Shown: positions 1-64,000 of the stretch, in pieces
Layout: each line of letters starts with the position of its first letter
Position numbering within the stretch: position 1 is the first letter of the stretch
Source of the DNA: Bradyrhizobium sp. AZCC 2262
Lineage (GTDB): Bacteria; Pseudomonadota; Alphaproteobacteria; Rhizobiales; Xanthobacteraceae
Reading direction: 5' to 3'
Assembly (NCBI RefSeq): GCF_036924535.1
Contig: NZ_JAZHRT010000001.1
Location: 5,456,001 to 5,520,000 of the forward strand
DNA: 64,000 bases
Program-made: the position numbers and the translations under genes
The notes under the pieces: model-generated
Seen by the model: only the letters and a program-made list of their open reading frames with translations
Told to the model about the DNA's origin: nothing
The model's database searches: none

Positions 1-67
1 CTGAGTCTCGCGTCAACTTTCCCGAACCTGATGCGTATTTGTCGTGGACCGTTACCGACGCGCGAAC

Positions 68-284
68 CGCGCCTGATCTTCCGACATGCCCCCTAAACTT
101 CACCAGATTGGGATGCGTCACAACGCCGTCGTTTATGTTCATTGAGAAATTGTAGGTCCTGGCGCAGAGAATGGACAGCTGAGGCCAAGCTGGCGGAGGG
201 AGAGGAACTGGGATCGAACCTTCTCCGCCTACGCGGTTCCGAGAGCGGTTGTCGGACCCTATCGCGCGCCTGATCTTCCGACAT
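68..284. repeat. 20-bp direct repeat pair at the left edge
   Basis: The same 20 bases, beginning CGCGCC and ending CCGACAT, occur at 68..87 and 265..284, 197 bp apart. The first 300 bp otherwise show no reading frame that I would call a gene. They lie just downstream of the exoprotein gene that ends at 301. The pair may be the remains of a small duplication; no function is claimed. Confidence 0.4.
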
Positions 285-300
285 CCCAGGTCGTGAGGAT

Positions 301-3300
301 CTATCCATTGATTCCGGGATGCTGGCGGTCTGTAACGGCCTGGGCCAATTGCGGGAGCAAGCCTGCGCCTCCCGGTTCACCGGCGCCAAGTGACGAGGTG
401 ACAGCGCTATCCCAGCCCGAAGAAGCAAATGCCGAAGCCATGTGCTGTGTCCACAGTGCTAATCTCTGGTCCAGGGCTGCAAGCGAGGGCGCGGGATCGG
501 TCCCCGAATTTTCCGATGTCAAACGGCCGGGTTGGTCGGTTAGCGGCGGCGGGTTGACGACATTTGTCTCACCATGGTCATCAGTCGACGCAGTGAAGTT
601 CGCCAAAGAATAGTTGCTGGCGAGAGCGCTGCTGGTCGGCTTGGCTACGTCGCTCTCCTCACTTGCGCCACGACCGATCAAAAGGCTCTTCACAGGGACG
701 GCGCTTCCGCTTCCGATCGTGCCGTCGCCATTCAGATCCTGGTGGAAACTCACCTCGATCCCCCGCAGCGCCGAACTGGAGCCCGACACGACGCCTCCGA
801 CTGCATTGCCGATCACGTTGCCGTTGTTGTCGGTGTTCCAGACCGTGTACTGATTCCCACGCGTAGACTTCAGCGCAACCTCGTAGCCGCTGGCGGTCTT
901 TTCCGCGCCGATAAAGGTCCAGCCGGCGTACTGCCCGACCGTCAGGGGACCACCATACTTCAGCTGAGGGCCAGTTCCGCCGCCAACGGGATTCAGGAAG
1001 TAATGGTTGGCGACCTTATCCAGCGCGGTTGCGCCAAATGATTCGACTCTTATCGCGACAGGACCGATCGTGCCATCGCCATTCAGATCCTGGTGGAAAC
1101 TCGCCTCAATCCCTTGCAGCGCCGCACTGGAGCCCGACACGACGCCTCTGACCGCATTGCCGATCACGTTGCCGTTGTTGTCGGTGTTCCAAACCTTGTA
1201 CTGATTCCCACGCGTAGACTTCAGCGCAACCTCGTAGCCGCTGGCGGTCTTTTCCGCGCCGATAAAGGTCCAACCGGCGTACTGCCCCACCGTGACGAGC
1301 GAGCCATTATACTTCAGTTGAGGGCCGGTCCCGCCGCCAACGGGATTCAGGAAGTAATGGTTGCCAACGATATCCAGCGCTGTCGAACCGGACGACTCAA
1401 CTCTTGTTGGCGGCGTCGTGTCTGGGATCGCGGTGTCAATCCGCAACGTCCCGGCCGGGTTCGCCATCGCGCCGGTGAGATTGGCGGCGTTGCCAGAGCT
1501 GTCCTTGATGGTCGCCGTGCCTTTGTTGATCGCTGTCACGGCGAGGTCAGCGGTGTTCTGGCCCGCCCCGACCGTGTAGCTGAAGGTCAGCGCTTTGCTG
1601 CCGGAGCCGCCGGTATAGGTCGCGGTGCCGCCGTTGTTGAGGGTCAGTGTCGGTGTGCCGCCTGCAACCGTCACCGCCTCGCTCAGATTGAGCGTCAGCG
1701 TCACCACGTTGCCGGTCGAGAGATTACCTGTGCCAGCCGTGATGCCGGTGCCGGACGCAACCAGCGAGGCAACCGTGGGGGGCGTCGTGTCTGGGATCGC
1801 GGTGTCAATCTGCAGCGTGCCGGCCGGGTTGGCCACCGCGCCGGCGAGATTGGCGGCGTTGCCAGAGCTGTCCTTGATGGTCGCCGTGCCTTTGTTGATC
1901 GCTGTCACGGCGAGGTCAGCGGTGTTCTGGCCCGCCCCGACCGTGTAGCTGAAGGTCAGCGCTTTGCTGCCGGAGCCGCCGGTATAGGTCGCGGTGCCGC
2001 CGTTGTTGAGGGTCAGTGTCGGTGTGCCGCCTGCAACCGTCACCGCCTCGCTCAGATTGAGCGTCAGCGTCACCACGTTGCCGGTCGAGAGATTACCTGT
2101 GCCAGCCGTGATGCCGGTGCCGGACGCAACCAGCGAGGCAACCGTGGGGGGCGTCGTGTCTGGGATCGCGGTGTCAATCTGCAGCGTGCCGGCCGGGTTG
2201 GCCACCGCGCCGGCGAGATTGGCGGCGTTGCCAGAGCTGTCCTTGATGGTCGCCGTGCCTTTGTTGATCGCTGTCACGGCGAGGTCAGCGGTGTTCTGGC
2301 CCGCCCCGACCGTGTAGCTGAAGGTCAGCGCTTTGCTGCCGGAGCCGCTGGTATAGGTCGCGGTGCCGCCGTTGTTGAGGGTCAGTGTCGGTGTGCCGCC
2401 TGCAACCGTCACCGCCTCGCTCAGATTGAGCGTCAGCGTCACCACGTTGCCGGTCGAGAGATTACCTGTGCCAGCCGTGATGCCGGTGCCGGACGCAACC
2501 AGCGAGGCAACCGTCGGCGCCGTGGTATCTCCGGTCTGCCCCGTTGAGCCACCGTAAGTGGAAGGAGTCGGAAACGACGAATTATTGTAGGAGAGTACGA
2601 TGTTGCTGTAGTCGACCGCTATCGGCGACGTCACCCCTTCGGGATATCCTTCGTAAACCCCCAGCTTCAAATACTGGCCGCCGGTCTCGGTCCCCAGTTG
2701 GCCGTGATAATCGACGATTTGGACGCCATTAGACCAAATCTTTAGGAAACCGGTTGAATCGGTGGAGAAATTGGCCTGAATTTGGATGTCGTAAGGTTGG
2801 CCGCGTACAATGGATTTCGGATCTACATAAACGGTCTGCTCAAAGGACTCATTGATATTCACAATCACCTGCAGCTTGTCGCCCTTGATCGAGATCGAGA
2901 ACGGGATGCCGGATTCCTCGTGCATTTGGGCGACCGATAGCCAATCGACGGGATTCACCGCCCCCGGCTCCACAGTCATCGTGTAAGCCGCGTTGAAGAC
3001 CTGGTGGTCGAGCGCCTCGTCGACCGTCAGGATTTCGGATCGAGCCGTTTCGTCATCGGCCCACAGGTCTCCGGGCCGCACTTCCATGCGAACGGTGTGC
3101 GCATCCGGATTGGTAAGGCTCCAAGGTTTATTGCCGGATTCGACGAACCAACCCTGGCCGTCGATCGTAATCGGGTTCGCCCAATTGTTGCTGGCCGGCC
3201 TGAAGTCCGTAACGCTCGGAATTACGGTGACCGACAAGGCGCTTGATGGCGCACTGATGGCGCCCGACGCATCAGTCGCTGTGGCAGTCAAGCTATGGGT

Positions 3301-3510
3301 GCTGTCGGAGAGCTTTGGTGTCTCAAACGCCCATGCACCGGAGCTGTTCGACGTGGCTGTGCCTAGAAGGGTCGATCCGTCATAAATTGACACTGTCGTA
3401 TTTGGATCCGCACTCCCCCACACCGTAACCACGTTCGCGTCGGTGATACCATCACCCCGGGTACCGCTATCTGCAAAGAAGTTGCTAATCGTAGGCTTTT
3501 GAATGGCCAT
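301..3510 (-). CDS. Polysaccharide-lyase-like, Ig-repeat exoprotein, probably type I-secreted
   Basis: A 1,069-aa modular surface or secreted protein without an N-terminal signal peptide. Residues about 5-95 form a bacterial Ig-like domain. Residues about 97-310 resemble the heparin-lyase/polysaccharide-lyase beta-jelly-roll fold, including a TARSEI motif. Then come three nearly identical 123-aa repeats (each starting DTT-PPTVAS or DTTAPTVAS) and two 117-aa tryptophan-containing repeats ending in HQDLNGDGTIG, a possible calcium-binding loop. The C-terminal ~70 residues include LALWTQHMASAF, of a kind I associate with bradyrhizobial exoproteins secreted through ABC (type I) systems; no transporter gene is visible here. 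The start ATG at 3510 has a GGGGAG ribosome-binding site 6 bp upstream. The family assignment of the lyase domain is from pattern memory; an inactive carbohydrate-binding relative is equally possible. Confidence 0.8.
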   Translation of the reverse strand: MAIQKPTISNFFADSGTRGDGITDANVVTVWGSADPNTTVSIYDGSTLLGTATSNSSGAWAFETPKLSDSTHSLTATATDASGAISAPSSALSVTVIPSVTDFRPASNNWANPITIDGQGWFVESGNKPWSLTNPDAHTVRMEVRPGDLWADDETARSEILTVDEALDHQVFNAAYTMTVEPGAVNPVDWLSVAQMHEESGIPFSISIKGDKLQVIVNINESFEQTVYVDPKSIVRGQPYDIQIQANFSTDSTGFLKIWSNGVQIVDYHGQLGTETGGQYLKLGVYEGYPEGVTSPIAVDYSNIVLSYNNSSFPTPSTYGGSTGQTGDTTAPTVASLVASGTGITAGTGNLSTGNVVTLTLNLSEAVTVAGGTPTLTLNNGGTATYTSGSGSKALTFSYTVGAGQNTADLAVTAINKGTATIKDSSGNAANLAGAVANPAGTLQIDTAIPDTTPPTVASLVASGTGITAGTGNLSTGNVVTLTLNLSEAVTVAGGTPTLTLNNGGTATYTGGSGSKALTFSYTVGAGQNTADLAVTAINKGTATIKDSSGNAANLAGAVANPAGTLQIDTAIPDTTPPTVASLVASGTGITAGTGNLSTGNVVTLTLNLSEAVTVAGGTPTLTLNNGGTATYTGGSGSKALTFSYTVGAGQNTADLAVTAINKGTATIKDSSGNAANLTGAMANPAGTLRIDTAIPDTTPPTRVESSGSTALDIVGNHYFLNPVGGGTGPQLKYNGSLVTVGQYAGWTFIGAEKTASGYEVALKSTRGNQYKVWNTDNNGNVIGNAVRGVVSGSSAALQGIEASFHQDLNGDGTIGPVAIRVESFGATALDKVANHYFLNPVGGGTGPQLKYGGPLTVGQYAGWTFIGAEKTASGYEVALKSTRGNQYTVWNTDNNGNVIGNAVGGVVSGSSSALRGIEVSFHQDLNGDGTIGSGSAVPVKSLLIGRGASEESDVAKPTSSALASNYSLANFTASTDDHGETNVVNPPPLTDQPGRLTSENSGTDPAPSLAALDQRLALWTQHMASAFASSGWDSAVTSSLGAGEPGGAGLLPQLAQAVTDRQHPGING
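705..1408 (-). repeat. Two 351-bp tandem repeats (117 aa each)
   Basis: Inside the exoprotein gene, two adjacent in-frame units of 351 bp encode the blocks starting RVESSGSTALD and RVESFGATALD. The DNA is near-identical for long stretches; for example the TTCAGATCCTGGTGGAAACT block recurs exactly 351 bp apart at about 731 and 1082. Unit boundaries are approximate. Confidence 0.75.
1423..2529 (-). repeat. Three 369-bp tandem repeats (123 aa each)
   Basis: Three in-frame units at 1423..1791, 1792..2160 and 2161..2529 differ by only a handful of bases. Such near-identity at DNA level implies recent expansion or continuing homogenisation, and makes copy number prone to change by slippage or recombination. 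They encode Ig/cadherin-like beta domains in the exoprotein. Confidence 0.9.
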
Positions 3511-4089
3511 CTAAGGCTCCCCAATTTTCGCCGCCGCTTGTCCAATGCGGGCCGATCTCACGCGCATGACAGGGGGCCGGTTAACTAGCCGGCTTTGACC
3601 AAAGCAAGGCGACACAAAGGAGAGTGCGGGCCAAACTATGGCGAGTCGCCTCTAGCAATTTGGCTTGGAACTCACCTCGATCTGACGGCGTCCGATGCGT
3701 AACGTGTGATGCAAGTTGCTCACCCGATCACGCTATGCAGGTCTCAAAGTATCGGCGTCGACGAAACATGGAGATAACCTCTCAACGCAAGTTGTCTGAA
3801 AAGCCTGAGAGCTATTACCGTTGAGAGAAAAACATTCGGCGAGGAATGACGCAGTGCTGCACATACGGCCCATCAACCAGCCTTGCGACACCAGCAGCAG
3901 GATCGCGATCTCATTTGTCTTCCGGTGTCGTCCCGGCGGTGACGTTGACTGTTTGCGCAATTACCAGAAGCGCCGCGAGGTTTGGGCGTGCTTATTGAAA
4001 AAGCGGTCAACGGCGAGAGTTCATTGCGGGGACGGCTGCCGCTGCAGTCCAGCGTTTTGGTTCCGTCAGGTGATGGACTCACAGACTCT
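3511..4089. other. Intergenic, no gene recognised
   Basis: This 579-bp stretch separates two minus-strand genes. Short open frames exist on both strands, but none has a convincing ribosome-binding site together with protein-like composition. It must contain the promoter of the exoprotein gene near 3511-3650; I cannot pick a convincing -35/-10 pair. Confidence 0.4.
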
Positions 4090-4932
4090 TTAGAGCGCCG
4101 TCACGAGGGTCGCGCTTTCATCCAGCATGGGCAAAATCTCGTCTCGGGGCTTGGGCGGAAGCATCAGGACGACCCGATCAACGCCGGCGTCACGGTAGCG
4201 TTTCAGCACCTCCAGGTCTCGGGGCGCCCCGAAGACGTTGAAGGAGAGCGACGCGGGATCGCGGCCGGCGTCCTTTGCCATTTGTCGGAATTGCGGCAGC
4301 ACCTCAAGCGGATCCAGCGCACGCCCGCCGATCGGAATCCAGCCGTCGCCATAGGCGATCGCCCGTTTTGCTGCGTGGGGAAATGCGCCCCCAACAACGA
4401 TGGGCGGGTGAGGTTTTTGAACCGGTTTGGGCCACTGCATCATGGGTTCGAACTTGACCAATTCGCCGTCGAATGCCGCCGTCGACTGCGTCCAGATTTG
4501 CTTCATCGCCTGGATCCGCTCACCCATCAGCTTGAAGCGGGTTGCAAACGCAGTGCCGTGACTGGCCATCTCCTCCTCGTTCCAACCCCCGCCAACGCCA
4601 AAAATGAACCGGCCCGAGGAAAGCTGGTCGACGGTCGATACCTCCTTGGCGGTGTGGATTGGATCGCGCTCGACGACAAGACAGATCCCGGTCGCAAGCT
4701 TGATGGTTTTCGTCACCGCGGCGGCAGCGGCCAGCGAGAGGAACGGATCGTAGGCATCGTAATAATACTTCGGCAGCTCGGCGCCGCCCGGCCACGGCGA
4801 TTTGCGACTGGTGGGAATGTGACTGTGCTCCGGCAACCACAATGAATCGTAACCTCGCGCCTCCGCCGCGACCGCAAGGTCGTGCGGTGGAATCGCGTAA
4901 TCCGTCGGAAACATCGTAAGCCCGACATGCAT
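4090..4932 (-). CDS. LLM-class F420/flavin-dependent oxidoreductase
   Basis: A luciferase-like monooxygenase (bacterial luciferase fold) of about 280 aa. Family features are the N-terminal MHVGLTMFPTDYAIPP strand, the AEARGYDSLWLPEHSH segment, the LATGICLVVERDPIHTAKE region and GRFIFGVGGGWNEEEM. The family uses reduced F420 or FMN; which cofactor is used here cannot be read from sequence alone. The open frame extends to 5016, but the ATG at 4932 is preferred: it begins the conserved first strand and has GGGGAG 8 bp upstream. It lies 67 bp downstream of a PPOX-type gene on the same strand, and the two probably form an operon. Substrate unknown. Confidence 0.88.
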   Translation of the reverse strand: MHVGLTMFPTDYAIPPHDLAVAAEARGYDSLWLPEHSHIPTSRKSPWPGGAELPKYYYDAYDPFLSLAAAAAVTKTIKLATGICLVVERDPIHTAKEVSTVDQLSSGRFIFGVGGGWNEEEMASHGTAFATRFKLMGERIQAMKQIWTQSTAAFDGELVKFEPMMQWPKPVQKPHPPIVVGGAFPHAAKRAIAYGDGWIPIGGRALDPLEVLPQFRQMAKDAGRDPASLSFNVFGAPRDLEVLKRYRDAGVDRVVLMLPPKPRDEILPMLDESATLVTAL

Positions 4933-4999
4933 GTCCCATACTCCCCGGTTGCGGCCAAGCTCCAGCCTACGCGACCGCACGTGACGATCGCAACAGCGT

Positions 5000-5458
5000 C
5001 TAGGCTTGACCATCATGGTCGGTCTCGTCCGCGCCCACGGACAGGTCGCCCCAGCTCTTCACCCGCTCCAGGCGGACCGCGATGACGGGCCGATCGGCGA
5101 TCTGCATCGCCGCCAACTGGCGGTACCGGGAGCGTAGCAGCTCCTGCGCGTAATCGTGCTCGGTCCCGGCGCGCAGGATCTCGGCCCGTCCACGCAGCAT
5201 CACCCAGCCAAGCCGGGTCCAGTCTTCGTCGTACCGATCAACCACGATGGCGACCATCGGGTTGCGCTCGATGTTGCGGACGCGCTTGAGTGCTGCTCCA
5301 GCCACTTGCTTCGGCTTCTCGTCGATGGTGATGTAAAGGGTGCCTTGCGAAATCGTAAAACACACTGGCACGACGTGCGGAATGGCCCTGCCATCGGCCG
5401 TGGCAAGATGCCCGACCCGTTGCGCCGACAGGAACCTGCGTTCGTGGTGTGACAGCAT
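5000..5458 (-). CDS. PPOX-class F420-dependent enzyme family protein
   Basis: A 152-aa split-barrel flavin/F420-binding protein (pyridoxamine 5'-phosphate oxidase-like fold). Visible family features are GHLATADGRAIPHVVPVCF, the IDEKPKQ segment, RNPMVAIVVDRYDEDW and the WVMLRGRAEIL strand. Members of this subfamily reduce or bind small electrophilic compounds using F420 or FMN. It is the upstream partner of the LLM-class gene. The start ATG at 5458 has only a weak ribosome-binding site. Exact substrate and cofactor are inferred from family only. Confidence 0.85.
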   Translation of the reverse strand: MLSHHERRFLSAQRVGHLATADGRAIPHVVPVCFTISQGTLYITIDEKPKQVAGAALKRVRNIERNPMVAIVVDRYDEDWTRLGWVMLRGRAEILRAGTEHDYAQELLRSRYRQLAAMQIADRPVIAVRLERVKSWGDLSVGADETDHDGQA

Positions 5459-5743
5459 GTGACGGTCCGCCGCGCGATGACTGTCAATCGCGCTGATACT
5501 GCACGGCTTGGCTCGGCTTCGCCAGCCAGAAATCTGCGTTCGACCAAACGTCGGCAGGCCTGCCGGCTTGATTCGAAACCGCGGTCGCGATCAATCCGGT
5601 GATAGCGCATCCGATGCAACGACGTGGCGAATAGGGACGAATTTTGTTGCGGTGCAAGGCCTACGCGCGACTTAACTCATACTGAGCTGTCAACGCATCG
5701 ATTGGTATGCTCCATTCCTTGCTGATCGCACGGATCATTTGCT

Positions 5744-6097
5744 TTATCGCTGCACTTGAACGTTGACGTTCATACGGGCTGGTTCGACGTATTGTGGCCC
5801 CCTGAAAGCAAAGGTCGGCATTTTTCCATCTGACCGACCACACTCATAGGTCATTGAATACCAGGTGAAGGGGCCTGCACCGGTATCGGCCAGCAAGCCG
5901 CCTGCATGACTTTCGCTATCTAGAACTAAGTAAGGACCGCCGCATGTTTGTGCGGCTTTCTGTAAGCAAGCCGTGGATGATTGATTACATTTCGCGGTTT
6001 CGACGGTCGCGCCCGACGGTCCCTTGAAGGACTGATTAGTTGTCTCCATGCATCCAACCAGCGCTGCAGTTAGAGCCAAAATCGCAAAAACACGCAT
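5744..6097 (-). CDS. Small predicted lipoprotein, function unknown
   Basis: A 117-aa protein starting MRVFAILALTAALVGC: a classical lipoprotein signal peptide with lipobox LVGC, so probably anchored to a cell-envelope membrane through its N-terminal cysteine. The mature part has further cysteines (AKCNQSS, STACLQK, QTCGG, YECGRS) that could form disulfides. The frame is open to 6241, but the ATG at 6097 is chosen because it begins the signal peptide and has GGGGGA 8 bp upstream. It is divergent from the serine recombinase. I recognise no family. Confidence 0.7.
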   Translation of the reverse strand: MRVFAILALTAALVGCMETTNQSFKGPSGATVETAKCNQSSTACLQKAAQTCGGPYLVLDSESHAGGLLADTGAGPFTWYSMTYECGRSDGKMPTFAFRGPQYVEPARMNVNVQVQR

Positions 6098-6212
6098 TGG
6101 AAATGTCCCCCGGCCAAGTCTATCCAATCGCAGCCTTGCGGTAAAATCAACTAGGAATTGCATAGATATCAACGGCTTGGTATCATGAAACGGTGGCGGA
6201 GCTAGTTGATCC

Positions 6213-7877
6213 ATGGTCAATGCGCTCGTCATCCGCCGCACTACGCAACTGGCAAGGGCCCAGAAGGCGCTCCGCGCTGCGCAATATGTTCGAATGTCGA
6301 CCGAGCTTCAGCGCTATTCGATACAGAACCAAGCCGCCGCCATCGCGGCATACGCTCAGCAACGAAAACTCACGATCGTTCGGACTTATGTCGACGAAGG
6401 GCGCAGCGGTCTCACGATCAACAGGCGGCCGGGCCTGATCGAGCTGATCGAGGATGTTCAATCAGGACACGCAGACTTTGATCACATCCTAGTTTACGAC
6501 GTCAGCCGATGGGGACGCTTTCAGGATGTAGACGAGAGTGCGCATTACGAGTTTGTCTGTAGGCGAAGCGGCATCAAGGTTGCCTATTGCGCTGAGCAAT
6601 TCGACAACGACGGAAGCCTCCTGTCGAGCATCGTCAAGAACATAAAGCGTGTTATGGCGGCTGAGTATAGCCGAGAGCTCGGGGTGAAGGTGCACGCCGG
6701 TCACTGCCGGATAGCGAGTCTCGGCTATCGCGTCGGCGGCCCGCTCGCATTTGGCTTCCGCAGGGAAATGGTCGATGAGAAACAACGCTCGAAAGGTAAG
6801 CTAGCGAAGGGCGAGTGCAAGGCTCTAAAAACAGATCGTGTGCGGCTTCGGCTAGGGTCTGACGAAGAGGCTGCCATTATCAGGTGGATATTTCAGCAAT
6901 TTGTTCTCGAGCGAAAAACGAACGTTGAAATTGCACGGCGGCTCAATTTGGCAAACATCGCCAACCACCATGGCCGTCCTTGGACGGATATCATGATCCA
7001 GGCGATTCTCAAGAACGAGAACTATGTCGGAAATCTCGTCTACAATCGTACATCCCGCCGCCTCGGACAGAAGCTGGTAAACAATCCTCATCACCTGTGG
7101 ATCCGAAGTGTGTCTGTGCTGGACCCGATCGTCGACGAAGAACTCTTCGCGCGTGCCCAAAAAATCATGGCCGAGCGATACATCGTTATTCCAGAGGACC
7201 AAATGTTGCGCCGGCTACGCCTGACACTCGCTCGCAAAGGAAAGCTCAACTCCCGCATCATCACCGATACACCCGGACTCCCCTCCGTCACTTCGTACGT
7301 CAAGCATTTTGGTTCCATGCGGAAAGCTTATGCACTCATAGGCTATGAAACGCCCCGCGACTGTACCTGGTATGATTCGCGGCTTCACTGGTCCGAAGTT
7401 CGCTTAAATCTCGCAGCGCGCGTTGCTGAGACGCTGAGGAGCGACCTCGGCGTCCGGGTAGATCTCACCGTGGGTAGTCCGGGGCTGACACTGAATGGAA
7501 GACGAAAGATCTCATTTCATGTGGTTCGCCAAATGGCAAAGAAGTCCGCAAGCCGTGCCGCTCAATGGCGAGCCCATCGACCGAAGCCAGGCGCGGCGGA
7601 GTTGCGCGTGGTCTTGCGACTAAACGACGTAAACAAGGAGATTGAAGACTATTTGCTCGTTCCCGCGCCAGACAATCCGAAGCGGTACCAGACGCTTTCG
7701 GACGCCTCCTTGGTTCGCCACAGTGCGATTCGCGTTGAGACCGTGGACGAATTAATCAAAGAGATCAAAACCAGATTGATTGCGTCCAGCCACGGCACGC
7801 CAGCCAAGCCAATGCTGCAGAACAAGCGAACGAAATTAAGCCGGCCCAAAACCAAGAACGACCACGCGCGGCACTGA
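6213..7877 (+). CDS. Large serine recombinase
   Basis: A 554-aa site-specific recombinase of the large serine (resolvase/invertase plus recombinase domain) type. The catalytic serine is in AQYVRMSTELQ (Ser29), followed by the family features EGRSGLTINRRPGL and VYDVSRWGRFQD. The recombinase domain follows (residues about 150-300) with LGYRVGGPLAFGFRR, IIRWIFQQF and ILKNENYVGNLVYNR. The family's cysteine zinc motif is not evident. Beyond about residue 350 there is a less familiar C-terminal extension. Such enzymes integrate or excise phages, integrative elements and transposons; this copy sits alone between a lipoprotein gene and gene fragments, so its own element is not delimited. The start ATG at 6213 has a distant GGAG. 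The catalytic core looks intact. Confidence 0.88.
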   Translation: MVNALVIRRTTQLARAQKALRAAQYVRMSTELQRYSIQNQAAAIAAYAQQRKLTIVRTYVDEGRSGLTINRRPGLIELIEDVQSGHADFDHILVYDVSRWGRFQDVDESAHYEFVCRRSGIKVAYCAEQFDNDGSLLSSIVKNIKRVMAAEYSRELGVKVHAGHCRIASLGYRVGGPLAFGFRREMVDEKQRSKGKLAKGECKALKTDRVRLRLGSDEEAAIIRWIFQQFVLERKTNVEIARRLNLANIANHHGRPWTDIMIQAILKNENYVGNLVYNRTSRRLGQKLVNNPHHLWIRSVSVLDPIVDEELFARAQKIMAERYIVIPEDQMLRRLRLTLARKGKLNSRIITDTPGLPSVTSYVKHFGSMRKAYALIGYETPRDCTWYDSRLHWSEVRLNLAARVAETLRSDLGVRVDLTVGSPGLTLNGRRKISFHVVRQMAKKSASRAAQWRAHRPKPGAAELRVVLRLNDVNKEIEDYLLVPAPDNPKRYQTLSDASLVRHSAIRVETVDELIKEIKTRLIASSHGTPAKPMLQNKRTKLSRPKTKNDHARH

Positions 7878-7980
7878 CGGATCGTAGATAGAGAAAAGCG
7901 CCGATCAGCTTGCCGTAGTTTCTTTTGAAATCGCCGTTGAGCTTCGAAATCTCGACAAGCTCGGAAGATCGGTCGGACAT
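7765..7980 (-). CDS. Possible truncated small membrane protein
   Basis: The ATG at 7980 has a strong AAGGAG 5 bp upstream, and the frame gives MSDRSSELVEISKLNGDF followed by a possible membrane segment (FWAGLISFACSAALAWLAC). The 3' part lies antisense inside the end of the serine recombinase gene, so only the first ~35 codons are likely to be original; the rest may be read-through into recombinase DNA. I read it as the 5' end of a gene interrupted when the recombinase arrived. Family unknown. Confidence 0.3.
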   Translation of the reverse strand: MSDRSSELVEISKLNGDFKRNYGKLIGAFLYLRSVSAARGRSWFWAGLISFACSAALAWLACRGWTQSIWF

Positions 7981-8238
7981 GGGATCTCCTTCGGCCACGC
8001 GATCGGATTGCGCGCCGCTGTGCAAGTCTAGGGGATGGGAATGGGAGCCGCCCTTAGGGGCTTGAGAGGGAAATCACAAGAGCCTAGCGGTAGTTTGGCC
8101 TTAGACCACTGATTTGCCCGACAACGCAACGGAAAAGAATCGACACAGCGCACGCCGAACTTCCAACCTTGATAGGGAGCAGCTATCACTGAAATACGCC
8201 AACGCCCGATCATGCGCCGATCCCGAGGGGTCAATCTC

Positions 8239-8406
8239 ATGAATCATCTGAAGCGACTCCGCGCGAAGATCAGGCCTGAAATCAGGACAGGGCTGGATGG
8301 CTTTGGCTTGTTGTTTGCGATCACGCTCTTTTTCTGCCTAATCCAGTCGGCCCACGACGGCACCGCGAACCGAAACCGCGCATACGATAAGGATCGGTGG
8401 TGGTAG
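8239..8406 (+). CDS. Possible small single-span protein
   Basis: A 55-aa frame starting ATG at 8239 with GAGGGG about 7 bp upstream. It has a basic N-terminus (MNHLKRLRAKIRPEIRTG) and one hydrophobic helix (FGLLFAITLFFCLIQS). It is antisense to the 3' end of the binding-protein pseudogene, where that frame no longer looks like a binding protein, so this strand may be the coding one. No family recognised. Confidence 0.3.
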   Translation: MNHLKRLRAKIRPEIRTGLDGFGLLFAITLFFCLIQSAHDGTANRNRAYDKDRWW

Positions 8407-9266
8407 ACTCCCTGGAGCGCTTTGGCTTCTATGATTGGCACGTCGCTGCTATCGATCAGAACCGGACGCTTTGATCCAGACGCGAAGGTGGAATTAATCG
8501 CCATCGTATCTCGGATGACGTTCCAGTAGTCCGTCGTGTTGAAAGGCGTAGTGACTCCATTTTGCCATTGCGTGAAGGCGACTTCCGACACATCTCTATC
8601 ACCGGTAGCGTCGAACTTCACCTTACCGACTGCCGTCGAAAAGGATTGACGTCGTAGTACCGGTTCGATCACTTCGAAGCGTTCGGAGCGCGCTTGATCG
8701 ATGGTTTGCGCCATCACCTGGATGGCCGCATAAGCGTAAAGAGTATAGCCGTCGGCGGCGTAGCCTCGCGAGCCCAAGCGAGCGACCGCTTCTGCAGCCA
8801 TCGCCGATGATCGAGCGTCAGGCAACGAAGTACCGACGACGCCTTCACTGGCCGAGCCCGCAATATCGTAAAACTCCCGACGGGCGACGGCGCTGCCTGA
8901 GACGAATGTCGTATCGAGACCGCTTTCCTTCGCCCGCTTGACGAGAGCCGCCGCGTTGGCTGGCGTCATGGCGAGATAGACCGCCGAGGGCTTACTGGCT
9001 ATCAGCTGCTCGACGGTAGGGGAGACGTCGACGACGTTACCTGTAAGCGCAGTTTCGTATTTCGGGGAGGCGCTCCGGTCCTTGAGCGCCAGTTTGAATC
9101 CATCAGCCAAACCGGATCCGTACGCGGATTTGTCGGAAATCAGTGCGATACCGTTTCCTTTGTAACGTCGCGTCAGGTAGGTACCCGCAGCGAAGCCCTG
9201 CGTCTGAGTGCTCCCGGCCATCAGGAAAACGTTGCGCCATCCATTGTTGCTCGCGGCGTCCGTCAA
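8244..9266 (-). pseudogene. 5'-truncated LivK-type branched-chain amino acid binding protein
   Basis: The frame encodes the central and C-terminal lobes of a periplasmic leucine/isoleucine/valine-type ABC substrate-binding protein, with NVFLMAGSTQTQGFAAG, YGSGLADGFKLAL, KPSAVYLAMTPANAAALVK and GYTLYAYAAIQVMAQTID. The signal peptide and roughly the first 120-130 residues are missing, and no normal start is present: the frame opens with TTG at 9266 and is stopped just upstream inside the 38-bp repeat array. The last ~90 codons (below about 8540) do not look like this family and may be read-through. No permease or ATPase genes accompany it. I infer a non-functional remnant cut by recombination at the repeat. 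Confidence 0.8.
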
Positions 9267-9283
9267 GCGGTAAGACGAATTTC

Positions 9284-9381
9284 CTTATCAGTCCGCCAAC
9301 TGACTCCGTTTCGCTTCTTCGCTTATCAGTTGGCGAACTGACTCCATTTGTACGAAAAGCTTATCAATCGGCGAAGACGGC
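9284..9381 (+). repeat. 38-bp repeat array A (2.5 units)
   Basis: Units start at 9284, 9322 and 9360, exactly 38 bp apart. Each opens CTTATCA and continues to AACTGACTCC(A/G)TTT, followed by ~10 variable bases. The second unit contains the perfect inverted repeat TCAGTTggcgAACTGA. The third unit is cut by the IS21-family element at 9382. The array abuts the truncated binding-protein gene. Confidence 0.85.
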
Positions 9382-9495
9382 TGTCATTCGGCCTGCAATA
9401 TTGACCCCCTAAGCCGGGGGATCGGCGTCCAAAATTGACCCCCTACAGATTGATCTGTTGCGCTGCCTGCTTTGGAACGAAGCAGGTGGTGGGGG

Positions 9496-10967
9496 ATGCT
9501 GATCGTGGAGACGATTGCCCGGATCCGGCGCGAGCACTTCATCAAGGGCAAGACGATCAAGGAGATCGCCCGTGACCTGAAGGTGTCGCGGAACACGGTT
9601 CGGAAGGTGCTGAGGTCGGGAGAGACCTCCTTCGAGTACGAGCGGCAGGTGCAGCCGCGGCCAAAGCTGGGACGATGGGCAGTAGAGCTTGACGGATTGC
9701 TGGCGGCGAACGCGGCTAAATCGGCTCGTGAACAGCTGACGTTGATCCGGATCTTCGAAGAGCTGCGCGGCCGCGGCTATGACGGCGGTTACGATGCGGT
9801 GCGGCGTTACGCCAGACGGTGGAGCAAAGAACGCGGGCAATCGACCGCGGCCGCTTATGTCCCGCTGAGCTTTGCCCCAGGCGAAGCCTACCAGTTCGAC
9901 TGGAGCCACGAGGTGGTCTTGCTGAGCGGCACCACGGTGATGGTGAAGGCCGCCCATGTCCGGCTCTGTCACAGCCGCATGCTGTTCGTGCGGGCCTATC
10001 CACGGGAGACGCAGGAGATGGTGTTCGACGCCCACGACCGGGCGTTCGCCCTGTTCAAAGGCACCTGCACCCGCGGCATCTACAACAACATGAAGACCGC
10101 CGTAGAGACGATCTTCGTCGGCAAAGGCCGTCTCTACAATCGCCGCTTCCTGCAGATGTGCAGTCACTATCTGGTCGATCCGGTCGCCTGCACGCCAGCG
10201 TCAGGCTGGGAGAAGGGGCAGGTCGAGAACCAGGTCGGGCTGGTCAGGGAACGCTTCTTCACGCCGCGGCTGCGGTTCAAAAACCTCGACGAGTTAAACG
10301 CCTGGCTGCTCGACAAATGCATCGCCTACGCCAAGGCGCATCGCCATCCGGAGCTGGTCTGGAAGTGTTCGAAGCCGAACGCCCCAAACTCGTTCCCTAT
10401 GCCGGCCGCTTCGACGGCTTCCATGCGGTGACGGCATCGGTCTCGAAGACCTACCTGGTGCGCTTCGACAACGCAGCCAGCGCAGTCGGACGACCGGTCG
10501 AGGTTCAAGCCTATGCCGATCGCATCGTGATCCGTCAGGATGGCCGCATCGTTGCCGAGCACCCGCGATCCTTTGGCCGCGGCGAGACTGTCTACGACCC
10601 CTGGCACTATGTGCCGGTGCTCGCCCGCAAACCCGGCGCCTTGCGCAACGGCGCTCCGTTCAAGGACTGGGTGCTGCCGGCCGCGATCGAGCGGATCCGG
10701 CGCAGGCTCGCCAGCACCGATGACGGCAACCGGCAGATGGTCGACATCCTCAACGCGGTGCTGACTGACGGTCTGCCTGCGGTGGAAGCCGCCTGTGCCG
10801 AAGCCCTCGGTCATGGCGTCCATTCCGCCGATGTCGTGCTCAACATCCTGGCTCGTCAACGCGAACCCACCCCACCGGCCAACATCATGACGCCGGCCGC
10901 ACTGACGCTCCGCCATGCGCCGATCGCCGATTGTGCCCGCTACGACAACCTCCGGAGGACCATCTGA
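9496..10967 (+). pseudogene. istA: istA transposase of IS21 family, single-base frameshift
   Basis: Begins MLIVETIARIRREHF, the usual IS21 IstA N-terminus, with a helix-turn-helix (KTIKEIARDLKVSRNTVRKVL) and a DDE core (FDWSHEVVLL; GIYNNMKTAV; GWEKGQVENQVG). At 10361-10363 the frame breaks: the sequence reads TGGAAGTG where the family pattern W-E-V-F-E requires TGGGAAGTG, so one G is missing. The remaining 200 codons (EAERPKLVPYAGRFDGF onward) continue in another frame to a stop at 10967 overlapping the istB start. As read, no full-length IstA is made unless ribosomes slip. A sequencing error in a short G run is the alternative explanation. Confidence 0.85.
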
Positions 10968-11830
10968 TGGAACGAACCCAAATCTTCGACCTCATGGGCG
11001 AACTCAAACTCTACGGCATGAAGGCTGCCTTCGACGAGATCATGGCAACTGCCGTCAAGCGCCAGCACGAACCTCAGCGCATTGTCGGCGACCTGCTCTC
11101 CGCCGAGATCAACGAGAAGCAGGCCCGCTCGATCAAGTACCAGCTCACCATTGCCAAGCTGCCCCTTGCCAAGGACATCGCCGACTTCCAGTTCGAAGGC
11201 ACGCCGATCAATCAGACTCTCGTCAATGATCTCGCTGGCGGCGGCTTCATCGCCCAACAACGCAACGTCGTGCTGGTCGGCGGCACCGGCACCGGCAAGA
11301 CCCACCTGGCCATTGCCATCGCAAGAAGCTGCATCCGATCCGGTGCCCGCGGTCGCTTCTTCAACGTAGTCGACCTCGTCAATCGCCTCGAGACCGAGAC
11401 CCGCAACGGACGGCAAGGACGGCTCGCCGAGCATCTGACCCGGATGGACTTCATCGTGCTGGATGAACTCGGCTATTTGCCCTTCGCCCAGTCCGGTGGC
11501 CAGCTTCTCTTCCACCTCGTCAGCCGGCTCTATGAGCGCGCCTCCGTCATCGTGACCACCAATCTCGCATTCGGCGAATGGCCGACCGTGTTCGGCGACG
11601 CCAAGATGACCACCGCGCTGCTCGACCGGTTGACCCATCACTGCGACATCGTCGAGACCGGCAACGATAGCTGGCGGTTCAAAAGCCGAGACGACGATCA
11701 CGCCACCCGCGCTCGTCTCGCCTCCGCTATCCCGGCCAGCTCCGACGAGACGAGCGCTACCAGCAAACCCCGCCGCGCAAAGGGGTCAAAATTGGACGCC
11801 GATGAGGGGTCAAATTTGCAAGCCGATTGA
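10967..11830 (+). CDS. istB: IS21-family transposition helper ATPase IstB
   Basis: A 287-aa AAA+ ATPase that regulates IstA target capture. Walker A is [12 protein letters not shown] and Walker B is [12 protein letters not shown]; the region [15 protein letters not shown] is also characteristic. The start ATG at 10967 overlaps the istA stop (TGATG) and has GGAGGA 8 bp upstream, giving translational coupling. The last ~20 codons are encoded by the right terminal repeat of the element, ending two bases before the IS tip. It is intact, but paired with a frameshifted istA. Confidence 0.93.
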
Positions 11831-11832
11831 CA

Positions 11833-12384
11833 ACGGCGACGTGACATAGAGCTCGCACAAACCGAAACACTGGATACGCCAGAACCGCTATTGGCGCTGC
11901 AGTCGCAATCACCGCAATGCGCTGTTGGGCAGATTCGCCAACCGTGCGGCCGCCAATGCCGCCTGGCTGCGCGCGATCTCGTGCGCTCTGTGCGGTCCGC
12001 TCTTTCGGGATGCGCGATCTCGACCAGATGGCACACATTCACGGCCAGGAAATTCAGACGCCTGCTCAAGCCGTCTATCGGCAAAAGGTAAACTGCATGG
12101 GACCCCGGACTGCGGGCCGGCATCGCTTGTATGCTACTGAGCCGTAGCTGAGCAGTGGTGGTGCGACAGCCCACCAAGTGCCACGGTTTCCAAACCTAGT
12201 TTCGAAAAACACGGACATGCTCAACTGATTTGGCCAAAGTCGGCGCCCTGGCGACCATGGCCGCTACCTTCTATCAGTGTAGACCAACGGCGGCTTCGAA
12301 CGTTGGTGATAGCTGAGGCTGCAAAGGCTAATCGGCGTGAAGGACACCTTCTTAAAGATGCGCCCTAACTGTCAAACATCTGAG
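11833..12384. other. Intergenic, no confident gene
   Basis: This 552-bp stretch lies between the IS21 element and the CHAT operon. A minus-strand frame from 12038 contains a hydrophobic run (IAVIATAAPIAVLAYPVF), but no good start signal or recognisable family, and its end is cut by the IS. I regard it as probable debris of a membrane gene. Confidence 0.35.
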
Positions 12385-13677
12385 CTAGCGTCGTGCGACG
12401 GCCGCCACATACGCGCGCGCTGTTGCCGAAAGCTGTTCGCGACTAGCTGCGGCTAGCTCCTTCCTTTGTCTTTTTACGATCTCGTTGAACGTTATTGCCA
12501 TACTCTTGCCGTCAGGCCGTCTATCCGCGTGAACATTATCTTCTCCCGAAAGCAGCACATCGGCGATGGCTGCGCTCGCCGCCTCGAGCAGGGGGGCGGC
12601 GTCCTTACCACTGTTGCGCTCGATTTCCACACGCCGGGCCAGTGCAGCCTGCAATCCTATTTCTCCACTTTTCTTTTCTCTGTTTGGCTTGAATTGCGCT
12701 TCCCATTGTTCCCGCTTTACATCGTAGAGCTGCAGCATCGGTAGCCGATCCGTTTCTGTCAGCTCCGCCGATTGCAGTACGGCCGCTCGAAGTTCAATCA
12801 TCTCGGCTTCAGCGGCGTCAGGAGCGCCTTTGGCACGCGCAATTTTGTCGATGACGGCCAGCCAATGCGCGTGAAAAGGCAGTGCCTCTACGAGCGAGAA
12901 GGTGTCGTCTATCAGGGTCGACCGATGTTCGAAGGCCACCACAAGGTAGTCGACGTCGTCTATCGGAACATCTTTTCCGGCGGCACGGCGGATGAGCTGA
13001 CCGTCTTGCACGCGCAGCTCCTGAGGGTCGAGCGAAGGGTCTGCCGAGCCGGCCAGCAGACGATAGCCACTAGTCGCGATCGCGTTTCCGTCAAGACGCC
13101 CAAACCGGGTTTCAACTCCATCAATCGAAAAGATATTCATCAACCCGGAGGCAAAACTGTTTGCTGCCGTTGCCATGGGTCCGACAACCGGGCCGCCAAC
13201 TGCCGTAGCCGTTTTTGCGGCGAGGTCCAGTAGTCCGCGTACCAGATGGCTGTCCTTGAACCGGCAAAGCGACAGATACATTGTCACATCGGAGCCGGGT
13301 ACTGGCACGCTTTTGGCGACAATAAGATTTGCGAACGCGATCCGCTTGGCAGCGTCCGGTGGCGCGTTCGGACCGACCAGTCCGCGGATCATCTCCACCC
13401 CAGCGATGAAGGGGATAGTTCGCTTGTCCGAAGCTTGCTGGAAGCTTAAGACGCAGGTACACATCGGCAAGAATTCGATCAGATAGCGGCCTGCCGTCGC
13501 GAGCCGGAGTTCAATTAAGCGTACACTGAAATAACTCTTGCCCGCGACGAATTTTTCTCCGGCAAGCCCCGGTTCAGACCTCTCCGAGACGATCGGCGCA
13601 TAGATCTGGCGCAGATTAGGCCGGCCGCGGAATTCTGCACTGAGGGAGTCAACGATCGGCTGAATGGCACGCCACAT
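12385..13677 (-). CDS. Unknown 430-aa protein, last gene of the CHAT operon
   Basis: I recognise no family. The protein is mixed alpha/beta to about residue 150, then has a Gly/Ala-rich stretch (LAAKTATAVGGPVVGPMATA) that could be an amphipathic or membrane-active helix, and a charged helical C-terminal half (REQWEAQFKPNREKKSGEIG and EIVKRQRKELAAASREQL). There is no signal peptide. The frame opens with TTG at 13692 inside the CHAT stop codon, but the ATG at 13677 has GGAG 6 bp upstream and is preferred. It immediately follows the CHAT protease gene, the position often held by a protease's substrate or effector. Both substrate and pore-forming roles are inference only. Confidence 0.7.
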   Translation of the reverse strand: MWRAIQPIVDSLSAEFRGRPNLRQIYAPIVSERSEPGLAGEKFVAGKSYFSVRLIELRLATAGRYLIEFLPMCTCVLSFQQASDKRTIPFIAGVEMIRGLVGPNAPPDAAKRIAFANLIVAKSVPVPGSDVTMYLSLCRFKDSHLVRGLLDLAAKTATAVGGPVVGPMATAANSFASGLMNIFSIDGVETRFGRLDGNAIATSGYRLLAGSADPSLDPQELRVQDGQLIRRAAGKDVPIDDVDYLVVAFEHRSTLIDDTFSLVEALPFHAHWLAVIDKIARAKGAPDAAEAEMIELRAAVLQSAELTETDRLPMLQLYDVKREQWEAQFKPNREKKSGEIGLQAALARRVEIERNSGKDAAPLLEAASAAIADVLLSGEDNVHADRRPDGKSMAITFNEIVKRQRKELAAASREQLSATARAYVAAVARR

Positions 13678-13688
13678 GTTTTTCTCCG

Positions 13689-14495
13689 TCAATCATGATC
13701 AAGCAATACTGCCGCAGCCCACGCAGAATTGGCGACGTTGCCCATGAAGCAGGCGTTCTTATATGCGTCAGCGACGGACTCGCGTTGCTTCAGGCGTTCC
13801 TTGTAGAAATTTATCATAAACTCGGCCGCTGCCTTTGCCTGAACCTCGCACCGGAAGCCAAGCACGGCGATGCCCTTGGCGGCGTGCAGAAACCGGGCCG
13901 TATCCACGGAAATTCCCTGGCAAGCAGACAGAACGACCAGTTGGACCTCCTCGGGAAGCCAGGTCGCCAAAACCTCAACGGAGAGTCGTTCGACCTCGCC
14001 GAGGCGGCTGCTGGGAAAGATAAGTTCGGTGCTGCCGACTGTCGGCGATATGGCGTGGCCAGTGAAATGGATTATTTCCGGGGGCGGCTTGGAAGTGTCG
14101 GATAACCGATTCCGCAGGGCGTCTTTCAGACTGGTCTCCGCTGCGGGTTTCAACACTTCAAGCGAGCAGAACTTCGTGAGCCTTTCAAGTTCGTCTTGTT
14201 CTGCGGCCACGGCACTGGACAAATCGCGGAAGGATCGGCTCTCCAATTCACCGTTCAGGCCGATTACCTGCATGGCCCCTCGCGTCGCCGACGCGTCCAC
14301 GAAGAGCAGAACCGGTCGATCCGCGGCGTTCCGGTGTTCATGGGCCTTGCGAGGCTTCACCCGCCGCGCCATGGCCGTTATCCGGCAGAAAAAGCCCTGC
14401 CATGTCCCTTCCCGATTGAGAAGCTCAATTGGCATTGCGAACAAACTGGTTTCGTCTGGATCGATTTCGAACCGGAGGTCGACGGGCGGTGCCAT
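13689..14495 (-). CDS. CHAT-domain caspase-like protease
   Basis: A 268-aa protein that is almost entirely a CHAT domain (clan CD cysteine peptidase, separase/caspase-like). The catalytic dyad is recognisable as His in PEIIHFTGHA and Cys in LVVLSACQG. The domain's usual N-terminal strand with L-P-x-E-L-L appears as LFAMPIELLN, followed by RPVLLFVDAS and, near the end, ADAYKNACFMGN. CHAT proteases cleave partner proteins in bacterial conflict systems and signalling cascades. The start ATG at 14495 lies 71 bp inside the upstream receiver gene, with an in-frame TAG 15 bp before it, so it depends on coupling or a frameshift. No transmembrane segment. Confidence 0.85.
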   Translation of the reverse strand: MAPPVDLRFEIDPDETSLFAMPIELLNREGTWQGFFCRITAMARRVKPRKAHEHRNAADRPVLLFVDASATRGAMQVIGLNGELESRSFRDLSSAVAAEQDELERLTKFCSLEVLKPAAETSLKDALRNRLSDTSKPPPEIIHFTGHAISPTVGSTELIFPSSRLGEVERLSVEVLATWLPEEVQLVVLSACQGISVDTARFLHAAKGIAVLGFRCEVQAKAAAEFMINFYKERLKQRESVADAYKNACFMGNVANSAWAAAVLLDHD

Positions 14496-15180
14496 GATCT
14501 CTCGCGTCTACCAACGCGCCGCCGAATTCCTCAAAAATCGCACTGAATAGAAAATATCCCTTTTCTGCGAGACTGGTCCACGCTGTTGTTCGGTTTTCCA
14601 TATCGAACAGATGTTGCAGCTCATCTTCGCGCCAATTTCGCCGATAGCCTGCCTTGACGCTCAGCCGCAGGTTCTGAAAGAGACTAGCGTCTCCGATCTT
14701 GATATCGCAGACCGGTTCGGGTTGGCACAGCCGGATGACAGCCCGCAGCCGCCTTTTTTTGGACGGATCGAGAAGCAACGGAAGAAGATCCTCCAATTTG
14801 GAGTCTGTGTTGTCCCAATTCCAGACCAAAAGGTCGGAACGAAGAATCGTTTCGCGCGCCCAACCACTATCCGAGCGTGGTAAGGCAACGAGTATGGGGG
14901 CCCCCGCGCCAATTCGCTCAAGCAGTGCTGGTATCTCACGCAACGACTGCATTCCGTCACTTGGTGGCGTTTCCGGATCCAAGACTATCAAGGTTGGCCG
15001 AACTTCGCCTATCTGGACATGGGCATCCTTGAGGTTGAGAGATATCCTGATGCGCGGATTTACCAGCGGCAATCGGGTGTTCAAACGCTCGATTTCACTC
15101 TGCAGAAGCTTAGGTATCGTGCTGTCACCGCTGATCACGAGAATTTCGTGATCCCCACTGATTTTCGGATTAAGAGCCAT
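14425..15180 (-). CDS. Receiver-like protein with CHAT-associated C-terminal extension
   Basis: A 251-aa protein. Residues 1-125 look like a response-regulator receiver: EILVISGDST for the acidic pocket, PTLIVLDPETPPSDG with the candidate phospho-acceptor Asp, and PILVALPRSDS. The conserved lysine strand is not evident (LLVWNWDNTD), so it is degenerate. The second half (DIKIGDASLFQNLRLS to TSLAEKGYFLFSAIFEEF) resembles the segment that normally precedes a CHAT domain in the same chain. The last ~23 residues are Arg-rich and are read out of frame over the CHAT gene. The start ATG at 15180 has GGAGG 6 bp upstream and overlaps the end of the sensor gene by 11 bp. REC identity is moderately sure. 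Confidence 0.7.
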   Translation of the reverse strand: MALNPKISGDHEILVISGDSTIPKLLQSEIERLNTRLPLVNPRIRISLNLKDAHVQIGEVRPTLIVLDPETPPSDGMQSLREIPALLERIGAGAPILVALPRSDSGWARETILRSDLLVWNWDNTDSKLEDLLPLLLDPSKKRRLRAVIRLCQPEPVCDIKIGDASLFQNLRLSVKAGYRRNWREDELQHLFDMENRTTAWTSLAEKGYFLFSAIFEEFGGALVDARDHGTARRPPVRNRSRRNQFVRNAN

Positions 15181-17857
15181 GATCGACCTCCGAAACTAGC
15201 GGCAGGCGGATCTCCATGCGCGGCGTGCCCGAGTCCAGCTCTGCTCCGACAATTCGTCCTTTATGAGCGGTGATAATGATAGTTGCCGTCTGCAACGGTG
15301 CGCCTGGTTGCCCGCTCGGCTTATTCAAACGAGAGCCGGAGTTTTCGGCGTGCGGAAATGAGAATTTGATCACCGCCGCTCCCGCCCGCTGAAGCAGCGC
15401 AACATCGATAATCTTTCCGTCGACCCCATGATACTGGGCCTTGGCGAGAAAAAATGCGACAATGGCGCGAAGCGCTAGTTCGATGCGGCCGCCGTCACCC
15501 GATATAAACATGGGCTCGCGTGGCAGAACTAGCTTGATCCTGTCAGCGTCCCACTTAGGCAGAGCCTCATATAAATCGGAAAGCAGCGCGTTCAGCTGCA
15601 GAGGACAGCGGTCGCGCAGCGGCGTTTTACGAGCCTCGACGGATTCGGCGATCCGCTCATAGGTCAAGTCGGCCTTTTTTAGTTCCTCCACGGCACGCAA
15701 TGCCAAGTCGCTGTCAACCGCCCCTTCAGCTATTCGCTTGATGAAGGAAGCCGCCAACATTAAAGGCCCGCGCGCTTGCCGGGCCACTTCGCGGATGGTG
15801 CTTTCAATGAAGTGTGAATCATGCTGCCACTCATCGACGCGTAGATCGGTGAAAAGCCAAACCGAGTCACCTGTATCGGAATCCAAATCTCGCCTGGAGG
15901 CCAGAACGGCATTCCCGACTCCTCCTTCCAGCCCACAAACTCGAAGCGGTTGCCGCTCGACGATCGCGTGACTTGCGAGAACATTTCGGCTCTGCGTATC
16001 GGCACCGTAATCGCCAATCCTGCCCCATCCGGCGCGCGGACCTTTCAGTCGCAGCAATTCTTCTGCCCTTCGGTTAGTGCGCAGAATCCGGCCCCCACGG
16101 TCCGCCATGATCGTGCCCTGTTCGGTGGCATTTAATAGTGCCACGCTCCAGATCCGCTCGCTCAGCAAAGCCACCCTCTGCTCGAGATGGCGGGCAATTC
16201 TTTCGACCACGCGCTTGTCTTCGTTGCCGAACGCACGGGTGGTCAGTGATTCAATATCAAGCAGCCAACGAATCTCGCCATTCACCCGAACCGGCACAGT
16301 CATTGCAGAACGTCGAGGCTTGCAACCCTCCGGGGTTCGATAGTGGAAGAGCGGTTTACCGTCGGGGCCGAGCGCCTCGGTATCCTCGATTACGAGCGGC
16401 TCGCCCGCGAAAAAAGCCGCTCCCAACATTCCGGATTCCTCCGGGAGATCCGGGTCCAGAGGCTGCGAGTATCCCGGCGTGACGGCCAATTCGTGCAGCG
16501 AGCCGGATTCACTCAAGTTAGGGTACTGGCGCGCCAACAACGTGCGCTTGTCGGCAATGTCCGCAAAAAAAATCGCTGCATGATCCCACTGGAATTGAGT
16601 TACCAGGCGCTTCAGCAGCAAATCGGCGGCATCACCGGCATTTTGTGCCTTGATGATTTCATCACCAATTCGCCTTATCGCCGCATTGCGCTCGCGATCA
16701 GCCGCTCGCTGCAGCGTGGCCACGTAGGATTCTATGCGCAATGAGCTAAGTAGGAACAGCGTCTCGTCATCGAACGCAGCATTGCTGCGGCTACAGAGCG
16801 TGAGAACTCCGTCCGGGATACCGTGCGCGCCTATGGGCAGCACAAGTACTCCAGCTATCCCGTCGTCGACGCTGCGTCGCACGGTGGGATCTTCCAAAAG
16901 CTCGGGAAACCCTCTTATCGCCTCGTTCCAGTTGTTATCGATGTATGGCCCTTCGGCAACCTTTGCCCGACGCTCGGGTGGAACGTTAACCCAACGGTGA
17001 GGCCATGGCGTTTCTGGCTGGGGATGGACAAGCATTGAGCGAAAGCGTGTGCCATCTTCAGCGAACGCGCCGAAGATGGCGCGATCATGGGGCACGGCCT
17101 CGCGGAGCGCATCCAGCATCCCACGAAAATCACGCTCCCACCCATGGCCCTGATTGACTGCATTGCTGAGAGCATCGCGGTATTTTTCGTAACGGTCCCA
17201 TGAGATCACCGCGATTCGTCCTATGATATATTCGCCGGGACCAAAATCGGGCATCAGAAACAGCCGCGCCTTCGTAACTCCCTGGGAACTTTGCAGCGCG
17301 TCCGGCGCTGGCAAGACGCGTTCCGAACTTTCACGAGGATCGGTCGCAAACTCGCTAACTAAACCGACTCGCTCACTCACCGGAAATATATCCGGCAGTA
17401 GTCGGTCTATTATGTTTGCCCCAAGCGCACTTTGTGCTGCCTCATTGGCAAATAGCACGCGCCCATCAAATGACAGCCGCAGAACGGGATAGGGTGTAAG
17501 ATTGAATCGTTGTTCTTCCGCTTGGCGCGACGGCTTAAGGTCTGTGAGCACGACCAGCGTCGCCGACCGTTCGAGCACTCCGATTGCTTGAGCGAGAACA
17601 TGATTAGTCCGTTCTCTTATGTCGACGCTTTCCCCGACAAGAACGCGTTGTCCTTGGGTTGCCAGGTGTTCTGCTAAAGCTTCTCGGGAAATTCCGAATG
17701 TTTCCGACAGCGGTCGGTTCACGGCCGAGACGCAGAGGCGTTTCGCGGCCAGACTCGCGTCCAAGATAATGCCGTCGTCATTAACGAGAAGGCACGGCAG
17801 CGGCGAAGACAGAAGGTCTTCGGCAGCAATATCGCCCTGGACCATTAACTCCGGCAT
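15170..17857 (-). CDS. PAS/GAF sensor with degenerate histidine-kinase core
   Basis: An 895-aa soluble multidomain sensor. Residues about 10-110 and 120-210 look PAS-like (LPCLLVNDDGIILDASLAAK; YPVLRLSFDGRVLFANEAA). About 230-390 and 395-555 look like two GAF domains (IAGVLVLPIGAHGIPDGVLTL; AMTVPVRVNGEIRWLLDIES). A third PAS follows at about 560-640. Next is a dimerisation-like helix with VARQARGPL where active kinases have S-H-E-L-R-x-P-L, so the phospho-acceptor His is replaced by Arg. The ATPase-like C-terminus lacks clear N and G boxes (LALRAIVAFFLAKAQYHG). It is therefore probably a sensor pseudokinase, not a phosphodonor. It is the first full gene of the four-gene overlapping operon; AAAGG lies 9 bp before the ATG at 17857. 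No transmembrane segments, so it should sense a cytoplasmic signal. Confidence 0.8.
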   Translation of the reverse strand: MPELMVQGDIAAEDLLSSPLPCLLVNDDGIILDASLAAKRLCVSAVNRPLSETFGISREALAEHLATQGQRVLVGESVDIRERTNHVLAQAIGVLERSATLVVLTDLKPSRQAEEQRFNLTPYPVLRLSFDGRVLFANEAAQSALGANIIDRLLPDIFPVSERVGLVSEFATDPRESSERVLPAPDALQSSQGVTKARLFLMPDFGPGEYIIGRIAVISWDRYEKYRDALSNAVNQGHGWERDFRGMLDALREAVPHDRAIFGAFAEDGTRFRSMLVHPQPETPWPHRWVNVPPERRAKVAEGPYIDNNWNEAIRGFPELLEDPTVRRSVDDGIAGVLVLPIGAHGIPDGVLTLCSRSNAAFDDETLFLLSSLRIESYVATLQRAADRERNAAIRRIGDEIIKAQNAGDAADLLLKRLVTQFQWDHAAIFFADIADKRTLLARQYPNLSESGSLHELAVTPGYSQPLDPDLPEESGMLGAAFFAGEPLVIEDTEALGPDGKPLFHYRTPEGCKPRRSAMTVPVRVNGEIRWLLDIESLTTRAFGNEDKRVVERIARHLEQRVALLSERIWSVALLNATEQGTIMADRGGRILRTNRRAEELLRLKGPRAGWGRIGDYGADTQSRNVLASHAIVERQPLRVCGLEGGVGNAVLASRRDLDSDTGDSVWLFTDLRVDEWQHDSHFIESTIREVARQARGPLMLAASFIKRIAEGAVDSDLALRAVEELKKADLTYERIAESVEARKTPLRDRCPLQLNALLSDLYEALPKWDADRIKLVLPREPMFISGDGGRIELALRAIVAFFLAKAQYHGVDGKIIDVALLQRAGAAVIKFSFPHAENSGSRLNKPSGQPGAPLQTATIIITAHKGRIVGAELDSGTPRMEIRLPLVSEVDHGS

Positions 17858-17869
17858 CTACAATGCCTT

Positions 17870-18043
17870 TCAACTCAACATACGATCCATTACAAGTTGA
17901 GCACCTAGTAGAATACCTACGGAGACGAGCCCGATCCGCCTGAACTTGGCGCGCTGCTGCGTCGAGCCATTATTTTGCGGATCGAGCGGCGTAAAATCGA
18001 TCGCCAGCAGAATCGAGACACCAGCTGTAGAAGAACAACACGC
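17870..18043 (-). pseudogene. Fragment of a small membrane protein upstream of the sensor operon
   Basis: The minus strand encodes IDFTPLDPQNNGSTQQRAK followed by a basic turn and a hydrophobic helix (IGLVSVGILLGAQLVMDRML), ending at a stop 12 bp before the sensor gene. The composition is protein-like, but no ATG, GTG or TTG precedes it in frame after an upstream TGA, so the 5' end is missing or frameshifted. It could be a decayed first gene of the operon. Confidence 0.35.
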
Positions 18044-18734
18044 TAGCCCGTCTGCCTATCACTCCCTTGGTCTGCCCCTTCTGAACGTTTCGTTTGGCTC
18101 GTCACAAGATTTCTTCTTACTATCTCTAATAATATCGCGTTTGGAATACACGTAATGTGAGGGAGTTCACATTCGATGGGGAATGACCACGATTGAGAGG
18201 CGGAAATCAGCGAGGCAACGCGAAATACGCTCGCTCCGGTTGCGATAGGACTAGTATCGCCCTAGCGATTGTCGCCTCACGTGCCGCCATTCCATCACCG
18301 TTTGCAATGCGACTTCTCGTAGCTCACGAGTTTCTAATGGCTCAACCCCTATTCACGCGCACACCAATCAGAGTTCTTTTTGATCCAACGCACCGCAACT
18401 ACTTCCGTGACGAATTCGTCGCGCTGCTGAACTGGATCGACTAACACGCCTATGGCGATCTAGTCGGCCAGCAAGCGGAGCGAGCCAGCGCCAATCTTCA
18501 CAGAGTGGAGACCGTCAACGGGCGGCGCTGGCTTGGTCCAGCAATTCCAAGGAGGCAGGGAGACTGAGATCACATCCGATCCGCTGGTCGGGAGATGACC
18601 CCGCTTGTTACCGCCTGCCAATCTCTTCATCCGCCGCACCGATGCGTAGGCCGCTGAAGCACTGTAAAACGGTTCGCATTCAACTACGAATTGCTCGGGC
18701 TATCTGCTCGCCTCGCCCGCACATCCAAACCCGT
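18044..18734. other. Intergenic, no confident gene
   Basis: Nearly 700 bp upstream of the sensor operon. A plus-strand frame (18193..18444) ends in a stretch that continues after a stop codon with plausible composition, suggesting an old gene remnant, but nothing recognisable. The operon promoter should lie near 17900-18150; I see no convincing consensus. Confidence 0.3.
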
Positions 18735-18920
18735 CAACTGATAAGCTTTCGTATGAAACCTTATCAGTCAGCCAACTGACTCCGTTTGTGTAATTACCTT
18801 ATCAGTTGGACAACCGACTCCATTTGCGACCAAGCCTTATCAGGTCAGCAAACTGACCAGCTGACTACATTTCTACTCTTTGCTTATCAGTGCGCCGACC
18901 GAACTCTAATTTCATGAAAT
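18735..18920 (+). repeat. 38-bp repeat array B, left part (4 units plus inverted half-unit)
   Basis: Units start at 18760, 18798, 18836 and 18883. The first, second and fourth are exactly 38 bp; the third carries a 9-bp insertion (47 bp). The common core is CTTATCAGT and then (A/C)AAC(T/C)GACTCC(G/A)TTT. The block 18735..18759 (AACTGATAAGCTTTCG) is the reverse complement of a unit's spacer and head, so the array is led by an inverted half-unit. The right end is the IS3 insertion site. Confidence 0.88.
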
Positions 18921-18981
18921 AGAGCCGGTTCCGGTTGTCTGAACAGATTCTCCGCGTCGATAAGTGGAGCCTCTGCCGGGG

Positions 18982-19809
18982 TTAGGCCGCCGCGCGGAGC
19001 GGCGGAAGGTTGAAGTAGGCTTGATCCGGGGTCATGTCGTCAAGACTCGAATGAGGACGTCGGCCGTTGTAAAAATCGAGATACCGGCCGATCGAATGTC
19101 GCGCCTCGCCGACGGTTTCGTAGGCCCGCAGATAGACCTCCTCGTATTTGACGCTGCGCCATAGCCGTTCGACGAACACATTGTCCCGCCAAGCCCCTTT
19201 GCCGTCCATGCTGATCGCGATACCATTGCTGGCGAGCAAGCCGGTGAACGCCGCGCCGGTGAACTGCGAGCCCTGATCGGTGTTGAAGATGTCCGGCTTG
19301 CCGTGACGGGCCATCGCATCCTCCAGCGTCTCGACGCAGAACGCCGCCTCCATGGTAATCGATACACGGCATGACAGCACACGGCGGCTGAACCAGTCGA
19401 GCACCACGGCGAGATAAACGAAGCCGTGTGCCATCGGGATGTACGTGATGTCCATCGCCCACACCTGGTTGGCCCGCTCGATCGCCAGACCGCGCAGCAG
19501 ATACGGATGGATCTTGTGCCCCGGTTCGGGCTTGGTGGTGCGCGGACGGCGATAGAGCGCCTCTATCCCCATCCGCCGCATCAGCGTCTTCACATGACGG
19601 CGGCCGATCTTGCACCCCTGCAAAGCCAGCAGGCCTCGCAACATACGCGAACCGGCGAAGGGATACTCCAGGTGCAGCCGATCCAGATGCCGCATGATCG
19701 CGAGGTCGGCGGACAACACCGGACGCGGCAGATAATAAACACTGCCGCGGCTGATCTTCAAAACTTCCGCCTGCTTGGTGATCGACAGATCATGTCCACG
19801 GTCGATCAT
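18982..19809 (-). CDS. IS3-family transposase OrfB (DDE integrase)
   Basis: A 275-aa catalytic subunit. An N-terminal HTH_21-like region ([19 protein letters not shown]) precedes an rve integrase core with the DDE residues in [22 protein letters not shown] and [19 protein letters not shown], and the C-terminal ending [15 protein letters not shown]. Full length for the family. The start ATG overlaps the orfA stop (ATGA); a programmed shift may also yield an OrfAB fusion. Intact. Confidence 0.95.
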
Positions 19810-20114
19810 CGCTTTGCGCTCAGCAATCCCGCCTTGGTGAGCGCTCCTTCTAAAAAATCGTTCTCCAGCGTCAGCTCCCCGATCTTGGCATGCAGCGACT
19901 TCACATCGACTGCAGGTGCTGCCGGCGGCCCGCCCCCAGGTCCGAAAACCTCCGAAGCATTGCCCTCAAGCTGCGATTTCCACGCCGTAATCTGATTGGG
20001 GTGAACGTCGAAATGCTCAGCCAGTTGGGCTATCGTCCGGTCGCCCTTGATGGCTGCCAGCGCCACCTTCGCCTTGAAGGCCGCTGAGTGATTCCGGCGG
20101 GCTCGTCTGCTCAT
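19806..20114 (-). CDS. IS3-family transposase OrfA (helix-turn-helix)
   Basis: A 102-aa DNA-binding subunit with the HTH_Tnp_1 signature RRNHSAAFKAKVALAAI, RTIAQLAEHFDVHPNQIT and a leucine-zipper-like tail (LHAKIGELTLENDFLEGAL). It recognises the element's ends and dimerises with OrfB. GGAGAG precedes the ATG at 20114. Intact here; the second copy at 44779 has one extra G in this gene. Confidence 0.95.
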   Translation of the reverse strand: MSRRARRNHSAAFKAKVALAAIKGDRTIAQLAEHFDVHPNQITAWKSQLEGNASEVFGPGGGPPAAPAVDVKSLHAKIGELTLENDFLEGALTKAGLLSAKR

Positions 20115-20204
20115 GGTCTCTCCTGATTCGCAGGCCTATCGTGCCCGCCGTCAGGCAGAAACTCCACTTATCGTCCCGTTCAGATTTCCGGAACCGGCTC
20201 TAAT

Positions 20205-20242
20205 CTTATCAGATTGCAGGTTGATCCGTTCCGAAATCTTCC
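20205..20242 (+). repeat. 38-bp repeat array B, right part (unit 5)
   Basis: Immediately after the IS3 target duplication the sequence CTTATCAGATTGCAGG(T)TGATCCG matches a degenerate repeat unit. Excising the IS and one AAT makes the preceding unit exactly 38 bp long and puts this one in phase. No gene lies between it and the stop of the giant RHS gene at 20382. Confidence 0.7.
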
Positions 20243-20381
20243 TACTCAGCAGACCCGCTGGGTTTGTGATCGTCTTCCTTGTCCCGCCTTGAATTAGCCT
20301 CCTCCTCCGGAATATATCGCTGAGCAACACCGACGTCGGGCGTGTTAAGTCGTAAATCGATACAGAGCGTAGAACTACTGC

Positions 20382-23300
20382 TCACTCCGCGTTGTAGGTG
20401 GGATGAGCAATCCAGTACTCGATGTTCCGTTGGAAATCACCTATCAAGCGTAGAAGCTTGCCACCAGGCTCGACACGCGGGTTAGGGACTCCCGCCCCAA
20501 GTAAGAAGTTGTTTTTCCTCCAACCCCCACCAGCAAGGATACCTGTCTCGCCGTGACCCCACCCCGACAGGTGAAAAACCTCTGCACCAACGTGAACCGG
20601 ACCAACTGACACCTCTGGTCCGGTGCCCATGCCGGCCATTAGCCCTTCTTCACGATCGTAAGTGCCGAAAAAGGAAATCTTGGCCGCCACGTCAACTGGT
20701 ATGCCTTTGACTAAAAGGTGCTTTGTGCCGATCGTAAAGTCGCGGGAAGCTATTCCGCCGGATTTGGACATTTTACCAAACAGAGATTCAGAGCCAGCAA
20801 TTGGTACGTAAACGCCGCCACCGCCAGACTCACTTTTGTTCTCGCGAAAGTACAATGCAAATATTGTTGGTGGAGGGACGGTGACAATGGTCCAACTATC
20901 GTCTGTGAAGTAGCGCTCATCTATTTGGCTCTCAAATGGACTGGTGCCATCAGAGTCGCCATATCGTATTGGATTGCCCCACCCGAAACCATAACTTGCT
21001 AGATTCTTCGGAGTATAGACCCCGCCGTGGTTTCTACCCCCCAAATAATCATGAAGTATGGGATCCGGCCGTAGCCAGACTGCAAGGTTGTTGTCATAGA
21101 ACCGCGCACCAAAATCCTGCAGACCACTTTCGTCCTGCTCCTTGGCGTTGAAGCGATAGCGCGGCAGCCCCGGCCAGGCGTGGTTGGTCGTGCCATCCTT
21201 GTTGCCCGCGAGCAACGTTTCGCGCTCGTGCAATACTTGCCCAAAGGCTGCGTATTCCTGCTGCCCGTTCAAACGCGCTGTTTCCGCTTTGCCTGGTGAG
21301 CCTACTACGACATCACTCACGTTCCTGGTCAGCAGTTGTGCGTGATAGGTGAACATCCGTTCATCGCCAACCCATTTGGAAGCGACACGCAGTGGTCCGG
21401 CAAAGTAATGCATAATCGCCTGCGGGGCCTGTCCTTCCCGGCGGGAGATCGTCAGCTGTGCATCCGCATAGAGGGTATCGGACACGAACGGTTCGCCGAC
21501 AACCTTGTCCTTGCCGTTGACCTTGCGAATATGCTGCTCAGTCAATTTCTTATAGGATCGCTGCCCGCTTGCATCGTATTCCGACTGGACGTGGTCGTAG
21601 TAGATGATGGGCTTGTTCGCGCCATCCGTCTTGGACTTCGGCAGCCGTTCCGAGGGAGTTTGGACGATCTGACTGCGCAACGAATCATCCACGTTCCAGT
21701 CAAAATAGCGGTCCGGCCGGCAACCTTTCTTGTCCGGCCGGTCACACAGGCTGGCCGTCATGCGGCCGAAATCGTCAAAGCCGAATTTAGTGATCTCCCG
21801 GAATTTGCCCTCATCATGGAACGTATTGACCTTTCCGGGTGCGTGGCGGGGATCGCCGTCCGACGTATAGACGGAGGTGAACGTCGCTGTGGTTTTCTCT
21901 ACAATTTTGCTTTCTTCCGACGTCTTTGTCGCCGGCTTGGTGACCTCGACAGCACGCACCTCTGCCCGCCGCTGCAGCGCCATTTCATGGGTCGGATAGA
22001 AGGCAAATGTCTCATCAAAATCAGCCGTCAATTTCGGCGCCTTGGCGATCTCGGTGTCGTCAAGCAGATTGGGTTCGCCTTCCCTGTCGGTACGCTTGGT
22101 GTGCAGACTGGTTAGAGACTTTTTCGCAGCGCGGATTCGATTCGACTGATCGTACGAGAAGCTATTTTGGGAATTGCTTATCAGGAGACCGTGGCGTTGC
22201 GCGACAAGCGGCGGGATGGCCTCGCTGCAACCGATCTCCGGAAGCGGCAGCGTGCACGGCTCCGCGATGATCGGCTTGTTGTTGTAGGCGAGCACGTTGC
22301 CGGCAGCATCGTAGCGATAGTCCACGTTCTGGAAATAGATGCGCGGCACATCGGCCAACGGCGAACCCATTCGGGCCATCGACGACATCAGCCTGTTCGA
22401 TTTCTCGTCATAGGAATGACGAACACCTACTCCAGTCGCGTAATTCATGCTGAGCAGATTGCCCCGGGCATCGTACATCATGTCCGAAGCGATGGCAGTG
22501 AGCGGCGATTTCGCAGCCCCAGGACCTGGATTCGAGCCGGCAAGAACGTCCAGCAATTGGCCAGCCGAATTGTAGCGGTATTCCATGCTTTCGCTGATGT
22601 TGGCCGCCGGAGGCTTTGGCTTCCCGGTCGCTGCCTTGCCGGGAACCTTGATGCTGAACGTCCGCGACTTATGCGGCCCCCACAAATCGAAGCTGTCCTC
22701 CACGACCAGCGTCGAATAGCGGCCATCGTCGAGCGACATTGCGTCGAGCTTGCTGAACTCGCGCTCGCTCCGAACGGCACGGCCCAGGGCATCGAAGCTT
22801 TTCGTCTCCATGCCCACCATATCAACCGTCTTGTAGGGGCGGCCTACCCTATTCTGCTTCCGGTTCTCTTCCGAAGGCTTGCCGTCGTCTTCCGAGCCCT
22901 TGCCGTATTCGATCGCGATTTCGCGCTTGGCGGCGCGTTCGACATCATCCTTGTCCTTGCTGTCCGAGCTGAATAATTTATAGGTCGTTTTGCGCGGCAG
23001 GTTGACGATGAAGTCCGTGCGCACCACGCGGCGGAGATCGCGTTCGCTGTGCGGCGCATCCTTGCCCGTCTTGGGATCACGACAGGCGCTTTTCGCCATT
23101 TCCTCGAAGTCGAGTTTGGGGCGGTCCGGCTCAGACAGCGTACCCCTGCGGGGGCCACTGTAAGTACACATTGAGTTGCTAGACAGATCCATCACGATGC
23201 GTTCGAACCCACGGTCAGGATCGTCAACCAGAACTCGTCGGCCGAGCGCATCATAACCGACTAGGATCGCGTCGATTTTCTCGCCGACTTCCGTTGACCG

Positions 23301-26300
23301 GCGTGGCAACCTAATGGCGACAAGCTGGCCCAGCGCATCTCGATCGTAGCTCGCCACGGAACGATTGCTGGCCAGCGCAAACGGCTGCGCGCGTGCAGGC
23401 AGGCAGGCATAGATCTGTTGTTTGCCATCGCGGGCAATCACGTCCGCGACAAGTTTCGAGTTCGGCAGCATTCCCGGAGGATTTGAGCCTTCCGCCGCTG
23501 AAACTACCTTGTGAACCGTAGTCGTCTCATAACTCTCAACCACACCTCGGATGGCGCCCCGAACGTCGCGCTCAATCGCCGACGGTGCGCAGAGTGCGTT
23601 CCGCATGCTCGTGCGATGACGGAGAATGGGATTCGCCGGATTCTCGGATGGCTCGATCGCATATTGCAAGTCATAGCCGTTGCCATCCGGCAGTTGAACC
23701 GTCAGCGGACGGTCCAGTCCGTCGAACGAAATCTGGTTTCGACCAACCTCTGTCGCGAGAAGGCCCTGCTTCGCCAGATTGATGGTGGGCCCATTCGGGT
23801 CAGTCACGGGATCCGGGTCAACTGTCAGCGAAACAGGATAGGCGTCGCTGACCGGACGATTGATCCGGTCCTTCCTGACGACGCCACTGGCCGAATAGTT
23901 ATCCTTCTCGTCACATGCCGCATCGGAAAATCCGGCCAAGCGCTTGCATACCGACGCTTCCACAATCGACTGCACGGCGACACCGAACTGATCGAAGAAC
24001 ATCTTGGACAGCAATGCCTTGTTGGGCAGGTCACTATAGGCCTGGCTGTCGACAAAGCGTGTAATGATCGCTGACGGAGGCGAAACAACCAGGGCGGGAT
24101 TCCCGTATGCATACGCAGCAATCTGCGTGAAGGTCATGCCGGTGGTGAGATTGGCATTCAGACCGGCGCATTCCGCACCGCAGGATGGCCCGGCAGCCTT
24201 CCAGCTGACCAGAGCCTTGGTCGGCCGCGCAAGCTGGTCGAGCGGCACGTAGGTCGCATTTCTGTTGACGTCGATCGAGACCGTTGCGACCGCATGACGA
24301 TAGTCCAGCGCAGCTCCATAGGAGTTCAGACTGCCGAGTTGGGGTTTGCTGCCCGAGAGGCAGATCGTGGACCCCTTGTATGCTCCCGAAGGCCCGCAGT
24401 GTTCGGTCCGTTCGGCCGTCTCGATAAGGGATATGTACGGATCAAAGCTGTAAGCCTTGGCCGCGTACGTCTTGCCGGACCCGATTGGTCCCACATATCT
24501 GACAAGATTTCCGAATTCATCGTAGTTGTAGGCGCGCATGACCACGCCAGCTCGCGCGGCCTGTTCAAGACTAAAGGTCAGCTCAGGAAAATGACCAGCC
24601 CGAGCACACGGATCGTTGGTCGAACCGGCGTCAAGAAAGTGGCAGAGCGTCAGGACCGTGCCGGTCTGGGTATCGTTCGACGCAGTCCGCCGGCGGAGAA
24701 GCCGGCCATCTCCGTCTAGTTTGTCGGGCGCCGCGTCGAATCCGGACGTGATGTTGTCGCGAACAAGCTTGCCCGATCTGTCGCTGATGAGCACCTCCTT
24801 GATACGATTGCGCTGCTCGACGAAGATGGTTCCGCCACCCGTCGCACCATGGGTAAAGCGCGGCCGCACGGTGTCGTCGTAGACGACGTCCGAGCAAACC
24901 GTGCCCCTGGTATGCAGCACGACGCCGGGACCTTCGAGAATTTCACCCAGATCGCAAACGCGACGCGGCCTCGCCGCATCGTCGAGATTGTACTGAACTG
25001 CCGTGCGGAGCACACGGCCCTTTGCGGCCTCGCCTTCGGCCGTCTCGCGTACGATCTGCACCAGGACAGGCGTGAGGCGTCGCGGGCCGGTGTCAAACAC
25101 GGATTCGATCGTGCTGTGCGTTTCCGTTTCAGCCGGGAAGGTTTTTCTGCAACCCAGTTGCTCAACGGAGTCTTGCTGGTCATCGTGGGCGAGGTAAACA
25201 TTCCGTACGAGGCCCAGTGCCAAAAGCTTCCTGTCCACGTCCGTCGGCTGGACATGCCGCAAGTGATGACAAACGACTCGCGCAGGGTTGGAGAGCGCGG
25301 TGTCGACCAAAACATAATCCTGGCGGAGCGTACGCCGTGGCTCATTGCCAGTTGTACCTTGCGAGATGTCGTAGACGCGCTCCTCCACCAGCAGACCAGC
25401 TTCGAAGATGGATCCATTCGCATATCGGCGTTCGGTCCGTCTGACGCCGGCAATTTTCACAGCCCATTCCCGGTCGGCCACTTCGATCGGAGTGCGGGCG
25501 TCGGAGTTGCATCCCTCGACCGTGTATACGCCACTATAGCCTACGAACTGTCTCTCGAAGCGATCGTAGCGGCCGTCGGCGTAGGAAAAACACGTGTGAC
25601 GACTGTTGTTGCTGACGTCCGCCGCATCATCTTCCCCGACACCATCGCGCGCCGTTACGCGTGCAATCACCCACCGGTGGTTCGGGTCCTGGACTGTTCG
25701 CGATGTCCGGGCATAAGCGAACTCAAGGTTGGCCTTTGCCTGATCGCTCGAAGGATTGGTTGGCAACCAGACGCGCTCGAGCAGCCCATGCTGGCCAAGC
25801 CGGTTTGCCACGACCGTGGCATTCTCGCGCGAGAACTTGAGCTTGAGGCTGGTTGGCCCCTGCAAAAGACTGTCGCCGACAATGAAATCCGACAGACCGT
25901 CACCATCGGCGTCACGAAAAACGATGCTTTGTCGCGTCAATGCTCCGCTTAGACCAGCGTTGGGGTTGATGTGGAAGCAGACCGGAATTGGGTAAAGGCA
26001 CGTGGACCATGTGTAAGCGCCGCCGGCAGCAGCATTGTCGGTTTCAGAGCGGCCAAACGTTCCGGAGTTGAGTGCCGCCGCTTTCCCCAGTTCAATCACA
26101 TCAGTAAACCCCCAACCCGTGTTCAATCGGGCTTTGATCTGGGAGTTTTCGCCAATCTCCAGAATGTCGATCAGACCGTCACCGTTGACGTCAGCCATGG
26201 TCCGGTATTGATCGCCGGTCGCAGAGCTGGCCGCAAGTCCTCCTTCCATGGAGTTGTCATTGAGAGGAAACGCGAACCCGAGCGTCAGCCCGAGGCCGAG

Positions 26301-29300
26301 ATTCCGTGATCGTTCACCGAAGAGGGCGAGCCTGTCGACTTCGATCTCACTGCCGTCAAAACCATTGCCGAGATTCAACCTGACCTTGAACTTGCCGCAA
26401 GTGTATTCACTCCCTGCGTCGACGCATTGCACGATATCAGGCAGACCATCGCCGTTGACATCCATCACGTCTCTTATGCGGTCTCCCTCCGCAACTTTCC
26501 TGTCGACATTGATGTTGAGCGGGAAAAAGGATTCCTGGCTGTGTTGCCCCTTGTCGTTCGAAGAGGTGCCTCCGCTCGAACTCGTAAAGGCTGCACGCGC
26601 GGACGCGACAGCGATTTCCGCCGATTTTTTTGCCGACGGAAAGCCGAACGATGTCCCGTCGGTCTGGTTGCCCGATTTTCGCAGGGGCGACGCTGGATAT
26701 GCCATGGCGCTGTTGCATGCATGGGTACGGGCCCATGGGCTGGTCGGCGCACAGCGATTTCCACCGCGGGCGTCGGTCGCTATGACCGTACCGCCAGCCA
26801 CGAGGTCGGGAAATCCGTCGCCGTTAAGATCGATGGCATCCTGATCACTCGACGTTTTACTTTTCGATGTCGAGACACCCGCCCCGAAGTCGGCGAACAG
26901 CGTCTCAAGCTTCGTATCCGATCGTTTCGAGGTCGCCACTAGCCCGACACCACGAGTCGGCGAAGATATAATCCGCAGATTCGACCTGTCACGATATGCA
27001 TCGTACGCGACGAGTTTCGAACCAAAATGCAAATCCTTTGAACCAAGCCTGCTCGCGGATATGTACTCTCCGAATGTCCAGATCGCCTGATCGCGGCCCG
27101 TGAGGCATAGGCTTGGAAAGCCCCCATAGGTTCCCGCAGCCGCCGCGAGGCTCGCGTTATCGCGGGCCCATGTGCTTTTCACTTCAAGTGCAGGGCCGTT
27201 GGACTTGGCGTTCTTGACGTCTTCGGCGGGTTCACCTTGGGTAACTCTCGATTTTTGCGGGAGAGTCTGAACCGGAGGCCATTGACAGGCGTGGGCAAGG
27301 TCTACGGTTGCCGCAGCGCCGCTGGCGGTCGCGGGCCCTGTCGTACCCGATTTGTCAACGAGGCTTGCCTTGTCCGCTCTCGCGGTCACAGTTTCGCGCC
27401 CGGCTCGGAATTCCGGGACGAGCGCGAATGCTGCCGCGTCTCGGTGTTTCCTGCCGCTGGCTTCGGCTTTTTTCAGGTCCAGGTAGTCCCTTTCATAGGG
27501 AAGGTTTCTCAAAGCATTCACGAGCGACACGAAGCTAGGCAGGCTCGCTAAGGCGTTTGCATTGTCGAGCGGTGCATTTGCCGGATTCTTTGGGAATCCC
27601 GGGAACGAATCGGGCAGCACCGGATCCTTGATGTCCCATTCGCTGGCACCAGCCGGTGCGTCGGCCCGGTGACGAATTGCAGAGACGGCGACGGATCTCG
27701 TGGTGATCGTTTCAATCGGCAGTCGTCCGCGTGGCGAAATTGCCGCCTCCGGCGAAACCTTCAGCCGATGCGCGATAGAGAGCGCGGTGGGCCCTGCTGT
27801 GAATTGCGCGTTGCCGGCAGCGTTCAACTCAGCGAGCAGGATTCTGGCCGGGCCGAGCGGACACACATTATCATTACCCCGGCTTAACGGTACATTGGAG
27901 TTGTCGTCTTCCGATGGATCGAGCTTGCCAAATTGATCCGTGGGCAGCTTGGCGCATGGCGCGGCGCCGAGCAGACGATCAAGCTGGTCTCCCAGGCTAC
28001 GAGCTGAAAGTCCGTCGGCGATCCGATCGTCGATCGCCGTTTCCAACACAATCTCCTCATCCTCGGCGGCACAGACAGCGAAGCCAGCGTGGCTCGATGG
28101 AAGTTCATGGACGCGGTATTGGCTCGGATTCCCGCCGGCTTTTCGCTCTTCACTGAAATTCGAGAAAGTCGTTGTACCGGTGACGCCGCGCACAAATCGC
28201 AGGTTCTGCGCAATCAACTGCTGCGGCTCGCGATGGTCGTAGAGCAGCTCAGGTATCGTGCCCGGAACGGGATCGGGCGTTTCGACAAGCGCTCCCGGAG
28301 AAAGAGCCCGGGTCCGCTTTGTGAACAGGCCGGCGCCACCCGGCGTTCCGGGCGGAAACGGTTCGAACACGGCGAAACGCTTTACGGGTAGTTCCCGTGC
28401 CTTACCGTCCCGCCAAGCGAGCACCCTCGTTCTCAGCTTCGCAACTCGCTCGCCCAGCCTTTGATCAAGCCTTGCGGGATCAACGTAGTTTTCGCCCAAG
28501 ACGGATGGATTAGGCTCCGCTGGGCCGATCCCTCGAATCTCCAGCGCAAAGCGCCGTTCATAAAGGCGATTCCCCGCCTCGTCCTGCTGCTGGCCCCACA
28601 CACAGGATTGCTTGGGAGCGTTTACTCCAGGCGATACGGCCAGGCGCGGCAAGAACGCAGCGCGGCGCGGATTTTCCGATCTGACAGGAGTTGCCCTGGT
28701 CTGGCCGGGCGGGGGCGGTGGAACCGGATCGAGCAGGTGCCCGAAGTTTGCCACGCTCGCCGGCCCGTTCTGAATATGCGGGACGGCAAAGAGCTTTCGC
28801 GAACCTTGCCGGCACTCCCAAACTGTTTCGTTTGGATTTGCACTCGGCTCGGCCTTGCCGTCTTCGCCCAAAGCGGGCCTGTCGCCCAATGGTCCAATGC
28901 ATTCCACCGGAGGATAGGGCGCAGCCGGATTTTCGCCTCGATCGGCATCTTTTGGAACAGGCGCCAACTCAGTGTTGTAGCTAAGCGCAAGCGGACCATC
29001 GCCAGCGATCCTGAATCCCGCAGCGTCAATTGGCCAATATCCGAGCGTCGCATCTGCATCGGGATCGCGGCTGTCATTTGGCGCCTTGCTGCGGACGAAC
29101 AGACAGATCTTGTCCCCTGCCCTGATGTCGAGCTCGTTGCCGAGCCGACCGCAATCAGCCGGGTTGGCACGTCTGTTCGCGCGCGTGTCACATTTGGTTT
29201 CCAAGCCCGCCTGACCAAGCCAGCCGCTCTTCAGAATTCTGTATCGGCCGGCATCTGGCGCCATTTCGGTCATGAGCGCGGACGTGGTCGAAGATAGATG

Positions 29301-32300
29301 CTCAAGGTTGAGTTTTCCTCCTTCAAGTCTGAAAGGACTGGCCTTGCCAGCTATCGTGATGCTTCGCCCGATGCGTGTCGCGTCGGCATCGCATGACCTG
29401 ATCGGATTCGCTCCGGCGTTCCTTTCATCTTCTGTTGCGCCCTTGAGCGAGACGCCGTCGAGGTGTGTGGCCTTATGCGTTGCCAGCACCTCGATTGGTA
29501 CAATAACGTACTCCAGATAGGCACCGCCGATTGTCGCCGGCTTTTCCATGATCCCTGAAAATTCGACCGCCCCGGTCAGTGGAGCCAGCGTACCCGGAAT
29601 TGGCAAAGCCATCGGCGCAAGATCGCCGGGTATGTTGAGATCGGAGAAATCGGTAAGCTTGTATCGCAGCATGCTCCTGCCGGTCATATCGCAAAAGGCC
29701 GGCTGCTCGGCGGCCAGACAAATTGAAGAAGCCGCCTGGAGTTGAGCAACGATGAAAGAGTCCGGAGAACCGGAATGGCCCGGTCCGATAATCTTTCGAA
29801 ATGTCGGGCCGCTCGCGCTGGCAGGCAGGAGCTGTTCCGAGGCCGAAAGATAATCGACCCTTGGGCTCCATCTGACGGCGTCGTCCTCGCCATTGTCGAT
29901 ACTGTGGACGCGAAAATAGAAGACGTCGCCCTTGTCGACTTTCGCGAGCAGGCTCGATTCAATGCCGTTGTTGGAAAGCAGCAATTTGGCTGCATCGAGA
30001 TCCTGATGGCCCGCTGCGCAAGTCTCGCCTACGGGGTTAAACACCGAAGGAACGATCCTCGTCTCGACCCGGGAGTGGCCATCCGAGGGGCTGCCGTCCT
30101 GGTCCTTGGCAGGAAGTTTCGAGAGATCAGGTTCGATCGTGTCGAGTTCGATTCCCATCAACTGGGTGTCTGCGCCGTACTCGATCTTGACGGCCATCCG
30201 GAAGGGAGGCACCGATTGCATCTCTCCCGAGAAGGTAAGCCTGACACCGTTTTGATTTCCGGCGCTGTCGACAAGGATTCCAGACTCCATCATGCCGACG
30301 ACGGCACCCGCGGCATCTTTTCCGTACTGGTCATTCCAGGCGACAATCGCTTCATCGATTGCCGCCTTGAGCACCTCGAGTGGCATCCGGTCACGCCCAA
30401 TGGGGCGGACCCTGATCGAGCTTGTCCACGGTTTTGGTTGCAAGCCCAGGAACGCACGTCCGGACAACGCCATACGGTAATCGAGGACGGCCGTTCCTGT
30501 GCCGTCGCGCGGTGTCAACCTTGCTCCTAGTATTGACCAGCTGCCAGGACCGGCTGGTTCGGGTGACGTGAGGCGATCGAGCACTCGCGGACCCAAGTGA
30601 CCTGCTGAACACGATTGGACCGTTGAGCCGCTGGATCGCTCGACTGCCACGATGACTCCATCGCGATGAGGAGCCGGTAAGAGCTTATCCGGACGCGGTT
30701 GCCTTTCGCGGCCCGGATAGCGCGCCGATTTCTCTACGCCCCAAACCTCTTCCGCAACGTCATTCGCAGCAACCCCTGCAGCATTGCCGGTAATGCGAAC
30801 GAGACCGTTGAATGGCGCACGCCATGTGCGAACGACATCGAACCGCGGGTGTTCATTCGAGGCCGGGAATGAGTCGACTTTGGGCATCGCGACAGATTGA
30901 AGGACGGGAGCGGCGGCCGGCTGCTCCCCAGTACCATTGAGTATGAATGGCGTGTTGCCTGCAAACTGATAGTTTATTGCGCCCGCCGCCGAGGTCGAGG
31001 TGTTGTAGAAGACACCTCCCGGCGTGACGACATCAATGCGGCCATCACCGTCCATGTCGGCAAGTTGCACCGTCTGGACCGTGTGCGAATTACCCGTTAG
31101 CGCTCCGGCAATCACGCCATACACATGGGCTTCACCTCCGCTGTTGGTCGTCTCCATCACCGGCTCGTGCTGAAAGCGAAAACCCGACGGCAGCTGCATG
31201 TCCGTTCCGGCAGCAGCGAATGACAGATGACCACTGGAATCGACCGACCCGAGATACGCAACCCACCTGCCGTCCTGTTGGACTAGGCAGTCGAGGATGC
31301 CGTCTCCATTGACATCCAGCAAAAGCGTCGACTCACGATGGGAAGTCCGCCTGGAGTAGGTGAACTTCGCTCCACCGCTCAACCCCTTCAGCGGAATAAC
31401 GCCAAACCCGACATACAAGCCGGCATTGAAGCTTTCCGTCTCGACTGCTCCCATCTTGGAAGCAGCAAACGGGCCCTCCGCGTCGCCAAGCTGACCGATC
31501 GGTTCGACCACAGTCCTGATGGAGTCGACCAGAGCACCGCGATCGGTGGGTGAATCAGGAAACTTGGTGGGCGTCGGGTCACTCTGGCTGAAAGCCTGAA
31601 CATTCGCACCGTCCAACGCTGGCTTTCGGTAATCGAAGCGCATTTCATAGTGCGATACCTGACTTGAGGAGGTGTCGTGCAGCGGCGCGCCCAAACAGGC
31701 CCTTCCGTCCATTCCCGCGGGAAATATTGCGTCCTCGTCGGCAAGCCTGTCTGTCACTTGAACCGAGGCGTACTTCGTGATCGATCTCAGCCACCGTCGA
31801 GCTCCCGGCTTCGATTGATACAGCGGGTCCGCCTGGGTTTGAAAGCCGTAGGACAAGAAGGGAGCCGAGCATTGCCACGCGGCCAGGTGCAGCGGAACCG
31901 CGTTTCTCTTGTCACCGTCGACCTTGTAGGGATCCCTGCGCCGGAATCTCAGTTCCGCCTTTTCCAGTAGGCGTCTTTGCACGACAAGACCACCCGACCT
32001 CGCATCTGATCGGTGCAGCATGCCACCGAGCTTGTCATCTGGCGTCCAGAACAGATTCAGTTCGAACAGCCCCTGCTTGCGCAGACATCCCTTGGCGGAC
32101 GGCCGCTCGCGACATCGCAGGATGGTTTCCTCAATATCCTGGTGACCTGTAAAAAGGACGCGCTTGAGATAAAGCCCCCGGTCCATGAGCATTCCGGGCA
32201 CTGAACCCTGAGGACAGGGCTGGTTGCTTCCATCAAGGCATGTCGACACCCACTCGTAATCGATGATGTTTCCGAACGCATCTTTCTCACGCGCCAGTCC

Positions 32301-33716
32301 CCAAGTAGAGATCGAGCGCGCTATCCCTTGCAATCCCACCTTGGGTCCGAGGTCCAGATAGGCTTGTGGCGATCCGCCTACGAGGGACATGTCATGGACG
32401 AGATTCACAGGCTCGATGTCGCCGGCAATGCGGCCTGGTGCACGGCCAAAATACATCACTCGGGCTGTCTCTGCGGCCGGATTCTCCTGCCATGCCTCCC
32501 ACCAATAACTGGAAGGCTCATCTCCGTGACGTACGAATCGCCATAGTCCCTCATCCCGCCGAAGCACGAAATGAGCCTTCCCGGTCTTGCGTGGTCGCAG
32601 ATGAGTCGTTCTGTGAGGCTGCGGCACCAGATTAAGTGTAGCCATTCTGCGGTCGAGTGCGTCCTTCTCATCGGAACGGATGCCGTCGCCGACACGACTT
32701 GCTCCACTTTGCGCATCAACGAAGGCCTCCCCCGCCTCCGGGACGAGCTGCTCCCCATTGAACAGATAGGTTTCCGTCTCCAGCTTTGGGTCGTAGATGG
32801 GAACGCCCCAGCGCGTCTCGACAGTTATGGTCGGAACGGACAGGTTCCAACCGTTTGCGATATTTCCCGCGCTGGATTGCGCACTGTAGTCTATCGAGAT
32901 CTGCGGCTTCAAACTTTCACGGACGCCCGGCAGATCAAGTGGGTAGGTGAGACGAAGATCGCCATGGTTATTCGCCTGAGGCACGGCGAGCTTGGGGATC
33001 CCCTTGGTAGGGTCCGCTTGGCGCAAACCCTTCAGAGTTTCGGCGGAGAAATTCGCCAGTGCCTTTTCGGGCCGCTCACCTGGCTTGAGAACGCCCGCGA
33101 TAAAGCGACCAGACTGTTCGGATAACGTCGTAATGGTCGCTTTGTTATCAATATCTAGATAGGCATCGACCGGCATCATCACGCTGGCGAGCGCAATGCC
33201 GGGTTGCTTGAACAAGCGAATCTCGCTCTCCGCAATCCCTTCGGGAAGTGTTGAGGGATCATAAGGTACGCCAAGCTCGACCGGCGCGTTCGACAGTACC
33301 CTGAATGCGGCACAACCAGCCGTGAGATTCAACAGACGCGCATCTATACTTGCCCGCCCCTCGCACGCGACAAGCACATGAATTTCCGGATTCACGGATG
33401 CAAGCTGCGCTCGCTTTGGACGCCCGACCGACAGTCCAAAGACCTGCAGGCGATCTTGGTTTGCACCAATCGACGCAAACCGAGATCGGACTGACGGATT
33501 TGACTCTGGAGCGTCTATTGGCGCCGCTTTGGCTGCCTGCGGCAACGCTGTTGCCAATACCGGCTCAACTCCAATCACAACCGCGCATAGAAGGACGAGA
33601 CCGTCTTTTAAGAGCCCGCACGCCAAAATGCGGAGCTTGCGGCTCGATCCAAAACAATTCGTAGCAATAGTTATCGCACGCCGCGCATCGCGCGGCTTTG
33701 AAATACCATTCAGCAT
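20382..33716 (-). CDS. Giant SpvB/TcB/RHS-type exported protein
   Basis: A 4,444-aa protein in one uninterrupted frame. The N-terminus has a long basic region and then a hydrophobic signal-like segment (DGLVLLCAVVIGVEPVLATA), suggesting export. Residues about 250-330 match the SpvB/TcB N-terminal module (TYPLDLPGV, QISIDYSAQSS, NGWNLSVP). FG-GAP/VCBS-type D-x-(N/D)-G-D-G loops lie near residues 800, 890, 2300, 2420, 2510 and 2605 (e.g. LLLDVNGDGILDCL, FRDADGDGLSDFIVG). A TcdB-middle-like region follows (SYADGRYDRFERQFVGYSGV), then RHS/YD repeats (YDALGRRVLVDD near 3490; RYDAAGNVLAYNN). The RHS core is near 4200 (FNAKEQDESGLQDFGARFYD). A unique ~185-aa Gly-rich tip follows NPIRYGDSDG. By analogy the shell encapsulates a C-terminal toxin; the toxin activity is not recognisable. 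No TcA partner and no immunity gene follow it. GGGAAG lies near the ATG at 33716. Confidence 0.9.
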   Translation of the reverse strand: MLNGISKPRDARRAITIATNCFGSSRKLRILACGLLKDGLVLLCAVVIGVEPVLATALPQAAKAAPIDAPESNPSVRSRFASIGANQDRLQVFGLSVGRPKRAQLASVNPEIHVLVACEGRASIDARLLNLTAGCAAFRVLSNAPVELGVPYDPSTLPEGIAESEIRLFKQPGIALASVMMPVDAYLDIDNKATITTLSEQSGRFIAGVLKPGERPEKALANFSAETLKGLRQADPTKGIPKLAVPQANNHGDLRLTYPLDLPGVRESLKPQISIDYSAQSSAGNIANGWNLSVPTITVETRWGVPIYDPKLETETYLFNGEQLVPEAGEAFVDAQSGASRVGDGIRSDEKDALDRRMATLNLVPQPHRTTHLRPRKTGKAHFVLRRDEGLWRFVRHGDEPSSYWWEAWQENPAAETARVMYFGRAPGRIAGDIEPVNLVHDMSLVGGSPQAYLDLGPKVGLQGIARSISTWGLAREKDAFGNIIDYEWVSTCLDGSNQPCPQGSVPGMLMDRGLYLKRVLFTGHQDIEETILRCRERPSAKGCLRKQGLFELNLFWTPDDKLGGMLHRSDARSGGLVVQRRLLEKAELRFRRRDPYKVDGDKRNAVPLHLAAWQCSAPFLSYGFQTQADPLYQSKPGARRWLRSITKYASVQVTDRLADEDAIFPAGMDGRACLGAPLHDTSSSQVSHYEMRFDYRKPALDGANVQAFSQSDPTPTKFPDSPTDRGALVDSIRTVVEPIGQLGDAEGPFAASKMGAVETESFNAGLYVGFGVIPLKGLSGGAKFTYSRRTSHRESTLLLDVNGDGILDCLVQQDGRWVAYLGSVDSSGHLSFAAAGTDMQLPSGFRFQHEPVMETTNSGGEAHVYGVIAGALTGNSHTVQTVQLADMDGDGRIDVVTPGGVFYNTSTSAAGAINYQFAGNTPFILNGTGEQPAAAPVLQSVAMPKVDSFPASNEHPRFDVVRTWRAPFNGLVRITGNAAGVAANDVAEEVWGVEKSARYPGRERQPRPDKLLPAPHRDGVIVAVERSSGSTVQSCSAGHLGPRVLDRLTSPEPAGPGSWSILGARLTPRDGTGTAVLDYRMALSGRAFLGLQPKPWTSSIRVRPIGRDRMPLEVLKAAIDEAIVAWNDQYGKDAAGAVVGMMESGILVDSAGNQNGVRLTFSGEMQSVPPFRMAVKIEYGADTQLMGIELDTIEPDLSKLPAKDQDGSPSDGHSRVETRIVPSVFNPVGETCAAGHQDLDAAKLLLSNNGIESSLLAKVDKGDVFYFRVHSIDNGEDDAVRWSPRVDYLSASEQLLPASASGPTFRKIIGPGHSGSPDSFIVAQLQAASSICLAAEQPAFCDMTGRSMLRYKLTDFSDLNIPGDLAPMALPIPGTLAPLTGAVEFSGIMEKPATIGGAYLEYVIVPIEVLATHKATHLDGVSLKGATEDERNAGANPIRSCDADATRIGRSITIAGKASPFRLEGGKLNLEHLSSTTSALMTEMAPDAGRYRILKSGWLGQAGLETKCDTRANRRANPADCGRLGNELDIRAGDKICLFVRSKAPNDSRDPDADATLGYWPIDAAGFRIAGDGPLALSYNTELAPVPKDADRGENPAAPYPPVECIGPLGDRPALGEDGKAEPSANPNETVWECRQGSRKLFAVPHIQNGPASVANFGHLLDPVPPPPPGQTRATPVRSENPRRAAFLPRLAVSPGVNAPKQSCVWGQQQDEAGNRLYERRFALEIRGIGPAEPNPSVLGENYVDPARLDQRLGERVAKLRTRVLAWRDGKARELPVKRFAVFEPFPPGTPGGAGLFTKRTRALSPGALVETPDPVPGTIPELLYDHREPQQLIAQNLRFVRGVTGTTTFSNFSEERKAGGNPSQYRVHELPSSHAGFAVCAAEDEEIVLETAIDDRIADGLSARSLGDQLDRLLGAAPCAKLPTDQFGKLDPSEDDNSNVPLSRGNDNVCPLGPARILLAELNAAGNAQFTAGPTALSIAHRLKVSPEAAISPRGRLPIETITTRSVAVSAIRHRADAPAGASEWDIKDPVLPDSFPGFPKNPANAPLDNANALASLPSFVSLVNALRNLPYERDYLDLKKAEASGRKHRDAAAFALVPEFRAGRETVTARADKASLVDKSGTTGPATASGAAATVDLAHACQWPPVQTLPQKSRVTQGEPAEDVKNAKSNGPALEVKSTWARDNASLAAAAGTYGGFPSLCLTGRDQAIWTFGEYISASRLGSKDLHFGSKLVAYDAYRDRSNLRIISSPTRGVGLVATSKRSDTKLETLFADFGAGVSTSKSKTSSDQDAIDLNGDGFPDLVAGGTVIATDARGGNRCAPTSPWARTHACNSAMAYPASPLRKSGNQTDGTSFGFPSAKKSAEIAVASARAAFTSSSGGTSSNDKGQHSQESFFPLNINVDRKVAEGDRIRDVMDVNGDGLPDIVQCVDAGSEYTCGKFKVRLNLGNGFDGSEIEVDRLALFGERSRNLGLGLTLGFAFPLNDNSMEGGLAASSATGDQYRTMADVNGDGLIDILEIGENSQIKARLNTGWGFTDVIELGKAAALNSGTFGRSETDNAAAGGAYTWSTCLYPIPVCFHINPNAGLSGALTRQSIVFRDADGDGLSDFIVGDSLLQGPTSLKLKFSRENATVVANRLGQHGLLERVWLPTNPSSDQAKANLEFAYARTSRTVQDPNHRWVIARVTARDGVGEDDAADVSNNSRHTCFSYADGRYDRFERQFVGYSGVYTVEGCNSDARTPIEVADREWAVKIAGVRRTERRYANGSIFEAGLLVEERVYDISQGTTGNEPRRTLRQDYVLVDTALSNPARVVCHHLRHVQPTDVDRKLLALGLVRNVYLAHDDQQDSVEQLGCRKTFPAETETHSTIESVFDTGPRRLTPVLVQIVRETAEGEAAKGRVLRTAVQYNLDDAARPRRVCDLGEILEGPGVVLHTRGTVCSDVVYDDTVRPRFTHGATGGGTIFVEQRNRIKEVLISDRSGKLVRDNITSGFDAAPDKLDGDGRLLRRRTASNDTQTGTVLTLCHFLDAGSTNDPCARAGHFPELTFSLEQAARAGVVMRAYNYDEFGNLVRYVGPIGSGKTYAAKAYSFDPYISLIETAERTEHCGPSGAYKGSTICLSGSKPQLGSLNSYGAALDYRHAVATVSIDVNRNATYVPLDQLARPTKALVSWKAAGPSCGAECAGLNANLTTGMTFTQIAAYAYGNPALVVSPPSAIITRFVDSQAYSDLPNKALLSKMFFDQFGVAVQSIVEASVCKRLAGFSDAACDEKDNYSASGVVRKDRINRPVSDAYPVSLTVDPDPVTDPNGPTINLAKQGLLATEVGRNQISFDGLDRPLTVQLPDGNGYDLQYAIEPSENPANPILRHRTSMRNALCAPSAIERDVRGAIRGVVESYETTTVHKVVSAAEGSNPPGMLPNSKLVADVIARDGKQQIYACLPARAQPFALASNRSVASYDRDALGQLVAIRLPRRSTEVGEKIDAILVGYDALGRRVLVDDPDRGFERIVMDLSSNSMCTYSGPRRGTLSEPDRPKLDFEEMAKSACRDPKTGKDAPHSERDLRRVVRTDFIVNLPRKTTYKLFSSDSKDKDDVERAAKREIAIEYGKGSEDDGKPSEENRKQNRVGRPYKTVDMVGMETKSFDALGRAVRSEREFSKLDAMSLDDGRYSTLVVEDSFDLWGPHKSRTFSIKVPGKAATGKPKPPAANISESMEYRYNSAGQLLDVLAGSNPGPGAAKSPLTAIASDMMYDARGNLLSMNYATGVGVRHSYDEKSNRLMSSMARMGSPLADVPRIYFQNVDYRYDAAGNVLAYNNKPIIAEPCTLPLPEIGCSEAIPPLVAQRHGLLISNSQNSFSYDQSNRIRAAKKSLTSLHTKRTDREGEPNLLDDTEIAKAPKLTADFDETFAFYPTHEMALQRRAEVRAVEVTKPATKTSEESKIVEKTTATFTSVYTSDGDPRHAPGKVNTFHDEGKFREITKFGFDDFGRMTASLCDRPDKKGCRPDRYFDWNVDDSLRSQIVQTPSERLPKSKTDGANKPIIYYDHVQSEYDASGQRSYKKLTEQHIRKVNGKDKVVGEPFVSDTLYADAQLTISRREGQAPQAIMHYFAGPLRVASKWVGDERMFTYHAQLLTRNVSDVVVGSPGKAETARLNGQQEYAAFGQVLHERETLLAGNKDGTTNHAWPGLPRYRFNAKEQDESGLQDFGARFYDNNLAVWLRPDPILHDYLGGRNHGGVYTPKNLASYGFGWGNPIRYGDSDGTSPFESQIDERYFTDDSWTIVTVPPPTIFALYFRENKSESGGGGVYVPIAGSESLFGKMSKSGGIASRDFTIGTKHLLVKGIPVDVAAKISFFGTYDREEGLMAGMGTGPEVSVGPVHVGAEVFHLSGWGHGETGILAGGGWRKNNFLLGAGVPNPRVEPGGKLLRLIGDFQRNIEYWIAHPTYNAE

Positions 33717-34048
33717 AACTTCCCGCCCCCAGGAAATAACACGAATGATTACACAACTTAATCGATTAGAAAAGGGGGAAGCTACCAGATGGATGAGGCG
33801 GCGCGGGCCGATTGACTGAAAAATCGCCTTATCAAGTCAGCCGCACGCTCCGTCATGATGCTCTTCACCGGCAACAAACCCTTCCGCGATCCGGCATGCT
33901 CACGGCCTCGACATCACCTTCGGGTTTTCCTCATAATCAGCGCGTCGCCAGCGCTCGGCTCAAATCGTGGCATACCGCCACGACTGATAAGCAAATTGCC
34001 ATTTCTTGGCCAGTTGGCGATTGGATAGTTTCGATCCCTTCTTGTCAG
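33717..34048. other. Intergenic with degenerate repeat unit and a weak hairpin
   Basis: This region lies between the RHS start and the end of the peptidase operon. At about 33829 a CTTATCAAGTCAGCC stretch followed by CTCCGT resembles a degraded 38-bp repeat unit, and ACTGATAAGC at about 33984 resembles the inverted half-unit. A 7-bp-stem hairpin (TCGTGGC ATACC GCCACGA, 33965..33983) lies about 65 bp past the peptidase stop without a T run, so it is at best a weak terminator. The RHS promoter should be near 33720-33800. Confidence 0.35.
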
Positions 34049-35266
34049 TTACCTCTCCAAACCGAAAGGATCGTCGACCGAATGCGCCGGCTGGGTAAAC
34101 CAGCGGGCGCCGGTTTCTGTGATGACCATATGGTCCTCGAGGCGCACGCCGAATTCGCCGTAGATGCAAATGGTCGGCTCGTTCGAGAAGGTCATGCCGG
34201 GTTTTAGCACGGTCGTGTCGCCTTTCACGAGATAGGGCCATTCGTGCACATCGAGGCCGATGCCGTGGCCGGTGCGGTGCGGCAGGCCGGGCGTGGCGTA
34301 GCCAGGACCGAAGCCGGCGCCGTTGATGACGCCGCGCGCGGCGATGTCGATATCCTCGCAGCGGTTGCCGGGCTTGGCGGCGGCGAAGCCTGCGGCCTGC
34401 GCCTCCTTCTCCAGATTCCAGACGTCGCGCTGGCGCTTGGTCGGTTCGCCGAACACGTAGGAGCGCGTGATGTCGGAGAGATAGCCATCGACCGGCGCGC
34501 CGGTGTCGATCAGGATCATGTCCCCTTCCTTCAGCATTTGCAGATAGGGAACGCCGTGCGGATAGGCGGTCGCCTCGCCGAACAGCACCGCGTTGAACGG
34601 CGGGTCGCCTTCGGAACCTAGCTTGCGATGCGCGGCAGTGAGGAACGCCTGCACCTCTGTCGTCGAGATGCCTTCGCGCATGATGCGAGCAGCCAGTCTG
34701 TGGGCTTCCAGCGTAATGTTCTTGGCCGTCTGCATCAGCGCGAGTTCGTGCTCGGACTTGATCATGCGGCAACCAGCGGTGACGTCAATCGAGTTGATGA
34801 AGGTGTAGGCGTTGCCGGCGCGGCGCAACCCGTCGAAGGTGAAGAACGGCGTCGCCTCATCGACCGCTATGGTGCCGGAGGGATAGCCGAGGGCGCGCAC
34901 GGTCTCGGTGACGGTGGCGGTCGGGTCCTCGTCCTCCTCCCAGACTGCGATCTTTTCGCCAAAGGACGTCATGGTCTTGAGTTTCTCGACCTCGAAGGCC
35001 GGCGAGATATAGACGATCTCGCCCTTAGCCGGCAGCACCGCGCTGTGCATGCGCTCGGTGCGGCGGAATTTCAGACCGGTGAAATAGGTCATACTGGAGG
35101 AGACGTCGAGATAGAGCGCGTCGATGCCCTTCTCGCGCATGATCGTCTGGGCGCGAGCGATGCGCTGCAGGCGTTCCTCGACGCCGATCGGCGGCACATC
35201 GCCGCGCATGTTCTTGATCGCGGCGAGTTCCTTTTCCGCGGTCGAACCGCCCACACCAACCGTCAT
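34049..35266 (-). CDS. M24-family Xaa-Pro aminopeptidase
   Basis: A 405-aa metallopeptidase of the pita-bread fold. The N-terminal creatinase-like domain (residues about 20-165) contains KGIDALYLDVSSSMTYFTG. The catalytic domain carries the five dinuclear-metal ligands: Asp and Asp in LIDTGAPVDGYLSDITRSY, His in LPHRTGHGIGLDVHE, Glu in TFSNEPTICI and Glu in GVRLEDHMV. It releases N-terminal residues before proline, or hydrolyses related amides; cytoplasmic. It is the last gene of a seven-gene operon, starting 19 bp after the upstream permease. Context with prolidase-like amidohydrolases supports an imino-peptide or amide substrate. Start ATG at 35266. Confidence 0.92.
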   Translation of the reverse strand: MTVGVGGSTAEKELAAIKNMRGDVPPIGVEERLQRIARAQTIMREKGIDALYLDVSSSMTYFTGLKFRRTERMHSAVLPAKGEIVYISPAFEVEKLKTMTSFGEKIAVWEEDEDPTATVTETVRALGYPSGTIAVDEATPFFTFDGLRRAGNAYTFINSIDVTAGCRMIKSEHELALMQTAKNITLEAHRLAARIMREGISTTEVQAFLTAAHRKLGSEGDPPFNAVLFGEATAYPHGVPYLQMLKEGDMILIDTGAPVDGYLSDITRSYVFGEPTKRQRDVWNLEKEAQAAGFAAAKPGNRCEDIDIAARGVINGAGFGPGYATPGLPHRTGHGIGLDVHEWPYLVKGDTTVLKPGMTFSNEPTICIYGEFGVRLEDHMVITETGARWFTQPAHSVDDPFGLER

Positions 35267-35285
35267 TAGTCGTCCCTTTCAATTG

Positions 35286-36170
35286 TCAGCGCCGGAACCG
35301 GCGCTGTATCAGAATGTTTGCCGTCGCGGTCAACGTCAGCGTTGCGGTCATCAGGACGAACGCCACGGACGCGCCGAACGGCCAGTTGTTGAGCTGGAAC
35401 TGTCCGTACACCAGCGGCCCCATCATCTTGAATTTGGGGCCGCCGAGCAGCACCGGGGTTGCATAGGCATTCATGCCGAGGATGAAGGTCAGGATGGTGC
35501 CGGCGAGGATGCCCGGCAGCGACAGCGGCAGCAGCACGCGGCGAAACATCGTCGCTGGCCCGGCGCCGAGACTGAAGGCGGCCTCCTCGACATTGCGGTT
35601 GATGCCCTCGATCACGCTTTGCAATGTCAGCACCATGTAAGGCAGATTGACGGCGATAATGCCGGCGATGACGGCGCCCTCGGTGAACATGATCTGCAGC
35701 GGCTGGGTGATGACACCGATTTGCATCAGGGTGACGTTGAGAAAGCCCTTGGAGCCGAACAGCGTCATCCAGCCGGCCGCGCGCACCGCATTGCCGACGA
35801 ACAGCGGCAGCACCACCAGCATGATCAGCACGTTCTTGTACCGCGACTGGGTGCGCGCCAGCACATAGGCGAGCGGCAGACCCATGGCGAGACAGATGAC
35901 GGTGCAAAGCGCCGCCACCCGCAACGTCGTCGCCAGCACGCCGGTGTAATAGGGATCGGAGAAGAACTTGACGTAATTGTCGAACGAGAACGTATCGATC
36001 ATGATGCGCCGCGCGTCGACCTTGTCGAAGCTGTAGCGGAACAGGATCGCCAGCGGCAGCAGCAGACCGGCGACCACGAACACCGTCGCCGGCCCGACCA
36101 GCGTCGAAGCCGACAGCAACGACGTCGGCCTCTCGTCGGACTGGAACTGCGCTGTAGCGGTCGCGGCCAT
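35286..36170 (-). CDS. ABC transporter permease, PotB type
   Basis: A 294-aa inner-membrane subunit with about six helices (TVFVVAGLLLPLAILFRYSF; VLIMLVVLPLFVGNAVRAA; LAGTILTFILGMNAYATPVL). The cytoplasmic ATPase-docking EAA loop is NVEEAAFSLGAGPATMFRRV. It belongs to the spermidine/putrescine/opine branch of binding-protein-dependent importers. It pairs with the PotC-type permease at 38322. It lies 21 bp after the binding-protein gene in the operon. Confidence 0.92.
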   Translation of the reverse strand: MAATATAQFQSDERPTSLLSASTLVGPATVFVVAGLLLPLAILFRYSFDKVDARRIMIDTFSFDNYVKFFSDPYYTGVLATTLRVAALCTVICLAMGLPLAYVLARTQSRYKNVLIMLVVLPLFVGNAVRAAGWMTLFGSKGFLNVTLMQIGVITQPLQIMFTEGAVIAGIIAVNLPYMVLTLQSVIEGINRNVEEAAFSLGAGPATMFRRVLLPLSLPGILAGTILTFILGMNAYATPVLLGGPKFKMMGPLVYGQFQLNNWPFGASVAFVLMTATLTLTATANILIQRRFRR

Positions 36171-36191
36171 CGGTTGCTCGCCAGTGCCGGC

Positions 36192-37235
36192 TCAACCCTT
36201 CAGCTCCTTGTCCCACCATTCCTTGAGCGCGACGTCGTTCTTGTTGAGATAGTTGTAGTCGAGATCGACGAGCTGCTTGATCTCGTCGGGGGTGAAGCCG
36301 ATGCGCCTGTTGAGATCGGGCGCGACCACGGCGTTGGTGACCGTGGGATTGTAACCCATGTCGATGGCGAAGGCCTCCTGCGCGCTCTTGTCCAGCATGG
36401 CGTCGAGGTAGGCGTAGGCGCCTTCCTTGTTGGGCGAGTTTTTCGGGATGACGAAGCCCGAGACATAGGCCAGCGCGCCTTCGGTGGGGGTCATCGACGT
36501 CACTGAAATACCCGCGTTCTGCCATTGCACGACGCGGGCTTTCCACATCACGCCTAGGCCGAATTCCTCCGCCTTCAGCCCTTGCGCAAACGCCTCATTG
36601 GTCGGATAGATCCGCATGCCGGCCTTCTTGCACTCCAGCAGCAGTTTCTTGCCGGGTTCGAGATCATCGACCTTGCCGCCGGCGGCGAGCGCGGCGCAGA
36701 CGAGCGTGTACTGGTACTGGATGTCGATGATGCCGACCTTGTTGCCGTGCTTGGGATCGAACACGTCCTTGTAACTGACCGGCGGCGTTGTGACGATCTT
36801 CGGATTGTAGACGCCGACCTTGCCCGAATAGATGTGGCCGACGCCGTAGGGATATTTCATCGCCGGCAGCAGATTGCCGGCGTTCTTGAGCTTGCCGTAG
36901 TCGATCGGCAGCACGCTGCCGGCGTCATGCATCTGGAACATGTTGATGGCCGAAAGACCCTGCACATCCGTCGTGCCGCGCGGCAGCCGCATCTCGGCCA
37001 GCATCTTGGAGCGCCGTTCGGGGTCACCGGCCTGGTCCTGCACCACCTCCCAGCCGTCCTTGATCAAGAGCGGCGCCTCGATGTTCTTGTTCAGGAGGCG
37101 TGCGTAATCGCCGCCCCAGGTACCAACGACGATGCGGCCCTTGGCTTGCGCGGATGCCATGCGCGGCAGGCTGGCAGCGCCGGCCAGGGCTGCGGCACCA
37201 AGCAGGACTTCACGGCGGGATTTCGATCTGGTCAT
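36192..37235 (-). CDS. ABC transporter periplasmic substrate-binding protein, PotD type
   Basis: A 347-aa extracellular binding protein. The N-terminus MTRSKSRREVLLGAAALAGA is a twin-arginine signal, so it is probably exported folded by Tat. The mature part begins around KGRIVVGTWGGDYARLL, the usual first strand of polyamine/iron/opine-type binding proteins, and contains IPKNSPNKEGAYAYLDAML in the second lobe. Ligand cannot be assigned; cluster context suggests a proline-type amide or small peptide and not a polyamine. GGAGG lies 7 bp before the ATG at 37235. It follows the ATPase gene by 31 bp. Confidence 0.92.
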   Translation of the reverse strand: MTRSKSRREVLLGAAALAGAASLPRMASAQAKGRIVVGTWGGDYARLLNKNIEAPLLIKDGWEVVQDQAGDPERRSKMLAEMRLPRGTTDVQGLSAINMFQMHDAGSVLPIDYGKLKNAGNLLPAMKYPYGVGHIYSGKVGVYNPKIVTTPPVSYKDVFDPKHGNKVGIIDIQYQYTLVCAALAAGGKVDDLEPGKKLLLECKKAGMRIYPTNEAFAQGLKAEEFGLGVMWKARVVQWQNAGISVTSMTPTEGALAYVSGFVIPKNSPNKEGAYAYLDAMLDKSAQEAFAIDMGYNPTVTNAVVAPDLNRRIGFTPDEIKQLVDLDYNYLNKNDVALKEWWDKELKG

Positions 37236-37266
37236 GGCGGATGCCTCCGGTATGGGTTGGCAGATA

Positions 37267-38319
37267 TTACGATTGAAATACGCGGCCTGTCGATTTGCTC
37301 CAGCCGATATGGACCTGCTCTCCGATCACCGGCAGCGGCTGTTCGGGTCGGTTCTGGATCTGCACGATGACGCGTTCCCTGGGCGACAGGCGGACGTGCA
37401 GATCCACCTGCGATCCCAGATACGAGATGAACTCGACCGCGCCCGGAAAGCTGTTGTCCATTGCGGGCGCCGCCGCCGACATCAGCGCCAGCCGTTCCGG
37501 GCGCAGCGCCAGCGAGGCATCGCCGGTGCCGCTTCCCTCGCAGGCGACGACGAGACCTCCGGCCGAGACGAAACGCCCCGGGCCATCCATCCGGCCGTCG
37601 ATGAAGGTGGAGCGGCCGACGAAATCGGCGACGAATTTTTCCGAAGGACGTTCGTAGAGATCCTGCTGCGTCCCGATCTGGCGGATACGGCCCTCGCTCA
37701 TGACGACGAGGCGGTCGGCCATGGTGAGCGCCTCCTCCTGATCGTGGGTCACCATCACGGTGGTGAGGCCGAGCTTGCGCTGCAGTTCGCGGATTTCAAC
37801 GCGCACGTCCTGGCGCAGCTTGGCGTCGAGATTGGACAAGGGCTCGTCGAGCAGCAGCACGTCGGGCCGGAACACCAGCGCCCGGGCCAACGCCACGCGC
37901 TGCTGCTGGCCGCCGGACAATTGCCGCGGCAACCGGTCGCTGAGATGATCGAGCCGCACCAGGCGCAAGGCCTCCGTGATCTTCGGCGCCATCTCCGCCT
38001 TCGGCATCTTGCGCATCTCGAGGCCGAACGCGATGTTCTCGGCCACCGTCATGTGTGGAAACAGCGCATAGCTCTGGAACACGAGACCGGTGTTGCGCTT
38101 CCATGGCGGAAGCCCGGTGATATCGCGATCGCCCAGGCGTACGCTGCCGGATGTCGGCTCGATGAAGCCGGCCACGATGCGCAAGGTCGTGGTCTTGCCG
38201 CAGCCGGAGGGGCCGAGCAGGACAAGGAACTCGCCATCGGCAATGTCGAGCGAAACGTCATCGGCGGCCTTGAACTCGCCATAGCGCTTGGTGATGCCGG
38301 TTAATTGCAGATGCGCCAT
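37267..38319 (-). CDS. ABC transporter ATP-binding protein, PotA type
   Basis: A 350-aa ATPase with an N-terminal nucleotide-binding domain and a C-terminal TOBE domain. Walker A is LLGPSGCGKTTT, the Q-loop is GLVFQSYALFPHMTV, the signature is LSGGQQQRVALARAL, Walker B is VLLLDEPLSNLD, and the switch His is in MVTHDQEEALTM. TOBE begins near SLALRPERLAL. It energises the two permeases of this operon. The frame is open to 38430, but the ATG at 38319 begins the conserved domain and sits 2 bp after the permease stop, indicating coupling. Confidence 0.94.
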   Translation of the reverse strand: MAHLQLTGITKRYGEFKAADDVSLDIADGEFLVLLGPSGCGKTTTLRIVAGFIEPTSGSVRLGDRDITGLPPWKRNTGLVFQSYALFPHMTVAENIAFGLEMRKMPKAEMAPKITEALRLVRLDHLSDRLPRQLSGGQQQRVALARALVFRPDVLLLDEPLSNLDAKLRQDVRVEIRELQRKLGLTTVMVTHDQEEALTMADRLVVMSEGRIRQIGTQQDLYERPSEKFVADFVGRSTFIDGRMDGPGRFVSAGGLVVACEGSGTGDASLALRPERLALMSAAAPAMDNSFPGAVEFISYLGSQVDLHVRLSPRERVIVQIQNRPEQPLPVIGEQVHIGWSKSTGRVFQS

Positions 38320-38321
38320 GA

Positions 38322-39209
38322 TCAGACCACGCGGCCGATCCTGACGAAGCGATCGGTCAGCAGCATCGCCCCGCCGATAAACAGGACCTGCAGAACCGAT
38401 ACCGCCGCGATGGTCGGGTCGATCTTCCATTCGAGATATTGCAGGATCGCGATCGGCAGCGTGGTGCGGCCAGGACCGACCAGGAATAAACTCATTTCCA
38501 GATTGCCGAACGAGGCGATGAAGCCGAACAGAGCGGCGGCGACGATGCCCGGCAAGATCGCGGGCAACGTAACGCGCCGGAACGTGGTCAGGCGATCCGC
38601 GCCTAGACTTTGCGCGGCTTCCTCGACGGCGCGATCCATCCCGACGAGGCTCGCGGTGATCAGCCGCACCGTCCAGGGGATCGTGATCAGGACGTGGCCG
38701 GCGACCAGACCGCCGAGCGAGCCGAGGATCGGCCAGCCGGTCGCGATCTCGGTTTCGACATGGAAGACATAGAGCGCGATGCCGAGCACGATGCCCGGCA
38801 CGATCAGCGGCAGCAGCAGCAGGTTGTTCACGGCTTCACGCCCGGCAAAGCGCCGGCGCACCAGGCAAACCGCGGCGGGAACGCCGATCGCAAGACCGAT
38901 CGACGTCGAGACCAAGGCGACCTGCAGGCTGAGCAGAAACCCGTTGACGAACCTGTCATTGCCGGGAACAGCACGAAACCATTTCAGCGAATAGCCTTCC
39001 GGAGGGAATGACGGAATCTCCTGTGCGAAGAACGCCAGCCAGATCACGAAGAACATCGGCAGCAGGATATATGCAAGCGATACGCCAGCCGCCGCCCCGA
39101 GCGCCATCCGGCCGACAACGCGTGATGAAGCCCATCGGGGTACGACGGTCAAGATCGCCTCTCCAAGATCGCCCTCTCGATGAGCGCTTGCAATCAACCG
39201 GTTGGTCAA
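38322..39209 (-). CDS. ABC transporter permease, PotC type
   Basis: A 295-aa inner-membrane protein with about six helices (LAYILLPMFFVIWLAFFA; LLLLPLIVPGIVLGIALYVF) and the EAA loop MDRAVEEAAQSLGADR. The open frame starts with TTG at 39209. A TTG at 39152 with GGAGAGG 5 bp upstream, or the ATG at 39107, are reasonable alternative starts, the first being attractive. It is downstream of the amidohydrolase ending at 39223 and upstream of the ATPase. Confidence 0.9.
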   Translation of the reverse strand: MTNRLIASAHREGDLGEAILTVVPRWASSRVVGRMALGAAAGVSLAYILLPMFFVIWLAFFAQEIPSFPPEGYSLKWFRAVPGNDRFVNGFLLSLQVALVSTSIGLAIGVPAAVCLVRRRFAGREAVNNLLLLPLIVPGIVLGIALYVFHVETEIATGWPILGSLGGLVAGHVLITIPWTVRLITASLVGMDRAVEEAAQSLGADRLTTFRRVTLPAILPGIVAAALFGFIASFGNLEMSLFLVGPGRTTLPIAILQYLEWKIDPTIAAVSVLQVLFIGGAMLLTDRFVRIGRVV

Positions 39210-39222
39210 TTCAGCCGAATGT

Positions 39223-40461
39223 TCAATTCAGCCGGTTTTTATGCAAGATCCCTGCCTTCATGATCAGGGAGAGATGTTTGCCTTGATCGCCGAGCAGCGC
39301 CAGATCTTTCAGCGGATTGCCGTCGACCAGGATGGCGTCCGAGAAGGCACCTGCCTGCAATGTGCCCACTTTGCCCGGCATGCGCAGCACATCGGCGCCG
39401 ATCGTGGTCGCTGAACGAATGATCTCGATCGGCGAGACCACCTCCTGGCGAATCGTGAACTCCTTGGACTGGTCCCAGTGCAGCTCGCCCAAGAGGTCAC
39501 TGCCATAGGCGACCGGAATGTTGTGGCGCTGGCAGATCTCCAGCGACTTCAACCCGCCTTGCAGCACGATTTCGTTCTTGGCGAGGCTTTCGCCGATCAT
39601 GCCGAACTGTTTGGCGCGGTCCTTCATGGCGTAATAAGTGACGAGGTTGGCGACCAGGAACATGCCCTTTTCGGCCATCAGCTTGGCCGACGCGTCATCG
39701 ATCAGATTGCCATGCTCGATGGTGCGGACGCCGAGGCGGGCGGCACGGGTGATGGATTCGGCCGAATAAGCATGGGCGCAGACGTAGCGGCCGAACGCGG
39801 TCGCCTCCTCCACCGCCGCGCTGACTTCGCCATCGGAGAATTGCAGGCTGTCGAGCGGATCATAGGGTGACGCGACGCCGCCGGACATCATGATCTTCAC
39901 GTGGTCGGCGCCCTGGCGCATCTGCTCGCGCGCGACTTTTCGGACTTCGTCGTCGCCGTCGGCAATCGCTGATTTGAATTGCAGGCCGTTGCAGCAGACG
40001 CACTCGCCGCCCGGATTGGTGCGCCGGCGCGAATCCGAATGGCCGCCGGTCGGGCCGATCGACTGGCCGGCGATATAAAGCCGCGGACCGGTGATATGAC
40101 CGGTCTCGATCGCGGTCTTGATGCCCCAGTCGGCGCCGCCGGTGTCGCGCACGGTCGTAAAACCGCGGTCGAGCATGGCGCGCAGCCGCGTCGCCGCGCG
40201 CGCGGTGACCAGCGTCAGCGGCAGCATCTCCATGAAGCGGACATTGACCTCGCTGTGGATGGCGTGCACGTGGCAGTCGATCAGCCCCGGCATCAAGGTG
40301 CGCTTGCCACAATCGATGACATCGGCCTCATCAGCCTTGATCGGCCTGTTGCTGAGTTCCTTGATGGTGTCGCCCTCGACGAGCAACTGATAGCCGCCGC
40401 GGAGTTCGCCGAACGAAGGCTCCAGCAGTTCGAAATTCCTGAACAGGATTTGTTGGGGCAT
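39223..40461 (-). CDS. Prolidase-like metal-dependent amidohydrolase (copy 1)
   Basis: A 412-aa TIM-barrel amidohydrolase of the Xaa-Pro dipeptidase/imidazolonepropionase-like type. Ligands are visible: HxH in GLIDCHVHAIHSE, a probable carboxylated Lys in HVKIMMSGGVASPYDPL, His in YVCAHAYS and RTIEHGNLIDD, and Asp in AYGSDLLGELHWD. Such enzymes hydrolyse N-acyl or Xaa-Pro amide bonds in the cytoplasm. It is closely similar along its whole length to the adjacent copy 2, so it arose by tandem duplication. It follows copy 2 by 6 bp in the same operon as the importer, implying hydrolysis of the imported compound. Confidence 0.9.
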   Translation of the reverse strand: MPQQILFRNFELLEPSFGELRGGYQLLVEGDTIKELSNRPIKADEADVIDCGKRTLMPGLIDCHVHAIHSEVNVRFMEMLPLTLVTARAATRLRAMLDRGFTTVRDTGGADWGIKTAIETGHITGPRLYIAGQSIGPTGGHSDSRRRTNPGGECVCCNGLQFKSAIADGDDEVRKVAREQMRQGADHVKIMMSGGVASPYDPLDSLQFSDGEVSAAVEEATAFGRYVCAHAYSAESITRAARLGVRTIEHGNLIDDASAKLMAEKGMFLVANLVTYYAMKDRAKQFGMIGESLAKNEIVLQGGLKSLEICQRHNIPVAYGSDLLGELHWDQSKEFTIRQEVVSPIEIIRSATTIGADVLRMPGKVGTLQAGAFSDAILVDGNPLKDLALLGDQGKHLSLIMKAGILHKNRLN

Positions 40462-40467
40462 CTGAAC

Positions 40468-41703
40468 TCACTGCAGCCTGTTCTTGTGGAAGCGCCCGGC
40501 CTTCATGATGACCGAAAGGTGCTGGCCCTGGCCCGCGAGCAGCTTCAGGTCTTTGAGCGGATCGCCGTCGACGACGAGCAGGTCGGCAAAGGCACCGGCC
40601 TTCAGGCAGCCGAGCTTTCCTTCCATGCGGGTGACCTTCGCGCCGATCGTGGTGGCGGAGCGGATGATCTCGGCCGGCGACAGCACTTCCGCACGCAGCG
40701 AAAACTCCTCCGATTGGGCCACCTGCAGCTCGCCGAGCAGGTCGGTACCGTAGGCCACCGGGACGCCGTGACGCTTGCAGATTTCCAGCGATTTCAGGGC
40801 GCCGTCGATCACGAGATCGTTCTTGGCCAGCATGTCGGAATTCATGCCGAATTCGGCGGCATGCTTCTTCATCTCGAAATAGGTGACGAGATTGGCGACC
40901 AGGAACATGCCCTTTTCGGCCATCAGTTTTGCCGACGCATCGTCGATCAGGTTGCCGTGCTCGATGGTGCGCACGCCGGCATGCGCCGCCCGCGTGATCG
41001 CTTCCGGCGTATAGGCGTGCGCGCAGACATAGCGACCGAAGGCATGCGCCTCCTGCACGGCGGCCTCGACCTCGACGACCGAGAATTGCAGGCTGTCGAG
41101 CGGGTCATAGGGCGAGGCGACGCCGCCGGACATCATAATCTTGACCTGGTCGCAGCCCTGGCGCATTTCCTCGCGCACCGCGCGGCGGACTTCAGTGATA
41201 CCGTCCGCGACGCCCATCGAGAACGACATCGCGTTGCAGCAGTGACAGCGCGAGCCGAAATCGGTGCGGCGGCGGGGATCGCTATGGCCGCCGGTGGGGC
41301 CAATCGCGCGGCCGGCGATGAACAGCCGCGGCCCGGGTATCAGCCCCTTCTCCGTCGCCTCCTTCAGGCCCCAGTCGGCGCCGCCGGTGTCGCGCACGGT
41401 GGTGAAGCCGCGGTCGAGCATCTTATGCATCAGCCTGGCGGCGCGCGCTGTCATCAGCGTCAGCGGTACGCTTTCCATGTTGCGGATCACGACCTCGGAC
41501 AGCACCGCATGGACATGGCTGTCGATCAGGCCGGGCATCAGCGTGCGCCCACCGCAGTCGATCACATCAGCGTTTTCGAGCCTGATCGGTTTGGCCGAGA
41601 CTTCCCGGATCGTATCGCCTTCGACCACCAGCTCATGGCCGCCGCGTAATTCCCCCGCATCCGGGTCGAGCATTTCGAAATTCTTGAAATGGAAGACATC
41701 CAT
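40468..41703 (-). CDS. Prolidase-like metal-dependent amidohydrolase (copy 2)
   Basis: A 411-aa paralogue of the downstream gene and probably the first gene of the seven-gene operon. Same ligand set: GLIDSHVHAVLSE, QVKIMMSGGVASPYDPL, YVCAHAYTPE, RTIEHGNLIDD and AYGTDLLGELQ. The frame opens with TTG at 41736, but the ATG at 41703 begins the conserved MDVFHFKNFEMLDP and is preferred. Two divergent copies suggest two related substrates or stereoisomers. Upstream lies a 511-bp gene-free region that should hold the operon promoter. Confidence 0.9.
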   Translation of the reverse strand: MDVFHFKNFEMLDPDAGELRGGHELVVEGDTIREVSAKPIRLENADVIDCGGRTLMPGLIDSHVHAVLSEVVIRNMESVPLTLMTARAARLMHKMLDRGFTTVRDTGGADWGLKEATEKGLIPGPRLFIAGRAIGPTGGHSDPRRRTDFGSRCHCCNAMSFSMGVADGITEVRRAVREEMRQGCDQVKIMMSGGVASPYDPLDSLQFSVVEVEAAVQEAHAFGRYVCAHAYTPEAITRAAHAGVRTIEHGNLIDDASAKLMAEKGMFLVANLVTYFEMKKHAAEFGMNSDMLAKNDLVIDGALKSLEICKRHGVPVAYGTDLLGELQVAQSEEFSLRAEVLSPAEIIRSATTIGAKVTRMEGKLGCLKAGAFADLLVVDGDPLKDLKLLAGQGQHLSVIMKAGRFHKNRLQ

Positions 41704-42214
41704 GGCCTGGTTTCCAATCGCTCGAGCCTTGATCAAAATGTCTTATGCTAATTTGCCGGCGTCAATGGATAAGCCGCGTACTGACCTAAAATGGACTTTG
41801 CCGCGGGCAATCCTCGTTTCCGGCGGATCGGACTGGCCGGATTAACTGCTTCTCGTATCCTGGAGGAGTTTGAACGCTATCCCGAGGCTCCTCCGCGTCC
41901 CTACCCAAGCTAACCGGCAAGGTTTTATGCCAAACTTTTTCAGTTAGCAGGCCGACTCCTTTTGTGTAATTTCCTTATCAATCCGCCAACCGACCCTATT
42001 GCCGTTCGACGCCGAAGCGCCGACGCGAACAAGAGGCCTTTCGAAGGCCAGCAGCCAGGAAGACGCCATTTGGTAACCCCTCTTGCCAGCCTTTCTCAGG
42101 TGTAACGAAAGCTTCCTGGGGATTAGTCACAGATGCGAGCAAGCTGCGCATATTGCAGGTTCAGGCTGTGCTAGATTGTCATCCCGACTTTGAGCAAAGT
42201 AATCGGGGGCACAG
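41704..42214. other. Intergenic promoter region between divergent genes, with repeat array C
   Basis: This region separates the minus-strand importer operon from the plus-strand lipoprotein gene, so it should contain both promoters. The only structure I can support is the 38-bp repeat pair at 41936..42011. No riboswitch-like fold or clear operator was seen. Confidence 0.4.
41936..42011 (+). repeat. 38-bp repeat array C (2 degenerate units)
   Basis: TCAGTTAGCAGGCCGACTCC and TTTTGTGTAATTTC are followed by a new unit starting CTTATCAATCCGCC at 41974. The GACTCC-to-GACCC distance is exactly 38 bp. The spacer TTTGTGTAATT is shared with unit 1 of array B at 18784, showing that spacers also share ancestry. 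Confidence 0.75.
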
Positions 42215-43093
42215 ATGCGAGGGGAAGCGGGATGGGCGGTAGGCTTATCTGTGGCATTTCTTCTAGGTGGCTGCGGACTTTACACGCCGCTCAAAAGTGA
42301 GATTCGGAGCGACGTCCCAGTTCCCGCTCAAAATGGAAGGAGTAGCTATACAGAGCAAGGCCGCTACGAAAACCAAATTGTCGTGCATGTTATGTGTGAG
42401 CTGGCCTACGGATTACTTGCTGCTCGACGCGCCTTTTCCGATCTGCATTGGCTCGATGATTGGGGAACAGCCGTCACTTTGACAATTACGGCCCAGGACC
42501 AAGGTGCAATTAACCCCGGGGTGTCCTTCACTCCTTCACAAACTTTCTCAATTGGATTGAGCGCGTCTGCTGCCGCAACGGCCACAAGGACGGAAACGAT
42601 TCAGTATACCTATCTAAATGCGGATCTAATCAACTCCGCTAGTGAGAAGGAGTGCGGCGATGAATTTGGCCGCGGACCGCAGATTGAAGGGGATCTGAAA
42701 ATTCGAGAATTCTTATTCGATAAGGCGCTTATCGCGCGAACCGGTAACACCTCGCAGTACAGCAAGCTATCAGGGGGCTTTAACAAGGGTAAGTTCAAGC
42801 GGCCCGACTTACCGTGGCAATGGCCAGTCTACAATACGTTCACCGAACAGATTACCTTTCTCGCTACATATGGTGGCAACGTCAATCCAACTTGGAAACT
42901 CGCTCGTTTCACTGGAAACACAACTCCCTTCCTGATCGGCGCTCAACGAAACTACACAAACGACCTTATCATCACATTGGGTCCGGTCAGACCGCCAACC
43001 GAATATAGCGCCGCTGCTTTGGATAATTCCGCCCAGGCACAGCATAACGCCCGCGTATCAGCCTCAGCAATTGCAACGTCTCTCGGCCGATGA
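42215..43093 (+). CDS. Predicted lipoprotein, function unknown
   Basis: A 292-aa protein with a lipoprotein signal peptide (AVGLSVAFLLGGC, lipobox LGGC), probably outer-membrane anchored. The mature part is beta-rich with repeated Thr/Ala-rich strands (SFTPSQTFSIGLSASAAATAT). I recognise no family. It is followed 26 bp later by a small secreted Cys-rich protein on the same strand, so the two are probably co-transcribed. The start ATG at 42215 has GGGGG 5 bp upstream. GC content is lower than that of the importer operon. Confidence 0.72.
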   Translation: MRGEAGWAVGLSVAFLLGGCGLYTPLKSEIRSDVPVPAQNGRSSYTEQGRYENQIVVHVMCELAYGLLAARRAFSDLHWLDDWGTAVTLTITAQDQGAINPGVSFTPSQTFSIGLSASAAATATRTETIQYTYLNADLINSASEKECGDEFGRGPQIEGDLKIREFLFDKALIARTGNTSQYSKLSGGFNKGKFKRPDLPWQWPVYNTFTEQITFLATYGGNVNPTWKLARFTGNTTPFLIGAQRNYTNDLIITLGPVRPPTEYSAAALDNSAQAQHNARVSASAIATSLGR

Positions 43094-43119
43094 TTGGTCA
43101 CTTATTGATGGAGATTAAT

Positions 43120-43377
43120 ATGCTTCGATTCTTGGCCATCTTAGCCTTTCTCACGCTCCCCTTCTCGGCTTTTGCTCAATCATCGTCGAGTCCTCCGACA
43201 CCGACTTTCTCACCAATCCAGCAAAGCGTTCCCGCTAAAGATGCCATGTCCAGGATCAAGAACTCCACACTCAGTGGTGAATGCCGTTATAAGCCAAAAG
43301 ACGCCCCTTGCGGCTGCGGCTCTGACAACTTGTGTGTCGGGGTTTGTGATGGATTTGTTTGCAAGATCTTGAAATAG
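43120..43377 (+). CDS. Small secreted six-cysteine protein
   Basis: An 85-aa protein with a clear Sec signal peptide (MLRFLAILAFLTLPFSAFAQ, cleavage after AFA). The mature ~65 residues end in a compact cysteine cluster, ECRYKPKDAPCGCGSDNLC then VGVCDGFVC: six cysteines spaced C-x8-C-x-C-x5-C-x3-C-x4-C. This is knottin- or defensin-like in appearance only; no family is recognised. The start ATG at 43120 has GGAG 6 bp upstream; an earlier in-frame ATG at 43090 overlaps the lipoprotein stop but would precede the signal peptide with extra residues. Confidence 0.65.
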   Translation: MLRFLAILAFLTLPFSAFAQSSSSPPTPTFSPIQQSVPAKDAMSRIKNSTLSGECRYKPKDAPCGCGSDNLCVGVCDGFVCKILK

Positions 43378-43591
43378 ACCCACCTCGCCGTCGGTCGAGG
43401 GCCTACGACAGCGTTTAGCGCACAAGCTCAAGGTCAGCTGCCGCTACAACCCGCATACAGCAGAGTTTCTGAGGCATGCCGTTCTGGACCGATGGAAAGC
43501 AACGCGACATTTTGATCATAGGCCAAAGATATAGCGCGGAGATCCAGTTCTGCACATTAGGCCCACTGACTGGTACGGACACCTACCTGGC

Positions 43592-43692
43592 TAACTGATA
43601 AGCTTTGCGACCAAACCCTATCAGTCAGCGAACTGACTCCATTTTTGCCAGTTACTATCGGTCGCCAGGAGCCTACTCCTTTCGGACCAGAT
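43592..43692 (+). repeat. 38-bp repeat array D (inverted half-unit plus 2 units)
   Basis: The inverted half-unit TAACTGATAAGCTTTGCG (43592) matches the one leading array B. Units start at 43618 (CTATCAGTCAGCGAACTGAC, 37 bp because one T is missing) and 43655 (CTATCGGTCGCC, degenerate). No gene from 43378 to 43850. Confidence 0.8.
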
Positions 43693-43850
43693 CCGAATAG
43701 CCCCGGGCCCCGGCCCCCAACCCGAATTTTCGCATTGCGATAGGTCTTGCGAGAGTCAAAAATTTCCTTCTACTATAAGGCGAACATCAATGTGCAACCA
43801 TTTGCCGTTATGTTATTCGCTTTTCAGTAGACTTCCTGCTGGGGGCCCCC

Positions 43851-44691
43851 TTGAGCAAGAAGACAAGGACACCTTCAATCCGTCGCAGCCGAGAAGACAT
43901 CTCCAAGATCGCAGCTTTTGCAAACTGGTGCATTTGGGGAGTGACGGCGGGCATCGCCCTTGTGTTCGCAGGAGTAACCCTGAAGAGATATCCCATTCGT
44001 CCCTGCACTCTCGAGCACAAATCCCGAGTACCTCCAATCCATCCTACTAAGCCTATACATCGCCTGTTGGGCAGCCGGGACGACCATCGATACGAAGGCT
44101 CAAAGCTCGGTCTACCTGATTGATCCATCTGGCGGACGGGTTCGGTTTGGGTCGGTTGTCTCCGTAGTGGCTCTTTCTCTTGTCTCGCTCGCCGTATTAT
44201 TGACGAGAAAGAATGAACTCTATTTCTCACTAGCATTGGCTGCCTTTACGAGCATAGACATCCTGGCTTGGCTTTATTTGCGTCTTCGATTCCTGCCCCC
44301 AATCATAAAGGCTACCCGAGAAAAGTATCGCACCGGACCTAACTACGATTACTTCGGAGAGATACTCCTCGATATCGTGACCGCCCAGATTATCGGAAAC
44401 TGGAAGTGGTGGCGCCAATTGGCCCTATCAGCGATCGTCCTTTTGATGATCATCGTTGCTGCATCGCCTCATGCGAAGAATACAATCTCCTCATTGGTCG
44501 ATGTTAATGTTCCGGGCATCCTGCCAGGAACAACAGAGCCATTGCTCCCTGATGTTTTTGCTACTTGTTTTTATTGCTGTATCAGAGTTCTGGCATTTTG
44601 CCTTTCGCCTCAAAACGGCGGTATCGATAAGTGTTCTCAATGCACTCGAGACAAATTTTTCCATTGAACCGCTAGTAAGACCCAGGCTCCC
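43851..44691 (+). pseudogene. Frameshifted membrane-protein gene, cut by an IS3 fragment
   Basis: Three frames join into one plausible multi-span membrane protein. The first is SKKTRTPSIRRSREDISKI and the helix WGVTAGIALVFAGVTL (to about 43995). After a +1 shift it continues ALSSTNPEYLQSILLSLYIA, then FGSVVSVVALSLVSLAVLL and the helix LALSAIVLLMIIVAA (to about 44550). A second shift leads to LMFLLLVFIAVSEFWHFAF. The 3' end runs into the IS3 end at 44692. Two frameshifts and a truncation make it non-functional. It opens with TTG at 43851. Family unknown. Confidence 0.65.
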
Positions 44692-45232
44692 AGAGCCGGT
44701 TCCGGAAATCTGAACGGGACGATAAGTGGAGTTTCTGCCTGACGGCGGGCACGATAGGCCCGCGAATCAGGAGAGACCATGAGCAGACGAGCCCGCCGGA
44801 ATCACTCAGCGGCCTTCAAGGCGAAGGTGGCGCTGGCAGCCATCAAGGGCGACCGGACGATAGCCCAACTGGCTGAGCATTTCGACGTTCACCCCAATCA
44901 GATTACGGCGTGGAAATCGCAGCTTGAGGGCAATGCTTCGGAGGGTTTTCGGACCTGGGGGCGGGCCGCCGGCAGCACCTGCAGTCGATGTGAAGTCGCT
45001 GCATGCCAAGATCGGGGAGCTGACGCTGGAGAACGATTTTTTAGAAGGAGCGCTCACCAAGGCGGGATTGCTGAGCGCAAAGCGATGATCGACCGTGGAC
45101 ATGATCTGTCGATCACCAAGCAGGCGGAAGTTTTGAAGATCAGCCGCGGCAGTGTTTATTATCTGCCGCGTCCGGTGTTGTCCGCCGACCTCGCGATCAT
45201 GCGGCATCTGGATCGGCTGCACCTGGAGTATC
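44692..45232 (+). mobile_element. 3'-truncated IS3-family copy
   Basis: It begins with the terminal AGAGCCGGTTCCGG at 44692 and is nearly base-identical (reverse complement) to the intact element's end and orfA/orfB start at 20201 downward. The differences I see are one T-to-C change and one extra G in orfA. It breaks off after the codons for LHLEYP of orfB at about 45232, where unrelated sequence begins. No second end is present, so adjacent deletion or recombination removed the rest. Confidence 0.88.
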
Positions 45233-45705
45233 CGACCAATCAGTTGCGACGGGCAGTTCACGAAGAACATTTGGCGGGAGAGGTTGCGTACCTGCAAAAG
45301 GAAGCGAGGGAAGCAAAGGCGATGGGCGTTGACCCAACTCCTTCCGAAGAACGCAGAGACAGCCTCCGAGATTTTTCTGGAGACGTGTCGAAACTTCTAG
45401 TTGTCCGTGGGTACTCACCTAAAGGAATGCCGCCAATTCCAGACATGCTGAAAGAGATCGGCGAAAGAAACACCTACGCCATCTATGCATTGTTATGCCA
45501 GACAGCCCATGGAGGACACTATAGCACCTGGATATTCAGGGCCGGAGGCGTCGGAACACAGAAGATCAGAGGCGAGTTCATCACCGATAAAAAGTGGGAT
45601 GTACCTTTGGCTATCGCTCGTTTCGCCTTCAAGGGCCCAGGCTTGCTGACTCTTGAGCGCCTTGGTCTCGAAACTTCTGGCTTGCGGATACTGATTGATC
45701 CTTAG
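44779..45705 (+). pseudogene. Chimeric ORF: IS3 orfA/orfB remnant fused to an unknown gene fragment
   Basis: The frame starts as IS3 OrfA, is shifted by an inserted G near 44943 (GGAGGG where the intact copy has GGAGG), re-enters the OrfB frame at [13 protein letters not shown], and ends its IS portion at about 45232. From 45233 it continues into about 155 codons of a foreign 3' gene end (SLRDFSGDVSKLLVVRGYS; NTYAIYALLCQTAHGGHYST), an unrecognised helical protein of a type often seen near phage or defence genes. Not a functional transposase; whether the hybrid is expressed from the IS end is unknown. Confidence 0.75.
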
Positions 45706-45784
45706 TCGCCTTTGCCGATAGTTTTGCCTCTTGATTCAAACACGCTTTGCTCAGCGACAGAAGTCCGCTGGTGGATCTGTAGTC

Positions 45785-46072
45785 ATGAACTATGCGCTGG
45801 CCAAGGAACTCGACGATGCTGGATTTCCTTACATTTCACGCATTGGGCGACCTAAGACGGCGATCTCTATATTCCAGCATCCCGATTTGCCGGATATTCC
45901 GATCCCAACGCTCGAGGAGCTGTGCGGCGCGTTAGGCGACAAGCTTCAAGCCATCGTTAGGCGGCGTTCAGGTTATTGGGTCGCAACGCACACTTCTAGT
46001 AGCCTAGAAGGCGACGGTCACGATCCCTACGAAGCCTTGGCTCGTCTGTGGTTGCTGACTAAAGACGAATGA
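45785..46072 (+). CDS. Small conserved-looking hypothetical protein
   Basis: A 95-aa soluble protein (MNYALAKELDDAGFPYI, PIPTLEELCGALGDKL, PYEALARLWLLTKDE). This layout, a short A-L-A-K-E-L-x-D-A-G-F-P start, a P-T-L-E-E-L strand and an E-A-L-A-R-L-W-L end, is familiar from small phage- and plasmid-borne proteins of unknown function. The upstream frame to 45731 has no good start; ATG 45785 is preferred. Role unknown. Confidence 0.6.
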   Translation: MNYALAKELDDAGFPYISRIGRPKTAISIFQHPDLPDIPIPTLEELCGALGDKLQAIVRRRSGYWVATHTSSSLEGDGHDPYEALARLWLLTKDE

Positions 46073-46313
46073 TACTGGCAACGAAGGCACGATTTCGCCC
46101 ACCCAAACCTGTCAAATTTCTCAACTGACTCCATTTGTATGATTTACTTATCAGTCGACGAACCGACTCCGTCTCAGACCTCGGGTGGACGATCCGAACC
46201 CTCGTCTGGGCCGCTCGATCGCTTCTGCCGGTAAGCAGACCAAGCCCAAAGGATAGCGCACCCGAGTACAATCGCGCTCCTGCGACCACTAAGATGGCAC
46301 CCAGGATAGCCAT
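46059..46313 (-). pseudogene. Small membrane protein, 3' end overwritten by the 38-bp repeat
   Basis: The ATG at 46313 has an excellent ribosome-binding site (GGGAG, 6 bp upstream) and encodes a hydrophobic start (MAILGAILVVAGARLYSGAL, FGLGLLTG) with a basic tail. From about 46184 downward the frame reads through repeat array E, so the natural 3' end has been replaced. The original protein may have been only ~45-60 aa. Function unknown. Confidence 0.4.
46109..46184 (+). repeat. 38-bp repeat array E (2 units)
   Basis: CTCAACTGACTCCATTTG at about 46119 belongs to the first unit (46109..46146); the second starts CTTATCAGTCGACG at 46147 and continues AACCGACTCCGT. The AAC(T/C)GACTCC blocks are exactly 38 bp apart. 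Confidence 0.82.
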
Positions 46314-46649
46314 TGAGGTCTCCCTTTGGTTTCTATCCTAGCTTCGTCGTCTGAGCGCGCAACAGTGAGCCAACGTCCGTCATGGCACCTAGCTGACTTC
46401 ACGGTCTTGGCGAATGTCCGCTTTGCGCCGGCAGCCAGAAACGGGCATTCGAGCCGGTCAGGTTTTGACCCTAAGTGAACTTCGCCATAGGCCGCCTCGG
46501 CGCCGCTCGCATCTCGCGCTGTCGTTCGGAAGGAAGGGGGAAGCAATCGGAGCGCCAAGACTGCACCGGCAGCGTGACGCTCGGTCGATGGTGAATACGA
46601 CCGCGGCATAGTGCTTGCTGCAGTGAGGAGGCTGAAGAGAAGGCCGAAT

Positions 46650-46733
46650 ATGCCAGTACTGATACTTTGGGCCGTACCAACCCTGATCGTTGTCGGTGGT
46701 GTCGGCTAATATTTGGTTCGTACCATTCACTAG
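46650..46733 (+). pseudogene. Tiny membrane peptide gene with an internal stop
   Basis: ATG at 46650 follows AGAAGG at a good distance and encodes MPVLILWAVPTLIVVGGVG, then TAA, then in the same frame YLVRTIH and a second stop. The continuing composition suggests a ~27-aa single-span peptide whose Tyr codon TAT became TAA. Either the 19-residue form is the product or the gene is dead. Confidence 0.3.
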
Positions 46734-46753
46734 ATCGGTTGCAGGATAAAAAG

Positions 46754-46788
46754 AAAGCCCGAGCCGCGATGCAGGCCCGGGCTTTTTT
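46754..46788. terminator. Bidirectional rho-independent terminator
   Basis: A GC-rich hairpin, AAAGCCCG on the left arm and CGGGCTTT on the right, with further internal pairing, followed by a run of six T on the plus strand and an A-rich left flank that gives a T-rich run on the minus strand. It lies 80 bp beyond the stop of the minus-strand phosphoesterase gene and probably ends its transcript. Confidence 0.8.
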
Positions 46789-46867
46789 GCTAGTCTTCCT
46801 GTTCCAGCACGGTCTGGAATATACCTAGAGAGGACACTGCTCAGTGCTCCGTCGAGCCTCGCCCACA

Positions 46868-47335
46868 TCACTCGGCGCGACTCAGGTCGTGAATGACTGG
46901 CCGAAGGTCGCTTGCGGTTAGCTCCAAAGTAGCCAGTGTGATAGGCAGCTTGAAACGCCGTGGCCCGGCGCTTCCAGGATTTAGATAGAGCACACCGTCA
47001 ATCGTTTGGATCCGCGGACGATGCGAGTGGCCGGAAACCACCACGTCAATTCCGCAAACTGCTGGATCGATCTGCAGTTGCTGAAGGTCATGCAAGACAT
47101 AGAAAGACCGCTCGCCAAGCCGTACCACCTGAGTGTCGGGATAACGTTTCGCCAAGTCGCCGGTATCGATGTTTCCCCTGATCACAGTGACAGGCGCAAT
47201 CCGACGGAGTCTGACGAGAACGTCCGCGCAACCAATATCGCCAGCGTGGATGATATGCGCCACCCCGGCAAGCCCTTGCTCAGCCTCAGGCCGCAGGAGC
47301 CCATGGGTATCCGAGATGATTCCAATCTTCAGCAC
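46868..47335 (-). CDS. YfcE/MJ0936-type metallophosphoesterase
   Basis: A 155-aa calcineurin-like phosphodiesterase. All family motifs are visible: GIISDTHG (metal-binding Asp/His), HAGDIG, VIRGNID and VVSGHSHRP. Full length for the family. Members hydrolyse phosphodiesters with two metal ions in the cytoplasm; the physiological substrate is not known. It is monocistronic as far as can be seen, ending at a strong terminator. Part of the 46-47 kb junction region between the debris and the helicase module. Confidence 0.92.
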   Translation of the reverse strand: MLKIGIISDTHGLLRPEAEQGLAGVAHIIHAGDIGCADVLVRLRRIAPVTVIRGNIDTGDLAKRYPDTQVVRLGERSFYVLHDLQQLQIDPAVCGIDVVVSGHSHRPRIQTIDGVLYLNPGSAGPRRFKLPITLATLELTASDLRPVIHDLSRAE

Positions 47336-47552
47336 TACGCAGTATCCCTCGATGCGCGGCCCGGCAAACCACTGCCGAAAGAATTGTAGTAAAGTGAAAA
47401 GGTAAAGCCACCTGACCTCACAAAACGTTCAGGCGCCACTTGCGACGCCTTAGGCGCTACGCCCTCATCGCTCGGACGGCTCGCGGTGCATCCGAATCGG
47501 GCCCGCCGATCCTTCGCGGAGAGATTTCGCGGCAAACGAAGTGGGGCCTCGC

Positions 47553-49667
47553 TCAAGCGCGTCCGTCCGCGGCACTCTTCAGGGCCGTACCTGGAGCAAT
47601 TGCTTCAGCCGTGGAAAGTTCGATTATCAGCAGTCGTTGGCGCGCCCGTGTCGCCGCCACGTATCTCTCCAGCCTGCTCGGATGATCGTCCGATTGGTCA
47701 ATGATCATGGCAACGGCTTTGAATTCCAGGCCCTTAATGCGACGGATCGAACCGAGACGTACGCCAGGTTCGGCCTTGCCGGGATCAACGCGCCGCGCCT
47801 CAAGCTCAAGGAAGCCGATCCCTTTGGCGGCCAGTGCCGATTTCACCGCGTCGCGTACCGGCGCGACGCAGATTTCGTGGGATCCCAACTCCTCTTTTTC
47901 GATCAGCTCCGACGCCCAGTCGGTGATCAAGCTGGCTGCTTGTTCGATGCTGGTCGCCCTGCGGGCGCTGGGTTCGGGCCCCTTGAAGACCGAGCGGTCG
48001 CCCGTCGTGTCGGCCTTGCCACCGTCCAGATCATCGATGTCCATGCCCGCGAGCAGCGACTGCGCCCAGACCCGAATCTGCGCACTCGTGCGATAATTAA
48101 TCTTAAGGCGACGCGACCGACCCACGACATTGATGCCAGCACGCGACAGCGGGATCGGAATTCTCCGATTGATCCTCTGGTGTCCGTCCCCGACCATGAA
48201 CAGAGGGTTGTTCGCCGTCCCACCCTGCGGGCTCAATGCCGCAATCAAGCGCAGGCCTTCGAGGCCGAAGTCCTGCAGCTCGTCGACGAGGACGTGCCGA
48301 TACTTTGGAAGTCCTGCGTTCTCGCCTCGGGCGTTCTCGACGATCATGCGGGCCTGGTGAATCGTCCCCTCGAAGGTCAGGAGTCCCTTCTTCTGAAGCC
48401 GGCGGTTGAAATCCAGAAAGTTCGGCCACAGCTTCCGACGCTGCTGCCGGGATAGCTTTGGGCGTCCGGTCCTGACGACGGTGAGGTACTCCTCTTCGGT
48501 GTCGATCCCCATTGCGTCGACGACGCTCTCGTATTCATCCTTGACGAACTGCCGGTCGAACTCGCCCGCCTCCGAAGCCGGCGGCAGCGTCGCGTCCCAA
48601 ATTTCAGCGAGTTCCTGGTCATCCGCAATCCGTCCACGCCATTCTGACCGTAGGCATATGGTCCGCGCAAGCTGATGCAGATTGGTGACTTCAATGCGCT
48701 TGGCGGCGTCCGGCGAAAGCTGTGCGATCAGATGCTCGATCGTTACTGAAAGGTTCGTCGTGAATGTGGTGACGAGAATCTTGTCCTTCGGATCGGTCAG
48801 TCGCTTCGCAAGATAGACAGCGCGATGCATGAGTGCGACCGTCTTTCCCGTGCCCGCGGCTCCGTTGATTTTGATCGGGCCGGCCGCGTTCCATTCGACA
48901 ATCTTGCGCTGATACGGATGGAGGAAGACACGCCACATTTCGATGTCTTCAGCAAGGATAGCGCGCAGCTCCTCTTCCCCTTCGATCAACACAAGATTGA
49001 AATTCCCGACCTGATCGAGCTTGGAGAAATCGCCCGGACTCTTGGGGCGCGCCGCTCCGGCATTCAGGGTTCCCAGCGTCTCCCTCAGCGCCTCGTCGAG
49101 CGACCGCCCGGCTGCGACCCAGAACAAGACCTGCTGCGCTTCCTCAGGAAGATAGGGCGCGACTTCTTCAAAGGCGGCGTCAGTGCGAATGGCACGCACC
49201 GCTGGGATGAGTGGCCGGGGGACGCCGGCATGAAATAGATCGTCGTCTGTCAATTCATCCAATGGGTAGCTTCGGCTGTCGTCTGCCAAGGCACGATTGC
49301 CGTCTCCGCTGCGCTCAGCTGCCTCCTCGACTTCCGCCACATCGAAGACCTGAAGCATCCCCAGGGAGCCGTGGGCTTCGAAGCGCTTATTGGCACACCA
49401 CCGATAAGCCTCGTCGTGGTGATCGACATGCATCAGCAGGAAGGTATCGCCCCGTTCCGGCGCGATGACGATGGCGCGCCAGTCGTCGCCAAGTCGCGCG
49501 CTTCGCACCTTGTCGTCGAGCGCCTGTTCGATCTTCTCGAGATGAATGCTGCGCTGGGTACTGTCCTCCTGGAACTTCCGAATCAGTTCGCTGACTTTCT
49601 TCTGGACCTTGGCTGGAAGGCGGCCAAAACCGGTCAGTACATCACGGTGCAACATCAGCGACGCCAT
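47553..49667 (-). CDS. UvrD-like helicase with RelE/ParE-like N-terminal domain
   Basis: A 704-aa protein. Residues 1-95 look like a type II toxin fold of the RelE/ParE class (VLTGFGRLPAKVQKKVSELI; KVRSARLGDDWRAIVIAPE; FLLMHVDHHDEAYRWC). A linker follows, then a superfamily 1A helicase: motif I INGAAGTGKTVAL (near 271), motif II HVLVDELQDFG (near 461), motif III MVGDGHQRI, and the C-terminal VRLGSIRRIKGLEFKAV and RYVAATRARQRLLII. The N-terminal piece probably acts as a nucleic-acid-binding module, not a free toxin (inference). The start ATG overlaps the upstream helicase stop by one base, so the two are translationally coupled and probably work together. Confidence 0.85.
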   Translation of the reverse strand: MASLMLHRDVLTGFGRLPAKVQKKVSELIRKFQEDSTQRSIHLEKIEQALDDKVRSARLGDDWRAIVIAPERGDTFLLMHVDHHDEAYRWCANKRFEAHGSLGMLQVFDVAEVEEAAERSGDGNRALADDSRSYPLDELTDDDLFHAGVPRPLIPAVRAIRTDAAFEEVAPYLPEEAQQVLFWVAAGRSLDEALRETLGTLNAGAARPKSPGDFSKLDQVGNFNLVLIEGEEELRAILAEDIEMWRVFLHPYQRKIVEWNAAGPIKINGAAGTGKTVALMHRAVYLAKRLTDPKDKILVTTFTTNLSVTIEHLIAQLSPDAAKRIEVTNLHQLARTICLRSEWRGRIADDQELAEIWDATLPPASEAGEFDRQFVKDEYESVVDAMGIDTEEEYLTVVRTGRPKLSRQQRRKLWPNFLDFNRRLQKKGLLTFEGTIHQARMIVENARGENAGLPKYRHVLVDELQDFGLEGLRLIAALSPQGGTANNPLFMVGDGHQRINRRIPIPLSRAGINVVGRSRRLKINYRTSAQIRVWAQSLLAGMDIDDLDGGKADTTGDRSVFKGPEPSARRATSIEQAASLITDWASELIEKEELGSHEICVAPVRDAVKSALAAKGIGFLELEARRVDPGKAEPGVRLGSIRRIKGLEFKAVAMIIDQSDDHPSRLERYVAATRARQRLLIIELSTAEAIAPGTALKSAADGRA

Positions 49668-52600
49668 CAGACCTTCTCCTCGGCACGAACCAGCAGACCC
49701 GCCAACCAGCGCGTGCCTTTTCCATGGACCTCGTCAAGCGCAACGACGCGCCAGCCGCCATCCTCCCATTGCTTCCTGAAGTGCATCTGGTCGCCAACCA
49801 GCAAACAGCTGCGATGGCCGGCGAGCGGCCATGCCATTTCGGCGAAGCAATTATCCGGCGCGCCTTCGAGGTAATGCTCGACTTCGGGCACGGGGACGCC
49901 ATCGATTGCCATTTTTTTTGCCAGGGCGACCAGCGAGGGAAGCAACGCGGCCAAGACGTCTTCCCATTCCGAGGGGACCCCATCGGTGGCGGTGAATTCT
50001 AGGTCGGGTGCCGAGCCGAGAGCAACCTCGGACGTCGTGAAGGATCGGCAATTGCCGGAAAACTGCAGCAAGTTGCCGAGCCCGAGCCATCGTCCCCACC
50101 GCTCCAGATAAAGCGCCGACGCGCGCTCCTCAGCGGTGTCGCCAAGCCGCAGCCGGGCAATGACCTTGTGAGAGCTGCTCGCGAGAACGTCGCCCTGGTT
50201 GGCCACTACGAGGAAATCGTCTCCTTCGGCCAACACGGTCGTGTGCAGCAGATCGCCCATCCAGCCTTCGTCTGTACCCTTTGGGATGTCCGAACCGGCA
50301 CGCCAGCGGTCGTGTAGGTCGAGCAGATCGGACGGAGTGGCGCCTTTTGCCCCCCTGTTGGCCAGCACCTGCAGCGGGATGAGACCCGCCTCGTTGGCGA
50401 GGCGCTGCCATCCGGCCGGATTGGGAGACCGTAAAAAGGCGACGAGCTGAACAAATCCGTTGCCGAGCGCTTCCGCGACCGGCGGATAGGCCAGACCCGT
50501 CCTTCCAAGAGCCTGCATCTTCCGTTCGAGGGTCGCATGGATCCTTGGATGCAGTAGGTTCAGCGCGGCTTGCGGCCCTTCCAACAGATCCTGCCATGTG
50601 ATGCTCCACACCCGGTAGGTGCCGCTTTCAAGCACTGACCGGCGCTTGACCGCATCGTCGGCCAGACGGCTCGTCGGCTGGCCTGGATGGGCATGAAACT
50701 CGAAGCCGTCAGTGAAGACCGCGATGGGGTGAATGTCAGCATCATCAGGCGTCAGCATGAAGTCGGGCTGGCATGCTGCCATAACTCCCTGGGCCTGTGC
50801 CAATCTGGGCTGCAGCTGGACCTCCCAGAATCGAGAATCCTTTCCGAGGCGGAATCGGAATCCCGTGGTGCCCTTCACCAAGGCCTTGTGCCATTCACCA
50901 TGACTCTCGGTAACGGCCGCTTCCAGGCGTTCGACGAAACGCTTTTCCAGCACACTGCCAAACAGGGAAGTGGCATCGAGATCATCCAGTGCCTCGACCA
51001 CGATTCGCTTTTTGCCGGCCTCAATCATTGTTGCCAGCAGTTTGATGCCGCGTTCTCGGCTGATCTCTTCGGATTGATGTTGCAAACGGTAGGCCCGAAT
51101 GCAGCGATAACAGCCGTCGGTGTCATCCTCATCTGGTCCGATGTGGCGGCAGGAGCATGACTGCAGTGCGTCGAGCGCTAGGCTCAGCACGGTCATGATG
51201 CCTTGACCCGGAATTTCACCAGCGTGCTTCGGCTCGAACAGTGATTTCAGAAAGCCCGTCCCTCCCGGCACGGCATCCATGATCACAAGGTAATGGCGCC
51301 TGATATCCTGCTTGTGGTCCGGCAAAATCTGCGGTTCGATAAGCAGGTGGCCGGGGTTTCCGCTGAAATGAAGACGCAGGCCGAGGAACAGGCAAGCTCG
51401 CAGCGTCTGGATATCTTCCGATTCGACGTCGGGCGGCAGCAGCACGCGAATCGCCTCGGATTTGAGTTCGCGGTAGAGATAGACCCGCTGCCATTTATAT
51501 CCATTCTGGGTCCGCCCTTCGCGGAAAGCCTTGTCGGTGCGCTTGCGGCCGGCACAGCTGCGTCGATGCTCGACCTTGTCCTTGGTAACATCGCTGTCGG
51601 CGGCCACGCCGCAATCCTGACACACCGGGAAACCGAGCTCCGGCACCTTCTGCTCCACGCCGAAATGAAATCCCTGCGAGGTCTCGGCAAGTCCGGTATT
51701 GACCTGGCGCAGGATCATCGAGCTGCGGAATTCCAGTCCGAACGGCTCGTCCTCCGTGCCCACGGCTCCCTTGTAACCACCGGCCGTCTGATCGAAGCTG
51801 TAGACCAGCCGATAATAGCGCTGATCGCGCTCTTCGGCCCGATCCCCGGACAGACTGTCGTAGTATTCCATGTAGGAAATAGCACCGGATCGGGAGAAAT
51901 CGAGGAACGTCTTACGTTGCGCTCGGTCCAGTTGCGATTGCTGCTGCTTGTCGTAGCCGCATTGCGGGCAGGCCGGCTTGGCCTCGGGCTTCTCCATGTC
52001 CTCGACCAGCCGCATGTGACCGCACTTCCCGCAAACTCCCCATTCCTGCGTCAGCGGCTGCGACTGATTGCCAAGCGAGAGCTGCTGGATCTCGAATTGA
52101 TGCCCGTGTGTATAGAAGATGTTTCGGGGCGCCAGCTCCCGAATGGCGACAGCGGCTGCTCGGGTGATGTCGATGGAGATCGTGGCGTCTTCTTCGCCCT
52201 GGTGCTCATTATGGACAGCACCGGTCAGTCGTACGCCGCGTTCCGGGAAAGCATAATTCGGCAGCAAACCTTGTTCAGTGAGCACCTCCAACGCCGACGT
52301 GCGGTTTAGCGCAAGCGTCCGCGCCTTGAGGATGCGCAATTCGCGCTCGATCTCGCGGAGCCCGGCCTGATCATCGGCTCCCGCCAACTCCTTCTTCTGG
52401 TCGGTCAGGCGCCGGCGCGCCGTTTCGATACTCCTGAGCTGATCGCCGAACTCGGACGCGGCGCCACGGATCCGTTGATGTAGCCGCATCGTTTCTGCCT
52501 CCACCCGAAAGCGTTGGCGAGTGTCCAGCCTGACTACTTCGGGACCAAACCGCGCGAGGAATCCATCCTGTAGGGCGGCTTCCTTCATCACCATCCATGC

Positions 52601-55600
52601 CAGGAGGTCGATGATCGGACCGCTATCCGTCTGAAGCTGCTCGTCGAGCTGTTTTCCACTGGAAGGAAGCTGGGAGATGACCCGATCCTTGACCGCGCTG
52701 TCGAAGCAGTAGGCGAGATACTGGCGAACCAGCATGGCGCTGGCGTCGAGCCAGCAGCCGGGCGGCTCGATCTTGCCAGCCAGCATCTCCTCCGGCCGGG
52801 CGAAGAAGAATAGGTCATGCGGTCGCTGGTTGACCACCGAAACCACCAGCGCGGTGCCGGTGCTTCGTCCCGCCCGGCCGATGCGCTGAAGATAGCTCGC
52901 GGTGGTCGGCGGAACCGAGCACAGCATCGTAGTCGAGAGGTCGCCGATATCGATGCCCATTTCTAGGGTCGAGGTGGCCGTGATGACATTGGGATCGTCC
53001 GCATGGAGTCCTCCGTTGAACCGCCGTTCCAGATCCTCCCGTTCATCGGTGGTCAGCAGCCCGGTGTGTTCCTGGGCGAACACTCGACGCAACGCGCCCT
53101 TGCGATAGCGTTGCCGGTAATAGGTCTGACGATCGGTGAAGGGCGCCTCGGCGTAGTGTCCGCGTCGCGAGCCATAGGCCAAACTGGATGCCCCCATCCA
53201 TATTTCGGCCTCGCGCGTCGGCCGCAACATGAAGTGACCGCTGTGGTCGCAGACCAGTGGACGGCCGTCGGCCTGAAGCCGTGCAGCGTTCGGCGAGATC
53301 GCAAAGTAATCCTTGTCGCCATCGCGATGCAGTAGTTCTAGGAGACCGGCGTCCACCCCCTCCTTCAGAAACGCGCGGGTCAGGTCCGCGATCGCGGCAT
53401 CGGAAACGCCGTGCAGCCGCAGGTCGCCCCGGCCGAGGGCGCGTCGCGCCCACACGATATTCCAGGGATCCTGGGCACCGGTCCGGGTGACCGTCAGCAT
53501 ATGGTCGTGTCTGGGGTTGCTGCCCGTAGCGATCAGCCGCGGTGTGTATCGCCCGTGTGGCGGGTAGACCTCTCGCCCTTCGACAATCTTCTTTCTCGAT
53601 CTCTTGCCCCACAGTCCGGAGCGGACATATGCCTTGACGAAGGTATGGGCGAAGCCTCCCCGCGTGCGCTGCCGATGCAGAATACCGAGGATCCACAGCC
53701 GCAGCTGATCGCCGTCGACGCCTTCGAAGGCGGTGTCGATGCCAGGTAGTCGCACCACGAGGCGGCCCGCGATTGCGTCGATGACGTCAAGGTCCCACGA
53801 GACGCACGAACTGCCGTTCAATTCCAGAGTGCGACCGTGGGTGAGCATCAAGCCGAACTCGCTGATCGCCTCCCACGTCAGGCGGTCGGCAATCTCGCTG
53901 CGGAGCGGCTCGGGGATGGGCGTTGCCTTGCCGGCATTCTCGCGAAACGCCAGATAGGGACCATATTCATGCAGGTCCGGCGGCATCAGGGTTGCCAGCG
54001 CCTCCAGCGGCACGCCCGGCCGTCCGGGCGCTTTTACCGACCAATAGGCAAGCAGACGGTCGCCAACCTCAGTCAGCGGCACACCAGCGGAGCCGGCATC
54101 ATCGATGATGCGCTGAAGCGCGGTGCGGAATGTGAAGTGATAGGTACGCGCCGAGAAAAAGCCAGCCCGGTGGCTGGCATCCTGCACACTGTCGGTAAAG
54201 GCCAGCAGCTTTGGATCGCTGTTGAGAACCGACCCGAACATTTCGTCGATCGCAACGCTGGAAACCGTCGCCGCGCGGCTGCCAATGAACATCAGGGTGC
54301 CCCGCATCTCGCAATGTGGGCACCGAACCTGGCCAACGACCTTGCCGTTGTCCTGCCGGCGGGTTTCGCGGCTAACCTTGACCCGAAACGTTCTCGCTTC
54401 CGTCAGTGGACAATTGCCCGGCCCCTCGCGAACCACCAGACTGTCCGGTGCCAAATACCAATGGGTTGTCGGCAGCGGCAGCTGATCGGGCCCCGACGAA
54501 CCCTCGTCATCGGTCTGCCACGGACTCAGCACGACCATGTTCGGCGACTGAGAAGAACCTTCGAACCCCCAACCCTGATAAATCCGGCTGGCGTCGTCGA
54601 GCAACTGAAAGCCATTCACGCCCTTGGCGCGGATCTGATTATCCATGTCCGGATTGGAGAGGCCGACCCAGACCGATTCGCCGCACTCCGAGCAGTGGGC
54701 GACTGGCAGGATCGGACTGCCGACCCGCTTCTCGTCGATCCAGCCGAACTTCGGCGCATCCTGGACGTAGCGTCCAAGTCGGCGCAGCTCCCGCACCCAA
54801 ATCTGAACATGGGTCGGGACCTTCGGGAGCGCCCGCCCGCTGCGCAGATCGCGCGCCTGGGCAACCAGAGCGAAGAAGGCGGCAACAACCTGGCTGCGGG
54901 ATTCATGGTCGCCGACCGCCCTCAGAACGTAGAACCGCGCCGACAGCTCCTCGATCAGTGCGTCCCAGGTCAACACTGGCGCAACCGTAATCTCGAGCAG
55001 CGCTTTGAACAGTTCTCGACGTCGAAGCCAGTCGCCGACGGCGAGCCCCCAGTATTTTTCCGGCGCCGGCCGGTGAATCCTGCAATCGAACCAGGGATTG
55101 CCAGCCATGAGCGGAAATTCGGGTGCACCCCAGAGCGGGGCAACCCGCTGCGCAAACGCAGCCGCGGTCTCGTCGTCGCGCGGCGTACAGTCCGCCGCCG
55201 ACGGAAACGTCTCCGGCGCCTCCGGTTCAGGTACGACCATCGCGGCGATGTCGAGACGATTGTTGTCCTCGTTGATGATCATCGCCGGCGTGAAGGATTC
55301 CTGGAATAGGATGCCGGCGAAATCAGCCAGCCGCTGGAGGGGATCCATCTCCTCCTCCTCAAGACCGCCGGCGATGGTAGCGCTGGTGCCGACGCAGCAG
55401 AGCCCACCTTCCGGCACGTCCAGTCGGGCCTTGATGCGGCGAACCAGACAGGCGACGTCGGCGCCCTGTGCCCCGTCATAGGTGTGCAGCTCGTCGAGCA
55501 CCAGGAAGCGCAATCGGCCGGGCTCATTGAAACGCCAGATGCGCTGATCCTTCGGACGCAGCAGCAGATAGTCCAACATCTTGTAGTTGGTCAGCAGGAT

Positions 55601-56257
55601 GTCCGGCGGATCCTCCTGCATGGCGTCATGGTCGGTGATGTGAAAGCAAGCATCGCCCTCAGCTCGCATCGCCTTGATCGCGGTTGAGTCCTCCCCGCCG
55701 CTTTCGCCGGACCCGCTGCGCCCGGTATAGAGCCCGATCCTAACCAGCGCTTTGCGATCGTTTCCAGTGCCGATGTGCAACTCTGGCCGCGAAAAAGCTT
55801 CGTTAGCGAATCGTCCGGCCTGGTCGGCCGCCAGCGCATTCATCGGGTAGAGGATGATGGCCTTGACGCCCTTCTCACCCCGCTTGACCGAACGAAGGCA
55901 GTGGTCGAGCAGGGGGAACAGGAAGCACTCGGTCTTGCCTGAGCCGGTGCCTGTCGTGACGATCGTGCTTTCCGGATCGTGTCCCTTGGAGGACAGGCGC
56001 TTCCACGCCTGCCACTGATGGCGGAAAGGATGGAAATCAGGCCGGATATCGAAGTGCTCCGCCGGATCATAGCTTTCGTGCGCTGGCCGGTATGGGCGCC
56101 GTAGCTGCACCCACGGCCCTTTGAACAACCCGTTTTCGGGGTCATTGATGAAGGCGCTGAGTGCGGTCTCCTCGTCGCGGCGTCGGAAATTGAAGGTGGC
56201 TTCCAGATAGTGTCGGATCTGGCGCTTGACGTCCTGCGCGAGCGTGGCGGGGAGCAT
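49667..56257 (-). CDS. Giant DEAD/DUF1998 helicase, Druantia DruE-like
   Basis: A 2,196-aa superfamily 2 helicase. Motif I TGTGSGKTECFLFP lies near residue 102, the DEAD-box-type motif LVLDELHTYDGAQ near 254, GTSATIAGG near 290, and motifs V-VI TSTLEMGIDIG and YLQRIGRAGRST near 1120. Cys pairs suggest zinc ribbons (HCSECGES, RCPHCEMRG, VCGKCGHMR with ACPQCGY). The DUF1998 region follows with a Cys cluster near 1710 (SCSCRH, GCYRCIRAY). Further on, QPDFMLTPDD and IAVFTDGFEFH look like a PD-(D/E)xK nuclease core (inference). Length and order match the large helicases of Druantia-like and related anti-phage systems. Coupled to the UvrD-like gene; the 209-aa fragment ends 14 bp upstream. Intact frame. 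Confidence 0.85.
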   Translation of the reverse strand: MLPATLAQDVKRQIRHYLEATFNFRRRDEETALSAFINDPENGLFKGPWVQLRRPYRPAHESYDPAEHFDIRPDFHPFRHQWQAWKRLSSKGHDPESTIVTTGTGSGKTECFLFPLLDHCLRSVKRGEKGVKAIILYPMNALAADQAGRFANEAFSRPELHIGTGNDRKALVRIGLYTGRSGSGESGGEDSTAIKAMRAEGDACFHITDHDAMQEDPPDILLTNYKMLDYLLLRPKDQRIWRFNEPGRLRFLVLDELHTYDGAQGADVACLVRRIKARLDVPEGGLCCVGTSATIAGGLEEEEMDPLQRLADFAGILFQESFTPAMIINEDNNRLDIAAMVVPEPEAPETFPSAADCTPRDDETAAAFAQRVAPLWGAPEFPLMAGNPWFDCRIHRPAPEKYWGLAVGDWLRRRELFKALLEITVAPVLTWDALIEELSARFYVLRAVGDHESRSQVVAAFFALVAQARDLRSGRALPKVPTHVQIWVRELRRLGRYVQDAPKFGWIDEKRVGSPILPVAHCSECGESVWVGLSNPDMDNQIRAKGVNGFQLLDDASRIYQGWGFEGSSQSPNMVVLSPWQTDDEGSSGPDQLPLPTTHWYLAPDSLVVREGPGNCPLTEARTFRVKVSRETRRQDNGKVVGQVRCPHCEMRGTLMFIGSRAATVSSVAIDEMFGSVLNSDPKLLAFTDSVQDASHRAGFFSARTYHFTFRTALQRIIDDAGSAGVPLTEVGDRLLAYWSVKAPGRPGVPLEALATLMPPDLHEYGPYLAFRENAGKATPIPEPLRSEIADRLTWEAISEFGLMLTHGRTLELNGSSCVSWDLDVIDAIAGRLVVRLPGIDTAFEGVDGDQLRLWILGILHRQRTRGGFAHTFVKAYVRSGLWGKRSRKKIVEGREVYPPHGRYTPRLIATGSNPRHDHMLTVTRTGAQDPWNIVWARRALGRGDLRLHGVSDAAIADLTRAFLKEGVDAGLLELLHRDGDKDYFAISPNAARLQADGRPLVCDHSGHFMLRPTREAEIWMGASSLAYGSRRGHYAEAPFTDRQTYYRQRYRKGALRRVFAQEHTGLLTTDEREDLERRFNGGLHADDPNVITATSTLEMGIDIGDLSTTMLCSVPPTTASYLQRIGRAGRSTGTALVVSVVNQRPHDLFFFARPEEMLAGKIEPPGCWLDASAMLVRQYLAYCFDSAVKDRVISQLPSSGKQLDEQLQTDSGPIIDLLAWMVMKEAALQDGFLARFGPEVVRLDTRQRFRVEAETMRLHQRIRGAASEFGDQLRSIETARRRLTDQKKELAGADDQAGLREIERELRILKARTLALNRTSALEVLTEQGLLPNYAFPERGVRLTGAVHNEHQGEEDATISIDITRAAAVAIRELAPRNIFYTHGHQFEIQQLSLGNQSQPLTQEWGVCGKCGHMRLVEDMEKPEAKPACPQCGYDKQQQSQLDRAQRKTFLDFSRSGAISYMEYYDSLSGDRAEERDQRYYRLVYSFDQTAGGYKGAVGTEDEPFGLEFRSSMILRQVNTGLAETSQGFHFGVEQKVPELGFPVCQDCGVAADSDVTKDKVEHRRSCAGRKRTDKAFREGRTQNGYKWQRVYLYRELKSEAIRVLLPPDVESEDIQTLRACLFLGLRLHFSGNPGHLLIEPQILPDHKQDIRRHYLVIMDAVPGGTGFLKSLFEPKHAGEIPGQGIMTVLSLALDALQSCSCRHIGPDEDDTDGCYRCIRAYRLQHQSEEISRERGIKLLATMIEAGKKRIVVEALDDLDATSLFGSVLEKRFVERLEAAVTESHGEWHKALVKGTTGFRFRLGKDSRFWEVQLQPRLAQAQGVMAACQPDFMLTPDDADIHPIAVFTDGFEFHAHPGQPTSRLADDAVKRRSVLESGTYRVWSITWQDLLEGPQAALNLLHPRIHATLERKMQALGRTGLAYPPVAEALGNGFVQLVAFLRSPNPAGWQRLANEAGLIPLQVLANRGAKGATPSDLLDLHDRWRAGSDIPKGTDEGWMGDLLHTTVLAEGDDFLVVANQGDVLASSSHKVIARLRLGDTAEERASALYLERWGRWLGLGNLLQFSGNCRSFTTSEVALGSAPDLEFTATDGVPSEWEDVLAALLPSLVALAKKMAIDGVPVPEVEHYLEGAPDNCFAEMAWPLAGHRSCLLVGDQMHFRKQWEDGGWRVVALDEVHGKGTRWLAGLLVRAEEKV

Positions 56258-56271
56258 AGGGCCGGCCTCTC

Positions 56272-56901
56272 TCAGTGGGCGTTGAAGCGGGCAGTGAAGC
56301 TTGCCCAGGCACGGCGGTAGTCTTCCTCCCGATGGACCTTTGTAAAGGGCGGATGGAAGGTCTTGGTGACGGTGGCAAGGCCGTTGTCAACTTTCCAGGA
56401 TATGGTGAGCGGGCTCGTTCCATCATGCGTTTTTCGGGCGTCGCGCAACTCCTTCGCCCCCGGGTCCTTCCGCACGGTATTGGGGAGACGCCGGCCCGTG
56501 GCGTCATATTCATCGGCATTTTCATATTGACGCATTACCGCGAATTGAACTCGATAGATTACCAGCAGTTCGTCGAGCGTAAGATCGAACGCCTGCGCTA
56601 CCAGCACGTCGACCTCCAGCAGGGCCTGTCGTCGGGCGAAATCACTCCGCAAGGCGCAGCGACGCTCCCAAAACGCGGGAAGATCCGACCAAGCTAGTTC
56701 GTGGTCGTAGACCAAGCGCGAATCTTCACAAGTCCAGCCATCGTGTCGCATATCGACGGCGAAGTTGCGTTCCCAAAGTGGTGAGTAGTGATCGGTCACC
56801 GAAACAAGCCGAAGCATTCGTGCCGCTAGTGGCCCAGCATACACCCCTGCAACAATAGGGAAGTGCTGCAACAGCTCTTCATTAACGTGCTGCTTTCCCA
56901 T
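56272..56901 (-). pseudogene. 5'-truncated gene, methylase-TRD-like C-terminal fragment
   Basis: The 209-aa frame (FPIVAGVYAGPLAARMLRL; LEVDVLVAQAFDLTLDELL; VIYRVQFAVMRQYENADEY; SWKVDNGLATVTKTFHPPF) looks like the C-terminal end of a much larger Eco57I-type methylase or similar defence protein, a part found in front of large helicases. It begins abruptly at 56901, only 11 bp from an opposing gene's start, with no room for a promoter, so I infer that the 5' part was removed by recombination. It lies 14 bp upstream of the giant helicase and may still provide its leader. It could alternatively be a complete small partner protein. Confidence 0.55.
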
Positions 56902-56912
56902 TCGTCACGTGG

Positions 56913-57617
56913 ATGTTGTTTCCGACGAGGCCTCAAACCATTCGAACAGCGCAGATTATTGGTGCGGCAAATTACTTTATCCATCTTCCAAAAACACGCC
57001 GCGCGAGTCTTGTTCAAGCGAATCCTTACTTTGCGCAGGCCGCGTTTGCAAAAACCCTACTAAAGTTTCCTTTGGGAGACACGTTCAGTATGGAGTTTGA
57101 ATCTGCGTTCAATGAACTCGCCAACATAAGCGAGTTGATCGAATTCTTCATGATCTGCCCGATTGAGCAAAAGCCTTCCTTGCTGAAGGCACTACATTTC
57201 ATTGAGCAGGGAGGTTTTGTACCAGATGACGTTATTGAGAGCGACCGGGACGCGTACATACGATCTCGTTCTACATTGAAGGTCAGCTGGGTGAACTACG
57301 CAATATCAGGACCGTTCGTTTGGTCCGCGATGCAATCCAAATACGAATTCATCACCCGCCTCTCCCCGGATCTCAAATCGACGATCAATAGAGTCGAGCA
57401 GTTTTTGGCAAAGAAAAGCAAAGTCATGGAATTCTTCGAGTTAGCTCGCTTTTGTCAAACAAGACTGATTTCTCGCTTGGACAAGAGGAGCCGATCTCGT
57501 TTCCGATTTCTCAAATTCCCGCCCAATGTGGCCCAAGTTGACGTCGAGCTCCTGGAGCTTGATTCTGCACAAACCGCCATTCTAAAACGGTACAGACCTC
57601 CAAAGCTGATCGACTAA
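56913..57617 (+). CDS. Unknown protein, possibly 5'-truncated
   Basis: A 234-aa hypothetical soluble protein (SMEFESAFNELANISELIEF; FIEQGGFVPDDVIESDRD; KSTINRVEQFLAKKSKVMEF). No family recognised. The base composition is clearly more AT-rich than the neighbouring helicases, pointing to a separate origin. The ATG at 56913 has no ribosome-binding site and faces the opposing fragment head-on; an internal ATG at 57090 (EFESAFNEL) is an alternative. Probably a transferred gene fragment abutting the helicase module. Confidence 0.45.
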   Translation: MLFPTRPQTIRTAQIIGAANYFIHLPKTRRASLVQANPYFAQAAFAKTLLKFPLGDTFSMEFESAFNELANISELIEFFMICPIEQKPSLLKALHFIEQGGFVPDDVIESDRDAYIRSRSTLKVSWVNYAISGPFVWSAMQSKYEFITRLSPDLKSTINRVEQFLAKKSKVMEFFELARFCQTRLISRLDKRSRSRFRFLKFPPNVAQVDVELLELDSAQTAILKRYRPPKLID

Positions 57618-57715
57618 GTAGGCCGACAAACTACTGGCCTAGACCAGCAAACCTCCGGCTTATTACTCTTCTTCAGTCAAATGACTAGTTTCGGGCCTTC
57701 GAAATCGGCCGTGCA

Positions 57716-58068
57716 TTGTGTGCAGGCTCAGCCCAGGAGACTCATTTGCCAGTTTTGAAGAAGACCGCTTTGATTGAAGATCTGTCCGACGGACAGTTCT
57801 TTCAACGATATGCTTTCACGCGAGAGGATAAGGGCGAGGGAACTGTGGAGTTACGCCCCGCCGAAGCCGACAAATGGAGGTCGCTCCGTGACCAACTGCG
57901 CAACAGAAACGCTCATCCATCCCTGCTGAGCAAATCGACCGTCGAAGCGGCGGCCGCATCGGCTCCAGAAACACGGTTTACTTATGCGGCCGCGACAGGT
58001 TGGCGCCCCGGCCTCAAAACCTTTGTGCTGGCAGATCGGGTCATTGGAGCCAACACAAAGAACATCTG
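57716..58068 (+). pseudogene. DUF927-like fragment
   Basis: The frame ends in ETRFTYAAATGWRPGLKTFVLADRVIG, which resembles the start of DUF927 domains of plasmid/phage primase-helicase proteins. The upstream part (ALIEDLSDGQFFQRYAFTRE) is consistent with such a protein's N-terminus. It is cut off at about 58068 where integrase sequence begins in another frame. Only the first ~115 codons remain, so it is non-functional. It marks a recombination junction inside the island edge. Confidence 0.5.
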
Positions 58069-59174
58069 CGGCCTACATCGCACGCAAGTACCAACCCGAG
58101 CGAAGCAGACGGGACATAGAGGACATCGACTGCGCTGATGTGCTGTCAATCTATCTGACGGACATCGGCGAGCCTGGTGAACAACAGGAGATTGAGCCTC
58201 GGATTGAACGTCTGAACGAGTACTGGGGCGGCAAAATGCTCGCGCAGGTCAACGCGCAGTCCTGCGCGGGATATGCCAAACATCGTGGTAGCAGAGGCGG
58301 CGCACGCCGCGATCTTGAAACGTTACGCGCCGCGATCAATCACCACGCGAAGGAAGGCTTCCACCGCGGCGTGGTACGCGTATCGCTACCTGCCAAGGGT
58401 GAGGCGCGCGATCGGTGGCTGACTCGCAGAGAGGCTGCCGCGTTGCTTTGGCACTGCTGGCGGCACCGTGAGAAGCAGACAATACACTCGGGGACGTCAA
58501 AGGGCGCACCAGTCGCCACGAGCCGCAGACCTCTGCGCCATATCGCTCGGTTTATTTTGATCGGCCTGTACACGGGCACTCGGGCCGGCGCGATAGCGAC
58601 GGCGTCGCCGTATGCCGTCTCAGGCCGGTCTTACGTGGATCTGGAACGCGGCATCTTCTATCGGAAGGCCATTGGCAAGCGCACAACAAAGAAACGGCAG
58701 ACGCCGGCGCCGATACCGCCCCGGCTGCTCGCCCACCTTCGGCGCTGGTGGAACCGTAAGCTGATCGCGGAGTGCTTCGTCGAATTCAACGGCAGGCCGG
58801 TCGCCTCGGTGAAGAAGGGCTTCAAGACGGCCGTGGGGCTTGCCGGCCTGCCGGGGAAGGTGACGCCCCACACGCTACGCCATACCGCCGCCACGTGGCT
58901 CATGCAGCGCGGGGTGCCGATCTGGGAGGCGGCAGGGTTCCTAGGCATGTCGCCGGAGGTCCTGCAGGATACCTATGGGCACCACCACCCCGACTTTCTG
59001 CAAGGGGCGGCAACGGCCATTGGCCGAAAAGGCCGGTACGTTTCGGTGGTTGAAACGGTGGTTGACTCGGGAAGGACCAGCGATCAGAAGGAAAAACCTA
59101 ATGATTTCTGGTCGGAGTGGCAGGATTCGAACCTGCGACCCCTGCGTCCCGAACGCAGTGCTCTACCGGGCTGA
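57984..59174 (+). CDS. Tyrosine site-specific integrase, chimeric N-terminus, reading into tRNA-Pro
   Basis: A 396-codon frame. Residues about 27-95 form a SAM-like core-binding domain (AAYIARKYQPERSRRDIEDI onward). The catalytic domain has Arg in LYTGTRAGAIATA, His/Arg in TPHTLRHTAATWL and the probable nucleophile Tyr in LQDTYGHHHPD. The first ~27 residues are translated out of frame from the DUF927-like fragment, so the natural start and ~35 N-terminal residues appear lost and activity is doubtful. The last ~20 codons (WSEWQDSNLRPLRPERSALP) are encoded by the antisense strand of tRNA-Pro, showing that the gene now ends at the att site. Orientation toward the tRNA fits an island integrase. 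Confidence 0.8.
   Translation: MRPRQVGAPASKPLCWQIGSLEPTQRTSAAYIARKYQPERSRRDIEDIDCADVLSIYLTDIGEPGEQQEIEPRIERLNEYWGGKMLAQVNAQSCAGYAKHRGSRGGARRDLETLRAAINHHAKEGFHRGVVRVSLPAKGEARDRWLTRREAAALLWHCWRHREKQTIHSGTSKGAPVATSRRPLRHIARFILIGLYTGTRAGAIATASPYAVSGRSYVDLERGIFYRKAIGKRTTKKRQTPAPIPPRLLAHLRRWWNRKLIAECFVEFNGRPVASVKKGFKTAVGLAGLPGKVTPHTLRHTAATWLMQRGVPIWEAAGFLGMSPEVLQDTYGHHHPDFLQGAATAIGRKGRYVSVVETVVDSGRTSDQKEKPNDFWSEWQDSNLRPLRPERSALPG
59112..59160. other. Probable island attachment site in the tRNA-Pro 3' half
   Basis: The 3' half of the tRNA (T-arm and acceptor end) lies at the boundary between integrase-proximal accessory DNA and core genes, the classical position of an att core for tyrosine integrases. 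The reciprocal copy of this segment was not seen elsewhere in the window, so the island's other end is either outside it or lost. The exact core boundaries are not determined. Confidence 0.55.
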
Positions 59175-59185
59175 GCCACACTCCG
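59112..59185 (-). tRNA. tRNA-Pro(CGG)
   Basis: A 74-nt cloverleaf on the minus strand. The acceptor stem is CGGAGTG paired with CACTCCG plus discriminator A; the D-arm contains GGCTCAGCCCGGTAGAGC; the anticodon stem CTGCG/CGCAG holds the loop TTCGGGA with anticodon CGG; the T-arm is GCAGGTTCGAATCCTGC. CCA is not encoded. It reads proline codon CCG. It marks the right border of the accessory region. Confidence 0.96.
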
Positions 59186-59254
59186 ACTTGGAAGGCGGCT
59201 TATAGCCTTGGGTTTCGGCGACCGCAAGCAGCCGGATTAAGGAAATTAATCACA

Positions 59255-60241
59255 GTGAATGTTGGCCAGAAAACCCGGATTTTGCACGCCAGCGACGCCG
59301 CCGTGGCGGCGGCTGCGCGTATTCTGGCGGAAGGCGGGCTGGTCGCATTCCCGACCGAGACCGTCTATGGCCTCGGCGCCGATGCCACCAACCCGGCCGC
59401 GATCGCCCACCTCTACCAGGCCAAGGGCCGGCCGGCCTTCAATCCCCTGATCGCCCATGTCGGCGAACTCGCCGCCGCGCGCGGAATCGCGCGTTTTGAC
59501 GCCGCTGCGATCGCGCTGGCCGAGGCATTCTGGCCGGGCCCGCTGACGCTGGTGCTGCCGAAAACGCAAGGCTGCGCGGTCGCCGACCTCGCCACCGCAG
59601 GCCTCGATACCGTCGCGATCCGGATTCCGGCCCACCCGGTGGCGCGCGACATCCTGCGTGTGTTCGGCGGCCCGGTGGTCGCGCCATCGGCAAACATCTC
59701 GGGCCATGTCTCGCCGACCACCGCCGCCCATGTGCAGAGCGACCTTGCGGGGCGGATCGACCTGATCGTCGATGGCGGGCCGGTCGCCGTCGGCGTCGAA
59801 TCCACGATCGTCGGCTGCTTCGATGCGCCGATGCTGTTGCGCCCCGGCGGCCTGCCGCGCGCGGAGATCGAGCGCGTGCTGGGCCGCGCGCTGGTGCAGC
59901 CGCCGGCGGATGCCGACAGCGACCAACCGCTGGCGCCGGGCATGCTGGCGTCCCATTACGCGCCGCGCGCGCGTGTGCGCCTCAACGCGCAGCGGCTGGA
60001 GCCCGGCGAAGCATTGCTCGCGTTCGGCCTCGGAGCAATTTCGGGAATTGACGCCGCCCCCGTCGTGATGAATCTGTCGGAGCGCAGCGATCTCGACGAG
60101 GCCGCCGCCAACCTGTTCGGCCATCTTCGTGCGCTCGACAGCAAGGGCGTGCGCACCATCGCGGTGATGCCGATTCCGAACGAGGGATTGGGCGAAGCCA
60201 TCAACGACCGGCTGCGCCGCGCGGCAGTCGGGCGAGAATGA
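59255..60241 (+). CDS. sua5: L-threonylcarbamoyladenylate synthase (Sua5/TsaC)
   Basis: A 328-aa enzyme making threonylcarbamoyl-AMP from threonine, bicarbonate and ATP for the t6A37 modification of ANN-reading tRNAs. The YrdC-type domain shows GGLVAFPTETVYGLGADA, KGRPAFNPLIAHV, FWPGPLTLVLP, VAIRIPAHPVA, APSANISGHVSPTTA and VGVESTIVG. The C-terminal Sua5 domain follows the linker GMLASHYAPRARV. The frame is open back into the tRNA, but the GTG at 59255 with AAGGAA upstream is the plausible start; the region before it is antisense tRNA. It ends in ATGA overlap with the next gene, forming a four-gene core operon. Confidence 0.93.
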   Translation: MNVGQKTRILHASDAAVAAAARILAEGGLVAFPTETVYGLGADATNPAAIAHLYQAKGRPAFNPLIAHVGELAAARGIARFDAAAIALAEAFWPGPLTLVLPKTQGCAVADLATAGLDTVAIRIPAHPVARDILRVFGGPVVAPSANISGHVSPTTAAHVQSDLAGRIDLIVDGGPVAVGVESTIVGCFDAPMLLRPGGLPRAEIERVLGRALVQPPADADSDQPLAPGMLASHYAPRARVRLNAQRLEPGEALLAFGLGAISGIDAAPVVMNLSERSDLDEAAANLFGHLRALDSKGVRTIAVMPIPNEGLGEAINDRLRRAAVGRE

Positions 60242-61689
60242 AAGAAAAAGAGAAGACGACGATGAATATCGTTCAAGGCGCCGTGCCCCCGCTTCCGCCC
60301 GAGCTGATCGCAAAGTTTCGCGCCATCGTCGGCGACAAATATGCGGTGACCGATGCGGCCGATATCGCGCCCTACGTCACCGAGGAACGCGACCTGTTCC
60401 ACGGCCGCTCGCCATTGGTGTTGCGGCCGGGCTCGACGGCCGAAGTGTCCGCGATCTGCAAGCTCGCCAGCGAACACAAAATCGCGCTGGTGCCGCAGGG
60501 CGGCAATACCGGCCTAGTCGGCGGCCAGACCCCGCATCATGGCGAGGTGGTCGTCTCGCTGCGGCGGCTCGACAAGATCCGCGAGATCGATCCGGCCTCC
60601 AACACCATGACGTGCGAGGCCGGCGTGGTGCTGCAGATCGCGCAAGCTCGCGCGGCGGAAGTCGATCGGCTGTTCCCGCTGTCGCTCGGCGCGGAAGGAA
60701 GCTGCACCATCGGCGGCAATCTCTCCACCAATGCCGGCGGCACCGCTGCCCTGGCGTATGGCGTGGCGCGCGAGATGGCGCTCGGGCTGGAAGTGGTGCT
60801 GGCCGACGGCCGGATCCTGAACGGGCTCTCGAAGCTGAAGAAGGACAACACCGGCTACGATTTGCGCAACCTCTTCATCGGCGCCGAGGGCACGCTCGGC
60901 ATCATCACCGCGGCGACGCTAAAACTGTTTCCGAAGCCGCGTGCGGTGGAGACCGCCTATGTCGGCCTCAAATCGCCCGTAGAGGCGCTGAAGCTGCTGT
61001 CGATCTCGCAGAACGAGGCGGCCGGCAGCCTCACCAGCTTCGAACTGCTGGCCGACATCGCGGTCGATTTCAGCCTGCGTCACGGCATCGACATCCGCGA
61101 TCCCCTGGAGAGCAAGCATCCCTGGTACGTGCTGATGGAATTATCGTCGTCGCGCGACGACGCCCGTGATGCGCTGGAAGCGATCCTCGCCAAGGGCATG
61201 GAGGAAGGTATCGTCGACGACGCCGTGATCGCGGCGAATCTCTCCCAGCGCGCCGGGTTCTGGAAGCTGCGCGACGAGATGTCGGCGGCGCAGAAGCCGG
61301 AAGGCGGCTCGATCAAGCACGACATCTCGGTGCCGGTCGCCGCCGTGCCCGCCTTCATCGAGGAAGCCAATGCCGCGGTGGTAAAACTCATTCCGGGCTC
61401 GCGGCCGGTGCCGTTCGGCCATCTCGGCGACGGCAACATCCACTACAATGTCAGCCAGCCGATCGGCGGCAACACCGCCGACTTCATGTCGCGCTGGCAC
61501 GAGGTGAACGAGGTGGTGTTCGCGATCGTGCTGCGGATGGGCGGATCGATTTCCGCCGAGCACGGCATCGGCGTGCTCAAGCGCGACGAACTGCCCGACG
61601 TCAAGGACAAGGTCGCGATCGAGCTGATGCGCGGCATCAAGGCGATGCTCGATCCGCTCGGCATCATGAACCCGGGCAAGGTGCTATGA
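60238..61689 (+). CDS. FAD-linked oxidoreductase, GlcD/D-2-hydroxyacid dehydrogenase type
   Basis: A 483-aa flavoprotein of the VAO/PCMH fold. The FAD-binding domain includes LVPQGGNTGLVGGQTPHH, GAEGSCTIGGNLSTNAGG and FIGAEGTLGIITAATL. The C-terminal FAD-oxidase domain includes the metal/substrate motifs PFGHLGDGNIHYNVS and GGSISAEHGIGVLKR. Related enzymes oxidise D-lactate, D-2-hydroxyglutarate or glycolate, passing electrons to the quinone pool or ETF; substrate cannot be fixed here. The ATG at 60238 overlaps the sua5 stop; an internal ATG at 60262 (MNIVQG) is the likely alternative start. It ends with ATGA overlap to the GNAT gene. Confidence 0.92.
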   Translation: MKEKEKTTMNIVQGAVPPLPPELIAKFRAIVGDKYAVTDAADIAPYVTEERDLFHGRSPLVLRPGSTAEVSAICKLASEHKIALVPQGGNTGLVGGQTPHHGEVVVSLRRLDKIREIDPASNTMTCEAGVVLQIAQARAAEVDRLFPLSLGAEGSCTIGGNLSTNAGGTAALAYGVAREMALGLEVVLADGRILNGLSKLKKDNTGYDLRNLFIGAEGTLGIITAATLKLFPKPRAVETAYVGLKSPVEALKLLSISQNEAAGSLTSFELLADIAVDFSLRHGIDIRDPLESKHPWYVLMELSSSRDDARDALEAILAKGMEEGIVDDAVIAANLSQRAGFWKLRDEMSAAQKPEGGSIKHDISVPVAAVPAFIEEANAAVVKLIPGSRPVPFGHLGDGNIHYNVSQPIGGNTADFMSRWHEVNEVVFAIVLRMGGSISAEHGIGVLKRDELPDVKDKVAIELMRGIKAMLDPLGIMNPGKVL

Positions 61690-62147
61690 CGGTATCCGCT
61701 GCGAAGCCAAATCCGGCACTCGCCATCGCCGACGTCGCGGATGCGGACGTGGCTGCGGTGATTGCGCTATGGCAGGCCTGCGGCCTGACGCGGCCGTGGA
61801 ACGATCCGACAGCCGACATTGCGCTCGCCCGGCGCGGGCCGAATTCAACGATCCTGATCGGCCGCGACGGTGATGCGATCGTCGCGACCGTGATGGTCGG
61901 CCATGACGGCCATCGCGGCTGGGTCTATTACGTCGCCACCGATCCCGATCGCCGCGCCAAGGGCTATGGCCGCGCCATCATGAGCGCGGCGGAAGACTGG
62001 CTGCGCGGGGCCGGCATCGCCAAATTGCAATTGCTGGTTCGACGCGACAACGCCAGGGCGGGAGCATTCTACCAAACAATCGGCTACTCCGAAGCCCAGA
62101 CGATTGTTTTCGCCAAATGGCTCGACGGCCGCGAGCCGACGCCGTGA
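61686..62147 (+). CDS. GNAT-family N-acetyltransferase
   Basis: A 153-aa acetyl-CoA-dependent acetyltransferase. The acetyl-CoA pyrophosphate-binding motif A is DPDRRAKGYGRAIMSAAED, with motif B NARAGAFYQTIGYSEAQ. The N-terminus (IADVADADVAAVIALWQACG; RPWNDPTADIAL) resembles the YpeA subgroup. Substrate unknown. It starts within the preceding stop codon (ATGA) and is co-transcribed with the FAD enzyme and Nudix hydrolase. Confidence 0.9.
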   Translation: MTVSAAKPNPALAIADVADADVAAVIALWQACGLTRPWNDPTADIALARRGPNSTILIGRDGDAIVATVMVGHDGHRGWVYYVATDPDRRAKGYGRAIMSAAEDWLRGAGIAKLQLLVRRDNARAGAFYQTIGYSEAQTIVFAKWLDGREPTP

Positions 62148-62163
62148 CGGCGAAAGGAATTCG

Positions 62164-62748
62164 ATGACCATCTCCGATCGTGTCCGCGTCAAGAACGTTC
62201 ATGTGCTCTCCGACCGGCATTATCGGTTGAACGAAGTCGAGTTCGACTATCGCCGCGGCGACGGCGAATGGCAGGCACAGAAACGGGAAGTTTTCGACCG
62301 TGGCCATGCCGCGACGCTGTTGCCATACAATCTTGCAAGCCGCACCGTCGTGCTGACGCGCCAGTTCCGCCTGCCGGCCTATCTCGCCGGTCACGATGAC
62401 CTCATGATCGAGGCCGCCGCCGGCATGCTCGACAATGAAACTCCCGAGAAGCGGATTCGCGCGGAGGCGGAAGAGGAAATCGGCTATCGATTAGGCGATG
62501 TGCGCAAGGTGTTCGAGGCTTTCATGAGCCCGGGCTCGGTTACTGAAAAATTGCACTTCTTCGTCGCCGAGTATGAAGCGGCGATGCGCGTCGGCAATGG
62601 CGGCGGCCTCGCCGAGGAAGGCGAGGACATCGAGGTGCTGGAGTTGCCGGCCGATTCTGCGCTCGCGATGATATCGGACGGCCGCATCGCCGACGCCAAG
62701 ACCATCATGCTGCTGCAATACGCCGCGCTGAACATCTTCGGGAAGTAG
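62164..62748 (+). CDS. Nudix hydrolase, NudK/ADP-sugar type
   Basis: A 194-aa nucleoside-diphosphate-sugar hydrolase. The Nudix box appears as EAAAGMLDNETPEKRIRAEA followed by EEEIGYRLG, with the subfamily loop FMSPGSVTEKLHFFVAEY and LTRQFRLPAYLAGH characteristic of NudK/NudE-like enzymes. These cleave GDP-mannose or ADP-ribose-type substrates with Mg2+ in the cytoplasm. The start ATG at 62164 has AAAGGAA 6 bp upstream; the longer frame from 62104 overlaps the GNAT gene and is not preferred. Last gene of the core operon. Confidence 0.9.
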   Translation: MTISDRVRVKNVHVLSDRHYRLNEVEFDYRRGDGEWQAQKREVFDRGHAATLLPYNLASRTVVLTRQFRLPAYLAGHDDLMIEAAAGMLDNETPEKRIRAEAEEEIGYRLGDVRKVFEAFMSPGSVTEKLHFFVAEYEAAMRVGNGGGLAEEGEDIEVLELPADSALAMISDGRIADAKTIMLLQYAALNIFGK

Positions 62749-62773
62749 ATGATTGTCGCCGAGGCCCACAGAT

Positions 62774-63334
62774 CTAGATCGCCTTGGCCGCCGCATTGGC
62801 GGCAGCGAGGATGTCGCGCCGGGCACGATCATCCTTCACGGCGCGCGCCATCGCGGCTGCACCCGACAGGACGGCGAGCAAGGCCAACGCACGCTCGCGC
62901 GCGTTGGCGCCACGGAATCCACCCGCCAGCGCCGCCACGAGCGCTTCGAGCTCCGCCTCATAAACGGCCCGCGTAGCGTCGTCGGCCCGCGCGACATCCT
63001 GGGAGAAGCTTGGCAGGCCACAGGCCTCGTCGAGGCCAACCTGCATGCGTTCGCCGAGATAGAAATCGATGAAAGGATCGCGCCAGTTGCGGCCATGCTT
63101 TTCCTGGAACGCAAGGACGCCATTGCGCAGCATCGCAAGACCCTCGGCGACCACCTGCCTGAACGCCTCGGCCTTGGAATCGAAATGGGCGTAGAAAGCG
63201 CCCGATGTCAGTCCGGCCCCCTTGGCGAGGCTATCGACGCCGGCTCCGCCGAACCCGCCGGTGCGGAAGCCGCGCCCCGCGGCCTCGACCAGCCGCTGCC
63301 GGGCATCGCCGTCACTGTTTCTTGGTCGCGCCAT
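62774..63334 (-). CDS. TetR-family transcriptional repressor
   Basis: A 186-aa regulator. The N-terminal helix-turn-helix is recognisable (RQRLVEAAGRGFRTGGFGG, SLAKGAGLTSGAFYAHFDS, KAEAFRQVVAEG); the C-terminal ligand-binding helices are variable (CGLPSFSQDVARADDATRAV). It is divergent from a tautomerase gene and separated by a 143-bp region with three palindromes, so it most likely represses both itself and that gene until a small molecule binds. Confidence 0.93.
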   Translation of the reverse strand: MARPRNSDGDARQRLVEAAGRGFRTGGFGGAGVDSLAKGAGLTSGAFYAHFDSKAEAFRQVVAEGLAMLRNGVLAFQEKHGRNWRDPFIDFYLGERMQVGLDEACGLPSFSQDVARADDATRAVYEAELEALVAALAGGFRGANARERALALLAVLSGAAAMARAVKDDRARRDILAAANAAAKAI

Positions 63335-63354
63335 CAGCCAGCGCCTCCTTTCTA

Positions 63355-63420
63355 ATAACGATCGTTATATTATTGTTGACAACATAACGATCGTTATGTT
63401 TTCTAGATAACGATCGTTAT
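63355..63420. promoter_or_regulatory. Three 14-bp palindromic operators
   Basis: Perfect copies of ATAACGATCGTTAT lie at 63355..63368, 63384..63397 and 63407..63420 (start-to-start 29 and 23 bp), between the divergent tetR and tautomerase genes. A TTGACA at 63376..63381 is a candidate -35 element sitting between the first and second copies. The palindromes are strong candidates for the adjacent TetR protein's binding sites and would block transcription in both directions. Confidence 0.88.
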
Positions 63421-63477
63421 TAACGATTGCCGGGCCGGCCGCAACGGGCGGCGGGCAGCCACATGTTGGAGATTCTC

Positions 63478-63900
63478 ATGCCGATCCAGATCATCGTTCC
63501 CGAAGGCGTCCTGACCCCGAGCGCGGAGGCCGAAGCGTTCCGCAAACTGACGGAGCTCCTGCTCCGTCTCCATGGCCTCACTGGCAACACCTTCATGACG
63601 CCGAACGTCATCGGCGAAGTCACGGTGGCTCCAAAGGGCCGCACCTTCTCCGGCGGCAAGCCGACCGCGATCGCAATCTTCGAGCTGAAAGTGCCCTCCT
63701 TCGTCCTCCCCACTCAGGAGCTGAAGGACGCCTGGATTTCGGAAGGCACCGCGATCATCGAGCAGGCGACCGCGGGAAGCATCAAGCGCGAGAACATCTA
63801 TTCAAGCGTCAGTTATGCGGTCGAAGGCGCGTGGGGCATCGGCGGCAAGGCCTACAGCAACGCCGAACTCGGTTCGGCCGTCGCTGCCGCCGCAGCGTGA
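63478..63900 (+). CDS. Tautomerase-superfamily protein
   Basis: A 140-aa protein beginning MPIQIIVPEGVLTPSAEAEA. After Met removal, Pro1 would be the catalytic base typical of the 4-oxalocrotonate tautomerase superfamily. The length suggests a fused two-unit or MIF-like monomer. The start ATG at 63478 is fixed by this proline and by GGAG 6 bp upstream; an earlier in-frame start at 63463 would bury it. Substrate unknown. Probably controlled by the divergent TetR repressor, suggesting a role in response to an enone-, quinone- or aromatic-type compound (inference). Confidence 0.85.
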   Translation: MPIQIIVPEGVLTPSAEAEAFRKLTELLLRLHGLTGNTFMTPNVIGEVTVAPKGRTFSGGKPTAIAIFELKVPSFVLPTQELKDAWISEGTAIIEQATAGSIKRENIYSSVSYAVEGAWGIGGKAYSNAELGSAVAAAAA

Positions 63901-63930
63901 CCGCTTGCACACCCGAACATGCCACGACAC

Positions 63931-63955
63931 ATCACGCCGCCACGTGCGGCGTGAT
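63931..63955. terminator. Perfect 10-bp-stem hairpin after the tautomerase gene
   Basis: ATCACGCCGC, loop CACGT, GCGGCGTGAT. It lies 30 bp past the stop codon. There is no T run, so it may be a rho-assisted or RNA-stabilising hairpin and not a classical intrinsic terminator. Confidence 0.55.
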
Positions 63956-64000
63956 CGGCGCGGCACGTGGCGGAAATGATCTCGCGTCGTTCACCCGATG

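Follow-up and report, generated by a model that had tools for sequence, protein, structure and literature searches.

On balance, the evidence leans towards a mobile three-gene cassette in Bradyrhizobium through which an internal signal would lead to proteolysis: a sensor would switch on a receiver-CHAT protease (REC-CHAT), the protease would cleave a partner protein, and the cell would become dormant or die. Since both the sensor-protease pair and the partner have relatives that keep company with different effectors and proteases, the cassette appears to be a novel switch for defence or cell death that a protease triggers. We infer both the cleavage of the partner by REC-CHAT and the defence role, and the exchange of effectors and proteases described below makes both more likely than could be known from this DNA alone.

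Organization of the cassette

The window is a 64,000-nt stretch of Bradyrhizobium sp. AZCC 2262 (NZ_JAZHRT010000001.1, positions 5,456,001-5,520,000, forward strand). Four minus-strand frames proposed by a sequence-only reading of this DNA lie exactly where it had placed them, with the overlaps that it had counted: 11 bp between the sensor and the 251-aa receiver frame, and 71 bp between the latter and the 268-aa CHAT frame. The gap of 11 bp that it gave between CHAT and the partner holds if the partner starts at ATG 13677, but becomes a 4-bp overlap if it starts at TTG 13692. The features of the locus are as follows.

9472..11830, plus strand: IS21-family element downstream (family name by eye), flank outside the system
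12358..18179, no strand: whole cassette, the sole homology block (E<=1e-10) between the window and 21 kb of locus L003
12385..13677, minus strand: partner, the proposed effector; 430 aa from ATG 13677, 435 aa from TTG 13692
13689..15180, minus strand: REC-CHAT gene, split in the window genome; receiver-like domain followed by a CHAT cysteine protease, with 496 aa encoded by the unsplit L003 gene
13689..14495, minus strand: 3' half-frame of REC-CHAT, 268 aa; carries the CHAT protease, with the motifs HFTGHA (His) and LSACQG (Cys)
14483..14491, minus strand: stretch of REC-CHAT where the frame is lost; one net base differs between the window and L003
14425..15180, minus strand: 5' half-frame of REC-CHAT, 251 aa; receiver domain and linker, with the final residues past the frameshift out of frame
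15170..17857, minus strand: sensor, 895 aa; pseudo-histidine kinase (Pfam, H-box columns, PDB profile matches)
17858..18179, no strand: upstream stretch common to the window and L003, probable control region
18982..20114, minus strand: IS3-family element upstream (family name by eye), flank outside the system

Locus L003 is that of B. erythrophlei GAS478, with 92% DNA identity to the window over the block. No sigma-70-like site was found in 17700-19000. Insertion linked to a tRNA was considered and rejected; ARAGORN identified one tRNA among 15 loci (tRNA-Gly in L024).

Receiver and CHAT protease form one gene

The receiver and the protease had been read as separate genes of a four-gene operon. 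We rejected this arrangement, since the two form one 496-aa frame in L003 and a single REC-CHAT frame is present in 11 of the 13 Bradyrhizobium loci; the cassette therefore has three genes. The window gene is split once, close to 14483-14491, and one REC-CHAT profile matched 3-227 on one side of the break and 229-496 on the other.

It is highly improbable that the half-frames are a genuine split pair, in which translation restarts at the ATG inside the overlap and yields receiver and protease as two proteins. That ATG does open the CHAT frame, and both halves look conserved (dN/dS of 0.16 and 0.10), but the 11 intact genus loci read straight through the site, the sole other broken locus (G242) is broken in several places, and the N-terminal portion of the CHAT fold is missing from the 3' frame. 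As regards a programmed frameshift, no relative was split at the window's site. Among 11 database relatives of REC-CHAT, nine are 484-509 aa long and the other two 370 and 372 aa, lengths that also speak against a split pair, although the search admitted no candidate below 0.55 of the query length and separate halves therefore could not have appeared in it. A sequencing or assembly error, in a strain that carries the normal fused gene, is a possibility to be taken seriously, if not the expected outcome: a single net base is involved and purifying selection persists on both halves. Against it, the genome is a single contig, and bases around the site are also substituted relative to L003, which is hardly the pattern of a simple run-length slip, even if the substitutions may have arisen by ordinary divergence. 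Because its protease gene is frameshifted, the window copy of the cassette may no longer work or may have been broken only recently; with mis-sequencing taken into account, the copy is thus probably off, recently inactivated or mis-sequenced.

A pseudokinase sensor next to a receiver-CHAT protease

The domain order of the sensor by Pfam is PAS (aa 118-160), GAF (409-561) and PAS (573-605), after which come a dimerization-helix-like region, with VARQARGPL at aa 691 as the H-box equivalent, and a degenerate, HATPase-like C-terminus. PAS and GAF models matched all 12 sensor members, and HisKA and HATPase models matched none of the 12. We aligned 12 sensors, leaving out the broken L027 and those of L035, L045, L055 and L056; the phospho-accepting His was absent from every one (H-box column R in nine, A in two and Q in one), which bears out the proposal of a PAS/GAF sensor lacking the phosphotransfer His. 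HATPase_c was likewise matched in 0 of 12 by Pfam and its motifs were unseen by eye, yet at the profile level the region still weakly resembles the C-terminal part of histidine kinases, and the sensor has PDB profile matches to such kinases.

The CHAT domain of the window half-frame matched PF12770 (E 1.2e-14; 54.9 bits against a curated cut-off of 24), as did 19 of 19 REC-CHAT relatives at E<=0.1. H371, G374, H375 and C420, which include the catalytic His/Cys dyad, are invariant in all 19 (L022, L027, L035, L045, L055 and L056 were left out of this alignment). The protease recognised earlier from its HFTGHA and LSACQG motifs is thus confirmed. That the CHAT domain, its dyad intact, is preceded by a receiver fold is supported: the receiver domain has PDB profile matches to response regulators, and the predicted model of the L003 relative has the (beta-alpha)5 order of elements. 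The phospho-acceptor Asp column holds D in 15 of 19 relatives, N in one, G in one and a gap in two; no Lys was seen by eye in the alignment at the usual strand-5 place. The phosphotransfer chemistry, first claimed as lost, is therefore not entirely gone from the receiver, whose Asp is kept in most relatives.

The partner as a candidate effector

As had been proposed, the protease has its own dedicated neighbour, which belongs to no known family: the partner matched none in Pfam, NCBIfam or PADLOC. We rejected a housekeeping enzyme on this result together with the patchy distribution given below. The predicted model suggests a C2-like beta sandwich into which an amphipathic helical hairpin (aa 144-184) is inserted, followed by a helical C-terminal part. 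Foldseek against the PDB returned nothing at E<=0.001; against viral proteins, the model matched one Hokovirus protein (E 1.6e-4), uninformative at a TM-score of 0.30. Phage records contained no match for the window partner (E 1e-5) or for its Pseudanabaena relative (E 1e-3).

Bacterial gasdermin is a protease-activated membrane effector with exchangeable proteases, and its pairs with caspase-like or CHAT proteases are alike to the cassette in proposed logic. The partner had no gasdermin family match, and the matches listed for its model point to C2 domains and not to gasdermin, although a gasdermin fold is still conceivable. The partner matches no known family, yet its relatives turn up repeatedly next to proteases whose folds are unrelated; this makes it a good candidate for an effector that, like gasdermin, a protease triggers.

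Co-occurrence and exchange of parts

The partner was found in 13 of 265 Bradyrhizobium genomes, and matches spanning the REC-CHAT profile (11 whole, the window's in halves and that of G242 in pieces) fell in the same 13 genomes among 257 searched; six first-look candidates were scored per genome in both searches, and a copy could have been missed. Co-occurrence in the genus is therefore more than chance, and because the same genes recur together elsewhere, the concern that this grouping might be confined to one genome does not apply.

Such constant company would also suit a partner that is an adaptor or scaffold, whose C2-like domain brings the complex of sensor and protease to the membrane while the real substrate lies elsewhere in the cell. 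C2 folds usually bind membranes or partners, in SAVED-CHAT cascades the protease acts on a further protease, and a 906-aa protein (G1356) contains an embedded relative of the partner's N-terminal part. We consider this unlikely, however, since sensor/REC-CHAT relative pairs in G124 and G135 lack the partner and have effector-type enzyme genes adjoining them, and partner relatives also adjoin unrelated proteases.

Outside the genus, and apart from its own genome, the partner matched one of 397 genomes in the order (weakly), one of 385 in the class and two of 398 in the phylum (one weakly); the weak matches, in G441 (E 1.5e-5) and G1029 (E 6e-5), had no cassette genes and were dropped from the counts. 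An alignment search of a protein database gave 20 matches among the 7995 candidates scored, which were those that shared the most words with the query, and relatives were seen in four phyla (Pseudomonadota, Cyanobacteriota, Chlorobiota and Bacillota). Judging from the co-localization observed, the cassette is one of a group whose proteases and effectors are exchanged.

Under another reading, proteolysis is the output not of defence but of an ordinary pathway of regulation or stress, for example envelope stress in soil bacteria, and the patchiness is that of niche genes. PAS/GAF sensors commonly respond to redox state or small ligands, and one Bradyrhizobium clade carries the cassette at what appears by eye to be the same chromosomal place. 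This reading is rather improbable given the 13 of 265 genomes, the copies on a plasmid and a viral contig, and the defence-typical neighbours in G135, L028 and L035. PADLOC-DB 2.0.0 identified no known defence system in the four window frames, and a known anti-phage system was rejected; only the sensor gave a weak match, to PDC-S02 (E 0.042).

Comparison with known systems

SAVED domains sense cyclic nucleotides, and CHAT proteases are switched by SAVED and cyclic nucleotides. The input domain of SAVED-CHAT (PDB 8tl0) is SAVED, whereas that of the cassette is a receiver-like domain with a separate PAS/GAF pseudokinase. CHAT proteases are also switched by TPR/CRISPR complexes, according to the accessible text of PMC9729208 and PMC9935389. 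In Craspase (Csx29 TPR-CHAT with Csx30) the trigger is Cas7-11 RNA recognition and the carrier is TPR repeats, unlike the cassette, and the partner profile had no Csx30 match in a PDB sequence search. The cassette resembles two-component signal transduction in that a PAS/GAF sensor adjoins a receiver-bearing output protein, but differs in lacking the H-box His and any HisKA/HATPase family match and in having a protease as output.

In the accessible part of PMC12799240, protease and proenzyme effector of nuclease-protease pairs move jointly between the sensing modules of Hachiman, AVAST, Lamassu and DRT. The LmuA/Avs1a-like protein and subtilase beside the sensor/REC-CHAT pair in G135 are alike to these; the published pairs combine a trypsin-like protease with an MBL-fold nuclease, whereas the cassette combines CHAT with a C2-like protein. 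VMAP/MoxR/STAND ternary conflict systems are related through Pseudanabaena, where a partner relative lies inside a VMAP-C, MoxR, caspase and EAD10 cluster. The accessible text on these systems notes receivers without histidine kinases as potential effectors or switches (PMC7159879, PMC8195603) and no histidine kinase domains among vWA-associated effectors (PMC7159879), whereas the cassette has a pseudokinase sensor adjoining the receiver protein. As far as the available text goes, sulfur bacteria have REC and TPR-CHAT genes near each other and not a REC-CHAT fusion (PMC5108060), and LypABC, a trypsin-like protease/NLR-like system, is a distant parallel (PMC13236601). Literature titles and the beginnings of abstracts, which cover neither subscription journals nor most preprints, contained no description of a pseudokinase/REC-CHAT/partner cassette.

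Proposed mechanism and significance

We propose that the sensor derives from a histidine kinase whose phospho-accepting His has gone and whose ATP-binding motifs, judged by eye, are not intact. A small ligand, a redox change or an infection cue would alter its conformation, and its pseudokinase end would contact the N-terminal receiver-like domain of REC-CHAT, freeing or oligomerizing the CHAT caspase-like protease; in keeping with the observed loss of His, this step would involve no phosphotransfer, or only vestigial use of the receiver Asp. The protease would then cleave the partner, after which its C2-like, hairpin-bearing N-terminal part may act on the membrane and leave the cell dormant or killed. 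We put forward only tentatively, as conceivable but short of probable, that the cassette stands for a class of its own, new among prokaryotic switches for death or defence, in which a phosphotransfer-less pseudokinase contacts a receiver-CHAT fusion and thereby sets off C2-like membrane effectors of a new family, with relatives in four phyla beside interchangeable proteases (CHAT, caspase, papain-like and possibly trypsin-like).

Control by a dead histidine kinase together with a receiver would add to the inputs of CHAT proteases, and would show two-component parts becoming phosphorylation-free signalling parts. If the proposal is true, interchangeable proteases beside a C2-like effector would mean a gasdermin-like effector of independent origin.

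Gene content of the window cassette

The four minus-strand frames proposed in the sequence-only reading are all present in the window:

15170-17857, minus strand, sensor (PAS/GAF)
14425-15180, minus strand, receiver half of REC-CHAT
13689-14495, minus strand, CHAT cysteine protease half of REC-CHAT
12385-13677, minus strand, partner (proposed effector)

In the named genome collection, the sole relative found was that of Bradyrhizobium erythrophlei GAS478 (locus L003), where the block consists of three genes encoding a sensor of 895 aa, a single REC-CHAT protein of 496 aa and a partner of 435 aa. Receiver and CHAT protease, earlier counted as separate genes, are therefore halves of one gene, and the 71 bp read as an overlap between them is a frameshift within it: the DNA alignment of the window with L003 contains a one-base net difference near 14483-14491, and the REC-CHAT profile matched residues 3-227 upstream of this site and residues 229-496 downstream, in different frames. 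Relative to L003, dN/dS was 0.16 and 0.10 for the REC-CHAT halves (sensor, 0.24; partner, 0.09). A DNA search of the window genome, a 9.48-Mb single contig, found no second copy of the REC-CHAT gene. We conclude that the protease gene of the window copy is broken and, because the dN/dS values indicate purifying selection on both halves, that the break is either recent or an error.

Conservation and distribution

A search with the partner alignment, in which 6 first-look candidates were scored per genome, detected the partner in 13 of 265 Bradyrhizobium genomes; flanking regions were taken for 12 matches (11 from the genus, one from the weak match G441) plus genome G005. At all 13 genus loci, the window included, sensor, REC-CHAT and partner follow in this order on one strand, with protein identities to the nearest query as low as about 24-30%. 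REC-CHAT is a single open frame at 11 of the 13, is split in the window, and is in pieces in genome G242, whose decaying locus (L027:5546-10805) has sensor and REC-CHAT in several broken frames and the partner still open. The REC-CHAT profile had some match in 56 of 257 genus genomes, mostly to the CHAT part alone, and the matches spanning the profile (11 whole, the window in two halves, G242 in pieces) fell in the same 13 genomes as the partner. For the three cassette proteins, distances across 13 loci (window and L027 left out) show correlations of 0.987-0.995, a result that co-inheritance alone could also produce. We conclude that the cassette is real and conserved.

Few genomes beyond Bradyrhizobium have the partner (own genome aside, 1/397 in the order, weak; 1/385 in the class; and 2/398 in the phylum, one weak). 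Plasmid pTH2a of Rhizobium sp. TH2 and an 83,752-bp IMG/VR contig show the same order of sensor, CHAT protein and partner; on the contig, the cassette directly follows an integrase-like frame and lies ahead of bacterial genes (genes named by eye). The window and the 21-kb L003 are homologous solely over 12358-18179, which suggests that the cassette has moved in one piece; however, L004 and L020-L023, which make up the G005 clade, seem by eye to have flanking genes in common, a point against a purely mobile picture.

The window also contains an IS21-family element (9472-11830) with one other place in the genome, where the copy is 99% identical and 28 bp longer, which suggests a short deletion in the window copy; a similar element directly adjoins the sensor/REC-CHAT pair of genome G135 (L056:1002-3382, by eye). 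An inverted 542-bp repeat (19661-20201 and 44692-45233, 99.6%) probably represents partial copies of the IS3 element, upstream of which lies a single open frame of 4444 aa (20382-33716, minus strand) resembling, by eye, an SpvB/RHS-repeat type giant protein. Positions 1412-2514 hold a tandem array (369-bp unit, 3.0 copies, 99% matches).

The sensor as a pseudo-histidine kinase

Pfam PAS and GAF models matched all 12 aligned sensors, and HisKA and HATPase models matched none of them. The sensor profile gave weak PDB matches to histidine kinases, and in the alignment with sensor protein 3a0r VAHEIRNP stands opposite VARQTRAP; the H-box His column holds R in nine sensors, A in two and Q in one. 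The kinase His is thus missing in all 12 sensors, the His/Cys dyad noted in the protease is intact, and the cassette sensor is, as judged from its sequence, a pseudo-histidine kinase.

Exchange of cassette parts

Parts of the cassette are exchanged, relatives of the sensor/REC-CHAT pair occurring with other effector-type genes and relatives of the partner with other proteases. In two more genus genomes, G124 and G135, no partner was detectable beside a sensor (likewise without the H-box His, by eye) and a REC-CHAT relative, the receiver part of which is weakly similar in G135. The next genes in G124 encode a lipase of the LCAT type (PF02450, E 9e-15) and a further CHAT protein, which has the ternary-complex domain TCAD7; the convergent neighbours in G135 encode a metallo-beta-lactamase-fold protein matching LmuA (E 4e-55) and Avs1a (5e-37), and an S8 subtilase.

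Gene neighbourhoods of partner relatives without the cassette were examined at six loci, and a protease neighbour was firm at two, motif-based at two and not recognised at two. In Pseudanabaena the relative is flanked by a caspase-AAA gene on one side and a caspase gene on the other, with MoxR and VMAP-C genes nearby; in Sporomusa it comes after a C1 peptidase. In genome G1143 it is preceded by an nSTAND1 NTPase and by a protein in which CHAT-like motifs were recognised by eye but which had no significant match to Pfam or the REC-CHAT profile. In G998 the preceding protein contains, by eye, a GDSGA motif and had no protease match in Pfam or PDB. No protease was recognised adjoining the relative in Prosthecochloris or in G1356, where the partner-like N-terminal part lies within a 906-aa protein (L043:7461-10181) without a Pfam match.

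Possible mechanism and relation to known systems

The PAS/GAF domains would sense a ligand, and the pseudo-kinase would contact the receiver, through which the CHAT domain would be activated to cleave the partner; the partner in turn may act on a membrane, and the cassette may serve defence or cell suicide. What speaks for defence is the company that the cassette keeps, namely the neighbours in G135 and at loci L028 and L035 and the copies on a plasmid and a viral contig. About 4 kb upstream of the L028 cassette, a frame (L028:106-1056) matches Gabija GajB (E 8e-108), and a subtilase and a DrmC-like protein are encoded near L035. The GajB frame is overlapped by a second frame (932-1978), the whole of 106-1978 looking by eye like a broken gene.

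No description of the sensor/REC-CHAT/partner cassette was found in the open literature searched. For VMAP and related systems, two eLife papers (PMC7159879 and PMC8195603) point out receivers that occur without kinases, and also that no histidine kinase was found among the vWA-associated effectors. PMC12799240 offers a published parallel to the exchanged parts, a nuclease-protease pair that has passed among Hachiman, AVAST, Lamassu and DRT. We conclude that the cassette is probably a variant among effector systems triggered by a protease; its input is new, and the partner is a candidate new effector family.
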